Notes under the pieces: generated by a model
The model's input: only the letters and a program-made list of their open reading frames with translations
Databases searched by the model: none
Told to the model about the DNA's origin: nothing
Shown here: positions 1-64,000 of the stretch, one piece after another
Layout: every line of letters begins with the position of its first letter
How positions within the stretch are numbered: position 1 is the first letter of the stretch
From: Bolinopsis microptera
Lineage: Eukaryota; Ctenophora; Tentaculata; Lobata; Bolinopsidae
Reading direction: 5' to 3'
Assembly (NCBI RefSeq): GCF_026151205.1
Contig: NC_087074.1
Location: 10,697,226-10,761,225, forward strand
DNA length: 64,000 bases
Made by a program: the position numbers and the translations under genes

Positions 1-1559
1 GATCAATTTCGAATTCAGGGCACAGAAACCAACATTTTCCCGCCATTTCCTTCAAAGTTCCGCTTTAGGAAAAGAAATATACTTTAATTCATAACGTCAT
101 GTTTCAAGTCACGTACAGACAAATTATTGGGCAACTGTAGAGCGCACTTGAGCCCTCGAAAACGAAACATTTGAAAGTTAATCAAGCTTTGGATAAAAAG
201 ATACTAACATATGAGTGCAAAATAGTTTATATCTGCCTAATTAACTGAAAAGCAAAAGTGACGATGCGATCGCGAAAAGGCAAAAGAAAAGTAACGTTTA
301 TGGACGTTCTCACTTTAAGCAAGCACGAGTTTGTAATTGTATGTGATCGGCTGTGAGTGTGATACGTTTCATAAAACATTGCACGTCTGCAATCGTGACA
401 CGATGCTTGATTTTTCTGATCTGTTATAAAAACTAGTTTAGGAGTTGTCATTGTGAGATGAATTTGGAAAGCCGTGTTTTCATACTAATCGATCAATCTG
501 AACAGAGTGGTATTAGTTTATCAATGTATTTGAATTAGCAACTAATTAATTGTTGGATGTCAGAAAGTTGTTCTTCGTTGATATGATACCTAATCAAGAA
601 TAACGATTATCGATGAATGATCTCATAGTCGTCTGAACGGTCGTGTTGTGGGTCAAAACAAAATATGTACATGTAACAAAATAGCGTCTTTTAAATAGCG
701 AAAATAAAAACACGGACTACTAAAGGACGGCATGAGCGTTAAACCAGCTAAAAGAATTAAACAACTGTCCTGTAAAATCAGGTCCTAGTTACAGTAGGGA
801 CCTTACAGTCTGACGGAGATTGAGTTATCACAACATCAGGATTCAGGCATTAGCCATATAGGAATCCTAAGTCCTTGGAAATTTATACGGCAGAGTATTT
901 GTACGATATCTTAATCGTATGATGTGTGACGTACAACTAACAGGTACCAGGTAGCTCAGTGTTATGTACACAATGATCTACTCAATTTGTCGAACGTTGG
1001 GCCTGTTATATATCTACAAATTTCTTCAATAGAATCGGATATCGCAACAAAGGAAATGCAATAATGTAGATCTAGAGTTTGGAATGCTTGAATAAAAAGG
1101 AAGTTAAATTCATTAAAAATTAAAAATTTTCGATGACATCAGTCGAACAGCAACCAAGAAAATGTTTGCTCTGGTATGTCAAATGTTGTCAAAGCAACGG
1201 TCTCTATCCACAAAATTTAAAATATAACACTGTTGTCAAAGGCGGAACTTAAACTGATTTAAGTAATGAAATATAATAAATTGGATCATTCTTAAACTCA
1301 GTTATAAAGCTTTAACATCATTATCATATTGCTAGCCTATCATGTAAACAGGTCCCCATATGCTGTATAAAAAATATACAGTACGTGATGACTTATTTAA
1401 TCAGTTGCGTGATCGAATCTTTGCTCTCGACACTACTTTTGAGCCCGTGATGCTATCTCTTCATTCAGTTTATCCAGCATTACCATAACAACATATCTCA
1501 TCGTTCATCTTTAATACTTTAATATAATTAGAAAGTAGGCAAATTCAAAGATCAGTAAA
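1..1559. other. No recognisable gene
   Basis: This AT-rich stretch has no open frame with recognisable protein features and no clear tandem or inverted repeat. The short minus-strand frame near 227–451 has no family signature. Confidence 0.5.
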
Positions 1560-1562
1560 TAC

Positions 1563-1955
1563 CGCAATTCTGCGGGCCAGGAAACGAGCGTGTGTCTCTG
1601 TCAGACAGAGTTAACTGAGCTCAGAAGCCAGATGGACACTCTGCTGCAAACTATAGAAGTCAAACAAGGAACTCTACTGCAGCTGACTGAGATGAAAGAT
1701 GAAATAAATTTAATGAAAGTGCGAATTGCTGAAATCCCAGAACTTGTGCAAGCTGCTCTTAGGGCCAAAAGGGTCCAGAGAACCATTATTGACAATAAAC
1801 ACACCTATGGTAAAAGAGCCCACCACGGGACCGCGAAAATTCAGTAGTGGAAATGGCCTTTGGGTTGTAATAAACTCAGATAAAATTGACGTATCAGATC
1901 ACGTCGAGGTTGTAACAGACCAAGAGTTCATCCTCAGATCTCCACCTAAACCTAT
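1563..1955 (+). pseudogene. Coding-like fragment with coiled-coil character, cut by a giant element
   Basis: One frame (about 1563–1845) has heptad-like leucine and isoleucine spacing (TELTELRSQMDTLLQTIE) typical of a short coiled coil. A second frame (about 1780–1955) reads hydrophilic protein, including SSGNGLWVVINSDKID. The two frames overlap out of register, so there is either a frameshift or an unseen intron. The second frame runs up to the insertion point of the 16-kb inverted-repeat element. If one copy of the 4-bp target duplication is kept, it continues in frame on the far side at 18057 and stops at 18121–18123, with AATAAA at 18231. I do not recognise the family. It could be an interrupted host gene or a retroelement relic. 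Confidence 0.3.
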
Positions 1956-1980
1956 CACAGGAGGAGCTAAGTGCAAAGAA

Positions 1981-2205
1981 ACTGTCACTAACTGCTACAA
2001 ACTGCCACTAACTGCCACAAACTGCCACTAACTGCCACAAACTGCCACTAACTGCCACAAACTGCCACTAACTGCTACAAACTGCCACTAACTGCCACTA
2101 ACTGCCACTAACTGCTACAATCGCGCCCACGCATTTGCGCGCGACAGTAGCAGTTAGTGGCAGTTAGTGGCAGTTAGTGGCAGTTAGTAGCAGTTAGTGG
2201 CAGTT
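1981..2205. repeat. Left terminal tandem and inverted repeat of the 16-kb element
   Basis: Tandem ACTGCCACTA / ACTGCTACAA units fill 1981–2120. After a GC-rich spacer (about 2121–2146) the complementary units (GCAGTTAGTGG) run to about 2205. The block is therefore a tandem array and a hairpin at the same time. A matching block lies at the right end (17808–18027). Confidence 0.85.
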
Positions 2206-3330
2206 TTTATGCGCGTCGGGATTTCAAATCGAGCGCTCATCAATTTTTATAATAGCAAGTCCGCAGCGTTTAGAGCTGCATTGTTGATTATTGGGCAGCG
2301 CTCAGCCTGTCATTCCGCCGAATCTCTATTCATTAATGAACATGATAGCCTGAGGTTCCCAGGTAACATTGTTGACTAAACCAGACTGTGCACGTTGTGC
2401 TAGATGTCAAATGTTGCAGATAGCGTATACGTTTTTTAAAACTATGTTTTGATTTGATTTGACTTGACTTAACTTGTAGTAAACGGTCGGCCGTTTTACA
2501 ACACGGCAATATGACTGCTTGTGTTAGTTTCGACACTAAATATTTTGTTCTCGCTGCATGAGTATATAAATGTTTGATATGAATTATGAAATGAGAAGTC
2601 GTGTATTATGTAATATAATAGATTCAGAAGACTCGTAAATGTGCAAGTATATGAATATTTATATTATATCATATCCATTGAATTATATTCATGGGACCAG
2701 CAAAAGCTCACAGCTAACAGCATTTATTTTTATTTATGATAAGATGATAAGTTCATTATGAGCAATTTTTAATTTAGTTCGTATCAGGCTAGGAGTCTAG
2801 TAATCGAGTTTTATTTGTTAATAAAAAAAACTTCTCTACGGTATTAGGAAAACTGCTGTGATAGACCGGAGCGCAGCAAAAAATTTAATAGCTTGTCCTG
2901 GACCGAATTCTACCAAATATTTACTACAAGTATGACACTTTTCGGATTTAGAAGGGTGCTGTCCAGACTATGAGTATGTTAACGGTGCGCGGTGATATCA
3001 TTGAAGCTAAAGCATAAAGTCGGCACTAAAAATTAAAGTAAATATACCTCACGCCACACACTAATTGCATACGTTTGTAATTTTATTGTCTCTTATCAGC
3101 TTGCTTATTTCTCCTACCCGAACGCCTAACGGAGAGATTACTTTGTTATTTTACGTATCTGACAGGTAAAAATTAATGACAATAAATTTCACCTACTGAA
3201 CGTATTCATAATAGAAAAGTTGCTAGTTTGGTTCTCCACCGTGCAATAGGATCTGTTTCACGTTCCGGTTCACTCTTTAAGATAAAAGCCTCTAATCGAT
3301 GATTTTGCCCTTATAAGCTTATAGCTTAGT
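2206..3330. other. Left outer spacer, no gene
   Basis: This part of the element has no counterpart in the opposite arm. At about 2296–2366 it contains a motif (CAGCCTGTCATTCCGCC) that recurs at about 3700 (+), 4150 (−) and 16150 (−), so sub-repeats were shuffled inside the element. No coding signature was seen. Confidence 0.45.
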
Positions 3331-5008
3331 TGTACTTGTAGTGAATTCGTACGGAACGTTCACTAAAAATAGTTTGTGAACGCGTTCGCTAAAAGATTTT
3401 AACGTTTGGAACATAAGGAACGTTAAAACAGGGCCTCCCACGGATTAAACAGTTTTGTGCGGAGAAAGAAGTGAAGAGAGAACGAAGCCAAAGAGTTCTC
3501 CGACAATTGTTCCAGCCAGCCTCACCGCAGCAACGCCAACAGCAAGCAGGAACTTATCCTAATCCATGCAACCTATACAACGCTGACCAAGAATGGACAC
3601 AGGACATGCCACGGTACCACTATAATATTTGCTTTGATTCTCCTTGATAGCACTAGCAGTAGCAGAATTTGCTGCTTATAATTCCTGGGCGTTGCTAAAC
3701 CTGTCATTCCGCCCTATCTGCTATAGACATATTTTTAATCGCCATAATATGTTCAATGTTAAATCAATGTGTTTAACTTAATAAATGCAAAAGCCTGAGC
3801 GAGGTTATACCGTACCCAGGTAAATTGATCTTTGCAAGTTGAATTTGCGTTTCTGAAACCACTCTCTGCACTGGTAATTGTATTTAAAAGGGAACACAAA
3901 ATGATGAACGTGACCAAAATTATTCCCCGCGCGACGCGATAGCCGATAACTGATAAGATTCTCTTTCAGCATTCAGTTTCAGTTAATTCTGGGTAATTCG
4001 CGCGTAAAATCATATTGGCACGTGTGCGTTCCATGTTCTCAGAATTAGGCAACGGTAAGTTTATAATCTTTAACATTAACTGTTTGGAAACAGTTACCTG
4101 AGGACCCCAGGCTATTATGTTCATTAACATATATAGATTTGGCGGAATGACAGGCTGAGCGCGGCCCAGTAAGGAAACAGGTGTTGTTATTTTATGCTGG
4201 GAATCCCAAAAAGTGCTTGATCGGCCAGTTCATCATTGTGTCTCGCTAAATACTTGGCTAGTTTCATTATGCTTCGACTAATCATCACTGTTGGCTTGGG
4301 GATGGTATTCAACTGTTGAGGGCCTACTGTAACAGCCATTAATACGCTTATAGTTTTCAGACAGCTACTAACCGATATCCAATGGGTCTCAGCCATAGAA
4401 TAATACAGGCTCAATTCGGTGGCTCGGAAAAGTATAATCTATAATATTGAAAGGTTCATGCGCAAATTTACCTAGTTTAGCCGTCATTGATTAGGTACAG
4501 ACCACTAAAAATAGTTTGTGAACGCGTTCGCTAAAAGATTTTAACGTTCGCAACATAATGGTAAAGGAACGTTAATCAGATTTAAAATATCAACACGTCG
4601 ACACGCCATCGTTTCCCGCAATTTTACATGTTCTAGATGAGTTAGGAGAGTTTTAGCGCGCATGCATGCACGTTTCACTTTTCAGGCCCTAAAACTCCGC
4701 TATATAGTGTTTCTGGATAGAAGTCGACTATTTATGCTCAATTCTCGAGCCGATAATAGTCTTGCTTAGATTTTCAGACAATAGTCTTAAGATTCCAGTT
4801 GGTTTCATTGGTGTAATTTATTACAAATATTATCTGTTCGCCTTAAAGTTAGCAAATTTTGCTTTTCGCAATTGAAACTATAAAAGCGATATGATTAGTC
4901 TTGCCAACAAAAGGTGGCTCGAGCTCCATTCCCCCCTACATTCAGTAGGGTTTTGTGTTCACCCGGCTTATATATCAGGGATTTGATCAACACACGAATC
5001 AGGATGTC

Positions 5009-5445
5009 TGGAAGGGGTTTCGGCAGTATCGAGATAGCCCGACCACTGTCCGCGGACAACTGTCCACGAACACCTGTCTACCAGATCATTACTGCATAAT
5101 GACAGTATCCCCTGAATCAAGCAGGGTTCACATCATCCCCTGAATCAAGCAGGGTTCACATCATCCCCTGAATCAAGCAGGGTTCACATCATCGCACGCG
5201 AATTTCAATCAGCGGTGGTGTCAAGGCTTATTAAACGATTAAGCAACCTTACGGGAGGCGGTGGGTCCATTAATTTCGTCCATTAGACAGAAGAGTACCA
5301 TGTCAGGAATTGGAATAGCTGTTGTTGTTGTTGTTGATGATGGCAACTGATAATACTTCACCAAAAACGAACGACTTATATACCACATTTTAATCGTAAT
5401 CATTTATTTCATTGAGCAATCAATATTATTCTACTACTTGGAAGG
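5009..5445. mobile_element. 430-bp insertion present only in the left arm
   Basis: The right arm runs uninterrupted through the corresponding site (about 15027–15040). In the left arm about 430 bp is inserted, and TGGAAGG occurs on both sides (5009–5015 and 5439–5445), a probable 7-bp target duplication. No terminal inverted repeat is evident. Inside are three copies of a 28-bp repeat beginning ATCCCCTGAATCAAGCAGGG (5107–5190). The insertion splits the hAT transposase remnant. Confidence 0.7.
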
Positions 5446-5812
5446 AGTTTCTAGATGTCATGGACACGTGGTGTGACGGCGCAACAAAGAAGAAGATACT
5501 TTAATTTCGCAGTACACGTTCTACCGAGAGAAAAGAGGCTTATTCTCTACTGACGCTGCCTCAAGTTTTAGCCAAGATTCTGACGGTCCAGTCTCTTGGT
5601 GGAGCAACTTCGGTTGAGAGGTACCCGAACTACAGAGTTTTCCAATGAAAGCGCTGTCGCAATCGACATCAGCCTCACCCTGTGAGACGAATTGGAGCTT
5701 GTACGACTGGGTGATAAACAAAAAAAGAAACCGCCTCACAGTTAACAAGCAGCGAGACCTTATTAATATTATTATTTATGTTATTATATTTATGTTATTA
5801 TATTTATGTTAA
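5436..5812 (+). pseudogene. hAT-type transposase C-terminal remnant (left arm)
   Basis: The frame ending at the stop 5810–5812 reads WWSNFG, then SASPCETNWSLYDWV, then KKRNRLTVNKQRDLI. This is the order seen in the hAT dimerisation region: a WW motif, a Ser-rich stretch followed by CExxWS, then KKRNRL. Just upstream, LDVMDTWCDGATKKKIL lies in another frame, and a stop follows WWSNFG, so the gene is dead. Known family role: this region lets hAT transposases oligomerise. The upstream catalytic core was not found. The same remnant lies in the right arm on the opposite strand. Confidence 0.65.
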
Positions 5813-8705
5813 CACAAGTTTGCGTCTTATGAAAAATTCACGAATTAAGGAGCAATAATTTTATTATTATTTGCTTATTGCTATACTAGTGACTTATTTT
5901 TATTCATTATTGTTTATTTACTGTCTAATTCCGACAACATAGTTTTATCTCATTGTATCCATTTAAAGTTAAAAACGGACATTAAAATGAACGCTCGGAG
6001 CCCGGAGGCATTCAAACGTTTACGTACCTACGGGCGTTGACTTGAACGTAAATGGGCAGACTATTTAACTTTAAGGTTAAACGGATATTAATATATGTAC
6101 GCTATGCCCTAGCTGGGGCCTCTTCTCAGACTCTCGAGCGTTCAATTTGAATTGGTGTCGATTCAAAATTAAAGTTAATTAAAGTTCAATAAGATAAACT
6201 TATCATTGCTGGTTTGATTTTGGAACCTTCTCTAGACCTAGTAATTTTGGATTCGTAAGTTATGTGCGAGAATAGCTTCCCAGTCCCACGTCAAAGTGAT
6301 TTATAGATTATCCTTATTTTTAAGGGAATCGTTAGGTATTCGTATACTTATAGTATAGTTTTATTATTACACGTACGTGACCAATATTATTCCCCGCGCG
6401 ATGTTATTACAAATTAGATTCTCTTTCACTTTGATCAGTTTCTTTCAAAAACAGATTCGCGCGTCAAATATATTTAGTTTGCGCGCTTTTGGTACTCCCA
6501 AAAGTACGTCAAAATGCAATTCTGTGAATTGCATTATTATAAATTTATAGTCATAGGTAATAGGCTCCATGTCATTGTCCACAGGACTGGTCACCGTTAA
6601 CCTTGTTTAACTTAAACTGGTTGGAAAACGCGGATGTGTTATGAAAAATTATGTTTATCGCTTTGCCATTCGGCCGGTAGAATTAGATCAGAAAATCATG
6701 CGGATACCGATAAGACGATAAAACAGTTATCGAATTTTATACCTTTACCTAAGGCTAATGGTGATGCAACGCTAATGGAATACCTTGATCAGAAAGAAGT
6801 AAGAACTTTTGCTTTTGGCAAATCTAACAACCACGGAAATTTTCAGCGACATCAACGCTAAAATCGGAAACGATTTTCACTTCAAGATCTACTTAGAGAA
6901 AGTAATGACATGTCGGTGGGGATCGCGACGTGATACAAGTAGTATAGTATGGTATCTACCTTAAGTTATGGAACTGCTGAAGGTAATTCGTTAGAAGGCT
7001 TACATCTCGATCCCGGGGTGCGGATAGAAGAAAAACATTATTTATAGTCTTGGACACTTATAACTAGCTGATAGCACAGACTACGTTTTTGTTAGTATAG
7101 GAAGAATTAGGGTCCGCAAAAGATGACAGTCAGGATAAGTTCTATGTCTGTCATGTACAATATATTATTATAGGAGAAACACTATTGTATAGAGAATATG
7201 CTATAGAAAGATATCATGTACATAAAGGTAAGTATACTTATTGGTAGAATTGTGGAACACAACAAGAAAATTGAGAATAATCTTGTGCGAGGGTAGGGAC
7301 CCAGATGGCGTTTCTAACCCAAATAAACTTTAAGGAGACTTCTCATCAGTAGCCGCACCTCCTTAATCGGTTTCTGAACTGGAATTATATGGGCTTCCAG
7401 ACGGCCAGACCGAGTATTACCATCCCATCCTTCTAGAGTTCATCACAAGTAGCACCCACCTTGAAGATCTTTGACACCCAGACACACCCCATTGGCGAAC
7501 AAACTTTGGATATAATCTTACATGCTCCCGAAGGAATCCCTGGTTTATGGTCTTTCTCCTCGTCACCAGCACTTTCGCTAGAGTCACCAGCCCTTTCACT
7601 GGAGTCATCAGCCCAATCATTGAAGTGTACAGAAGTACAGTTGTGTGTTAGATCAATTTCTTAGTCTAACATTTAATACTAATTCGTGCGTAAAATCAAA
7701 TTCGCACGTGTGCACTCAATGCAGTTCTGGTCACGTACCGGTAACTTTAGTCTTTAACTTAAACTGTTTGGAAAACAGATGTGTACATGAAATATATTAA
7801 TGTTTATCAGCCGGTAAAGTATTTGGAGGGAAAAAACTCACATACACCAGACGAAAAATTGGAATGATTGGAGTTACTTTTACTTATCATGTCTAAATAT
7901 TAATAAAGGCCCCTTCCAGCCATTGCCACTGCGAATTTAACCTAAAACCTGCCCAGTTAATAGCGAAGACTGCGAAATTACCACTCCTGCCTAGTAATCT
8001 AATTTACCCTGTCCAGATCAGCAGTATATTACACTAAATCCGCAGGTTTTCTCTTAATTTTTTATGTCAAAACCTGCCTAATTAACTAGTGATCCTGCAT
8101 CAACAGCGCAGGTATTTGTTATTTGGCAGGTTTTCTATTAACTTGGCAGGATTTGCTATAAAATTATCAATCCTTTCCGGATGGATTACGGCAGTGATAA
8201 AGTTAAATCGGCAGGTTTTCCATTAACTTGGCAGGATTTTTTATAAAATTATCAATCCTTGCCGGATAGATTACGGCAGTGATAAAGTTAAATCGGCAGG
8301 TTTTCCATTAACTTTGCAGGATTTGTTATAAAATTATCAATCCATGCCAAATAGATTATAATGCTATAATCTTATTATGGCAGCGTTAAATTTATAAATT
8401 GGCAGGTTTCTTTTATCTTTCTTTTAAGTTCTTAAGTTATTTGGAATTTTGCTTATTTGGCACCAAAACTAAAAGTCAATAAAACCGAGTTGATTAGCGC
8501 AGTCAAGAAATTGGCCGGAGTTGATAAAAAGCTGACAACCATGGCACTGAATCTCCAAATGAGAGGTATAGTACGCTATATACTTATATAGTACGGTACC
8601 GCAACAATTGACCCCCTCCCCCCCCCCCCCCCTCCGACAAATGACCCCCTGATGCAATCTACCCCGACAATTGACCCCCCATGTAATTACACTGGGGTCA
8701 ATTCA

Positions 8706-8849
8706 GGGTTAGGGTAAGGGTTAGGGTCAGGGTTAGGGTTAGGGTTAGGGTTAGGGTTAGGGTTAGGGTCAGGGTCAGGGTTAGGGTCAGGGTTAGGGTC
8801 AGGGTTAGGGTCAGGGTCAGGGTCAGGGTCAGGGTTAGGGTTAGGGTTA
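8706..8849 (+). repeat. Interstitial TTAGGG/TCAGGG array
   Basis: About 24 hexamers alternate between TTAGGG and TCAGGG near the left end of element C. A single GTTAGGGTTAG occurs near the right end (about 9912). TTAGGG is the usual animal telomere unit, but here the array lies inside a transposon and is degenerate, so it is not a chromosome end. Confidence 0.85.
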
Positions 8850-9059
8850 CTGGGTAACACGACTCCTGTCAGCGACATCTGTCCGACAGCGACATCTGTC
8901 CGACTCAGGGTACCAGAAAAAACGACATTTGTCAGAAATTGTGATCTGATTTCAATACAACACATTTCCAATTAGAGACGTGATCTGAACTGTTAATTTG
9001 AATACGTAACATTGCCAATTTGAGATATGATCTGAGCCATAGTGTACTACTAGTTTATT

Positions 9060-9325
9060 TTCGACCTAGGCAGGCAGGCATGAAGCAACTGCGTTGTGAA
9101 TGGCGAGCTCGTAGTCCATGAGAATGTATTGTGGTTGGTAGCCCCAAGGCCTCAGAAGCCCAGGTGTCTATCTCCTCGAACATGTTGCGGTAGAGGGTCG
9201 TCGATTTTCCAGGAATGAGTCCTTAGAAGAGGAGGAGGTGCCAGCCGTCAGGGAAGAGTCCGTGGACTGTGAAGAGCTGATGGAAGAGATTAGGTGCGGA
9301 TTTGAAGGTACCGTTGGGCGTTGAC
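9060..9325 (-). pseudogene. MULE transposase fragment (N-terminal half of the domain)
   Basis: The reverse strand reads NGTFKSAPNLFHQLFTVHG, then PDGWHLLLF, a stop, then GLIPGKSTTLYRNMFEEID. In another frame it continues ILMDYELAIHNAV. This order (DGTF..P..F.QL.T.HG, LLPGK..Y, then DYE.A..NA) is the MULE transposase core. A stop and at least one frameshift make it inactive. Confidence 0.7.
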
Positions 9326-10390
9326 TACGCAATGCTCCGCGTCCACCATATGATCTGCGTTCTTAGGAGTCCCCCAAAGGAATGATCGACGAGTCTGTTC
9401 GTCCCATCCAGAGTCCCAGAGCATCATTGGACTGTTGTCGGTAGAGAGGATTTAGTTTGCAGGAATGGATAGCGTTTCCAGATCTCTCGGGTCTGTTTGC
9501 TGCAGATCTGGGTCTGTTTACTGAAGATTGGTTGCCATTGTGGATTGCGATAACTGATCTCCATACGGCTGCTATCCTATATGTACTCATGTAGGCTGTG
9601 TCCTGTGATGTGATCGACAGCTTGTTAGTGTACGGCTAGCACAATCCTGTCCTTAAATAGTCAATCACGTATCGATGGATCAGATCTCAATGGATCAAAT
9701 CAGCATTCGAACAATGGGAGCAACGTCACGAAATTACCCGTGAGTTTGTGAAAATGAAATACGAATGTGAACCGAAATTACAATATGATCCGAAATTCGG
9801 ACAGATGTCGCCAAAAACGACTCCTGTCCGACAGCGAAATCTGTCCGAAATCCCCAATTCGGCTGTCGGACAGATGTCGCTGTCGGACAGATGTCGCCCA
9901 ATCGGGTTACTGTTAGGGTTAGTATAATAAATATATTTGTTTGGTCAATTGTCGGGGGGGGGGGGGGGTCAATTTTCAAGTATTATATCACTTGCACCGT
10001 TTAGCTCCACGTGGTTTCTTAAGCTTAAATACTTAACTGTCCTGTCAAGATAAAGTAAATCACTATCACCTCTCATTCTTAATAAGTTAGTAAGCAAGCA
10101 TCTGATCATTTTAAAACAGTCACCTCCCAATTTAGCAAGTTCTTACATCTATATTACAGTCTACACCCTTCAATAATGAGATAATATGTTTGGCCGGTAG
10201 AGGGTCCGCAGTAGTCCCATTACAGCATTACCTCATTACCTTAGCATTGCTGTACAGTGTACAACTACTATAAGAGTATAAGATATACATCCTTCACCAA
10301 AACTGGTTTGTCCGCTTTCTATTACTAATTTTCCGCTGAAAGTGCCACATCAGTGATCAATTAATATTGGTAAATAGCAATAATTTGAGT

Positions 10391-10437
10391 TATAGGTTGA
10401 CCTCCCACTTAGAGCATATGTGGGAGGTCAACCTATA
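10391..10437. repeat. 18-bp perfect hairpin
   Basis: TATAGGTTGACCTCCCAC (10391–10408) is repeated inverted at 10420–10437, with an 11-nt loop. It lies inside nested element B and no gene is attached. Confidence 0.85.
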
Positions 10438-10829
10438 AATTATAGTACGAGCTATTTCCAATTCGTGAATACGAATTTCGATTAAGGTCCAACTTATTAA
10501 GTGTCACTTTAACGTGTGACAAATTTCCGATCAAATATCTCATAATCTGAAAATAACTGCATATTTAGAACTATTATATTAATTGTAATTGAAGATTCTT
10601 TCAGAATCACTTCATTCACTAAATCTTACAATGTGAACAATGAACAGGTAGAGGCACTGCAACTGAAAAAGTGCTGTCCTCACTACTTAAGAACATAGCA
10701 ATCTAATCTTAAAATGGCAACCTAAGAACTGAAGTTAAGCAAACAGTTATTTTCCAATAATCGGTTTTTATATGTACTTTTATACTCAAACTTATCATAG
10801 ACCCCGTGTTGGTAACAGTGGATAATATG

Positions 10830-10931
10830 CAGTGGCGAAACGTACCTAAGAGGCCGCAGCTGCACCCCCCCCCCCCATCCCCTTCCGCATAGCAGGGGTT
10901 GCCGGAGTGTCGGGCGGTCGTTTCGCCACTG
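10830..10931. mobile_element. Small hAT-like MITE
   Basis: This 102-bp segment begins CAGTGGCGAAACG and ends CGTTTCGCCACTG, with an oligo-C run inside. CAGTGGCG termini are typical of hAT-family MITEs. I could not confirm a target duplication. Confidence 0.6.
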
Positions 10932-12199
10932 ACTAGTGACTACATGTATAAAAGTATAAACTATAGAGCCATGTAGGCATGTAGCATTCTGTACTTCTGT
11001 AGCTTTGCACAAACCAAGTCTCAGTCCTACACCCTACCTAGTAATAAGGTTATACGATCATTACAGTATTCCACATTGTACACTCAAATTATCCAAAACC
11101 CCTGCCAATATAGGTTTAATCACGCCACAAGTTGATTCAAATTATCTCAACTTACGCAGGATTTGCGTTAAATCTGCAGCATTCGGCTTTATATTTAACG
11201 GAAAACCTGCCAAAATAGAGCAAACCTGCCGAGAGTAGGTGAAAGGTGAGGCAGGTTTTGTGTTAATTTTGCAGGCTTTTCTATAAATCAACAACTCGAT
11301 TAAATAATTACGTGAGATAAATCTCTGCACGAATACGATAAATAGGCAGGTTTTCGGTTAATTTTGCAGGAATCATTTTAAGACTTCAAATTGATTATCA
11401 GTCTTAATGTAAAACCTGCCAAATTAGGTGGCAGGTGGCAATGGCTGGAAGGGGCCTTAATAAGGTTTACTGGCTCAGTTTTTGAATGTATGGGAATGAA
11501 AATAATTTCACTCGAATTTCGACAGATCTTATACTAACTTGACTGTACTTGTAGCAAACCGCATGACGTTTATTGATCATCAACTTTCAATAGTTCAAAG
11601 GTATTTTCATCCATAATTAATGATGACACATATATCTGTTAATGCTCGATACTTCATTCCGTGTACTATACAGTGTACACAATTACGTAGAGATGCTGTA
11701 CTGATAGACATTGCGGATGCTGACCATTATACGATAATGAGACTAACATATTTTTTCATTAAATACCTAAATTATTAGCATTTAAAATATTTTCTGCTGA
11801 CACGTGCATGCACGCGCGCTAAAACTCTTCTAACTCATCTAGAACAAGTAAAATTGCGGGAAACGATGGCGTGTCGACGTGTTAATATTTCAAATCTGAT
11901 TAACGTTCCTTTACCTTATGTTCCGAACGTTAAATCTTTTAGCGAACGCGTTCACAAACTATTTTTAGTGAACGTTCCGTACGTTCACTACAACTAAGCC
12001 GGGTGTCTATCAAAGTAAATACTCATACTTTGACAATGACATCATATTTGCGGACCCTAATTCTTCCTAACAAAAACGTAGTCTGTGCTATCAGCTAGTT
12101 ATAAGTGTCCAAGACTATAAATAATGTTTTTCTTCTATCCGCACCCCGGGATCGAGATGTAAGCCTTCTAACGAATTACCTTCAGCAGTTCGGTTCACG

Positions 12200-13561
12200 T
12201 ACTGTAGTGCGACACGTACTCTAGTGCGACATGTACCCTAGTGCGAAACCTCCAAGATCGACACTGTCGCAGTAGAGTACGCTACCTGGATCGTAGTGCG
12301 ACACGTACCCTAGTGCGACAGAGAAATTTCAAGGCCGACACTGTCGCACTACAGTGCGCTACCTGGACTGTAGTGCGACAAGAACTAAAGTGCGACAAAA
12401 CACTTTACGCAATAAAAATTTGACTTTCCATTTTTAAGTTTTAATGACAAGAGTGTAGTCGTGTATGAGTAAATATGGGGTTAAATATAAAATCAAAGAT
12501 TACAATCCACGAAGATTAGGTCCACGAAGATTAGGTCCACGAAGGCAATAGCACCGATCATCTTAAAGTACTTCCGTACTGCTGAGTTCTCTGCGTTGTA
12601 TTCCGGGACTAGGTCATGTTGCTGCATCTTCCTCCAAAGTGCTTGCTTGTGGTGGAAGAAGCATCCTCTCTTGGTAGTATACAGGTTGTCTCCACAGCGT
12701 TTATCAGGGCTCTCTCGTAGTCACTCATGACAGATTGAGGGTCGACTCCAAAAGCAAGGAGCTCATCCAAGAGGGCTTCATAATGTCCAACAGCATCAGC
12801 AATTAGGTAGGTGTTTCGTAGGGAGGTCAGTATCGGAAGCTTTCCGTTTCATATGCTGCTTTGCTGTGTGGACAGAGTTTGCTGCAGGAGTAGGAGGGTG
12901 GGAATAAGTCTTCGTACTGGTCACAGTACCTAGTGTCGTTCATCAGACTGAGACGTCCGGAGCAGATCTTCCCAGTGGATCGCCAGTAGGTCCTGTCGTC
13001 GCGCTTCTAATTATCCAGGCAGTAGCGGTATCCGTCGTGGATAACGTTTCTTGAACCAGTAGTGCGTCCAGGAATGGAGGTGATTGAAGAATACATGTTG
13101 ATGTTGTTCGATGCTTTGGTAGAATCATCGTGACTTTATATATGGCCCAAGAATATGAACTTGTTATCCAAATCGGAGATATACCTTCATACGATACGTG
13201 TGATAGGAATGAGGATCATATGCTGCTTAAGAGTTACCCGGTGGATCACACACTGCATACGTGGCTTGAACTGACCCGAAGGAATTGTGATCAGTGGATC
13301 ACTTCGAAACACGTGATGTGAACCGTTGAATCGTATTCGCAAGATCAATTCGAAATAAGTGACGTGAACCGACCCGACGAATCACTTAATGGTCCATAAG
13401 AAGGATAGGATGTGACCTGAAAATAAGTCAGGATATTTTGTCGCAGTAGAGTACGCTACCTGGATGGTAGTGCGACACGTACCCTAGTGCGACAGAGGGT
13501 GTTTTTGGCGGACTTTGCACTAGAGTACGTGTCGCATTACAGTTCGTGTCGCACTACAGTA
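12200..13561. mobile_element. Nested MULE-type element E
   Basis: It starts TACTGTAGTGCGACACG and ends with the inverse, GTGTCGCACTACAGTA. GTGCGACACGTACCCTAGTG blocks are repeated near both ends (12205–12390 and 13440–13560). It is absent from the corresponding site of the left arm, where about 80 bp of other sequence stands instead. No target duplication could be read. It contains a MULE transposase fragment. Confidence 0.7.
12530..12830 (-). pseudogene. MULE transposase fragment (C-terminal half of the domain)
   Basis: The reverse strand reads IADAVGHYEALLDELLAFG, then MSDYERALINAVETT. After a frameshift it continues GCFFHHKQALWRKMQQHDL and VRKYFKMIGAIAFV. The DYE.A..NA motif followed by GC.FH..QALWRK is the second half of the MULE core. 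The first half survives in the neighbouring element C. Confidence 0.7.
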
Positions 13562-14665
13562 AGATTACCCTTTCTCTAAGTAGATCTTGAAGTGAAAATC
13601 GTTTCCGATTTTACTTTTAGCGTTGATGTCGCTGAAAATTTCCGTGGTTTTTAGATTTGCCAAAAGCAAAAGTTCTTACTTCTTTCTGATCAAGGTATTC
13701 CATTAGCGTTGCATCACCATTAGCCTTAGGTAAAGGTATAAAATTCGATAACTGTTTTATCGTCTTATCGGTATCCGCATGATTTTCTGATCTAATTCTA
13801 CCGGCCGAATGGCAAAGCGATAAACATAATTTTTCATAACACATCCGCGTTTTCCAACCAGTTTAAGTTAAACAAGGTTAACGGTGACCAGTCCTGTGGA
13901 CAATGACATGGAGCCTATTACCTATGACTATAAATTTATAATAATGCAATTCACAGAATTGCATTTTGACGTACTTTTGGGAGTACCAAAAGCGCGCAAA
14001 CTAAATATATTTGACGCGCGAATCTGTTTTTGAAAGAAACTGATCAAAGTGAAAGAGAATCTAATTTGTAATAACATCGCGCGGGGAATAATATTGGTCA
14101 CGTACGTGTAATAATAAAACTATACTATAAGTATACGAATACCTAACGATTCCCTTAAAAATAAGGATAATCTATAAATCACTTTGACGTGGGACTGGGA
14201 AGCTATTCTCGCACATAACTTACGAATCCAAAATTACTAGGTCTAGAGAAGGTTCCAAAATCAAACCAGCAATGATAAGTTTATCTTATTGAACTTTAAT
14301 TAACTTTAATTTTGAATCGACACCAATTCAAATTGAACGCTCGAGAGTCTGAGAAGAGGCCCCAGCTAGGGCATAGCGTACATATATTAATATCCGTTTA
14401 ACCTTAAAGTTAAATAGTCTGCCCATTTACGTTCAAGTCAACGCCCGTAGGTACGTAAACGTTTGAATGCCTCCGGGCTCCGAGCGTTCATTTTAATGTC
14501 CGTTTTTAACTTTAAATGGATACAATGAGATAAAACTATGTTGTCGGAATTAGACAGTAAATAAACAATAATGAATAAAAATAAGTCACTAGTATAGCAA
14601 TAAGCAAATAATAATAAAATTATTGCTCCTTAATTCGTGAATTTTTCATAAGACGCAAACTTGTG

Positions 14666-15093
14666 TTAACATAAATATAATAACATAAATATAATAACAT
14701 AAATAATAATATTAATAAGGTCTCGCTGCTTGTTAACTGTGAGGCGGTTTCTTTTTTTGTTTATCACCCAGTCGTACAAGCTCCAATTCGTCTCACAGGG
14801 TGAGGCTGATGTCGATTGCGACAGCGCTTTCATTGGAAAACTCTGTAGTTCGGGTACCTCTCAACCGAAGTTGCTCCACCAAGAGACTGGACCGTCAGAA
14901 TCTTGGCTAAAACTTGAGGCAGCGTCAGTAGAGAATAAGCCTCTTTTCTCTCGGTAGAACGTGTACTGCGAAATTAAAGTATCTTCTTCTTTGTTGCGCC
15001 GTCACACCACGTGTCCATGACATCTAGAAACTCCTTCCAGACATCCTGATTCGTGTGTTTATCATATCCCTGATATATAAGCCGGGTGAACAC
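14666..15093 (-). pseudogene. hAT-type transposase C-terminal remnant (right arm)
   Basis: This is the inverted twin of the remnant at 5436–5812, here without the 430-bp insertion. It therefore reads further upstream: VFTRLIYQGYDKHTNQDVW, then KEFLDVMDTWCDGATKKK. It then shifts frame to WWSNFG, a stop, and CETNWSLYDWV with KKRNRL. The same stop and frameshift are present in both arms, so the gene was already dead when the arms arose or were homogenised. Confidence 0.65.
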
Positions 15094-16820
15094 AAAACCC
15101 TACTGAATGTTTATGTAGGGGGGAATGGAGCTCGAGCCACCTTTTGTTGGCAAGACTAATCATATCGCTTTTATAGTTTCAATTGCGAAAAGCAAAATTT
15201 GCTAACTTTAAGGTGAACAGATAATATTTGTAATAAATTACACCGATGAAACCAACAGGAATCTTAAGACTATTGTCTGAAAATCTAAGCAAGACTATTA
15301 TCGGCTCGAGAATTGAGCATAAATAGTCGACTTCTATCCAGAAACCTAGGAGAATCAGGGGACATCCTGTTGTCAATTTATGGGAGGTCGACTTTACTGC
15401 TTTGATCACAGACGTCCGATACAGCAGCGGAAGCGCAAGATCTGCTGATGAGCAATTCCGTCGGTCTGTACCTAATCAATGACGGCTAAACTAGGTAAAT
15501 TTGCGCATGAACCTTTCAATATTATAGATTATACTTTTCCGAGCCACCGAATTGAGCCTGTATTATTCTATGGCTGAGACCCATTGGATATCGGTTAGTA
15601 GCTGTCTGAAAACTATAAGCGTATTAATGGCTGTTACAGTAGGCCCTCAACAGTTGAATACCATCCCCAAGCCAACAGTGATGATTAGTCGAAGCATAAT
15701 GAAACTAGCCAAGTATTTAGCGAGACACAATGATGAACTGGCCGATCAAGCACTTTTTGGGATTCCCAGCATAAAATAACAACACCTGTTTCCAAACAGT
15801 TAAAGTTAAAGATTATAAACTTACCGTTGCCTAATTCTGAGAACATGGAACGCACACGTGCCAATATGATTTTACGCGCGAATTACCCAGAATTAACTGA
15901 AACTGAATGCTGAAAGAGAATCTTATCGCGTCGCGCGGGGAATAATTTTGGTCACGTACATCATTTTGTGTTCCCTTTTAAATACAATTACCAGTGCAGA
16001 GAGTAGTTTCAGAAACGCAAATTCAACTTGCAAAGATTAATTTACCTGGGTAACCTCGCTCAGGCTTTTGCATTTATTAAGTTAAACACATTGATTTAAC
16101 ATTGAACATATTATGGCGATTAAAAATATGTCTATAGCAGATAGGGCGGAATGACAGGTTCAGCAACGCCCAGGAATTACAAGCAGCAAATTCTGCTACT
16201 GCTAGTGCTATCAGTATCACGGAGAATCGAAGCAAATATTATAGTGGTACCGTGGCATGTCCATTCTGGGTCAGCGTTGTATATACTTATATATGTTGCA
16301 TGGATAAGTCCCTGCTTGCTGTTGGCGTTGCTGCGGCGAGGCTGGCTGGAATAATTGTCGGAGAACTCTTTGGCTTCGTACTCTCTTCACTTCTTTCTCC
16401 GCACAAAACTGTTCAATCCGTGGGAGGCCCTGTTATTCAAATAAAGTTCTGAACCCTCAATCAAGCGTTTAGTTCTAAAACTTTGGTAATGGAAATTGTA
16501 GTTTTGTAGCTTTTCTCATAACTATCGTCCTATCGAACTGATGATCAATAAACATCACGCGGTTTGCTACAATCAAGTTAGTATAAGGAGTCGTTTACAT
16601 ATCAGCAGAGGGGTCTTCCAAATTGCAAATGATTACGATTGACCATATAATATTGTAATTTTGGCACAATAGCACAATACTAATAGCGATACCCGGATTT
16701 AACATTTAAACAATTTGTAATCGTATTGCCATGCAGTGTTTGTGTAACTGTAGTACTAGTTGGTAATCGCTTTTCTTGTCAAAAAGTTAATATTTGTTTC
16801 CTTCGATAGTAAATTATTTT

Positions 16821-17681
16821 TAGTAGAGGCTCTTACGGGCAAAAAGACGTGTTTTCTGCTACGAGTTTAGAGACCTAACCGCTAATTGGACACAATGGTA
16901 TGATGTCTAAGGATCGATAATATGTTAAGAAGTATAAATTTGGCCTTATTAGTCACGTGCTATACCAATGCGCGTTTTAAACTTTGACAGTCTATTACTC
17001 TAAGGCAAATAGAGTAATTATATTCATATTTTGTCAGCAATAAGATCACATTATTTTCTATTTAGTGTGAAAATATGAGCTAGAACGGACATAATCTCGC
17101 TGAGTTATAGCTGTTTGAAATTTATGATGAACGCGCGGGTGCCAATTGATAACAACTAAATGCTTTTGCGCGTAGTGCGCGTCGAAAATTTGGCAAAAAC
17201 GCTTGCGGAGTGACAATATTCAAACTTCGATAAAGTATATGAAGTGGGTACTTCTCGGAAAGGAAAAATTTAGACAAACACGATGTGACTATTTTTGGGT
17301 TGATTTAATACAACTGCAAAAAATTATTCAAACTTCAAGCAAAAAAGTCAAAATTTTTACCACTTTTTTGGATTTTTACCTCAGAACAAATAGAGGGATT
17401 TGTTTTATTTTTATACAATCTTGTGCGGCTGTCTATTAGCTATCTTTATGCAAGTTTTGACGACATGCCAACAAAATTAACTTGCTCAAAATATCAAAAA
17501 ACATGGTTTTTTGGCCTATTTTTGGCCCAAAAATCGGTTTTTTGCGATTTTACCCCAAAACAATCAGTCCAATCATCTTGAAACCACTTTCAATCGATTC
17601 TACGGTCAAAAATACGTCTAGTAAGGTGTATCTGGGGTCCCTAACGTATCGAGCAGACAATGCCCGTAAGAGCCTCTACTA
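16821..17681. mobile_element. 861-bp inverted-repeat element in the right outer spacer
   Basis: TAGTAGAGGCTCTTACGGGC (16821) is repeated inverted and ends at 17681. The interior has two short frames (17203–17439 and 17482–17766) without family features. Flanking TTT on both sides could be a 3-bp target duplication but is weak. Confidence 0.6.
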
Positions 17682-17807
17682 TTTGTCCCAAATTCATATA
17701 TTTTCTAATAATACAAAATTGTTTTTAGACCAATTATACAATGTCAATAAGTCATGTGGCATGTAAGGCGCCAAAGACAAATTGCTAAAAGGCTCGGCGC
17801 AACTGCA

Positions 17808-18027
17808 GAAAACTGCCACTAACTGCTACAAACTGCCACTAACTGCTACAAACTGCCACTAACTGCTGAAAACTGCGCGCGCAGTGCGTGGGCGCGATTG
17901 TAGCAGTTAGTGGCAGTTAGTGGCAGTTTGTAGCAGTTAGTGGCAGTTTGTAACAGTTAGTGGCAGTTTGTGGCAGTTAGTGGCAGTTTGTGGCAGTTAG
18001 TGGCAGTTTGTAGCAGTTAGTGACAGT
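17808..18027. repeat. Right terminal tandem and inverted repeat of the 16-kb element
   Basis: AACTGCCACTAACTGCTACA units (17808–17871), then a GC-rich spacer, then GCAGTTAGTGGCAGTTTGT units (17901–18027). It mirrors the block at 1981–2205. Confidence 0.85.
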
Positions 18028-18052
18028 TTCTTTGCACTTTGCTCCTCCTGTG

Positions 18053-18236
18053 CTATATACCGGGTACTATATATTTTGGAGAATTTTGAGGCTCACAGTC
18101 ACAACGTCTCGTCCCATGGGTAAAGTTGTAAGCTGAGTATGCGTTTGAATCTCCTTACTTCGTATGGTGAAACGTCGAAAGGTTTGCTGTAGCCTTTTGT
18201 GACGAGCGTTTGCCCACCGGGGATCCAAAAAATAAA
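18053..18236 (+). pseudogene. Possible 3' end of the interrupted frame, with poly(A) signal
   Basis: With one CTAT copy removed, the frame from 1955 continues here as YRVLYILENFEAHSHN to a stop at 18121–18123. AATAAA follows at 18231–18236. The link to 1563–1955 rests only on frame continuity across the duplication. Confidence 0.3.
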
Positions 18237-18647
18237 GCTGTTAGTCTTCATGATCATTGATCAACCTGAACCTATGGTGACAATGTTTTACGTGAAATGT
18301 AAAAATCAGGAGTAATATAAAAAGTGTATTTTTAGACTAAAGTGCTAGCTCATACTCATAGTTTAAAAATACAGGGTGGGCCAAAAGTTTGCTCTATCCA
18401 GAGCCCTTGCGCTTGCAGTAGCGCGCGCCCGCCCCACGGTGCTGTGAATGGCGAAAGCACATGGTTAGGTGAAGCCAAAAGTCAGTGGGCATGTGTAAGT
18501 GTTGGCTTTAATACTTTAATAGCTCCGCCGTGTTTTATATTTGAGAGCTGTTGCTTTCCAGATCACAAATGGCAAACTGTACTTCTGGTTCAAGGATTCC
18601 GTCATCAAAATTTGAAAATTCGAATATTTTAGACCACGCCCATAAGT

Positions 18648-18743
18648 TTAACGGGTGATCAGTGATACTCGTAAAATATCTGTTCCATATATTGGGACCG
18701 TCCAACTCGGCGCGCGTCGGCCTGGTAGGTTGTAAACCTACAA
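18648..18743 (-). repeat. Dispersed ~92-bp repeat, copy 1
   Basis: The consensus, read in the orientation of copy 3, runs from TTGTAGGTTTACAACCTACC through CGAGTTGGACTCGTCGACGG to ACGAGTATCACCCGTTAA. It has an internal hairpin (GTAGGTT-TAC-AACCTAC). This copy is inverted and slightly longer. Confidence 0.85.
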
Positions 18744-18810
18744 CCATAAGTATAAGAGTAGTATAACTATAAGAGTATAGATTAACGTTTGTCGTTTAGC
18801 CATCTCAGAA

Positions 18811-18903
18811 TTAACGGGTGATACTCTTAAAATATCTGTTCCATATATTGGACCGTCGACGAGTCCAACTCGGCGCGCGTCCTGGTAGGTTGTAAACCTA
18901 CAA
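18811..18903 (-). repeat. Dispersed ~92-bp repeat, copy 2
   Basis: Inverted copy close to consensus, 68 bp after copy 1 and in the same orientation. Confidence 0.85.
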
Positions 18904-19135
18904 TCTCCGAATCAATCGTGCCGTAATATATGGCTAAAAAAGAATAGGGTCTTGAAAATTTTATAATTGTTCAGCGGGTCGATTGACTGAACACGTTTGC
19001 ACTAATATTTAATTTTACCAGTAGTTTATTTGTCATTATGGTATGTACCGCGATGATAATACAATTAGGATAACAACTAGGTAAACCGTAAGTCAAATTC
19101 AAAACACACCGCACACCGTACACTCCAATCAGTAT

Positions 19136-19266
19136 TATCAGCAGTTAGCAGCAGTTAGCAGCAGTCAGCAACAGTTAGCAGCAGTTAGCATGGCAGCAAT
19201 GAGCAGCAGTGAGCAGCAGTTAGCAGCAGTGAGCAGCAGTGAGCAGCAGTGAGCAGCAGTGAGCAG
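19136..19266 (+). repeat. Tandem AGCAGCAGTTAGC-type repeat
   Basis: Imperfect units GCAGCAGTTA / GCAGCAGTGA run for about 130 bp. They resemble the GCAGTTAGTG units at the ends of the 16-kb element. Confidence 0.75.
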
Positions 19267-19349
19267 CTTGCTCTAACCAGAACCCTCTCGCTTGCAGTAC
19301 ACAGAAGCGCGCGACCGCCGAAGGCGCGGCGTATACACATGGCTATATA

Positions 19350-19442
19350 TTGTAGGTTTACAACCTACCAGGACGCGCGCCGAGTTGGACTCTTCGACGG
19401 TCCAATATATGGAACAGATATTTTACGAGTATCACCCGTTAA
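19350..19442 (+). repeat. Dispersed ~92-bp repeat, copy 3
   Basis: Plus-orientation copy. It shares the whole unit from TTGTAGGTTTACAACC to ATCACCCGTTAA. Confidence 0.85.
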
Positions 19443-19973
19443 TTAAGGGGAGATACACCAAAAACGTTTTTGCTCCGAACATCGATTTTATTTTATATTA
19501 TGGTTAAATAGACAAAAAGAATAAGATTGCACACCTTCAAAATTTTTTAAAAATATTCCCTCATCGAGAAAAAAAAATTTTCTTTTTCGAAAATTTTTAA
19601 AATTTGGAGAAGTCTGTCACTGTAATACCGATAGTTCGGCTATTTTAAAAGTGTTTTGGCTGATTTTTTTACTGAATATTACTTACACTCCGTACAAGAC
19701 AACCCTATAAAGGATTATATAATTGAACAATAAATGACCAAGTTACAGACCGAACAAGGTGGACAAAGAAAAATTGGGATTTTGGCCTACCACCAAAGTT
19801 GTACATTTTACCACTCGCCCAGGTCATCAGATATCGCCTCAAAAATTCTTGTGAGTGTAGTTGATGATCATGGAAAGCTTTTTGGAACAGGATTTCTCTC
19901 AATTCTGAGTTTTAAGGTATGAAATGTGGCCTCAAACGACTTAGTAAAATTCATCGTAAAAAAGGGTCAAAAA

Positions 19974-20152
19974 TGGCAGACGAATCTTTTAGTACCAAAT
20001 AGGTGATTTTAGAAGACAAATTGTCTTAAATAATTTTCTAGCTCGAACACAAGGGTCCCCCCTTGTATAAATTTTGTACAAATTGTACACATTTTTTACA
20101 AATTTTGTGTCTTTAACTGTTATAAATTTGGTACTAAAAGATTCGTCTTGGC
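19974..20152. mobile_element. 171-bp MITE with 4-bp target duplication
   Basis: AGACGAATCTTTTAGTACCA (19978) is repeated inverted, ending at 20148. TGGC flanks both sides (19974–19977 and 20149–20152). There is no coding capacity. Confidence 0.75.
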
Positions 20153-20415
20153 TATGATCTGTCGCTGTGAGAAGCCTCATTGAGTGCGATTCAATAACAT
20201 TGGATCGTATGCAGCTCTCTCAGGGCACCTAATTTTACTAATCTGCCTCAGAGGTGGCTCGTGGGAGCTGGCTGACAGATTTGTTTGGGTGTCCTATTAT
20301 AGTGAAGCAACGGACTGGGGGGAGGGGGGATCGGAGGGCTTAGGGGCCGCCCCAAGCTCCTCTCCCCTACCCCTAATCTCACCGATGACTGCATACAATA
20401 CCATTACCATACACA

Positions 20416-20679
20416 GGTCCGTATTGCCTGATTTAAGTTACGGAAAAACCAGCGGTCAGCTATCGGAAGCTAGCGGGCGCCTAACGGAGATACACTAAAA
20501 TGCATCATTTATACCTAGCGGATGGCTAGCGGAGTATAGAGGACGCCACGCGCAAACTAGCGGAGAATAGTACTAGCTTCATTAACACACCCGCTAGTTT
20601 CCGCTAGCTATCCGATATTGCCGCTAGGTCCGCTAGTTTTTCCGTAACTTAAATCTGCAAAATCGGCTATATACGGACC
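20416..20679. mobile_element. 264-bp MITE with CTAGCGG interior
   Basis: It begins GGTCCGTAT, then TTTAAGTTACGGAAAAAC. It ends with the inverse, GTTTTTCCGTAACTTAAA, then ATACGGACC. The interior has repeated CTAGCGG or CCGCTAG motifs in both orientations. No target duplication was read. Confidence 0.7.
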
Positions 20680-21576
20680 CGTGCATAGCAGAGAGTTGAT
20701 TAATTAATTAAAATATTACAACGCACATTACATGTGCACAGGGCTCGTGTAATGTGTAAGTGATATTTAATAAATGATTAAAAGAACCGATTTTAAAGTT
20801 GCCCCGCCATAGTAAAGCCTTTAGGTCCAAAAATATACCCATTATGCTCACTTAAAAACAGCTCTAAATCAGTAGGCTGTCACTCTATTAATTCACCACA
20901 CCGCTACCTCCACTGCACTAAAAGTTATACAATAAATTCTACAATCCTAATTTTGTATCGTGATGGAGACCGGTGTCCATACAAAACATTTACTAGGTTG
21001 CCGTTTGGTGTGAGCAATAACGAACAGCACGCACACTCCTTTGCCCCGTCAACCTATATCTAATATATTTAAAGAGTGACAACCATACTACACATTGAAT
21101 TAGGATTCCTTTAAATATCAAATTGATTTATTGTAAACTTGTTTACTCTGTAATAAATGGCATAAAATTGAATTTTTGTTTAACTGAATTTTTGTTTAAC
21201 TGACTGATGTAATGTGTCACAGGCGACAGCAAACAAAAACAAAAACTTATAACATGGGTGAAACAGGACACCACACGTGCACAATCTCAGCCGCGCAGTA
21301 TTATAGCAGTCAATAGTTCAAATTGCAAGGTGTCCTGGACGACCAAATCATATGGATAACCTGTAGTGGGATGCGCTTGATGTGCTTTGTACCATTTACA
21401 ATTAATTATGTGTTAAAACTATGCAGCTTAGTTGTCCAAACGAGGATTGGACATCCTACAACACAAAATTTCACAATGATCATGCGTGTGCTTACGTTCA
21501 AACGTTTGAGTGAATAAAGAGCTTTATATTGCAGTTAGATATTTCCGAATACTATTACTAATAACTATTTCTATTT
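20680..21576. other. No gene except a possible reverse-transcriptase scrap
   Basis: At 20968–21028 one frame reads CPYKTFTRLPFGVSNNEQ, which resembles the F.RLPFGV motif of Ty3-type reverse transcriptases. The rest of this stretch shows nothing recognisable. Confidence 0.35.
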
Positions 21577-21762
21577 TCAAGCACCAGTCACCAGATATAA
21601 TATAATAAATAATTTTAGGGTGTCCATGGACGCCTGGACGCCCTCCACCAACGTTTCATACACTTTGCACAAAATACAAGTTAATGAAACTGGTCTATAA
21701 TTTAAGGGGTCGTATTTAATATCCTTTTTTGTGGAGAAGTGGACCAGAAGAATCAAGTGCAA
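21577..21762 (-). pseudogene. LINE reverse-transcriptase fragment
   Basis: The translated piece contains YDPLNYRPVSLTCILCKVYE, the NYRPVSLT.....K..E block that opens the reverse transcriptase of many non-LTR retrotransposons. It runs into a stop on both sides. Confidence 0.75.
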
Positions 21763-22290
21763 TGTATCATACCATATAGTTTTTATTTGAGATATCGATT
21801 TAAAAATTGTGCTCTCTTATAACTGTTCTTTGACAAGTCGATGAAAATTACGAGTGGCTAAAACATAGAACGTAAAATTGTTCATTGGTGCAAAATGTGA
21901 ACAGCTAATATTGAAGAAGTTTGATATGAATGTATGATGCCTCGGTTCCAATCCTTCGCTCAACAGATTGAAATTGAGTCACTTTATTCTAGTCATGTTA
22001 GTCGTTTATACACACAACCTAGCCTGTTGCAATCTTATTTAAATGTAAGCTCAACACCAGCTCAACTAGCCCCAGTCATCCTGCCCATCCAATTGTAAAA
22101 CCATCTATGAGGATAATTCTATAGATTTATACATTTTGAATTGTCATGAAACTCAGTTTAAGACACCTTGTTACCTAATTGTAAGACAACGTCGCGTTGT
22201 ACACTACGCTGTTGGATAATTCAACCTGAAAAAATTTAAAAGCTATTATTATAGTATTAAATACTTTTAACACTAAAAATTTGAGATCAT

Positions 22291-22715
22291 GAAATGAAAT
22301 GAAATGAAATGAAATGAAATGAAATGAAATGAAATAAAGCATTTATATCCCGCTTATATCAACAACCAATATTATTAAAATAAAAATTGTCGACTTCAAA
22401 GCGGCTGGCGTGGTGACAAAGTGATAATTTAAACTCCAGAATGCATGTATATTCCCATTAAATGTAAAGTGTAAAATGGCCAAAGAAATATGTAATATCT
22501 ATATTATTGAATAAGAAATAAACTATTATATCTCACTCATCTATCTCACAAATTTTACCAGTCCTGATAAAATAACGTTTATTAGGATTTTCCTTGACCT
22601 TCTTCTTCAAATCTAGAACCAGCTGTTTATGTACTGCACGCTCCTCCGGCGATGTAGTTACATTTAAACGTAACGTTGAATAATTCCTTCCCTGATCAAT
22701 ACAAATTTTGCCCAA
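22291..22715 (-). mobile_element. 5'-truncated copy of the ORF1-only retroposon
   Basis: On the minus strand it begins inside the ORF1 C-terminus (22715–22533: SPEERAVHKQLVLDLKKKV, then RYFIRTGKICE and stop). It continues through a 3' region containing CCAGCCGCTTTGA and TTGATATAAGCGGGAT, and ends in about eight ATTTC units (22291–22335). The same order of sequences is found in the longer copy at about 51007–52925. Truncation at the 5' end and a simple-repeat tail suggest target-primed reverse transcription. Confidence 0.75.
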
Positions 22716-23894
22716 GATACATTACTATAAAATATGTTATAAAGTAATAGTATTACATGACATATTAAGTCTTAACGCAGTAACAAACCATAACGCACTT
22801 TAACGAACCAACTATGCCTTTATAACTATTGGTCGCTCAGGATCACGGAGCACATGGCTGCCCATCATTCAGAATAAATTTAATTCAGTTTTATTATGAT
22901 TGTTTAGTGTTGTTGGTTACCTACTTTGTGTTTATTTCATTTAAAGTTGCAAATTAACATATTGCAACAAACATTTCTCGCTGAAAATTGTGTTAGTATC
23001 CAGGTTTGATCAGTTAAGGTGACGATTGACTCGATCTAGGTCATGAGTAGAACCGAAGGGTTAAAATATATATAATGTTGCTGGTTGCTTGTATTAACTG
23101 TAAAACATCAATTTTGAGGAATAGGGAAGTGTTTGTAGGTTCTTCTTAGTTATATCGATTTCTCGTGACATTTTAGGTTAGGAACAGACATCAAAATTAG
23201 TTAAGGCAAGAAATGGCACTTTTATAGGTTCAAATATTTGATAATAGCTGCTGGAGACAAACAAGAAGGAAAAAACCGGATCAAAATCTGACCTTGCGTT
23301 CCTGAGATATCGCGATATCACTTTTTATGAAAATTATGGACTTAGAATTTAGAGTTTACATTTGCTGACCGAAATAACAAAAAATCTTGCAGTTTAATAA
23401 AATATTAACCTCAATGTTATTAACCTCAATGTTATATAGTTATTTTTCTGAAAACCAGTTAACCTCATTTATAAAAAAAAGTTAAGCAGCTACAAATATG
23501 TGAATGGCAGCAATGTTGTAGTCATCAACAAATCAATCCATTTAGTGAATAATATTTTTGTCGAATTTGTTGACCCCTTACCTTAATAACAAGGTTGACT
23601 TCTCGGTTATTTTCAAGCTTTGTTCAGAAAATAAATCTAAACTTCCAAAGGGGTACAAGGAGGGCCAGGGTACTGGGTAGCAGGAGTTACAAGTGTTACA
23701 AGGAGGGCCAGGGTACTGGGTAGCAGGAGTTACAAGCGTTACAAGTGTTCGAAAATACAAAATGTGCATCACCTCTGTCTTGTGCAGAACAGAACTTACC
23801 CTTAAAAGTAAACAAATGTGCCTCATCTCCCCACGAGAATCCGCATCTATAAATAATTGTATTAGTTTATATTATTATCTCTCAATAATTTTCC
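22716..23894. other. Upstream region of the transporter gene
   Basis: No gene was recognised. A 43-bp unit (ACAAGGAGGGCCAGGGTACT...) is directly duplicated at about 23654–23740. Its minus-strand reading is low complexity. Near 23820–23850 is a half copy of the inverted-repeat element found at 45194–45331. Confidence 0.45.
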
Positions 23895-23948
23895 ATGACA
23901 ATATTCTACAACTACTTAAACAAGACACAATTCTCCCTTAGGGCTATC

Positions 23949-24088
23949 ATGATTTACTCTCCTCGCTACCTGGTTGAACCAGTGATGCTATTCTTCATGT
24001 ACACTTACATCATGCAGCTCATATTCTATTCCGGTATCTTCCAAGCTGACGTTTGGTATGAACAAACCAAAAACCAGTCCCTTGTCAG
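23949..24088 (+). CDS. Transporter exon 1 (TM1)
   Basis: It encodes the N-terminus and first membrane segment (VMLFFMYTYIMQLIFYSGIF). It ends CTTGTCAG before GTTTAA, in phase 2. Confidence 0.7.
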
Positions 24089-27000
24089 GTTTAACACTGT
24101 TTTTTGCATTGTAAAGTTTTCACTTTTCATCGCTAATATTCTTTACTTTACTTTACTTTTATTTTCGTTCTGTATATTGTGTATATTGTATGTATTGTGC
24201 TGCTAATTACCACTGCTAATTACCACTGCCCATTCAGACACTGTCTTTACCACAAATCAGAAGATATCTGTCAGAACCTATCAGAGAATGGCACGCAAGA
24301 GTTCAGTACCTTCAACATGTACATTAGCATAGAGTCCAGCCTGGTGGGGATAGTAGTGAACCTACTAGTGGGGTACATTGCAGACAGGGTTGCCAGGACT
24401 ACTATCCTCAGAGTCACCGTCTTCACCTCTATATTCAGCTCTGCAGGTAAGGGGATATTATGTTTTTAGTAGTTATACAATTATGTATTGTGTACTATTA
24501 TTTATTTACTCTGATAATGTAACACAATATTAACCTTAATATTCAGCTCTGCGGGTAAGGGGATATGTTTTAAATAAGTGTGTATTTAGTGTGTACTTAT
24601 ACTCTAATAATGCAACAATGTTTACCTCTGCATCTGTATTCAGCTTAATATTCAGGGGCCGTGGAGACTACTGACAGTTATCTAGTTTATGGAACGGTAT
24701 TTAGTTTATAGAATGGTATCTAGTTTATGGAATGGTATCTAGTTTATAGAACGGTATCTAGTTTATAGAATGGTATCTAGTTTATGGAATGGTATCTAGT
24801 TTATGGAATGGTATCTAGATTATAGAATGGTATCTAGATTATAGAATGGTAATTAGTTTATAGAATGGTATCTAGATTATAGAATGGTATCTTGTTTATA
24901 GAATGGTATCTAGTTTATAGAATGGTATCTAGTTTATAGAATGGTATCTAGTTTATGAAATGGTATCTAGATTATAGAATGGTAATTAGTTTATAGAATG
25001 GTATCTAAATTATAGAATGGTATCTTGTTTATGGAATGGTATCTAGTTTATAGAATGGTATCTAGTTTATAGAATGGTATCTAGTTTATAGAATGGTATC
25101 TAGTTTATAGAATGGTATCTAGTTTATAGAATGGTATCTTGTTTATAGAATGGTATCTAGTTTATAGAATGGTATCTTGTTTATAGAATGGTATCTAGTT
25201 TATCTAGTTTATAGAATGGTATCTAGGTTATAGAATGGTATCTAGATTATAGAATGGTAATTAGTTTATAGAATGGTATCTAGATTATAGAATGGTATCT
25301 AGTTTATAGAATGGTATCTAGTTTATAGAATGGTATCTAGTTTATAGAATGGTATCTAGTTTATGAAATGGTATCTAGATTATAGAATGGTAATTAGTTT
25401 ATAGAATGATATCTAAATTATAGAATGGTATCTTGTTTATGGAATGGTATCTAGTTTATAGAATGGTATCTAGTTTATAGAATGGTATCTAGTTTATAGA
25501 ATGGTATCTAGTTTATAGAATGGTATCTTGTTTATAGAATGGTATCTTGTTTATAGAATGGTATCTAGTTTATAGAATGGTATCTTGTTTATAGAATGGT
25601 ATCTAGTTTATAGAATGGTATCTTGTTTATAGAATGGTATCTAGTTTATAGAATGGTATCTTGTTTATAGAATGGTAATTAGTTTATAGAATGGTAATTA
25701 GTTTATAGAATGGTATCTAGTTTATAGAATGGTATCTTGTTTATGGAATGGTATCTAGTTTATAGAATGGTATCTTGTTTATGGAATGGTATCTAGTTTA
25801 TAGAATGGTATCTTGTTTATGGAATGGTATCTAGTTTATAGAATGGTATCTAGTTTATAGAATGGTATCTAGTTTATAGAATGGTATCTAGTTTATAGAA
25901 TGGTATCTAGTTTATAGAATGGTATCTAGTTTATAGAATGGTATCTTGTTTATAGAATGGTATCTAGTTTATAGAATGGTATCTTGTTTATAGAATGGTA
26001 TCTAGTTTATAGAATGGTATCTTGTTTATAGAATGGTATCTAGTTTATAGAATGGTATCTAGTTTATAGAATGGTATCTAGTTTATAGAATGGTATCTAG
26101 TTTATAGAATGGTATCTAGTTTATAGAATGGTATCTAGTTTATGGAATGGTATCTTGTTTATAGAATGGTATCTAGTTTATCTAGTTTATGGAATGGTAT
26201 CTTGTTTATAGAATGGTATCTAGTTTATCTAGTTTATGGAATGGTATCTTGTTTATAGAATGGTATCTAGTTTATCTAGTTTATGGAATGGTATCTTGTT
26301 TATAGAATGGTATCTAGTTTATCTAGTTTATGGAATGCAGATGCCTGGTGCACTCTTTAAACCCTCCTTGATTTGGTGTGATATTGTAGATGTAATAATA
26401 ATACATTGTACATCCTTTAAGTCACACTGTACACCAATAGTAATTGTACTAAACACGGGTGGGTCTGTGTTGTTTAAAGTACACCGGAAGAGTGTTTTTG
26501 TGTACATTTGAGGAAGTAAATTAGTCGTAGTCATTATATGTTTGATCTAACTGAAAACCGAGTGGTATTTAAAAAGTTAGGGACGACAATAATGACATAG
26601 AGTTGATAATAATATATAATGGCTATTTAGTTGTGACCAAATATATTGGCGACAGTGTATTTCCGGACCTGATGTCCCTTAAATTAAATAATTACTAGTT
26701 TTATGTGTAAACAAGTACAAGTACAAAAAGTATGTACTTATAATACGTTTAATATATTGTACTAATAGGATTACACAATATTGACTACAGTTTCATTACA
26801 GTTCTGCTGGTGAACTCCTTGGTAATGCAGATGCCGAAATATATTTACTACATAGCAGTCTTCATAGCTTACTTTGGTGGAGGATTTGGGGCTTTTATGG
26901 GGTAAGAGACGAGAGTAATCTTCTTATTAATGTTTAGATAAATGTTTATAATCATATTTAATTAGACTAACTTTTAAATTCAGTTCTGTAATTTAAACAA

Positions 27001-30000
27001 ATTAGTTTGATCAATGACAACTCTTAGTAGTGTCCATCTGCAACCTCATGACAAGTTACAAAAGGTACTTAATTACACACACACAGCACTGTACATAACA
27101 CCACTGTAATGGTACAGTACGCGTCTTTTAGTTACCACAAAGCGTGTGTGTGTGTGTGTGTGTACGTGTTAGTTTTCTCTTACAATAATTCAAATTCCTT
27201 ACCTTGAACATGATATCAGTTTTATCTTACAGTTCCTGATATCTGTAGAAATAGTAATAATATAATCCTGTTTGCAAGGCTTCACATCACACGGTCACAA
27301 AGAAACGGTTGCAATTTGAGAAGATAATAATCATAAAATTTGTTCCAAGTTAGGGTTAAAAAGACTGTGGAGATTTTCTAGTGATAATTTGGCCATCACC
27401 ACAGCATCTGTAGATACAGTTCGGTGGGAATTTTTTTCCCTGCTCTTGCCGAAGGCAAAAAGATCGTAGGGAATAAGTAATCGGGTTTGGATATATGAGG
27501 TGGCCCGACGGTCCTACGTTGACGACAAAAGTCTGCTCCTTCGCAATATAGACCACTCCCCTATAATTATGAGTATAGGAAGCGTCTGTTATGCTGCGCG
27601 CAACGCTCGGCATGTGTTAGTTAATTGCAGTATCCAACGCGAATTTCAATTGTCAAACGATGCCGTTCAAATTAAATTAGCCCAAAGTTTGTGCGCGGCG
27701 TACTAAATATTCGATTATCCTGCACGCGCGCAATGACAAATTACGATGAAAATATTGCAACTTTTTAACAACAAAATAATCCAATATCTAATTTTTATTA
27801 ATCGATAAAATTATCTTTTCGTTTAGTTGCAAATGTTAACGGTTTAAGCAGGGAAAATTAATCGTGCGTGGTGTAACCGCGGCGAAATTCTTGTTTTATA
27901 TAGTTCATTCTTATAAAGTTCATTCTTATGAAGTTATAGTTCATTCTTATGAAGCAACTCAAGTATAACTCACTTATTTATCCGTAGTTGATGAATTTAA
28001 ATATGTCGCATCTTGCAAGCATATTAAGATATTACAATCTGTAATGAGAATTCAAGCGTACAGTAATCAAGTTTTAAATTCACAATACTTGATACTGCAA
28101 AAAGTTTAACTGTCCAATAATTCATTATAGTCTGATGTCACTTTATCAAGATCCTTTATATCAGTGTTACAGAGCAGGCATGCTTGACGCTCACTTATAC
28201 TGCTTAGATTTGAGAATCGTTCATTGGACATTAAAGATAGTGAAAAACCAGTTTTGGCAGATAGTAACTTTATCACAACTATTCCAAAAATGTCAAAATC
28301 CACCATAATTTTTTCACCTTCTTAGTTACACGGTCACTAAGGATTAGTGGTTACCTTGGTTACCCTGGTTACCTTGGTTACCTCATGATATAAAAGAGTA
28401 AAAGTTACCTCTCACACCATTCTCATGATTTCTATTTTCAGGATAGAAATATTATCTCTCACACCATTCTCATGATTTCTATTTTCAGGACAGCAATGTT
28501 ACCTCTCACACCATTCTCATGATTTCTATTTTCAGGACAGCAATGTTACCTCTCACACCATTCTCATGATTTCTATTTTCAGGACAGCAATGTTACCTCT
28601 CACACCATTCTCATGATTTCTATTTTCAGGACAGCAATGTTACCTCTCAGACCATTCTCATGATTTCTATTTTCAGGACAGCAATGTTAGCTCTCACACC
28701 ATTCTCATGATTTCTATTTTCAGGACAGCAATGTTACCTCTCACACCATTCTCATGATTTCTATTTTTAGGATGTAGCAATGTTACCTCTCACACCATTC
28801 TCATGATTTCTATTTTCAGGACAGCAATGTTACCTCTCACACCATTCTCATGATTTCTATTTTCAGGACAGCAATGTTACCTCTCACACCATTCTCATGA
28901 TTTATATTTTCAGGACAGCAATGTTACCTCTCACACCATTCTCATGATTTCTATTTTCAGGACAGCAATGTTATCTCTCACACCATTCTCACGATTTCTA
29001 TTTTCAGGACAGAAATATTACCTCTCACACCATTCTCATGATTTATATTTTCAGGACAGCAATGTTACCTCTCACACCATTCTCATGATTTCTATTTTCA
29101 GGACAGCAATGTTACCTCTCACACCATTCTCATGTTTTCTATTTTCAGGACAGAAATATTACCTCTCACACCATTCTCATGATTTCTATTTTCAGGACAG
29201 CAATGTTACCTCTCACACCATTCTCATGATTTCTATTTTCAGGACAGCAATGTTACCACTCACACCATTCTCATGATTTCTATTTTCAGGACAGCAATGT
29301 TACCTCTCACACCATTCTCATGATTTCTATTTTCAGGACAGCAATGTTACCTCTCACACCATTCTCATGATTTCTATTTTCAGGACAGCAATGTTACCTC
29401 TCACACCATTCTCATGTTTTCTATTTTCAGGACAGAAATATTACCTCTCACACCATTCTCATGATTTCTATTTTCAGGACAGCAATGTTACCTCTCACAC
29501 CATTCTCATGATTTATATTTTCAGGACAGCAATGTTACCTCTCACACCATTCTCATGATTTCTATTTTCAGGACAGCAATGTTACCTCTCACACCATTCT
29601 CATGTTTTCTATTTTCAGGACAGAAATATTACCTCTCACACCATTCTCATGATTTCTATTTTCAGGACAGCAATGTTACCTCTCACACCATTCTCATGAT
29701 TTCTATTTTCAGGACAGCAATGTTACCACTCACACCATTCTCATGATTTCTATTTTCAGGACAGCAATGTTACCTCTCACACCATTTTCATGATTTCTAT
29801 TTTCAGGACAGCAATGTTACCTCTCAGACCATTCTCATGATTTCTATTTTCAGGACAGCAATGTTACCTCTCACACCATTCTCATGATTTCTATTTTCAG
29901 GATGTAGCAATGTTACCTCTCACACCATTCTCATGATTTCTATTTTCAGGACAGCAATGTTACCTCTCACACCATTCTCATGATTTCTATTTTCAGGACA

Positions 30001-33000
30001 GCAATGTTACCTCTCACACCATTCTCATGATTTCTATTTTCAGGACAGCAATGTTACCTCTCACACCATTTTCATGATTTCTATTTTCAGGACAGCAATG
30101 TTATCTCTCACACCATTCTCACGATTTCTATTTTCAGGACAGAAATATTACCTCTCACACCATTCTCATGATTTCTATTTTCAGGACAGCAATGTTACCT
30201 CTCACACCATTCTCATGATTAATATTTTCAGGTCAGCAATGTTACCTCTCACAGCATTCTCATGATTTATATTTTCAGGACAGCAATGTTACCTCTCACA
30301 CCATTCTCATGTTTTCTATTTTCAGGACAGCAATGTTACCTCTCACACCATTCTCATGATTTCTATTTTCAGGACAGCAATGTCACCTCTCACACCATTC
30401 TCATGTTTTCTATTTTCAGGACAGCAATGGCGTACATCTCGGATATTGCGGATAAGAACAGCAGGACATCTCGGATTGCAATAGCAGATGGCATGTTGCA
30501 ACTTGGGGCCATGTTTGGTGAGTTGAGCCACTAAACTCATTGCCTTGATAAGACGTTAGTTCCTTATATCGGGAATGTAAGGACATGTCATATCTAGCAA
30601 ACTATTTATAAGTACTAAGTAGGTCAATTAAAAACATCGGAGATACTACGTTATGTAAAGGGCATGTACATTGAGAGATTAAATTTGTTAGATACCTATA
30701 GTACAAGGTCAATCTCATACTGATTGTGAGAATGCACTTTAAAAATTAATGCGGCATTGTTAACTGTGAGGAATAGTTGCTTTATGACAGTAAATTACTT
30801 TATCTCAATCTGATATGAGTGGAAGTTACCAATGAAACACCATACATGCCATGTTATTATATATAATAAAGCTGTACTTTATCAGTAATAAGTATTGAAA
30901 GATAACCTCTTATTGTAGGTACGTTTGTAAGCGGTCTGTTGATGTCCCATGCTACCTGGTACAGCACACCACTACTTTGCGTTTCTGTTAACGTGAGCTT
31001 TATTCATTATTTCCTCTTTTATTTTAGATCCCTGCCGAACCTACCTAAAGTAACCTAAAGTAACCTAAAGTAACCTAAAGTATCCTAAAGTAACCTAAAG
31101 TAAGTAAGTAATTATTATGTATAATTGATGTAGAGGCTTAGATATTTGGTTTTCATAAATTATTGATGTAAAGACGTCAGACAAGTCGTTAAAATTGGTA
31201 CGTGGTTTTTGATAATTCCAATTAGTTCCCCCTGTTCGTCAACTTTTAAATCGAGAAGGAGCTAGGAAATTACTTAGAAATTGGATCAGGTGATTGAGTA
31301 ATTTGATAGGGAACATGGTGGAGAGTGTATAATCTTACTGCCTACTGGTGTTAGGGTAATTCATAAACTAGCTCTATCATGTTTACTCGACTAACCTCTT
31401 AAACATTTAAAACATTTTGATTTATCATAGCACCGAACATCTGGTCACTTGTGAACAATCAAGGACGCTAAACTTTGCAGTCCCGAGTTTCATTTTACAC
31501 GCGACATTTGTTACGGAACACGCGAAGTATTGTTATCTTTTTAATGTTCAAACCAAGCAACAGGGCTTACTTAGCACGCACGCGTTTTTAGCGCGCATTG
31601 CTGATTTATTTCTGGTCTGGCCATACGTTTACGTACCTTTTTGGGTGACACTCTATATTTTCGTCCCTTACATCATTCACTGCTTACATCAATTTTATCT
31701 TTCCACTTTGTGCTTATGCTCCCACAATTCACACCTCCATCACTGGCCACCTCGGTTCTCACACCATGTATATATATTTCTCCTAAGGTTAAAGGTACCG
31801 TTGTCTGACGGTCGCGCTAAATCACTCTACAGTCGATTTTTTATTTTCATCTCTTTTAGTTTCGCATTGGATAAAGCACATGTTATATCCGCGCGTTACG
31901 TGTGATCATATTTAATCCTGATTTCCCAATTACGTTTCTACTACATGCAGCTTTATACTTTGGATTTCAAACTTCGAGTTTTCGTCAACAGTCAATAATT
32001 ATCCATGATTCATCTGCATCAGTGCCACTTGTGTTATACCTTATAGAATTAGAATTAGAATTAGAATTAGAAATTAGAATTAGAAATTAGAATTAGAAAT
32101 TAGAATTAGAAATTAGAATTAGAAATTAGAATTAGAAATTAGAATTAGAAATTAGAAAGATCATTACAAAATTACATGTGCTGAGATTTTAATATAAAGC
32201 AAAACTAAGTATCATTAAACTAGTTTAGGTTAAGCCTGATGGTTTGAGTCCTATTTAAACATATTTTTGATATCGTGTCCATTAGTCAATGATCAATCAG
32301 ATGTTATATGTTATAACATTACGAACTTATTATATCCAGTATCCACGTTTGCGCTAATTGTGTGATCCTAGAGTTGCAAATTTTACATTCGTTTTAATGG
32401 TGTTTCTTTTATATACGAAGAGCATCTATTGTTGTTCCTTAAGCCGGCTGAACCAGCTATTGTAAACGTTTACGGTCTAAAATGCTGCTCACTTTAGAAT
32501 CACTAAGCTTCTTATTTGAATCCTTAATTTCTGACATCATAATTCCTAAATCTAGGCTGCAAAAATGATAGGTTATCGGATTGTGACCTGAGCAGTGAGC
32601 AGCCGAAACTGACATTATTGTTATATTTATAATATAATTATATTGTGTAGTTTATAGAGTATAAATTTATTGTATAACTTGATTTTATTTCTATAGAAGT
32701 GTTTCGACCAGTTAATTTAGTAAACTAACATAATACAGTACGTCTGCAGTTCCGACTGTAATTCGAAATATTCTGTAGGAATCCATATATTTGTTGGTCA
32801 ATATATTAATATGATGTTTGGTTCATTTGAACTTTGCCTTCTAGAATCTTATAGTGTGAATATTATATTATAGATATTTACAGCGAATATTTTAATTATC
32901 AGGTTCAGCAGCATTATGTAAAATATGGGAAAAGTTGATCAATAACCGCCGAATATTAGGTACGCGTACTTATACATGTGTTCAGCTGTGATTCAATAAT

Positions 33001-36000
33001 ATAATTAAACAACAAGTTAACTTAAGAGTTGCAATTTGATTGATGTCAGATATACAATATCATGCGATAGATTATTACAAAACTTCGAAGGCTTTTAACT
33101 TGAATAATAATATCATTTTTAAAGCAAGGTTTTTAATTGAAGGCAAGCATATCGGTTTTTACTGATGTAAGAGGATTTTCGTTCTTAGTTTCTATGATAT
33201 TGTACTGTACATATTTTTACCTCCTTCACCCTCCTAGCTGCATCAAGACTGATTCTTCATCCACACGCCCTCAATTATTGTCACCACCTGGCACTTTATC
33301 ATATATATAAATCACGTCTTCGCCCCATCATCCCCAATTAAAGACGATTACATATGCATATTGTATAATTCTGCTAAATAAAACATGTCGTATTACTTAT
33401 ACAATGTGTAAACCAACTCCCGGTCCTAGGTTATCAATTTATCTCAAATTTTGCTACTTTTCAAAAGTTCAAAGAATCTTTTAATAAGCTTGAACCTCCC
33501 ATAATATCTCTGGACAGTATAATGTATGTGTCCGCTGAACGAATTTCTCTCTCAATTCTCTCTCAAATTTTATATGTGGTCACTGTTCACTCTTTATTAA
33601 CAAAAAGTTTCTACTATCAGCTAATTTAATTTAATTACTATTTGTTTTAGTTGACTATGAAAACCTTCCCCATGGGGAAGGTTTTCATAGACAACAGTTT
33701 GGCTATGGAATAATTGAAATCACCAAATAAAATTAGCCCACGTTAAGATTCACCGTAAATAAGTACAAAAAATGCACATTCCTACACAGTGCACACTATA
33801 ACTGTTGCCAGATAAAACATTCAATGACTTGCTTTAATTACAATCTATGTTGTATAATATAGATGGCTAATGACTACATGTTTCCATGGTAAAATGATCA
33901 TGTTTCCATGGTAACATCCACTCTATATTTACGAAAAATTCCTATTATCAGCTAATTTATTTATAGTTTAAACTTTAATAGTTGGTGACTAAGTTGGATC
34001 CTCCACTCTGTGTTTCAAAACATATTAGCTGTCGACGTTTCGGCAACACGCCTTTGTCGTAGACAGGACGTTACAATAACTTACATAGCTCAATAAAGGT
34101 AATAGATTTGTTTGAACTAATAACAAAAACTATCAAACTATATGATCGACCCACTCATAAGAGCTAAGAAAGATGACCAATATCAGCTAATGTAATGTAA
34201 TCACAACTTGCTTTAATTACAATTCATACATGATGTGCAATGTATAATATAGATAGCTTATGACCACATATGTTTCCATGTATAATCAGTAGTCAATGAC
34301 TAGACAGGGTTATTGAAAATTACATAATAGAATAAAATGGCGTCTGGACTTGGGACCAGCTCATACATAGTACATTTCATTAATGCCCTCTGAAAACCAT
34401 TCTGCTAGCTAAAAAATGATATTGTTAGGTAAAACGTACTGAAAATTAAAATTAAGATTAAAAATTTAAAACAAAAAGAATGACACGTCATGCTCAGAGT
34501 CGGATTTGTGGTTAAGTTTTGTAGTTGGAAAGTGTTTTTAATGTAGAGTGGGATCAGCTCTGAGGATTTATAATTCGCATCATTTAGTCGTTTCAGAACC
34601 TAGAAATAGTGCTCAAAGCTGGTTTTGTGGTTAAGTTTTGTAGTTGGAAAGTGTTTTTAATGACGTGTTTTATAACTCCCGGCATGACTCCCTTAAGAAC
34701 ACTTTCCGCTGTTAATACAAAATAGCATTTACGATAGTTGTTATACCAATCTGCCTTAATAAATTCGTTCATGAATTCATACACTGTAGACTGTATAAGT
34801 GCAGTACATTTGATTAGCAATTTACTGAGCATGCGACTTAATTGTGCCATGATGTTGATAGTTGCCAAATTTCGGGAGTTGGACTTTCCGTACCAAACTG
34901 TACCATGGTACAATATTTGACGAAAGTCGATTATCTCGAGATCTAACTGATAGAATTTTTTAAAACTTTCCAGATATTTCCAGAGCTATAAGACGAATAA
35001 TATATATAATCGTGCAAGTTTGGGCGAATTTCTATGTGCCAAACTAGATATATGACTTCAAACACGACAAAACTGTACCATAATATGGATTGGTCGAAAA
35101 TCGAGTGTTTTAGTGAAAAACTTAGAATATATTTTCGATTTTCTCAAGATCTGACCAATAGATTTTCTTTAAACTTTTTGAACAGTTACATGGTTATATG
35201 GTGGATAATGTGTACGAGTTTGGGAGAAATTCTATGTGCCAAACTTGAGATATGACTTCAAACACAAGAAAATATCTCCAAATTGGCGGTTTCGGCGGGA
35301 CACAGGAATATACCTTACAAGACATTTTTGTGGCGGACCAATTTGCGACGACCGAAATTTTGGCGGTCCGAAAATATGGCGAAATTGAACAAAAACCGTC
35401 ACATATCGGACGTCACAGAAAATAAGGGTATTTTTCATCATTTTGTTTTCTGACACAAAGGAAATTCAAAATTTTCTAAAAATCGGTAAAATCATGTTGA
35501 AACAAAATGAAACTTATAAATCGATTTCTTCATCTTCCTCTAAGGGGTCCGGCTCGAATCTTTCAGTTTCACTTATTGAGTTTGGTATTAAATTGTTTAT
35601 CTTGACTTAGTCTATAAGACGTTTATGTTAGCACATAAATGTAATTTATTGTAAATTTAAAACGTATAACTTGACATTAAATTCATCATGGAATATTGTG
35701 TTTATTTGTCCCACCATCATATCACTAACTTTTCAAGAACAAAATGAATCGATGAAGCCACAATTATTGGAATAAGCTAAAAATAATGCGACGGATTCTA
35801 TTACGACGACCGAAATTTTGGCGGTCCGAAAATATGGCGAAATTTCGGGAAAACCGTCGCATTTCGTACGTTATAAAAATGTCTTGTAAGGTATTTCAAG
35901 ATCTGACTGATCGATTTTCTTTAAACTTTCCAGATAGTTACATGGCTATAAGACGGATAATCCGTGCAAGTTTAGGCGAATTTCTCTGTGCCAAACTTGA

Positions 36001-39000
36001 TATATGACTTCAAACACGACAAAACTGTACCATAATATGGATTGGTCGAAAATCGAGTGTTTTAGTGAATAACTTAGAATATATTTTCGATTTTCTCAAG
36101 ATCTGACCAATAGATTTTCTTTAAACTTTCCAGATAGTTACATGGCTATATGACGGATAATGTGTACGAGTCTGGGAGAATTTCTATGTGCCAAACTTGA
36201 GATATGACTTCAAACACAAGAAAATATCTCCAAATTGGTGGTTTCTAACGGAACACAGGCATATATTTCGAGATCTAATTGATCGATTTTCTTTAAACTT
36301 TCCAGATAGTTCCATGGCTATAAGACGGATAATCCGTGCAAGTTTAGGCGAATTTCTCTGTGCCAAACTTGATATATGACTTCAAACACGACAAAACTGT
36401 ACCATAATATGGATTGGTCGAAAATCGAGTGTTTTAGTGAATAACTTAGAATATAATATTATATATTTTCAATTTTCTCAAGATCTGACTAATAGATTTT
36501 CTTTAAACTTTCCAGATAGTTACATGGCTATAAGACGGATAATCCATGCGAGTTTGGGCGAATTTCTATGTGCCAAACTTGATATATGACTTCAAACACG
36601 ACAAAACTGTACCATAATATGGATTGGTCGAAAATCGAGTGTTTTAGTGAATAACTTAGAATATATTTTCAATTTTCTCAAGATCTGACCGATAGATTTT
36701 CTTTAAACTTTTTAGATGGTTACATCACTATATGACGGATAATGTGTACGAGTTTGGGAGAAATTCTATGTGCCAAACTTGAGATATGACTTCAAACACA
36801 AGAAAATATCTCCAAATTGGCGGTTTCGGCGGAATTACACAGGAATATATTTCAAGATCTGACTGATAGATTTTCTTAAAACTGTCCAGATAATTACATG
36901 GCTATATGACGGATAATTTGTACGAGTTTGGGAGAATTTCTATGTGCCAAACTTGATATATTCCTGTGTTCCGCCGAAACCGCAAATTTGGAGATATTTT
37001 CTTGTGTTTGAAGTCATATCTCAAGTTTAGCACATAGAAATTCGCCCAAACTCGTACACATTATCCGTCTTATAGCCATGTAACTATCTGGAAAGTTTAA
37101 AGAAAATGTATCAGTCAGATCTTGAAATATATTCCTGTGTTCCGCCGAAACCGCCAATTTGGAGATATTTTCTTGTGTTTGAAGTCATATCTCAAGTTTG
37201 GCACATAGAATTTCTTCCAAACTCGTACACATTATCCGTCATATAGCCATGTAACCATCTAAAAAGTTTAAAGAAAATCTATTGGTCAGATCTTGAGAAA
37301 ATTGAAAATATATTCTAAGTTAATCACTAAAACACTCGATTTTCGACCAATCCATATTATGGTACAGTTTTGTCGTGTTTGAAGTCATATATCAAGTTTG
37401 GCACATAGAAATTCGCCCGAACTCGCACGGATTATCCATGTTAGCCATGTAACTATCTGGAAAGTTTAAAGAAAATGTATCAGTTAGATCTTGAAATATA
37501 TGCCTGTGTTCCGTTAGAAACCGCCAATTTGGAGATACTTTCTTGTGTTTAAAGTCATATCTCAAGTTTGGCACATAGAAATTCTCCCAAACTCGTACAC
37601 ATTATCCGTCATATAGCCATGTAATTATATGGAAAGTTTTAAGAAAATGTATCAGTCAGATCTTGAAATATATTCCTGTGTTCCGCCAAAACCGCCAATT
37701 TGGAGATATTTTCTTGTGTTTGAAGTCATAGGGTAAGGCACGTAATTTTGTCAGGGTACCTAATTTTGTCATTTTGCTCTGAAAAACTGCCTCGGCTCGG
37801 AATTTCAGCTTGAAAGAAAAGGTTTGTGTATAAAAAGAAAGCTTAGACTTTGCTGAAACTGCTCCTACAAAGTTTAAGTTTCTAGCTCTTTTGCATCTGT
37901 GTCAAAAATGAAGGCGAAACTGTTAACCCGAAAAATAAATAAGATCCTTAAAGTTTTCTTAAGGAATTTTCAAAATTTTGATTTATTGCTATTTCAAAAG
38001 TAATTGAGCTAGCTTCATGCCATTGCATATTTCAAATATCTTCTACAGCAGAAGTATACGTACAAATTTTCAAGTCTCTAGCGCAATTATTGTTCAAGTA
38101 ACAGAGGGTGACAAAATTAGGTTCGATTTTGCCAAAAGTACCTAATTTTGTCAAAAAAATCGACCTTTCTCAAATTTCTTGTAAATCACAGATTGTGTTG
38201 AAAATGGCCTTATACAACTATTCTGAAGTTTTTTTGCCCATAGGATATGTATAAGGCACTTATAATAGCATTTAAACACTTATAATAATAGCATATTTTC
38301 GCCGAGAAATATACTGTAATTCTGGGTTTTAAAGAGCTATTGGTAAATATAGTTTCGTGAATCAGTAACCAATATTGATTCATGCTTCATAGAAAGTTTT
38401 CAAGATGCCAGTGGTTTCAGGGGCATTTGGGGGCTATTTTCCAAGATTAGATACCCAAAAAGTGTCATCTTTTCATCAAGCTACAAAACTATGAAAACAT
38501 CATATCTTTGGGATTTTTGAGGTCAATGTTGGTAAAAAAGCGCTCGAATGATGCATCCAGGTAGTCTAAAATACCGAGAAACGGTTAATTTTTGCACAAT
38601 CTTAAGTGACAAAATTAGGTTCGGGGTGACAAAATTAAGTAAAGTCACCTAATTTTGTCATTTTTTCAAAATAATTTTTTTGAACATCTTCAACACCAGC
38701 AATTTCGATCATTTTTGTGTTAGAACTTGCCTAGACTGTCTACTATAACATGGTGGAGGTTTCATCTAAATCGGAATTTCAGACGAGGTTAAAACCCATG
38801 GTTTATATCAGGCAGTCGGAAAATTGCCAAAAAATGACAAAATTATGTGCTTTACCCTATCTCAAGTTTGGCACATAGAAATTCTCCCAAACTCGTACAC
38901 ATTATTCGTCATATAGCCATGTAACCATCTAAAAAGTTTTTAAAGAAAATCTATCAGTCAGATCTTGAGAAAATCGAAAATATATTCTAAGTTATCCACT

Positions 39001-42000
39001 AAAAGACTCTATTTTCGACCAATCCATATTATGGTACAGTTTTGACGAAAGTCCTTCTGAATTTCGGTAACAAATTAGGACTTAATTTGAGTTTACTGCA
39101 CGCGCGATGAATAATTTGTGTTTATAGAGATCTGCGGCGCGTTATCAGGTTAACCAATGAAATCACGGCGTTTTTGTCACGTGACAGTCGAGTGTAGAGT
39201 GATTAATTATCATCCGTTGTCTGACAATTATAAGCCGAACTGGAAATTTGCAAATATTTACAGTTCTTACCAAGACGAAATATCGAACGTTGCCACCTCA
39301 CTTAATCCCTTCAAATTCACGTGAGACCCTTAAATATATCAAATCGATCATGGGCCACATGATTTGTAGAACTTCTGTTGTATGTTTATAACCTACCAGG
39401 ACGAGCGCCGAGTTGGACTCGTCGACGGTAATATATGGAACAAGTATTTTACGAGTATCACCCGTTAAAACTTCTGACGCCGACCGCAGCTGATGAAGAC
39501 TATTGAGCACTTCCCAGATTACCCATAAAACAGTGTAGGTGACAGAGATAAACATTTAGCATATCATGAAAAATTAACGATTATAACGAATTCAGAAATA
39601 ATGGTCGCCATCTTTGTATGGGATGGAAGAAGGGCGCCAAGTTGAGCTCAAATGTAACATTTTGTAGTAGTCCGTGTGTGAGCGGAGAGAAGTTCAAGAA
39701 TAGAACTTTATGGTGGATCATATTGTAGATTCACCGAAAGTGAAAGAAAACGGAGCTGAGTGTTAGATTTATTGATTCTTTAAAATCTAGACTTTCCACT
39801 TTTTCACACATTCTTTTTGTTATAAGGGTTACTGTCCTAGCGCGCATTGCTGATTTATTTCTATGTTTTTATATGTGCATATCTGAGATATGGTGCTGCA
39901 TTAAAAGATTTCATCAATTCGATGACAATTCAAACTGCGAAGTTGCATGATTTTGAAATTCATGGTAAAATTTTTGAAAATGTATTCTAAACTCAATTAA
40001 AGCTAACATGGAATTAACCAAATGCTTAAATGCATACTACTAGTCCACTGTTCATTACTTAAACACTTAATAACAAATCTCAAGTTCGTCCTTCCCCTCT
40101 CGTAAGTCTGATGACAGCCACGTGCTCTCCTTGTTCTTGAAAGTCCGGGAAGATTTACCTCGTGTAACTTTAATCTCGTCAAACAGCCAAGCATCATCTT
40201 GAGCAGCAGTGATGAAGATACAGCCAGCTTTTCCAATGTTCTTTAGGTTGGGCAGGATGAAGGTGTCTGTTGCTCCGGCAATAAAGTCGTCTTTACCTTT
40301 ATTGTCCAGGATCCCTGTGGTGGTGTTCCCCTTCCTGCTTTTAGTGCTGCTAATTGTCAGTCTAGCGTGGATGTTGTCCGTGCCGGCGTGATTCTCATTT
40401 TTAGTCGTGATCGCAAGAACGTAGGTTGCATCCCCCTGCTTGCAAAAGCTCATCTTATCCATTCCTTCACTTGTATCTGAGGGCAGATAGCTCCCGTCAG
40501 TGTTGTACACGTATGTCTTCTCCGAGCCAGCAGTCACTGTTATCACTGGTTATGTAGTCCACCATCCACGCGTCATCTGATTTAGCTTCGATTTCCACGC
40601 ACTTCACTTTACCGATGTCAATGTCTGAATCGGCTGCAAAGTTGTCAGTTGCTCCCAACTGGAAATCATTCTTCGATGGGTCGTCTAGTACACCAAACAC
40701 TACCTCGCCATTGGTTCCTTTTACCTTCGCTACAAAGCTACCGTCAGTGCCGTCGTACTTCCGAGATCCAGTAACGACATCCAGCTGGTAGTGGACAGAG
40801 AGAGCTTGTGCGGCCAGGAGACCCAGGAACAGGAGTTGAGAAAGTTGTAGCTTCATTCTCAGCTTGAACGATGTGAATAGATAAAAATATCAAATGATGG
40901 TAGCTTTAAGCTTTATAGACTGCTTTGAACGCGGCTCATTGAATGTTTGAAGTTTAAACAATGGGCTACCTCAATGGAGAATAAGAATTTTACTTCTGGT
41001 AAGATACCTCATTCGATGGTCAAATTTGTAATTCAATATCATAGTTTACTAAGTAACAAACGACTCTCTTCGCATAACAACGTAGTTGCTCACGTAAATA
41101 TATATATTGAAGCGGACACCGGACAGTAACCTCAGTACCCAGATGGTGCTACACCGTTAGTCTAGATCTTCTTCTCGTCCGCACAGAACTCAAAACAGTT
41201 ATTAGTAAATGACAACTCCGCTCCTCAGAAGTCCCCTGAGTGTTGAACGAACAGATGAAAAAGTTAACTTACTGCCAAAAGATTGGCCTGAAAATTTTCT
41301 GGTGTTAAATTTAGTCTAACATTTACAATTTACATACAGGGTGTGTTAAACAGATCAGATCATTTGACATTTTTCACTCATGACTCATTTAAAATTAAAG
41401 TTTCAACGATGTTTTTGACAAGGATAATCTCTAGACACTTTGGACTATAATTTCTATGAGTGTTTTTGGAACTATTTTAGAGCAAAAATAATTCGTTTAA
41501 GACATCATCGAGATTTACCGTAAAGCTGGACCTTAACGGGTGATACTCGTAAAATATTTGTTTCGACAGGACCGTCGACGAGTCCAACTCGGCGCGCGTC
41601 CTGGTAGGTTATAAACCTACAAAGCTGGACCAAGATAGCGCCGATTAATTATATATGCCCTTTTACTGTTTTAGTAGTTAATAGTAATTTAGATTTAAGA
41701 GTGCAGTAAACCTCTATTATACCGTGTTTATCTCTATAATGTGAACCCCCCTTCCCCTCCCCCCCCCCCCCCCCCCCAATACGACACTGTAACCACAATA
41801 CACGTGCACTGCCACTAAACTAATGAGTATTGCTGAAAGCACAGTGTAAGGCCTACACGGACCGCCTCTAACTAGCTAATCCCTGTTTACATGCCGTGTA
41901 GCAGGGGACTAGAAAGAGCTAAACTAGTAAGCGGGGCATAGCCAATACGCTCGACGCTTGACAGATACTGGGGATTAGCGTCATCTTTCTTATACCAAGT

Positions 42001-45000
42001 TCTTTAGTTCTTTCTGTATCATTTATTTTTCGTTTCATCCGACAAGCCCGGCATAGGGGGTTTTACTGTACAGTGTACATGAAAAAAATAGTTATTAGTT
42101 GTTGGGCTGTTGGAGTTATCGAACGAAAAGCTTAAAGACTGTCACATGGAAAGGATGGTTTTAGTTTTACATCCCTCACGACACGGTGTTCAGTCTAGGT
42201 AAATTATAGATTGTAGGTTGATAATGTACTTTTATAACTTAATAAGAAACCATCCTGAATTTCTCAGATTCAAAAATAATTTTTGAAACATTTTTGAGTA
42301 TTCCCGGTAAAAATGGTAAAATTCTCAGATTAAAAATTTCTCAAAAATACTCTTGACCTCCCCCCCCCCCCCCCCCCCCCCCCCCCCCTGAAAAATGAGA
42401 GTTCTAGCTTCTCATATGTCCGAGATATGAAGCATAACGAGTTTATTCATTTACATGTTTGGTGGTAAGGTACTAACTGCTAATAACTTTGCTCCTTTTT
42501 GAAAAATTACGGAATACTGCAAGGGACGGGATAGAAAGAAAGGGGCGGCATTTTTATCCGTCCCGCTCAATAAATGATCTCTGCACATGCACAGTTTTAA
42601 TAATCCCAGGGAGTTGTATTTATTTCACTGAACATAATAAACCGCACAACGATAGTGTTAAACTCTAATTAGGACTTTAGGAGTGTGGAGGGTATACATA
42701 CTGTTCGACACGTGCTTAGGTTCAACGCACCCTGAGGATTAATTCCGCGCACTACACAGACAGTTCTTGGACACGTACAAAAGTTCTGTCGAACTTCTGC
42801 ACTCATAAGTCATAATTGGATACATTTTCAATTAATTCAGTTTCATCATTGAACAATCCGGTTATCTGCAGTCTAATATTGTACATTATATTTATAATTC
42901 AAAAGTTGGCGAGCAAGGAGGGCCTCGTAGATTATAAGCCCATTTTAACAAATATTCAGATTAAACTTTTTCAATAATTCGATTATATTCGCAGTTGTGC
43001 CTGGGTTTCTACGTGCTTTTTGTCATCAGAGATCCTCAACGAGCAAAGAAACCAAGAGCCGAAATCCGAATCCGTCAGTTTCAAGGAAGTAAGTTAATGC
43101 CAACTTTTCTCTTAGCATTTAGCAATTTAATATCGTCTTGCGAATGAAATGACATTCACAGACTCACCCCACGTGTACATATTTACAGGCTCGTGTTTTT
43201 TAAGATTGTCGCGCTATTCGAGATGATCATTCGAACGCCATCTTATGCTGCGAATCAAGTATTGATTGATTTGAACCAAGTGTTTACGTTTCGGGTTTCA
43301 GCTTAAATTGGTTAATTAGTTAATGAATCCATCAGCTAATTAGTTATAAACAGAGTTACTTTTTACTGTTCCCCGTCTTCTCATACTATCGATTTCATCC
43401 AAGTACGGAAAGGAGGTTCCAACATACTGCTCTACGGATACCTGTACCACCTCGACAGAAAGAGGGAACACCTCTGTAACAACTCCACTTTATAAGCCTT
43501 TGCAAGGGGTGAAGCGCCTTCTTATTGGATCACCTTACTGTATTAGTGTATTGCATGCTTCTGTAGTCTGCACCGTTATAGTAGTTCTATAAGCGCTACG
43601 AATTCGTTTAAATAGCGATGATTTTTTATGATTAAAAGTTTTAAATTAAGACTGGATCTGTAAACCATATCGGATACACTTATGCTATGAACTAATGTTC
43701 CGAACATAAGTATTACCGGCCTTCTTCTGGCCACAAATCCTTTGGAACAAGTTGATCTTCTATCAATTTTGAGATGGATCGATTAAATTATTCGACGCAT
43801 GGTGGCAGCTTCATTCATTAAGCATTTAAGGACCATTTTAAACAAAAAATTTACTTGAAGGGGATGATCATTATACTAATACTGGAGGATCGAAATCATT
43901 AGGTGGTGAATCTGAAAGGATGTTAATTGGGAGACTACAGACTACAGAGGTCTCGAATAAATCATTAGGTACTGAATCTGAAAGGATGTTGATTGGGAGA
44001 CTAGGGAGGTCTCGAATAAATCATTAGGTAGTGAATCTGAAAGGATGTTGATTGGGAGACTAGGGAGGTCTCGAATAAATCATTAGGTAGTGAATCTGAA
44101 AGGATGTTGATTGGGAGATTAGGGAGGTCTCGAATAAATCATTAGGTAGTGAATCCGAAAGGATGTTGATTGGGAGACTAGGGAGGTCTCGAATAAATCA
44201 TTAGGTAGTGAATCTGAAAGGATGTTGATTGGGAGACTAGGGAGGTCTTGAATAAATCATTAGGTAGTGAATCTGAAAGGATGTTGATTGGGAGACTAGG
44301 GAGGTCTCGAATAAATCATTAGGTACTGAATCTGAAAGGATGTTGATTGGGAGACTAGGGAGGAATAAATGTGTATTGAATACCATCTTAGAATGAACAC
44401 TCACTACGTTTAATGAATTTGATAAGGATTACCGCATTAATGTATTGTGTGCACAATCCTGTTAAATCATAATTAATAATAATAATAAAATGTTAAAATG
44501 AGGATATCGTAATCATCAGCCCCGTATCTCCATCTCCTTCATCTGACCGTTACTTTTACAGGCGTTTTCACAGATGGTAGACGTTTATACAGGACCATCC
44601 AGATATCGTGCCAGAATTTACATTCTCTCAGCTGCATATTTGCTCCACTTTACCGCATTCCTCTCTTATGCAGGATTCTTTGTTAACTACTTGTTGTTGC
44701 CTCCATTCAACTGGCCTGCCGACAAAATTGGTCTCATCTCCTCCAGTGAGTATGAAACAAGTTTTAATTGGATCACCTTCCAAAACTATAAGTATTCTGT
44801 GGAGTCCTCGGCGGAATTACAAAAAATATCTAAAATAAAATCTGTTGTTCAAAGAAAGTTATCATCTTCAACCATATCACAATTTATTCAAGTTTCAACA
44901 AATTAAATCTCGTGATATCGCCCTCAGGATCTGAAAGTCTATTCATTTCTTATTTTCAGTATCAAGTATAGCTAACTTCCTGATGGTGATACTAGTTCCC

Positions 45001-46606
45001 TTCATGAAGATGGCAAGAATACCTGAGACCCTGATCGCCTCTATCTCCTGTGGAATGTGTTGTTTGGGTTTTGGAGTGGTCACGATTGCTAGGAGCTTTA
45101 CCCTCATGACTGTTGGTGGGTACTGTGCTCTTCTCTTTTAATCTATAATTATATTATCTTCGACTTAAGTATAGTTTTCGTATCTATGGATGCGGATTCT
45201 GGTGAGGAAGTGAGGCATATTTGTTTTACACGTGAGAGTGATTCTGCCCGGTTTTATTGGTCAATAGTGGAAGCTGATTGGTTAATTGCTGTCACGAGTA
45301 AAAAATATGCCTCACCTCCCCGCCAGAATTCACGACTAAAGATAATTTTATCGATGCTGATATTGTTGATAACTGAGTTAGTCTTAATTCTAAGCGCTGA
45401 GTCAAGTTAAAATTTAAATTTTGTCCGGTAAAAAACCATTTTTAACGGAATCATATCTTGTTTGGAGACATCTTTTTAAAATGGGTTTATATAACTTGGT
45501 AGGTAGCAGCAGCTATATTAATTGATAATATATAATACATATACATATTATATAATAAATATAGTGAGTAGTTAAAATTGAATTTATAATAAGGTGCATA
45601 ATTCTTTTTTTCCATGATAGGTCAAGCATTGAATAGCTCGGATATATCGTTTTTTAGTATGTTTTTATTAACGAAGTGTGGTATAAATAATAGAAATTAG
45701 TTATCTATAGATTAATATATTAATTGATTAATTATGACATATCACGACAGATCATTGTATCTCCAGCGAACCTGTTGAAAGGGGGCAGTGGCGTAGCGCT
45801 GGCTTTGTACAGATCTCGACTATCTAAAGTTGTGAAACCGACCCAGTATGGTCAGGTTTGTAAAACTTGTCAATTAAACTTGTAAAACTTGTCAGAGTGC
45901 CATGTTTTGTAGTCTTTTATATACGAGAAAGAATGTGTTAGTTTTACGGTAATTAGGAATATGATTAGCTGACTAATTGGTAACTAATAACTAATTCGGA
46001 GGTACGTGGGAGAGATTCAAAATCTCATATTTTTCCTCAACAGAACATATTTTATCAAATTCTCATTTCAGTTGTTTATGTTGCTGAACTGTTTCGAGTC
46101 CCTGGCCACTCTGATATCATCAGTAGGATTATATCAAGTTTATTTGTATACCAGGAAGTGGTTCCCGGGATTTGCGTTTACCATTCTCGTCGTATTGGAG
46201 GCAGTTGCTCTTGTACTCACTCTGTAAGCTCATATTATTCTCCCACGGTTGCGTGCAGTGTCATCAGTTTCATTTCTCTGATTTTGTTTTTTAAGCACTC
46301 CCATTTAAAATCTCAAAATCAAAAACTGCCGATATCTCTTGGGTGTATTTCAAGGGTCCATCTCATTATCCACATATTTAATTAATACCTAATTAACACA
46401 TAATTAACGTGTTCAGATGGGACGGTTGGTTAGCACGACTGCAGGGTGAGCCGGACCACATGGACCCCGAACTTCTTCAAGAAGACCAGCAGGAAGTAGA
46501 CGATGATGAGTTACTCAGTCCTGATGATTATGTGAGCACTAGTGAGAATGGACAAGTTAATAATGGACTGGAAATTGAGGTGAACCCGGGACGTTCGATC
46601 AATTAA
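23949..46606 (+). CDS. SLC46-like major facilitator transporter (11 exons)
   Basis: Predicted 12-TM membrane transporter of about 500 residues, a normal length for the SLC46 (proton-coupled folate transporter-like) family. Exons: 23949–24088, 24238–24446, 26802–26901, 30420–30517, 30919–30992, 42995–43088, 44562–44745, 44960–45111 (or 45115), 45751–45855, 46072–46223 and 46417–46606. Family features include a conserved EP near the N-terminus (RYLVEPVMLFFMYTY), a Cys-containing first loop, a GYIADRVART loop after TM2, GFGAFM in TM4, and RSRLSKVVKPTQYG before TM11. Splice phases agree at all junctions except exon 6/7, where a small exon may be missing. The exon 8 end was chosen to keep phase. 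The start at 23949 follows a CCCTTAG that looks like an acceptor; 23895 is the in-frame alternative. AATAAA lies at 46645. The substrate cannot be read from the sequence. Confidence 0.8.
24238..24446 (+). CDS. Transporter exon 2 (TM2–TM3)
   Basis: It follows CATTCAG and ends TCTGCAG before GTAAGG. It carries the loop cysteines (HCLYHKSEDICQNL), an N-glycosylation sequon (NGT), TM2 and the motif-A-like loop GYIADRVARTT. Confidence 0.85.
24690..26335 (+). repeat. 19-bp minisatellite in transporter intron 2
   Basis: About 85 tandem copies of TAGAATGGTATCTAGTTTA, with variants GGAATGG, CTTG and AATTAG, fill about 1.65 kb. Higher-order repetition of variants, for example the block ending in a doubled TTTATCTAG at about 26180–26330, points to segmental duplication within the array. 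Confidence 0.95.
26802..26901 (+). CDS. Transporter exon 3 (TM4)
   Basis: The acceptor is TTCATTACAG and the donor GG|GTAAGA. It reads VLLVNSLVMQMPKYIYYI, then AYFGGGFGAFMG. Phases 1 to 2 match its neighbours. Confidence 0.85.
26902..28400. other. Transporter intron 3, unique part
   Basis: It includes a (GT)n run at about 27144–27163 and two short frames (27356–27613 −, 28106–28306 −) without recognisable family features. No gene is supported. Confidence 0.5.
28404..30419 (+). repeat. 47-bp array of duplicated 3' splice sites
   Basis: About 42 tandem copies of a 47-bp unit. Each unit carries TGATTTCTATTTTCAG followed by GACAGCAATG. That is the polypyrimidine tract and acceptor of the intron plus the first ten bases of exon 4, which follows directly at 30420. 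A few units differ (GGATGTAGC, GGACAGAAATATT). Used as an acceptor, a decoy would keep phase but meet TGA after about ten codons. Confidence 0.95.
30420..30517 (+). CDS. Transporter exon 4 (TM4–TM5 loop)
   Basis: It reads TAMAYISDIADKNSRTSRI, then ADGMLQLGAMFG. This matches the SLC46 layout of Ay..D.....R..R after TM4. The true acceptor is distinguished from the upstream copies only because the reading frame continues past ATG as GCGTACATC. Confidence 0.85.
30919..30992 (+). CDS. Transporter exon 5 (TM5–TM6)
   Basis: It follows ATTGTAG and ends GTTAAC before GTGAGC. It reads TFVSGLLMSHATWYSTPLL. The phase 0 end joins exon 6 exactly. Confidence 0.8.
31032..31106 (+). repeat. Short tandem CCTAAAGTAA repeat
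   Basis: About seven copies of CCTAAAGTAA near the start of intron 5. Confidence 0.85.
32043..32155 (+). repeat. TTAGAA-type microsatellite
   Basis: Alternating GAATTA and GAAATTA units over about 110 bp. Confidence 0.9.
32160..34880. other. Intron 5 sequence without a gene
   Basis: It contains a perfect 36-bp palindrome at 33655–33690. A roughly 70-bp segment (TTGCTTTAATTACAAT...) is duplicated at about 33831 and 34210. A 36-bp direct repeat (GTGGTTAAGTTTTGTAGTTG...) occurs at about 34510 and 34628. The minus-strand frame at 34593–34913 is not recognisable. Confidence 0.5.
33655..33690. repeat. Perfect 36-bp palindrome
   Basis: CTATGAAAACCTTCCCCATG and its exact complement meet with no loop. 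It could form a cruciform. Confidence 0.9.
35311..35893. mobile_element. 579-bp TA-target inverted-repeat element
   Basis: Termini CCTTACAAGACATTTTT (35313) are inverted and end at 35891, flanked by TA on each side. The uninterrupted host sequence CAGGAATATATTTCAAG exists at about 36840, so the insertion site is exact. A direct repeat, GACGACCGAAATTTTGGCGG, occurs at 35347 and 35803 inside it. This is the behaviour of Tc1/mariner-type non-autonomous elements. Confidence 0.85.
37729..38859. mobile_element. 1,127-bp TA-target inverted-repeat element
   Basis: Termini GGGTAAGGCACGTAATTTTG (37731) and CAAAATTATGTGCTTTACCC (ending 38857) are inverted and flanked by TA. The empty site GAAGTCATATCTCAAG is present in sister repeats, for example at about 37010. 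The interior repeats ACCTAATTTTGTCA / TGACAAAATTAGGT several times. No protein was recognised. It is probably a non-autonomous Tc1/mariner-type element. Confidence 0.85.
39378..39478 (+). repeat. Dispersed ~92-bp repeat, copy 4
   Basis: Plus orientation. It is slightly diverged (GTATGTTTATAACC, ACGAGCGCCGAG) and lies in transporter intron 5. Confidence 0.8.
40067..40856 (-). CDS. Secreted protein with two PLAT/LH2-like domains, frame broken once
   Basis: An intronless minus-strand gene nested in intron 5 of the transporter. It starts at 40856 with a clear signal peptide (MKLQLSQLLFLGLLAAQALS). Two similar domains follow. The first has YQLDVVTGSRKYDGTDGSF, FQLGATDNF and DDAWMVDYI. The second has AGTDNIHARLTI, FIAGATDTF, IGKAGCIFI and DDAWLFDEIKV. 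The TG...GTDG..., F..GATD.F and DDAW...I.V pattern matches PLAT/LH2 β-sandwich domains, which bind lipids or proteins; the activity here is not known. The two halves are in different frames, and a single-base shift is needed at about 40540–40556. This is either a sequence error or a pseudogene. The stop is at 40067–40069. Confidence 0.6.
40912..40917 (-). promoter_or_regulatory. TATA box of the PLAT-like gene
   Basis: On the minus strand TCTATAAAGC lies 56 bp upstream of the start codon. That would place transcription start near 40885 with a short leader. Confidence 0.55.
40930..42994. other. Rest of intron 5
   Basis: No gene was seen. It holds copy 5 of the dispersed repeat and two long oligo-C runs (about 41757–41777 and 42359–42388). 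Confidence 0.5.
41533..41622 (-). repeat. Dispersed ~92-bp repeat, copy 5
   Basis: Inverted copy from TTAACGGGTGATACTCG to ATAAACCTACAA, with a small change in the middle (TTTCGACAGG). Confidence 0.85.
42995..43088 (+). CDS. Transporter exon 6 (end of TM6, cytosolic loop)
   Basis: The acceptor is TATTCGCAG and the donor GTAAGT. It reads LCLGFYVLFVIRDPQRAKKP and a basic loop (RAEIRIRQFQGS). The end is in phase 1, which does not match exon 7, so another small exon may lie in 43.1–44.5 kb. Confidence 0.75.
43895..44366 (+). repeat. 59-bp tandem repeat
   Basis: About eight units beginning AATAAATCATTAGGTAGTGA and ending GACTAGGGAGGTCTCG. The first and last units are diverged or incomplete. It lies in transporter intron 6. 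Confidence 0.95.
44562..44745 (+). CDS. Transporter exon 7 (TM7)
   Basis: The acceptor is CTTTTACAG and the donor CCA|GTGAGT. It reads YTGPSRYRARIYILSAAYLL, then FFVNYLLLPPFNWPADKIGL, which opens the second six-helix half. Confidence 0.8.
44960..45111 (+). CDS. Transporter exon 8 (TM8–TM9)
   Basis: The acceptor is TATTTTCAG. It reads ISSIANFLMVILVPFMKMAR and ISCGMCCLGFGVVTIARSFT. An end at 45111 keeps phase 0 with exon 9. The stronger-looking GTGGGT at 45116 would shift the frame. Confidence 0.7.
45194..45331. mobile_element. 138-bp MITE in intron 8
   Basis: GGATTCTGGTGAGGAAGTGA, then GGCATATTTG, is mirrored by AAATATGCCTCACCTCCCC, then GCCAGAATTC. A half copy lies near 23820–23850. Confidence 0.65.
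45751..45855 (+). CDS. Transporter exon 9 (TM10)
   Basis: It reads IIVSPANLLKGGSGVALALY, then RSRLSKVVKPTQYGQ. The RS..S..V....G signature before TM11 is typical of SLC46. The donor is TCAG|GTTTGT. Confidence 0.7.
46072..46223 (+). CDS. Transporter exon 10 (TM11–TM12)
   Basis: The acceptor is CATTTCAG and the donor GTAAGC. It reads LFMLLNCFESLATLISSVGL, then YTRKWFPGFAFTILVVLEAV. Confidence 0.85.
46417..46606 (+). CDS. Transporter exon 11 (cytosolic tail)
   Basis: It reads WDGWLARLQGEPDHMDPELL and an acidic tail, ending at TAA 46604–46606. The poly(A) signal AATAAA follows. Confidence 0.85.
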
Positions 46607-46644
46607 ATTCTGTATTGATGTGGAACAAATAACTTAATGTCTAA

Positions 46645-46650
46645 AATAAA
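46645..46650 (+). terminator. Poly(A) signal of the transporter
   Basis: AATAAA lies 39 bp after the stop codon. Confidence 0.7.
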
Positions 46651-47717
46651 AGTGTCAGAGGATTGGGAATTGGGATTCCTGTCAGCCAAACATGATAATT
46701 AATATGTGGGTAACTGTTAAGTTTTAACTGAATTAAGTTGTCCAGGAATTGAATCCACCCCGCCTTTCTTGGAATATATTTTTAGGTGGCATGAGACTGT
46801 CGCCTTAATCTAAGACAACATATTTATATTCACTGAGTATATCTAGTCACGAGAAATTATTTCCCTAATTATCTTGAAACACCGGGATTGGTTCATCATA
46901 TTTTTAGTTTCTTACAGATTGTCGTGAAGCGAATAAACGTCAGAATTAATCTTCCTTAAATGGCACGTTTTAAATGGTTTTGTATTGTTAACTAAAACGT
47001 TTATTTTGTTATGAGTGTTGACCTTTTCAGAAGATTTTGTTGGCGAATGTCCTTTGTCTATGTTTAATCAAGTTCAATGTAAATTTAATCTAAACTTCTA
47101 CTATACACTAATTTTTAAATTCGATTTTATTGTAAACTGTTTTTAGATTGTTACGATTTAGTTTCCGTTGATATGCGAATGGCATCCAAGCGTTGGCGAA
47201 ATTAATAGATAGGATCGGAGTCGGCTGTCAAATTGTTCGCTGAATAAACTAATTTCAGCTTGATTAGTTGATTAGTTGATTAGTTGATTAGTCGATTAGT
47301 TGATTAGTTGATTAGTTGATTAGTCGATTAGTTGATTAGTTGATTCCTGAAATTCAGAGGAAAACGAAATAGCTGCATTCTGTAAAACGTAATATCTCTA
47401 TAAAGTTACTTTGTACTGGTCAAATACACGATTATAATACAAATTTGTATCACAATTATATATCATAATTATAGTCTACACTGTTGTATTAATCAATCAA
47501 TGTAACGCGTTTGAAATAGAAAACAAATTATTGTTATCGTTAACATAACATGATACACCACATCAAAAACATTTTAAAAAATATTATATCATTGTTGTTG
47601 TTGATTGTATGATGTTTAAACTGTGATATAAATCACAATTGTTGTTAATTAGTAATTATATATATAATAACATTTATAAACAAAAGAGCACCTAAAGAGG
47701 CTCAGCAAAGTGCTGGC
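46651..47717. other. Intergenic region between two convergent genes
   Basis: AT-rich with no gene. An 8-bp tandem repeat (TTGATTAG, some TCGATTAG) lies at about 47258–47345. Confidence 0.55.
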
Positions 47718-47932
47718 CTATTTACGCTTACGAAGACTCATTCGTTCAATATGTCTCAAAGTAAATAAACTCCTCCATCCTACTCTATCTCTTGCTAAGT
47801 TCACTAAGTTGGTAAAATCATCTTCATTTTTCAAATAAATTTGTCTCTTAAATAGGTCCTTTTTCACAATAATATCATACAAATTAGTCCTGTGTCTACC
47901 CACTCGTCCCTTTAGTGTTTGACATCCTAGTG
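47718..47932 (-). pseudogene. LINE ORF2 3'-end relic
   Basis: It reads QTLKGRVGRHRTNLYDI, then NLARDRVGWRSLF before a stop. The basic GR.GRP-like stretch followed by (A/S).DR..W(R) is the usual C-terminal tail of several LINE ORF2 proteins, also seen in the LINE at 57.4 kb. Confidence 0.5.
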
Positions 47933-48156
47933 TAGCAAATAACAGAGACTGGTAGGCAGGTGTGTCGTTGTCACTGCGTAGAATTAGTAATTACACTAAA
48001 GAAAATCACCTCACTTTCTGCGATTATTTGAATATAATTTAAAAATTTCCCAATGAACAACTCTCTTTAGTTCATAACCCATTAGTCTATTTAGTATTTA
48101 CAATAGCTAACGTTAGCTCAGTTTACGATATAGTCATCTTGATAAACCTTATTGTG

Positions 48157-48236
48157 CTACAGCAGAACCTGCAGCAGGAGGAAGAAGGTCAAAATTCCAG
48201 GTCCTAATTTTACACCAACTCCCAAAACCAGCTCAT
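48157..48236 (-). CDS. Surface gene last exon: hydrophobic C-terminal tail
   Basis: It follows ATATTTTCAG and reads DELVLGVGVKLGPG, then ILTFFLLLQVLL and the TAG stop (48157–48159). A terminal hydrophobic segment with no cytosolic residues fits a GPI signal. Confidence 0.75.
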
Positions 48237-51200
48237 CTGAAAATATGTAGATTAAATCTCTGAATTCTTTAGGTAAATTTGGAGTTACTTTTTAAAGTTT
48301 GTACTTATATTTTTAATCTAAACTTTTATCGGGTGTTAACGTCGGAATATTCCTACTGTTGACTGGTCTCTCAAGAAGTGTCCAGAAATATTACCAAGCA
48401 CAGTGAGAGTCATAGAATCAGATATAGTTTCGTTCAGTTTACAAGTCAGTTCTACGGTTATCACTCCTGATTGTTCCACTGTAAGGTCTACAAGTTTCAG
48501 TGTGTACGTTGTGATGTAGGTTGCTGGGTCGAAAGATTCCTCAATGAATATAGTGGCCCTGATAATAAATGGAATTTAATTTCTTCAAGAGTATCAATAA
48601 TAAGACTTAATTTTTAAGTAGTACCCTGGAATCTGGATATATAAGCAACATCAAAAACTAGGCACTGATGAAATGTATCATGTTATTTTGAGTTTAAAAT
48701 TGTATATGTGCAATTTGATTAAAATTCGATCCAATTTAATATTGAATTTCATTACCATGATTACGGACAAAACTTACTTATTATCCACAAGGTCAGTGTC
48801 ATCAAGCTTCCAAGTTACTCTCTCTGGAACCGGCTTAGCAATCACATGTACATCTAAAATCAGTTCCTCGCCATTGTTTAACTTCTGATCTTCTACAAAA
48901 GTTTTGGTAAATGTCATCGGAACTGAAATGTTATAGCTTTAGAAGTTTATAAGTTTATAAGTTTATAGTGTCATAAAGTCCGGTAAAACTTCACCAGAAC
49001 TGATCATCATTAATTCACTTTTCTGTCCATAATTTCAGGATCAGAATTGTAATTTTTATCTCACCTCTGATTTCAACGGGATGACTAGGCACTATCGGTC
49101 CTTGATAAATGTGGAACTGTTCACCGTTCAGATCACTTGATACTTCAGCGAATCTCTTCCGTCTGTTTTTTAAGCACAAGTCTGTACAGCCAAAACTGAA
49201 AGTGTTGATGAATTATGAATAAAGTCATAAGGATTGGATACAGTCGAGTTATATAAAATGAGTATATAAAATGATAATTAAATGATTGATGAAGTAAACA
49301 CATATTCTAAAGATTAATCCTTGAGCTAACTTCCCGGGAAATGGAAAAGGTTCTATTTTATTTTACTTTTACGGAAGAAAATTAATTTAGGAAGGCCGAC
49401 TTTGAATATTCTTTAAACAGATGGTTTTTGAATGTGTTAACGTTTACAAAAAGAGTTCAACTACACTCAATGAAGATGCCTGCCTACATAGCTCAATGAA
49501 TATAATCAATAATGACATCATAATACCATTACCTGTTATCCGAAAGACTACAGACTTTTATAACAGCGTGAATGTAGATCGGAGTCTGGCTGTCCAAAAA
49601 GCTAAAAGCTTTAAAGATAAATCGTTTAGATTTGGGGTCTGAATGAGGCTGCAAATTCGAGTCTGTTTCAATAAACTTGAAGGTGGAGTCCACGATGCAC
49701 CTGAAATGAATTTAAATTAAGTAAAAGTAAAACCTAAAGGTCACAACATATTTATCTAGCTATATGGAAATTAAATTCCCTTCGTTAATATTTCACTTAA
49801 AAAAAGCTTTGAAATTATGGATATAACTATAAGCTATAGTTTCGTGCTTTCTAAAAAGAAAACAGCATCGTTATCACTATTTTAACTCAGTCACACTCAC
49901 TACTGTGTGATATGAAATATGAATACTATTTATGGCACGTTGAGACAGCAATAATCCAATCAGCTTCCAGCGTTGACCAATCAAAATGTTTTCACCCCCC
50001 CCCCCGCATAGGGGTAGGTGAAAACATGTTTCACCTCCCCCGTTGGGGGGGGGGGGGGTAGCGGGGGCGGGATCGTATGGCCACTGGACTCCCAATTAAA
50101 GAACTGACCCTTCCTTCACCAAGTCGTAGGACAAGTTTCCATCCTCCTCAGTTTCACTGTCCTTTGCCTGTATTCTGACCACACCCAGAGACTGGTCTGG
50201 ATCTAATGAATCCAGTGTGACCTGGTTATGTGTTTTAGTTTATCAAAGCTATTCTTCTCAGTGCTTAAGTGATTATTGTTGGGAATATCATAAGTTGCTA
50301 TAAAGTGGTAAAGAATCGAAATTTTATTCCATCCTAATTAACACATCCCAATCAACTCCTAAATTGGTTTAAAGACTTTAAATTTCAGATGATACATGGT
50401 CTTTATATTGATCCAAGGTCTTTATATTCCATGGTATAGTTGCAAAATGAAGTTGGCGATGAGTACTACAAATCAGTGGATTACAAATTTCACACAAGAC
50501 CTGCATGTTGATATTAGCGTTAAGTGTTAGCTGAAAGGGAAAGTTGACCACTTTGTTGGCATATGTTGCGTCCTCGTAGATATCTAGAAGGAAACGTAGC
50601 GAACCTTCACCCGTCACCTTTTCCACAATGGCTGCACCCTTTACCTCCCAAGATGCATACTTGGTGGCACCTGGGAAATTAAAAAAGTGTCTATCATGAT
50701 TGTGGTTACATTTAAGATTTATCAAGTTTTTATTTTTTAACTTTTAGCTTTTTTTCTTTATAAATCTAGCAACTTTCGATCCGACAAAACTGCTCCGTCA
50801 AACTATCTTTTATCGTTTAAAACGTAAATTGCAATTTGAATTGTGTTTAAAAAGTATAATTATAGTTCATAGATAATAAAAACTTGTGAATGTGCAGTTT
50901 TTGTTAACTGTTGATAATCTAGCTCTCTTATCTCTATTTTATCGCTACATTATAACTGCCATTGTGCGGGTACTGTGTTTTTACTTTATACAAGTACAAG
51001 TACACTATGGATGATGATGAAATGGATACTCTTCAAAGATTGTCAAATTACTCTTCCTACATTACCGAACACCATCAGGTCTATAACGCTTGGGTCACTG
51101 AACTCGCGGGAGCTAGATGAACTGTGAGGCAACTTGGTCGTTTAGCTCCGGACAGTCTATGCAACGTCTATGCAACGTCCATGCAACAACAAAAGAACCG

Positions 51201-54200
51201 TCTATGCAACGTCTATGCAACGTCCCTGCACAATGAACACTCTATGCACACTCCCTGCACGGTCAGTCTATGCAACGTCTATGCAACGTCTATGCAACGT
51301 CTATGCACCGTCCCTGCACAGTACCATATGAACACCGGCTACTAGCCGGCTACTAGCCGGCTAGTAGCCACTTTTGTAATAACAGCTCCTCAACTTCACA
51401 TTACCAACCGGCTACTAACCGGCACTTGAAAAGTGGTCACTAGCCGGCTACTAACCGGCTACTAGCCGGCTAGTGACCACAAAGTGGCTACTAACCGGCT
51501 ACTAAGCGGTCACTAGCCGGCTATTAGCCGAGCTCTAAAGCAGACCTACTAGTAGCCACTTGGTGGTTACTAGCCGGTTAGTAGCCGGTTAGTAGCCGGC
51601 TAGTGACCGCTTTTCAAGTGCCGGCTAGTAGCCGGTTTAGAACCGGCTACTAATAGGTCTGCTTTAGAGCTCGGCTAATAGCCGGCTAGTGACCGCTTAG
51701 TAGCCGGTTAGTAGCCACTTTGTGGTCACTAGCCGGCTAGTAGCCGGTTAGTAGCCGGCTAGTGACCACTTTTCAAGTGCCGGTTAGTAGCCGGTTGGTA
51801 ATGTGAAGTTGAGGAGCTGTTATTACAAAAGTGGCTACTAGCCGGCTTGTAGCCGGCTAGTAGCCGGTGTTCATATGGTACTGTGCAGGGACGTTGCATA
51901 GACGTTGCATAGACGTTGCATAGACGTTGCATAGACTGACCGTGCAGGGAGTGTGCATAGAGTGTTCATTGTGCAGGGACGTTGCATAGACGTTGCATAG
52001 ACGGTTCTTTTGTTGTTGCACGGACGTTGCATAGACGTTGCATAGACTGTCCGGAGCTAAACGACCAACTTCCCATCTTATCCGATCGCAAAGTACTGTT
52101 ATCAAGCTGCAGGCTGAACTTCTGGAAAGCAAATCGAAGCAGTTGGAATCCGTGCACTCCAAGTCCACCGTCAAGACCAGCGTTCAGGACACTGTTCAAG
52201 CTGGGATAATCACATACAGTCAAGCTGTTTCAAAAGCCGCACCTGTACTCACAGAAGAGAGCTTGAAAAAGGTTGTACAGAATGTTATATCAGAAGAGGA
52301 TCCAACTAAGAATGTGTTAATATTTGGTTTCGAGGAGACTAGTGAAGAGAATCTGAGTCATGAAGTTAGCGAGATGTTTCAGCAGATTGAAGAAAAGCCA
52401 CACTTCGAAGCTGTCCGGGTTGGGAAGAAGTCAGCTGAAAAGATTAGACCAGTTAAAGTTTCTTTTGAAAATTCAAGTACAGTCCATCAGATATTAGTGA
52501 AAGCCAAAGAACTGAGACTGATTCCACGTCATAAAACTGTTTTCATTTCTCCGGACCAATCACCTGAGGAACGAACTATCCATCAACAGTTGGTCTTAGA
52601 GATGAAACAGATTGCCAAAGAAGACACAGATAAACATTATTATATCAGAAGTGATAAAATTTGTTGTAAGGACAAGGTAGTGGAGTGAACGATTTATAAT
52701 AATGTTTAATGATATACATCCATGAGTTGTTTTTTTTAACCGTTGCTATACTAACTTTTAATGTCAATAAGTAATTTGGTTTTAGATTTTTTATATCATA
52801 CTCATTCACTGAATATCTTAGTTTGGGGTATATTCATAGGCCAGCCGCTTTGACATCGGCAATCTTTATTTTTATTTGGATTGTTGATATAAGCGGGATA
52901 AAAATGCTTTATTTCATTTCATTTTCAATTAGATTAATTTCAATAATTTCCATGATATTTCACCTGTTCTATTGAATGAGCACTCAAATGATATCTTAAG
53001 TTCTCCTCCTCTGGTTATACCGTTACTGTAATCAATTTACTGGAAATTCCTATCATCTGAAAAATTAATTTATAGGAAAATTTACAAGGAAAAAAACGTA
53101 ATTTTCAAGACTTGATTTATAATCTTTTTTTAAGTTATAATTTATTTATTCTACCACCCGTCTCTTCAGCTCAATCGAAATTAAACGACAAAAATCTGCT
53201 AATAACTAACAAATATAACGGTAAATGAAGAGCATCTTACTTGGTTTTTGTAAATGACATGACTGTTATTATAAGATACCGTCGTACCGCATTTGTCTAA
53301 ATCTGTTCTGATTTCTTGAGAGTCTCCCTTAATCTCACACTCTGTAATGAAGTATTGACAACGTGATTTACGGTATAAAAATTCTATCAGATATTCAAAA
53401 ATAGATGCAAACAAACTCTAAAAATTATCAAATAAAATACCTTTGTCGTTGAGCAATATTGCATCAAAACTAATTTTCTCGGTAATGAACAACTTTATTC
53501 CGTATCCATCACAAGTGACAGTAGCCACTGAAGACAACAAAATATAAATTATCACAGACAGAAGAAAGAAATTAATTTCCAATCCCTGTTGGTAAATATG
53601 AAGTCAGAAATTTGGAAAATATTTCTCAATGAACATTGATCTATACAAAATATGAAAGTGTAATAATATTAACAAGTACTGAGGATAACCCGATTGAAAT
53701 TTATTCCTTATCAATGATAATTTCATTTGGAAACCATAATGTCTCCAAATCATATTTAGTAGATTAACCTGGTGGACAAGATGGGGATTCAGATAGGGTA
53801 CCGTCAGTGCACACCATTGACGACGGTCCAGTTATGACAAATCCGCTGTCGCACCTTATTTCGTATGTTGAGCCTGAATCAATCGTCGAATATGGAGATA
53901 TGATGCCTTGTTCGATAACGGGCATGCTACAAGGTGCTGAAAGGGAAAATCTGATTAAGGGTAAAAAATGCTTCCACAGTTCAAAGTATTTTAGATATAT
54001 ACACTTTGTAGCGACTTACTCATGATTCAAAAATAAATTCTAATTTTACAATCCACATTTTGAGGACAAAGAAAGTTTTATGTTTTATTACGAGAGACCG
54101 TCAAAGTTATTTTATGTGAGCTCTAACATCTTCAATGACCATAGTACACCCTTTACGAGGTGCCACTATTAAGTACAGTAATCTGTTCTGGATGATTCCA

Positions 54201-57200
54201 GTTTAAACAGATGAGGTGCAACAAAAAACTATGGATCTAGACCAGTAAAGGTCGATAAAAAACTACCAGGTTCGAGGGGCCAGCTACCCTTCAACCTTAA
54301 AATAGCTACTGAAACATCAATGAATAACCAAAAGTGGAGTGACTCTCGGAGTTCAAGGAGGGGTGTAGCCGGGATGAAGTGCTCTGGGCAAAGCCGCAAG
54401 GACCCCAGTGTGCAGATGAGAACAAAGAAGTCGCCTTATTTCAACAGTGTTATTAGTTCACAGCATATCACTCATGTGGACCCGGAGAAGGGGAGAGCAC
54501 TCCCATGCAACTTTATCAAACACAGCATTAATGTGGGAACGTGGAATGTGTAATCATTGGAGACCAGTTCCTCAAAACTGTATGAATTGTCACAGAATAT
54601 GTCAGCATATAAAATGGATGTCTTGGGGCTGACAGAGACGCACAGACCCGGCACTGGTGAGGTTACCTTGGATGATGGGTCCTCTTTATTAACTCAGGAA
54701 GAAGTGATGGGTACAGACGACAAGGAGTAGGTTTAGTCCTCTCGAAGAAGACTAAAAATTCATTGATTTCATACAGTCCGATATCAGAACGTATTCTTGC
54801 AGCGAGGCTGCACAGTCGACATATCAACATTTCGATTGTGATAGCTTATGCTCCAACTGAGGATGCAGCAGTCGGGGTAAAGGATGACTTTTATCAGCAG
54901 CTATCTGGGGCATTTGATGAACTACCAGCTCATGACGTGAAGTTTTTACTTGGAGATCTAAATGCTCGCATTGGCCAAGATAACTCAGCTTGGTCCGGTG
55001 TGATTGGTAAGCATTCCCTTCACGTTTCATCAAATGACAACGGCCTTAGACTATTAGATTTCTGTGCATTACATCAGCTGACAATCGGTGGGACGCTTTT
55101 CCAGCATCGTGATATTCATAAAGGAAGTTGGAAGTCTCCAGATGGCCGCACAGTAAATCAGATTGACCATGTCTGTATTTCTACCAAGTGGAGTCACTCT
55201 CTACTTGACGTAAGATCATGCAGGGGTGCAGACATTGGCTCCGATCATTATTTGGTTCGGGGTCAATTTAGAGTCAAACTTATGGCAGTTCAAAAAATGA
55301 ACGCCTCTCGTAGGATATCTCCAGCAATTGAGAATCTTAGAGATCAGTCCAAGGTTGAAGAGTACTGCATTGCTCTTCAAAATCGTTTTAGCTGCCTACC
55401 AATGGAGGAGAATCTTGATGGAGAATGGACATTAGTTAAGGATACTATTAAAGAAGTGTCTATGGAGGTACTGGGTGAGCGCCCACGGCGCAGAAAGCAG
55501 CAGCATTTGTCTCAAGAGACAAAAAGTCTTATTGCAGAACGCAGTAAGATTAAACAGATGGCGCCTAGTGACAACAACAATAGGAGCGAGTATTCTCGGG
55601 CCAACAAACTTGTCAAAAAAAGCTGCAGGAAAGACGACGAGAATTGGGCTCTTAGAGTTGCAGCAGATCTGGAAACAGCTGCTGTCCATGGCCGGCAAAG
55701 GGAAGTCTGGCAACGGATAAAAACACTGTCCGGTAAGAAGAATCGAAAATCAACTGCTGTAAGAGACAAATCCGGGAAGTTGATTGCTGATCCCTCTGCT
55801 CAGAGAGAGAGATGGGGAGAACATTTTTCGGAGCTATTAAACCCTCCTCCCACGAATGCGGATCTGTCTGACCTGGACCATCTTGAAGTGGTTCCATGCT
55901 TTCCTTATCTTGGTGATGGTGATGGTCCCCCCACTAGACTTGAGATTTTAAACTGTCTCAAAAAATTGAAGAACCACAAAAGTGCTGGGATCGACGAAAT
56001 CTCTAATGAGCAGTTAAAGTATGGGGCAAGTGGTCTTGTGGATAGGATGGAGAAATTGTTCTCTAAAGTTTGGAATTCAGAAGCAGTGCCTGACGACTGG
56101 TTGAAAGGCATCGTGATAATTGTACCAAAGAAGGGTGATACCTCTCATTGCTCCAATAATAGGGGAATCACTCTAAGATCTACAGCATCTAAACTGTATC
56201 AAATCATCATATTACAACGCATGAGTGACGGTTTAGAAAGTTTGCTACGAGACAATCAGTGTGGGTTTAGAAAGAACAGATCATGCATTGATCAGATTTA
56301 TTCACTCCGCACTATTATACATAACTGCATTGAATATAATCTCCCCCTGTATGTAAATTTTGTGGACTTCAAGGCAGCTTTTGATTCCATCGACAGGAAT
56401 TATATTTGGAAAGCTTTCAGTCATTATGGCCTGCCATGTAAATACATTCAAATAATACAGGCATTCTTTAATGGAACTGTTAGTGCAGTTAGACACAATG
56501 GTGAACTATCAGAATGGTTTGAAGTAAGTTCAGGCAGTGGCCAAGGAGACATTCAGGGTCCCCCACTTTTTAATGTCTGCCTCAATGTGGCTGCTGAGAG
56601 AACAGAAAGCAACAAAGTGGTGTCCCACGGAGCGGTTCTTCAAAGATCTATCAGTCCGCTTGTTGATGATATCACTGTGTTAGATACAGATTATGCAGAT
56701 GACATGGCTGTACTGGATAACAGCGAGGAAGGTCTTCAAGAAACAACTGACCTTTTGTGTATGTATGGTGCCCAGGGAGGTCTTAGAATCAATGGTAAAA
56801 AGACTGAGGCTATGGTCATTGGTAAAGCAACCTCTCAACGGCCATACACGAAAGAAGCCACAGTGAACATCACTGTTGAAGACACGCCAGTGCAGCAAGT
56901 TAGTGACTTTACGTACTTAGGTACAATTATTTCCAGCGACGGTACTATCGACCGTGAGCTGTCAGCTAGGATTCAGAAAGCTTCCGGAGCCTTCAATCAA
57001 CTGAGTAATATATGGAAAAACCGCAACATCCAGTCTTATACAAAGATCAGGATTTATAAGGCAGCAGTTTTGACAATATTGTTGTATGGTAGTGAGGTTT
57101 GGAACACAACCAAAAAGCAGCTACATCGCTTTGAGGTGTTCCATCAGCGTTGCTTGAGGAGAATACTTAGGATAAAATGGCTCGATCGGGTTAGAAACAC

Positions 57201-60200
57201 TGAAGTGCTGGAGCGTGCAAAGATAAATCCAGTAGAGATGTACATAGGAGCAAACCGCCTGCGTTGGTTTGGCCATGTCACCAGAATGCCAGACACTAGG
57301 CTTCCTAAGTACCTGCTTAACTGGACCCCTGCCCATGGGAAAAGATCTAGGGGCCGTCCAAGAAAGAACTGGAGGAAATGTCTGCTGGAAGATGCTGCGG
57401 CGTTTACAGGAAACACTGACATAGACCTAGAAGGAGCGAGCGAGATGGCTAGTGACCGCAAACTTTGGAGGGAGATGATACGTCACAAACGGGAGTTCAT
57501 TGGTGCAGGCCACTCGAATGATTGAGGAGACCTAATCAAGTAAGTCTAACATCTTCAAGGGCGAATCAAACTATTGCAGTTGTATGTTTACTGCAACGTA
57601 TAAGAAGACTATTAGCTAAAAGGGAATCAAAATATTATGGAAACAAGATCATACACAAATAATCGTCCTTAAACTTTTGTAGAACATTATTCTTAATTAA
57701 ATCACCTAGAACGTTGACCACAACTCCGTGGGTAGATACAGGTGAGTTTGGGTACTGTGTTGATGTTACCGAGCATTTGTATGTGAATGTTGACTGGTTA
57801 GCAAAATCAGCAAGCTTGGTAGCCTTGATGGTGAGTTCTGCCACCTGTATGCCGGTTACATTGACTGTACCGTTGCTGACATCATAGTTCGTAATATCCG
57901 ATACAGATACAGTCGTACCATCAGGAGCCTTCCAGACTACATTAACAGGGGTTCCACCTACGTCTAGTTCTCCTACTGCACAGGTCAACGTCTGATCCTC
58001 ACCAGTAATGACTGAATAAGTCACTGACGCTACAGCTGAAAGATGTATATGCTTATATGTAAATAAATCATTCAGTCTTTTTAAACTTTTGAAGATGGCT
58101 ATAATTTTTTCACCCTGGTCTACTGACCAGGAAGAAAAGTTAAAGTGGGCAAAAACAAGTGTTTTTTGCCCACCTCAGAGGTAGGCAGAGCATCTCAATG
58201 CTATCCTTTCGTGGGCTATCTTGGCCCAACCTCTCTTAAAAAAAGAAAAAAAAAGCCTAAATTAAGAAAGATTACTGCTGAAAAATTCGAATAAGACCTC
58301 GTTATACACATTGTGGTTTTCAAAATGTATCAAGATTACTCACTGAAAACGTTAGAGTTGACATCAGTCTCTTCTGGAGACGCTGATGTTTTTGCATGCT
58401 CGTCAGATTGAATGACACAGGTGAAAAGAGCATCAGCCGTGTTTTCACCAACAGGTATGGTCAGAATTGTAGTTTGACTGTTGGTGCCAGAAACGTAAGT
58501 TCCAACTTCAATAGCATAGCTGTCAGTACCGTCAGTTATAGCATCACCCGAAGGTTTCTTCCATGTTACCGCCTCCAGCTGCTTACTCAAACCACTTACT
58601 ACACAAGATATTGTAGCTTCTGTGTTTTTCAGCACTTCGCTACCCTTAGCTTTTACATCTGAAACAATCAGTCATTTAAAGTAAGCCCGCAATAAAAAAT
58701 ATCAACAGTATTGTACAGGAACTGAATCATTGAACTTTCTCAACTAAATTCACTGGATCCTATGATGAGTTTAATTTTGTTTTTACAGTAGGATGTAACA
58801 AGTTATATCTTAGATATAAAGTTAAAACAGCAGAGCATCATTTATGGGCAGTTATAAATACCACCAAGTCCTAAGAAACTTACCGAAAGTAAGGAAGTTG
58901 ACAACAATCTCTCTTTGAAAGTAGATGTTGCTGAATCCGAATATTCTACAGATTGCGCAGCACATTTGTATGTCGCGGGATTTGCAGCGACAGCTACACT
59001 TGTAAGAGTGGCAACATCGATGGTCAGAGTTGATGTCTGAATTTTGGTACCAGAGTCAGCTGATCCCTGTGCGATGGTGTACCCTGCACTATCACTTGTT
59101 ATATCAGCCCCAGCATTATCCTTCCACGACACAATAACATCTGTAACCACATCTCCGATATCACAAGTCAATGTCTGAGCCACAGCGGTGGTGGCTTTTT
59201 TAGGAGTCTCCGGAACGACGGCTAAAATAATTTGATTCTTTCAAACTCACAAAACATTTGGTATGTTAAAGTATCATTACATGTAGTTGTAACTAAAATA
59301 GCTTAAATTAAGAAAGATTACTGCTGCAAAATTTGAATAAGACCTCGTTATACACATTGTGGTTCTCAAAATGTATCAAGATTACTCACTGAAAACGTTC
59401 GAGTTGACATCAGTCTCTTCTGGAGACGCTGATGTTTTTGCATGCTCGTCAGATTGAATGACACAGGTGAAAAGAGCATCAGCCGTGTTTTCGCCAGCAG
59501 GTACGGTCAAAATTGTAGTTTGAATGTTTGTGCCAGAAACGTAAGTTCCAACCTCAATAGCATAGCTGTCAGTACCGTCAGTTATAGCATCACCCGAAGG
59601 TTTCTTCCATGTTACCGCCTCCAGCTGCTTACTCAAACCACTTACTACACAAGATATTGTAGCTTCTGTGTTTTTCAGCACTTCGCTACCCTTAGCTTTT
59701 ACATCTGAAACAATCAGTCATTTAAAGTAAGCCCGCAATAAAAAATATCAACAGTATTGTACAGGAACTGAATCATTGAAATTTCTCAACTAAATTCACT
59801 GGATCCTATGATGAGTTTAATTTTGTTTTTACAGTAGGATGTAACAAGTTATATCTTAGATATAAAGTTAAAACAGCAGAGCATCATTTATGGGCAGTTA
59901 TAAATACCACCAAGTCCTAAGAAACTTACCGAAAGTAAGGAAGTTGACAACAATCTCTTTGAAAGTAGATGTTGCTGAATCCGAATATTCTACAGATTGC
60001 GCAGCACATTTGTATGTCGCGGGATTTGCAGCGACAGCTACACTTGTAAGAGTGGCAACATCGATGGTCAGAGTTGATGTCTGAATTTTGGTACCAGAGT
60101 CAGCTGATCCCTGTGCGATGGTGTACCCTGCACTATCACTTGTTATATCAGCCCCAGCATTATCCTTCCACGACACAATAACATCTGTAACCACATCTCC

Positions 60201-62467
60201 GATATCACAAGTCAATGTCTGAGCCACAGCGGTGGTGGCTTTTTTAGGAGTCTCCGGAACGACGGCTAAAATAATTTGATTCTTTCAAACTCACAAAACA
60301 TTTGGTATGTTAAAGTATCATTACATGTAGTTGTAACTAAAATAGCCTAAATTAAGAAAGATTACTGCTGCAAAATTTGAATAAGACCTCGTTATACACA
60401 TTGTGGTTCTCAAAATGTATCAAGATTACTCACTGAAAACGTTCGAGTTGACATCAGTCTCTTCTGGAGACGCTGATGTTTTTGCATGCTCGTCAGATTG
60501 AATGACACAAGTGAAAAGAGCATCAGCCGTGTTTTCACCAGCAGGTACGGTCAAAATTGTAGTTTGAATGTTTGTGCCAGAAACGTAAGTTCCAACCTCA
60601 ATAGCATAGCTGTCAGTACCGTCAGTTATAGCATCACCCGAAGGTTTCTTCCATGTTACCGCCTCCAGCTGCTTACTCAAACCACTTACTACACAAGATA
60701 TTGTAGCTTCTGTGTTTTTCAGCACTTCGCTACCCTTAGCTTTTACATCTGAAACAATCAGTCATTTAAAGTAAGCCCGCAATAAAAAAAATATTAACAG
60801 TATTGTACAGGAACTGAATCATTGAACTTTCTCAACTAAATTCACTGGATCCTATGATGAGTTTAATTTTGTTTTTACAGTAGGATGTAACAAGTTATAT
60901 CTTAGATATAAAGTTAAAACAGCAGAGCATCATTTATGGGCAGTTATAAATACCACCAAGTCCTAAGAAACTTACCGAAAGTAAGGAAGTTGACAACAAT
61001 CTCTTTGAAAGTAGATGTTGCTGAATCCGAATATTCTACAGATTGCGCAGCACATTTGTATGTCGCGGGATTTGCAGCGACAGCTACACTTGTAAGAGTG
61101 GCAACATCGATGGTCAGAGTTGATGTCTGAATTTTGGTACCAGAGTCAGCTGATCCCTGTGCGATGGTGTACCCTGCACTATCACTTGTTATATCAGCCC
61201 CAGCATTATCCTTCCACGACACAATAACATCTGTAACCACATCTCCGATATCACAAGTCAATGTCTGAGCCACAGCGGTGGTGGCTTTTTTAGGAGTCTC
61301 CGGAACGACGGCTAAAATAATTTGATTCTTTCAAACTCACAAAACATTTGGTATGTTAAAGTATCATTACATGTAGTTGTAACTAAAATAGCCTAAATTA
61401 AGAAAGATTACTGCTGCAAAATTTGAATAAGACCTCGTTATACACATTGTGGTTCTCAAAATGTATCAAGATTACTCACTGAAAACGTTCGAGTTGACAT
61501 CAGTCTCTTCTGGAGACGCTGATGTTTTTGCATGCTCGTCAGATTGAATGACACAGGTGAAAAGAGCATCAGCCGTGTTTTCACCAGCAGGTACGGTCAA
61601 AATTGTAGTTTGAATGTTGGTGCCAGAAACGTAAGTTCCAACCTCAATAGCATAGCTGTCAGTACCGTCAGTTATAGCATCACCCGAAGGTTTCTTCCAT
61701 GTTACCGCCTCCAGCTGCTTACTCAAACCACTTACTACACAAGATATTGTAGCTTCTGTGTTTTTCAGCACTTCGCTACCCTTAGCTTTTACTCAAACCA
61801 CTTACTACACAAGATATTGTAGCTTCTGTGTTTTTCAGCACTTCGCTACCCTTAGCTTTTACATCTGAATCATTGAACTTTCTAAACTAAAATCACTGGA
61901 TCCTTAGATCCTATGATGAGTTTAATTTTGTTTTAACAGTAGGATGTAACAAGTTATCTTAGATATAAACTAACTGACCACAGCGTTTCAACAGCTCAGT
62001 GTCTAAGAGCGGCAATAATACGTAATAATTTGGCCCTTTATTGAATGAATTGTTGTACGAAAATCATTGAACTTACTTGATCATCAGTATGACAGATAAA
62101 ACTGTCAGCCTAGATATGTTACGCTCACCCAGTGTTAGAATGGTAGCTTCGACTTCTACGTTGCTGGTTGCAGGAGAATCTGTGTATTGGCCAGACTGGA
62201 CTGAGCACTTGTAGGTCACTGATGATAGACTAGTAAAATCAGGCAGCTTCGCAGCTTTGATGGTTAGTTCTGCTACCTGATTTCCGCTTCCATCTACTGA
62301 TCCTCGGCTGAAACCATAGTTGTCGGTATCCCCTGTCAAAACTTCAGCACCATCATTATCCTTCCAAGTTACAGTAGCAGGGGTTCCACTAGGGTCGAGC
62401 CCTCCGATATTGCAAGTCAATGTCTGGTCTACAGTGATGGTGATATCCTTGGGAGTCGAAGTAACAT
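48157..62467 (-). CDS. Ig-array / sushi / ZP / Ig surface protein gene (5' end not seen)
   Basis: Large multi-exon gene for a cell-surface or secreted protein. Exons in transcript order: 62129–62467, 61480–61864, 60976–61311, 60434–60748, 59930–60265, 59390–59704, 58884–59221, 58344–58658, 57706–58035 (Ig); 53769–53936 (sushi); 53441–53527, 53241–53383, 52964–53025, 50552–50670, 50109–50221, 49533–49700, 49065–49195 (ZP and cleavage site); 48778–48922, 48395–48558 (Ig); 48157–48236 (tail). Splice sites and phases agree at nearly all junctions; the one between 53241–53383 and 52964–53025 does not close. The protein ends right after a hydrophobic stretch, which suggests a GPI-anchor signal or a short membrane anchor. 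ZP domains polymerise and Ig and sushi domains bind ligands, so a recognition or coat role is plausible but inferred. No signal peptide exon was found up to the window edge. Confidence 0.75.
48395..48558 (-). CDS. Surface gene: membrane-proximal Ig, second half
   Basis: It reads YTLKLVDLTVEQSGVITVEL, then TCKLNETISDSMTLTVL. The SG.ITV.LTC strand F pattern is Ig-like. The donor is GTAATA. Confidence 0.75.
48778..48922 (-). CDS. Surface gene: membrane-proximal Ig, first half
   Basis: It reads FTKTFVEDQKLNNGEELILD, then VPERVTWKLDD with the Ig tryptophan. The domain is split by a phase 2 intron. Confidence 0.75.
49065..49195 (-). CDS. Surface gene: ZP end with furin-like site
   Basis: It reads FGCTDLCLKNRRKRFAEVS. 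The CxxxC pair closing ZP-C is followed by RRKR, the basic cleavage site characteristic of ZP precursors. Confidence 0.8.
49533..49700 (-). CDS. Surface gene: ZP-C second part
   Basis: It reads CIVDSTFKF, then SKRFIFKAFSFLDSQTPIYI, then AVIKVCSL. The GC..D......RF.F.AF.F....I.I..V.VC pattern is diagnostic of ZP-C. Confidence 0.85.
49860..50100. repeat. Intronic hairpin with C and G runs
   Basis: ATGTTTTCACCCCCCC and GGGGTAGGTGAAAACAT form an inverted pair at about 49985–50026. A second TTTCACC and oligo-G block follows. Confidence 0.6.
50109..50221 (-). CDS. Surface gene: ZP-C first part
   Basis: It reads VTLDSLDPDQSLGVVRIQAK, then GNLSYDLVKEG. It joins the next exon as KEGC in frame. Confidence 0.75.
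50552..50670 (-). CDS. Surface gene: ZP linker exon
   Basis: It reads ATKYASWEVKGAAIVEK, then GSLRFLLDIYEDATYANK. The end at 50552 (AAA|GTGGTC) is the one that keeps phase. A later donor at 50485 would break the frame of the next exon. Confidence 0.6.
51131..52071. mobile_element. 931-bp palindromic element inserted in the retroposon
   Basis: The ends GGTCGTTTAGCTCCGGACAG (51136) are inverted and finish at 52066, with AACTT on both sides (51131–51135 and 52067–52071), a 5-bp target duplication. Next to each end are 12-bp repeats (GTCTATGCAACG). The centre is a mirrored field of CCGGCTACTAG units around about 51600, so the whole element folds back on itself. There is no coding capacity. Confidence 0.85.
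52080..52688 (+). CDS. ORF1p-like protein (coiled coil, RRM-like, C-terminal domain)
   Basis: About 200 residues remain after the palindromic insertion. The order coiled coil, RRM-like (NVLIFGFEE...VRVGKKS...RPVKVSF) and C-terminal domain (FISPDQSPEERTIHQQL, HYYIRSDKICCKD) matches the architecture of L1-type ORF1 proteins, which are RNA-binding trimers. The original N-terminus is separated by the 931-bp insert. Joined across the target duplication, ATG 51117 would be in frame. Confidence 0.7.
   Translation: MRSQSTVIKLQAELLESKSKQLESVHSKSTVKTSVQDTVQAGIITYSQAVSKAAPVLTEESLKKVVQNVISEEDPTKNVLIFGFEETSEENLSHEVSEMFQQIEEKPHFEAVRVGKKSAEKIRPVKVSFENSSTVHQILVKAKELRLIPRHKTVFISPDQSPEERTIHQQLVLEMKQIAKEDTDKHYYIRSDKICCKDKVVE
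52964..53025 (-). CDS. Surface gene: ZP-N end exon
   Basis: It reads NGITRGGELKISFECSFNRT, the Itr....i.F.C.. end of ZP-N. The donor G|GTGAAA joins the next exon in phase. The acceptor (TTACAG at 53026) leaves the upstream phase unresolved. Confidence 0.6.
53241..53383 (-). CDS. Surface gene: ZP-N core exon
   Basis: It reads EFLYRKSRCQYFITECEIKG, then DLDKCGTTVSYNNSHVIYKN. L..CGT.......VIY.N is the ZP signature. The donor is GTAAGA. Confidence 0.8.
53441..53527 (-). CDS. Surface gene: ZP-N first exon
   Basis: It reads ATVTCDGYGIKLFITEKISF, then DAILLNDK. It follows GTCTTCAG and joins the sushi exon in phase 1. Confidence 0.75.
53769..53936 (-). CDS. Surface gene: sushi/CCP exon
   Basis: A complete CCP module in one phase 1–1 exon: PCSMPVIEQGIISPYSTIDS, then YEIRCDSGFVITG, then VCTDGTLSESPSCPP. 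It has the four cysteines and the RC..GF motif. CCP modules are common in complement and adhesion proteins. Confidence 0.85.
54200..57560 (+). mobile_element. Nearly intact LINE in an intron of the surface gene, antisense
   Basis: It spans a 5' region (from about 54200), an endonuclease–reverse transcriptase frame and a short 3' end. It separates the sushi exon from the first downstream Ig exon of the host gene and runs on the opposite strand. Exact borders and target duplication were not resolved. Confidence 0.75.
54520..57525 (+). pseudogene. LINE ORF2: AP endonuclease plus reverse transcriptase, two lesions near the N-terminus
   Basis: The frame is open for 920 codons from 54763. EN motifs: GDLNARIG, IDHVCIS, then GSDHYLVRG (about residue 160). 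RT motifs: NNRGITLRSTASKLYQ, GFRKNRSCIDQIYSLR, FVDFKAAFDSID (about residue 535), GSGQGDIQGPPLFN, DTDYADDMAVL (about residue 643) and GLRINGKKTEAM. The tail has LRWFGHVTRM and RGRPRKNWRKCL. The true N-terminus is upstream: NVGTWNV, a stop at about 54550, SLETSSSKLYELSQNMSAYK and LGLTETHRPG with the catalytic Glu. A one-base shift near 54690 follows. The element is probably inactive but young. The clade is uncertain (RTE- or L2-like features). Confidence 0.85.
57706..58035 (-). CDS. Surface gene: Ig domain D
   Basis: A 330-bp phase 1–1 exon. It reads EDQTLTCAVGELDVGGTPVN, then VVWKAPDG, then STFTYKCSVTSTQYPNSPVS. The C...W...Y.C pattern is Ig. Confidence 0.8.
58344..58658 (-). CDS. Surface gene: Ig domain B, copy 1
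   Basis: A 315-bp phase 1–1 exon. It reads NTEATISCVVSGLSKQLEAV, then TWKKPSG, then ADALFTCVIQSDEHAKT. It differs from copies 2–3 at a few positions (for example GTNSQTTILTIPVG), so it is the most diverged of the four. Confidence 0.85.
58884..59221 (-). pseudogene. Surface gene: Ig domain C, copy 1 (frameshifted)
   Basis: The domain is AQTLTCDIGDVVTD, then VSWKDNAGADIT, then ATYKCAAQSVEYSDS. An extra CT near 58910 makes the exon 338 bp instead of 336 and shifts the frame just before the donor. Because the exon is phase 1–1, skipping it would keep the rest in frame. Confidence 0.75.
59390..59704 (-). CDS. Surface gene: Ig domain B, copy 2
   Basis: A 315-bp phase 1–1 exon. Its protein is identical to copy 3, and it lies 1,046 bp from copy 1. 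Confidence 0.85.
59930..60265 (-). CDS. Surface gene: Ig domain C, copy 2
   Basis: A 336-bp phase 1–1 exon. Its protein is identical to copy 3. Confidence 0.85.
60434..60748 (-). CDS. Surface gene: Ig domain B, copy 3
   Basis: A 315-bp phase 1–1 exon. It differs from copy 2 only by silent changes. Confidence 0.85.
60976..61311 (-). CDS. Surface gene: Ig domain C, copy 3
   Basis: A 336-bp phase 1–1 exon, identical in protein to copy 2. The flanking introns are also almost identical. Confidence 0.85.
61480..61864 (-). CDS. Surface gene: Ig domain B, copy 4, with a 70-bp internal duplication
   Basis: The first 70 bp of the exon is repeated in tandem (units at 61721 and 61791). Used from the normal acceptor, the 385-bp exon stops early (SGLSKS then TAA). 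An AG at the duplication join (TTTGAG|TAAAAG) would start a 312-bp exon at 61791 in the correct phase, but its pyrimidine tract is poor. Confidence 0.7.
62129..62467 (-). CDS. Surface gene: Ig domain A (most 5' exon seen)
   Basis: A 339-bp phase 1–1 exon. It follows AATTCAG and ends before GTGAGC. It reads VDQTLTCNIGGLDPSGTPAT, then VTWKDNDG, then VTYKCSVQSGQYTDSPAT. It is related to domain D at the other end of the array. Confidence 0.8.
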
Positions 62468-63615
62468 CTGAATTGTTTGGTTCGTGGTAGAGGATATTTT
62501 TATTATACATGACAGAAAATTCATACAGCCTAACAATATAATTTGCACTCCTTAAGGAATGCATGACTGCAAGTTGCAATATCAATAAAACGTTACTTTC
62601 AGGATTTATAATAAATGATTTGACCAAAACCCATAATTGGGTTCTCGATATCATTTTGCATTTGCATACGGTCATTCAAACTAATATCATTTACTTTTGT
62701 TTGGGAAAGAGAGACACTGGCTGTGGTCCACTCTACCCATAATTATGGGTTTTGGTCAAATATCATCTCTTATTGATTATAATGTCAGGGTACTTTACTA
62801 AGTCGAAATGTAAACTCATAACTTCATTAATAACGAGGTAATTTCAATGATTTCGAAATTTAACCTTAAAAAACATTTTCTTGTGTTTAGGTAAGCAAAT
62901 CTGTCGATCACTGACTGAATATGGCACTTTTTACTCATTCAAGTTGGCATTAAATTCATATATAATGCCATTTAAATGTCGTGGGAAAGCAAAATTTATT
63001 CGAATAACGAATGAGCAAAATTCTCACCTTACGCGTGCAAACTTTGAGCGGACGTTGCGTGCGCATATAATATTGAATCACGGCCGTAAATTTGTGCATA
63101 GCGGTATTTTATACATTGTTTGATAAGCGTGCAAAGTTTCAAAAAATTTCAAATAGAACTTGGATCACAACGGGACTCCAAAGTTGATAAAAATCGTGAA
63201 AACACCAATTTTCAATGATTTTAGCAATTTTCTATCAATTTGGGCTTGTCCTCACGTGTGCAACTTTTTGATTTACAACTTTAAAACTAGCCTATGACAC
63301 CATTTAGACCTTTAGGAAGCAAATTTGAGCTTTACAACTTAAGGGATGGCCCAACACCAGAGAATATTACATATATCTTTATGAAAGAGATTTCTAACTC
63401 AATTTTAATTTTTAACAGGTTTTTTAAGGCACCTGAATATGGCGATTATGGGTTTTTTACCGTATTTCGTATAACAGTGCTGGCGCGTATTTTGCGCAAC
63501 TTTCTTAAAAACCTCCACACAACTATTTCTTATTCTTGTCATATTTGACATTGAATTAGAATGTTTTAAACTTAAAATATGCATGCTGAACTACTTTCGG
63601 TGAGTCTTAATGCCT
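62468..63615. other. Region 5' of the last recognised Ig exon
   Basis: No further Ig or signal-peptide exon was recognised. A 148-bp inverted-repeat element (GATTTGACCAAAACCCATAA ... GGGTTTTGGTCAAATATC) lies at 62617–62764. The plus-strand frames at 62881–63123 and 63294–63548 have no family features. Confidence 0.5.
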
Positions 63616-63619
63616 GAAA

Positions 63620-63757
63620 ACAGTAAAGGGGGTATAATAGTAAAGGGGGTAAATAGTAAAGGGGGTATAATAGTAAAGGGGGTAAACAGTAAAGGGGATA
63701 TAATAGTAAAGGGGGTATAATAGTAAATGGGGTATAATAGTAAAGGGGGTATAATAG
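63620..63757 (+). repeat. 17-bp tandem repeat
   Basis: Units of AGTAAAGGGGGTATAAT, with some shorter variants, about eight copies. They abut copy 6 of the dispersed repeat. Confidence 0.85.
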
Positions 63758-63850
63758 TTAACGGGTGATACTCGTAAAATATTTGTTCCATATATTGGAC
63801 CGTCGACGAGTCCAACTCGGTGCGCGTCCTGGTAGGTTGTAAACCTACAA
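63758..63850 (-). repeat. Dispersed ~92-bp repeat, copy 6
   Basis: Inverted copy close to consensus (GTGCGCGTCC for GCGCGCGTCC). Confidence 0.85.
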
Positions 63851-64000
63851 GTATAATAGTTATACTGGGGTGGGAGATAAGTGCAAGTATTATGGAATAC
63901 TCGTGTATCTGTACACATATGGTACACACTTAAGCACTTCACTCCAAGGGTAGTCTAAATATTGCATATTTTTGTATGATTTTGTTGGGTGGTGTGTATT

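Follow-up and report, generated by a model that had tools for sequence, protein, structure and literature searches.

What kind of protein places a tandem array of immunoglobulin (Ig) domains on a zona pellucida (ZP) module, and what might it recognise? The question is raised by a 64-kb stretch of the genome of the ctenophore Bolinopsis microptera (C3:10697226-10761225; hereafter the window, whose own coordinates are used for single features). A first-pass annotation had read there, on one strand and mostly in phase, a tandem Ig array, a CCP module, a ZP domain with the CGT signature, an RRKR site, a further Ig domain and a hydrophobic tail, and had proposed a recognition coat. The genome has only distant matches to an Antennapedia homeodomain (13 matches of 37-55% identity, all 50 candidates scored), in keeping with ctenophores, which are not known to have Hox genes; a COX1 search of the assembly gave no match.

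Exon chain and domains of the window gene

These elements are borne out as a splice-bordered chain of 20 exons on the minus strand, with matching phases and Pfam matches, that is read from 62467 (where the first Ig exon begins) to 48157 (last base of the stop codon) in the order IgA, IgB1, IgC1, IgB2, IgC2, IgB3, IgC3, IgB4, IgY, Sushi/CCP, seven ZP exons, two exons of a membrane-side Ig and the hydrophobic tail. For thirteen of the 20 exons the flanking signals themselves were found (a preceding AG, a following GT or the stop codon); the remaining seven, all IgB or IgC, were placed by the same AG/GT border motifs. The array counts nine Ig exons, two of them damaged; array exons and the CCP exon are of phase 1-1, except for two array exons of altered length. 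The wording "mostly in phase" holds for most exons and fails for IgB1 (a duplication), IgC3 (two extra bases) and ZP exon 3 (one missing base). The features are as follows.

62129..62467, minus: array exon IgA, phase 1-1 (splice borders, profile match)
61480..61864, minus: array exon IgB1, broken by a 70-bp internal duplication, acceptor region shortened (splice borders)
60976..61311, minus: array exon IgC1 (splice borders, profile match)
60434..60748, minus: array exon IgB2 (splice borders, profile match)
59930..60265, minus: array exon IgC2 (splice borders, profile match)
59390..59704, minus: array exon IgB3 (splice borders, profile match)
58884..59221, minus: array exon IgC3, frame shifted by 2 extra bases (read from sequence)
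58344..58658, minus: array exon IgB4 (splice borders, profile match)
57706..58035, minus: last array exon, IgY (splice borders, profile match)
54676..57525, plus: LINE reverse-transcriptase frame in the IgY-CCP intron, outside the gene product (open frame; RVT_1, E 1.2e-25)
53769..53936, minus: Sushi/CCP exon, phase 1-1 (splice borders, Pfam)
53441..53527, minus: ZP exon 1, ZP-N (splice borders)
53241..53341, minus: ZP exon 2, ZP-N with CGT signature (splice borders; ZP-N, E 3.3e-7)
52964..53056, minus: ZP exon 3, one base short against all four paralogues, frame broken (paralogue comparison)
50501..50670, minus: ZP exon 4 (splice borders)
50109..50221, minus: ZP exon 5, ZP-C, Cys5 to Ala (splice borders, paralogues, GP2 alignment)
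49533..49700, minus: ZP exon 6, ZP-C, Cys7 to Ala (splice borders, paralogues, GP2 alignment)
49065..49195, minus: ZP exon 7 with the RRKR site (splice borders; ZP-C, E 2.4e-19)
48778..48922, minus: membrane-side Ig, exon 1 (splice borders, Pfam)
48395..48558, minus: membrane-side Ig, exon 2 (splice borders, Pfam)
48157..48236, minus: C-terminal hydrophobic exon and stop, without cytoplasmic residues, GPI-signal-like by eye (splice borders)

The LINE had escaped the first-pass annotation. A candidate cadherin fragment at 50221-50109 was dropped, the stretch being ZP exon 5. Within the intron that separates ZP exons 3 and 4 lies a large palindrome (51128-52074) with arms of 430 bp that are 99% complementary and lie 87 bp apart; it is built of short repeats and resembles a foldback element. 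Exons at 44500-46600 on the plus strand encode a multi-pass membrane protein that looks by eye like a transporter.

The Pfam search places Sushi (25.3 bits; Pfam cut-off 20.7), ZP-N (31.0 bits; cut-off 24.7), ZP-C (70.2 bits; cut-off 24.6) and, downstream of the ZP module, the membrane-side Ig (I-set, 27.0 bits; cut-off 23.7) above their thresholds, whereas the array Ig domains reach none of the Pfam cut-offs (E 0.002-0.056 at best with Ig models, 0.027 for one C1-set match). Despite these scores the array domains are, judged from sequence and models, members of the immunoglobulin superfamily with its B-F disulfide and core Trp, because the Cys-Trp-Cys pattern is invariant, their profile matches Ig domains of the PDB (best E 1.6e-7; IgM constant region from 3.6e-7) and the AlphaFold model of IgC is an Ig sandwich (pLDDT 84.7); that of IgB is a weaker Ig sandwich (pLDDT 63.6). 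The same array profile, at E up to 1, found no additional Ig of this type in the 64-kb window.

ZP-N and ZP-C stand in series, both above their Pfam cut-offs, with ZP exon 3 frame-broken in the window and open in all four paralogues. The four ZP-N cysteines, Cys6, Cys8 and CysA-CysB are present. Human GP2 is the sole PDB match of ZP-C at E up to 0.1, and in this weak alignment (E 0.094) two GP2 cysteines stand opposite Ala, the other ZP-C cysteines being kept; by the usual numbering the two replaced residues would be Cys5 and Cys7. GP2 keeps the Cys5-Cys7 pair, whereas the window family has lost both: they are Ala in all five loci of the family described below, which departs from the canonical ZP cysteine set. 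Among the nematode models treated in PMC7456536, nearly all have the Cys5-Cys7 bond, with CUTL-28b as the exception; because CUTL-28b lacks the same pair, its loss here is better taken as variation inside the ZP family than as exclusion from it. Exactly one disulfide pair is missing and the domain shows a dN/dS of 0.25, which speaks for a conserved altered fold of ZP-C rather than decay. A furin site (RRKR) follows ZP-C in all five loci, together with a putative C-terminal anchor in the form of a hydrophobic tail lacking a cytoplasmic part, read in three loci and matched in the copy on C10. As far as its exons predict, the window protein belongs to the ZP-module proteins, though its cysteine set is unusual. 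An Ig domain between furin site and anchor also seems unusual.

Related loci and the extent of the gene

A query running from ZP-C to the tail gave 78 matches in the genome (E up to 10) at 22 places more than 20 kb apart, and the combination of array, CCP and ZP occurs at five loci: the window, C3:10.54 Mb, C1:1.16 Mb, C1:1.26 Mb and C10:16.83 Mb. Their arrays hold nine Ig domains in the window, 19 at C1:1.16 Mb, three at C1:1.26 Mb (one split), five on C10 and at least seven at C3:10.54 Mb, the last count including an IgC piece, IgB and IgA beyond an inserted LTR element. The membrane-side Ig is present in four of the five loci, with none in the part of the C10 copy that was read. In that copy the sequence past ZP exon 7 (L017 after position 2700) seems to differ: where one would expect the membrane-side Ig, a splice-like site is followed by a short Cys-rich frame. 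The insertion in the array at C3:10.54 Mb is an LTR retroelement (C3:10548600-10562900) with gag/pol-like and further open frames.

It is probably not the case that all ZP relatives carry Ig arrays: among 150 of 312 candidates scored, there was no IgY-type match near the five ZP places on C11, C12 and C13 and at C8:17.9 Mb and C10:4.3-4.4 Mb. A related ZP frame, L013 (C8:3394478-3394912; 59% identity), has exons ZP2-ZP6 joined without introns in a 259-codon open frame and is likely an old processed copy. Other ZP proteins of the genome, L001 and L007, have a LamG-like stretch before the ZP, and Cys5 and Cys7 are present by eye in L001. Further tandem arrays with IgB-type exons, spaced roughly 950-1060 bp apart and with many units equal in score within an array, are given below; the counts are lower bounds from 150 of 827 candidates scored.

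C4:3526370-3552335: IgB-type array, at least 28 IgB matches
C7:10776618-10795792: IgB-type array, at least 21 IgB matches
C9:10551748-10562428: IgB-type array, at least 11 IgB matches
C9:9774709-9788978: IgB-type array, at least 11 IgB matches
C5:15.99-16.05 Mb: IgB-type array, an extended series of units with only about 45-54% identity to the query

The unit read in the C4 array is an IgB-IgC doublet, and no ZP was seen in the stretch after this array.

The annotation had named a split of the Ig array and the CCP-ZP part into different genes as one outcome that would overturn it. Since the C1:1.16 Mb paralogue reads as a single open frame of about 2,680 codons (three TSP1, 19 Ig, CCP, ZP, Ig, tail), the two parts are judged to be one gene. 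Uninterrupted by a stop, the frame counts 2,687 codons, of which six stem from three surplus bases on either side of each of the three TSP1 exons; the other 30 exons are bordered by AG/GT or the stop codon, and the frame runs from TSP1 to the stop, its 5' end not having been found.

The same strand carries, upstream of the window, three VWD-C8-VWC sets, three TSP1 exons and one LamG exon whose frame opens, by eye, with a signal-peptide-like stretch (window coordinate 75711). In the VWD sets Pfam recognises VWD, C8 and VWC only, VWC at 27.3 bits being slightly below its cut-off of 27.6; a TIL label given by eye has no Pfam match. On the simplest reading, the window gene would comprise LamG, three TSP1, three VWD sets, Ig array, CCP, ZP, Ig and tail, the VWD portion being its least certain part. 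The extent that the annotation gave the protein would then stand for the Ig-to-tail part and fall short upstream, with LamG, TSP1 and VWD sets outside the window. The contrary reading, in which LamG, TSP1 and VWD make up a gene of their own and the Ig-ZP gene begins elsewhere, would accommodate the VWD sets at C3:4.7-5.0 Mb, where there is no ZP match, and the C1 copies, which have no VWD match; it appears rather unlikely, however, given that the phase-1 donor of the third VWC exon is compatible with the phase-1 start of IgA, that LamG lies within 2 kb upstream of Ig arrays, on the same strand, at C7:1.01, C7:8.79 and C7:9.30 Mb (three places where chance would give about 0.009, from 150 LamG and a rough figure of 15 array loci), and that three TSP1 exons directly precede the array at C1:1.16 Mb.

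Beyond the window, at 95.5-101.3 kb on the same strand, a second gene-like cluster (L012) shows an unnamed domain, TSP1 and IgB-, IgA- and IgY-like exons (IgY 88%), then SRCR where CCP-ZP would stand, and then another unnamed domain. A farnesoic-acid-methyltransferase-like label for the domain at 76.1-76.6 kb and 95.5-96.0 kb was dropped, because Pfam gave nothing for it at E up to 0.01.

The window copy itself carries three breaks, in IgB1, IgC3 and ZP exon 3; at the last site all four paralogous loci have a longer run and an open frame. That this copy is a pseudogene within an otherwise active family is a serious possibility, if one short of an even chance, as the three breaks are accompanied by a LINE inside one intron and by six nonsynonymous to one synonymous difference between its ZP and that of the C3:10.54 Mb copy. 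The breaks sit, however, in near-identical duplicated sequence, where errors are expected in an assembly described in PMC10232365 as built with wtdbg on PacBio reads and polished with Illumina data, and two of the three fall in symmetrical exons that could be skipped. They may reflect either decay or assembly error, which look alike in the present sequence. According to PMC10232365, the annotation of B. microptera drew on Iso-Seq.

Evolution of array and base

The Ig units are mostly homogenised within a locus: with the two C3 copies counted as a single locus, their mean distance is 0.023 for IgB and 0.022 for IgC within loci and rises to 0.096 and 0.079 between them. The units that do not group with their own array are edge units, namely the last IgB and first IgC of C1 and one IgC of C10. 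Between loci, a three-branch codon model of C3p, C1a and C10 gives a dN/dS of 2.63 for IgB and IgC together (212 codons, LRT 8.83, p=0.003), 3.75 for IgB alone (p=0.007) and a non-significant 2.02 for IgC alone (p=0.12), values that come from three loci of one assembly, whose paralogues may exchange sequence, and from tests picked after the pairwise values were known. IgY shows 0.76 (p=0.55), CCP+ZP 0.25 (p=1e-6; without ZP exon 4, which was also left out of CCP+ZP in the comparison with introns) and the membrane-side Ig 0.25 (p=0.008; C3p, C1a, C1b). C1b was omitted from the array tests owing to its split IgB, and the set was taken without one window IgB row and one IgY row that belong to the neighbouring second cluster. 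When a random unit per locus replaced the consensus, dN/dS of IgB and IgC exceeded 1 with p<0.05 in 60 of 60 draws (median 2.38).

The introns provide a further yardstick. Across the three locus pairs the nonsynonymous rate per site of IgB/IgC is 0.092, 0.079 and 0.083 against 0.038, 0.023 and 0.030 in their own introns (one-sided Fisher p 0.001, 0.0001 and 0.0005). Introns outside the IgB/IgC unit diverge by 0.057-0.101 when pooled, as much as the Ig exons, which suggests that the exchange or divergence of the whole array unit is of later date than that of the rest of the gene. A distant array as the source of imported exons is disfavoured, because such import would raise synonymous change as well, yet this is low in IgB/IgC (0.033-0.056). 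Variable sites were not significantly enriched in loops (p 0.15 and 0.21). That the array changes fast while its base is conserved suggests a function in recognition; the recognition coat of the first-pass annotation fits in so far as a fast-evolving Ig array does sit on a ZP base. New against that annotation are the five loci with the combination and the resemblance, by eye, of the tail to a GPI signal.

Candidate roles and comparable proteins

Uromodulin and GP2 bind microbes from epithelia or mucus, and a mucosal or immune role, with the fibre lying on epithelia or within mucus and the Ig array binding microbes, may tentatively be proposed from the domain company: LamG/pentraxin-like, TSP1, VWD and VWC domains accompany the array, a neighbouring gene carries SRCR, and the best PDB match of ZP-C, weak as it is (E 0.094), is GP2. 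PMC11797021 counts combinations of SRCR, CCP, Ig, TSP1 and VWD among the candidate immune receptors of Mnemiopsis, and a sea-anemone ZP protein is among those reported in PMC4667181 to rise on immune priming. Placed instead within the egg envelope, the fibre would let the Ig array meet sperm, as VERL meets lysin, or serve self/non-self recognition in the manner of VC70. This somewhat less likely role would account for the same plan of repeats, ZP and furin site and for an array that is homogenised, diverges in its edge units and is under positive selection, as described for VERL in PMC2704960, but Mnemiopsis is reported to self-fertilise (PMC4811168) and the genome holds five loci.

Were the coat purely structural, with the array as a spacer whose length matters rather than its sequence, near-identical units in very variable number would be expected; a spacer should nevertheless be neutral or conserved, and the dN/dS above 1 of IgB and IgC and their amino-acid change in excess of the introns make this improbable. 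Several loci, Ig ectodomains and fast change would also suit an allorecognition receptor, but the units are homogenised, there is no cytoplasmic tail and ctenophores are known to fuse readily, so that this role appears highly improbable.

ZP bases with variable N-terminal domains are found in uromodulin, GP2, DMBT1 (SRCR) and alpha-tectorin (VWD), none of which is known to have an Ig array. Hydractinia Alr and Botryllus fuhc proteins have cell-surface Ig ectodomains, a feature shared by the window family, whose tail has no cytoplasmic part; Alr and fuhc proteins are not known to have a ZP module. Abalone VERL has 22 tandem ZP-N-like repeats and a ZP module, and PMC2704960 reports repeats 3-22 as homogenised (>95% identity) and repeats 1-2 as positively selected. 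Like VERL, the window family combines tandem repeats on a ZP base with concerted evolution of the repeats and positive selection. Its repeats are however Ig domains in IgB-IgC doublets instead of ZP-N-like units, which sets it outside VERL; the selected units are the homogenised IgB/IgC between loci rather than repeats 1-2; and it is multigene, with LamG, TSP1 and VWD upstream. In ascidian HrVC70/HaVC80 (EGF repeats and ZP) and nemertean NeZPL2 (eight CUB and ZP), found on eggs or oocytes and regarded in PMC11673550 as gamete-recognition candidates, a repeated domain is likewise joined to ZP; the repeats are EGF or CUB rather than Ig, and egg expression is shown there. By analogy, the window protein may work like VERL or VC70 while standing outside those families.

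In the open-access literature, covered mostly at title and abstract level, no protein combining a ZP module with an Ig array was found described. The repeat-plus-ZP plan is already known (ZP-N-like, EGF and CUB; also SRCR in vertebrates); here it is built with Ig doublets. A survey of 97 animals counts Ctenophora among its species (PMC6262864). Zona pellucida does not occur in the main text of the study of Mnemiopsis immune genes (PMC11797021); in a review of ZP evolution ctenophores appear in the reference list only, and the main text of a paper on Mnemiopsis speciation has neither immunoglobulin, zona pellucida nor sperm.

On balance, the gene probably encodes an anchored or furin-released ZP-fibre protein with an Ig brush as a fast-evolving recognition surface. 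The protein would be secreted and GPI-anchored and would then be cut by furin at RRKR, leaving the membrane-side Ig at the membrane; its ZP modules, whose polymerisation we infer from the ZP module and furin site, would assemble into a fibre on an outer surface, be it epithelium, mucus or egg coat. From this fibre the array of Ig doublets would project as many near-identical binding sites. Unequal exchange would set the length of the array and keep the units alike within a locus, so that a new binding variant would spread across the whole brush and loci would diverge from one another. The excess of amino-acid change would imply a partner that changes as well, a microbe or a gamete partner; the microbe is slightly preferred because of the company of LamG, TSP1, VWD and SRCR, the gamete partner being a close rival. 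The further step, to an independent system of Ig-based recognition whose own principle would combine many equal sites on each fibre with few loci and rapid replacement, can be offered only as a doubtful possibility. The paralogues turn a list of domains into a recognition hypothesis. An Ig version in a ctenophore, its array changing fast over a conserved ZP base, would carry the repeat-plus-ZP pattern to the deepest animal branch and would provide concrete genes for two questions, namely how ctenophores recognise at their surface and how old Ig-based recognition is.
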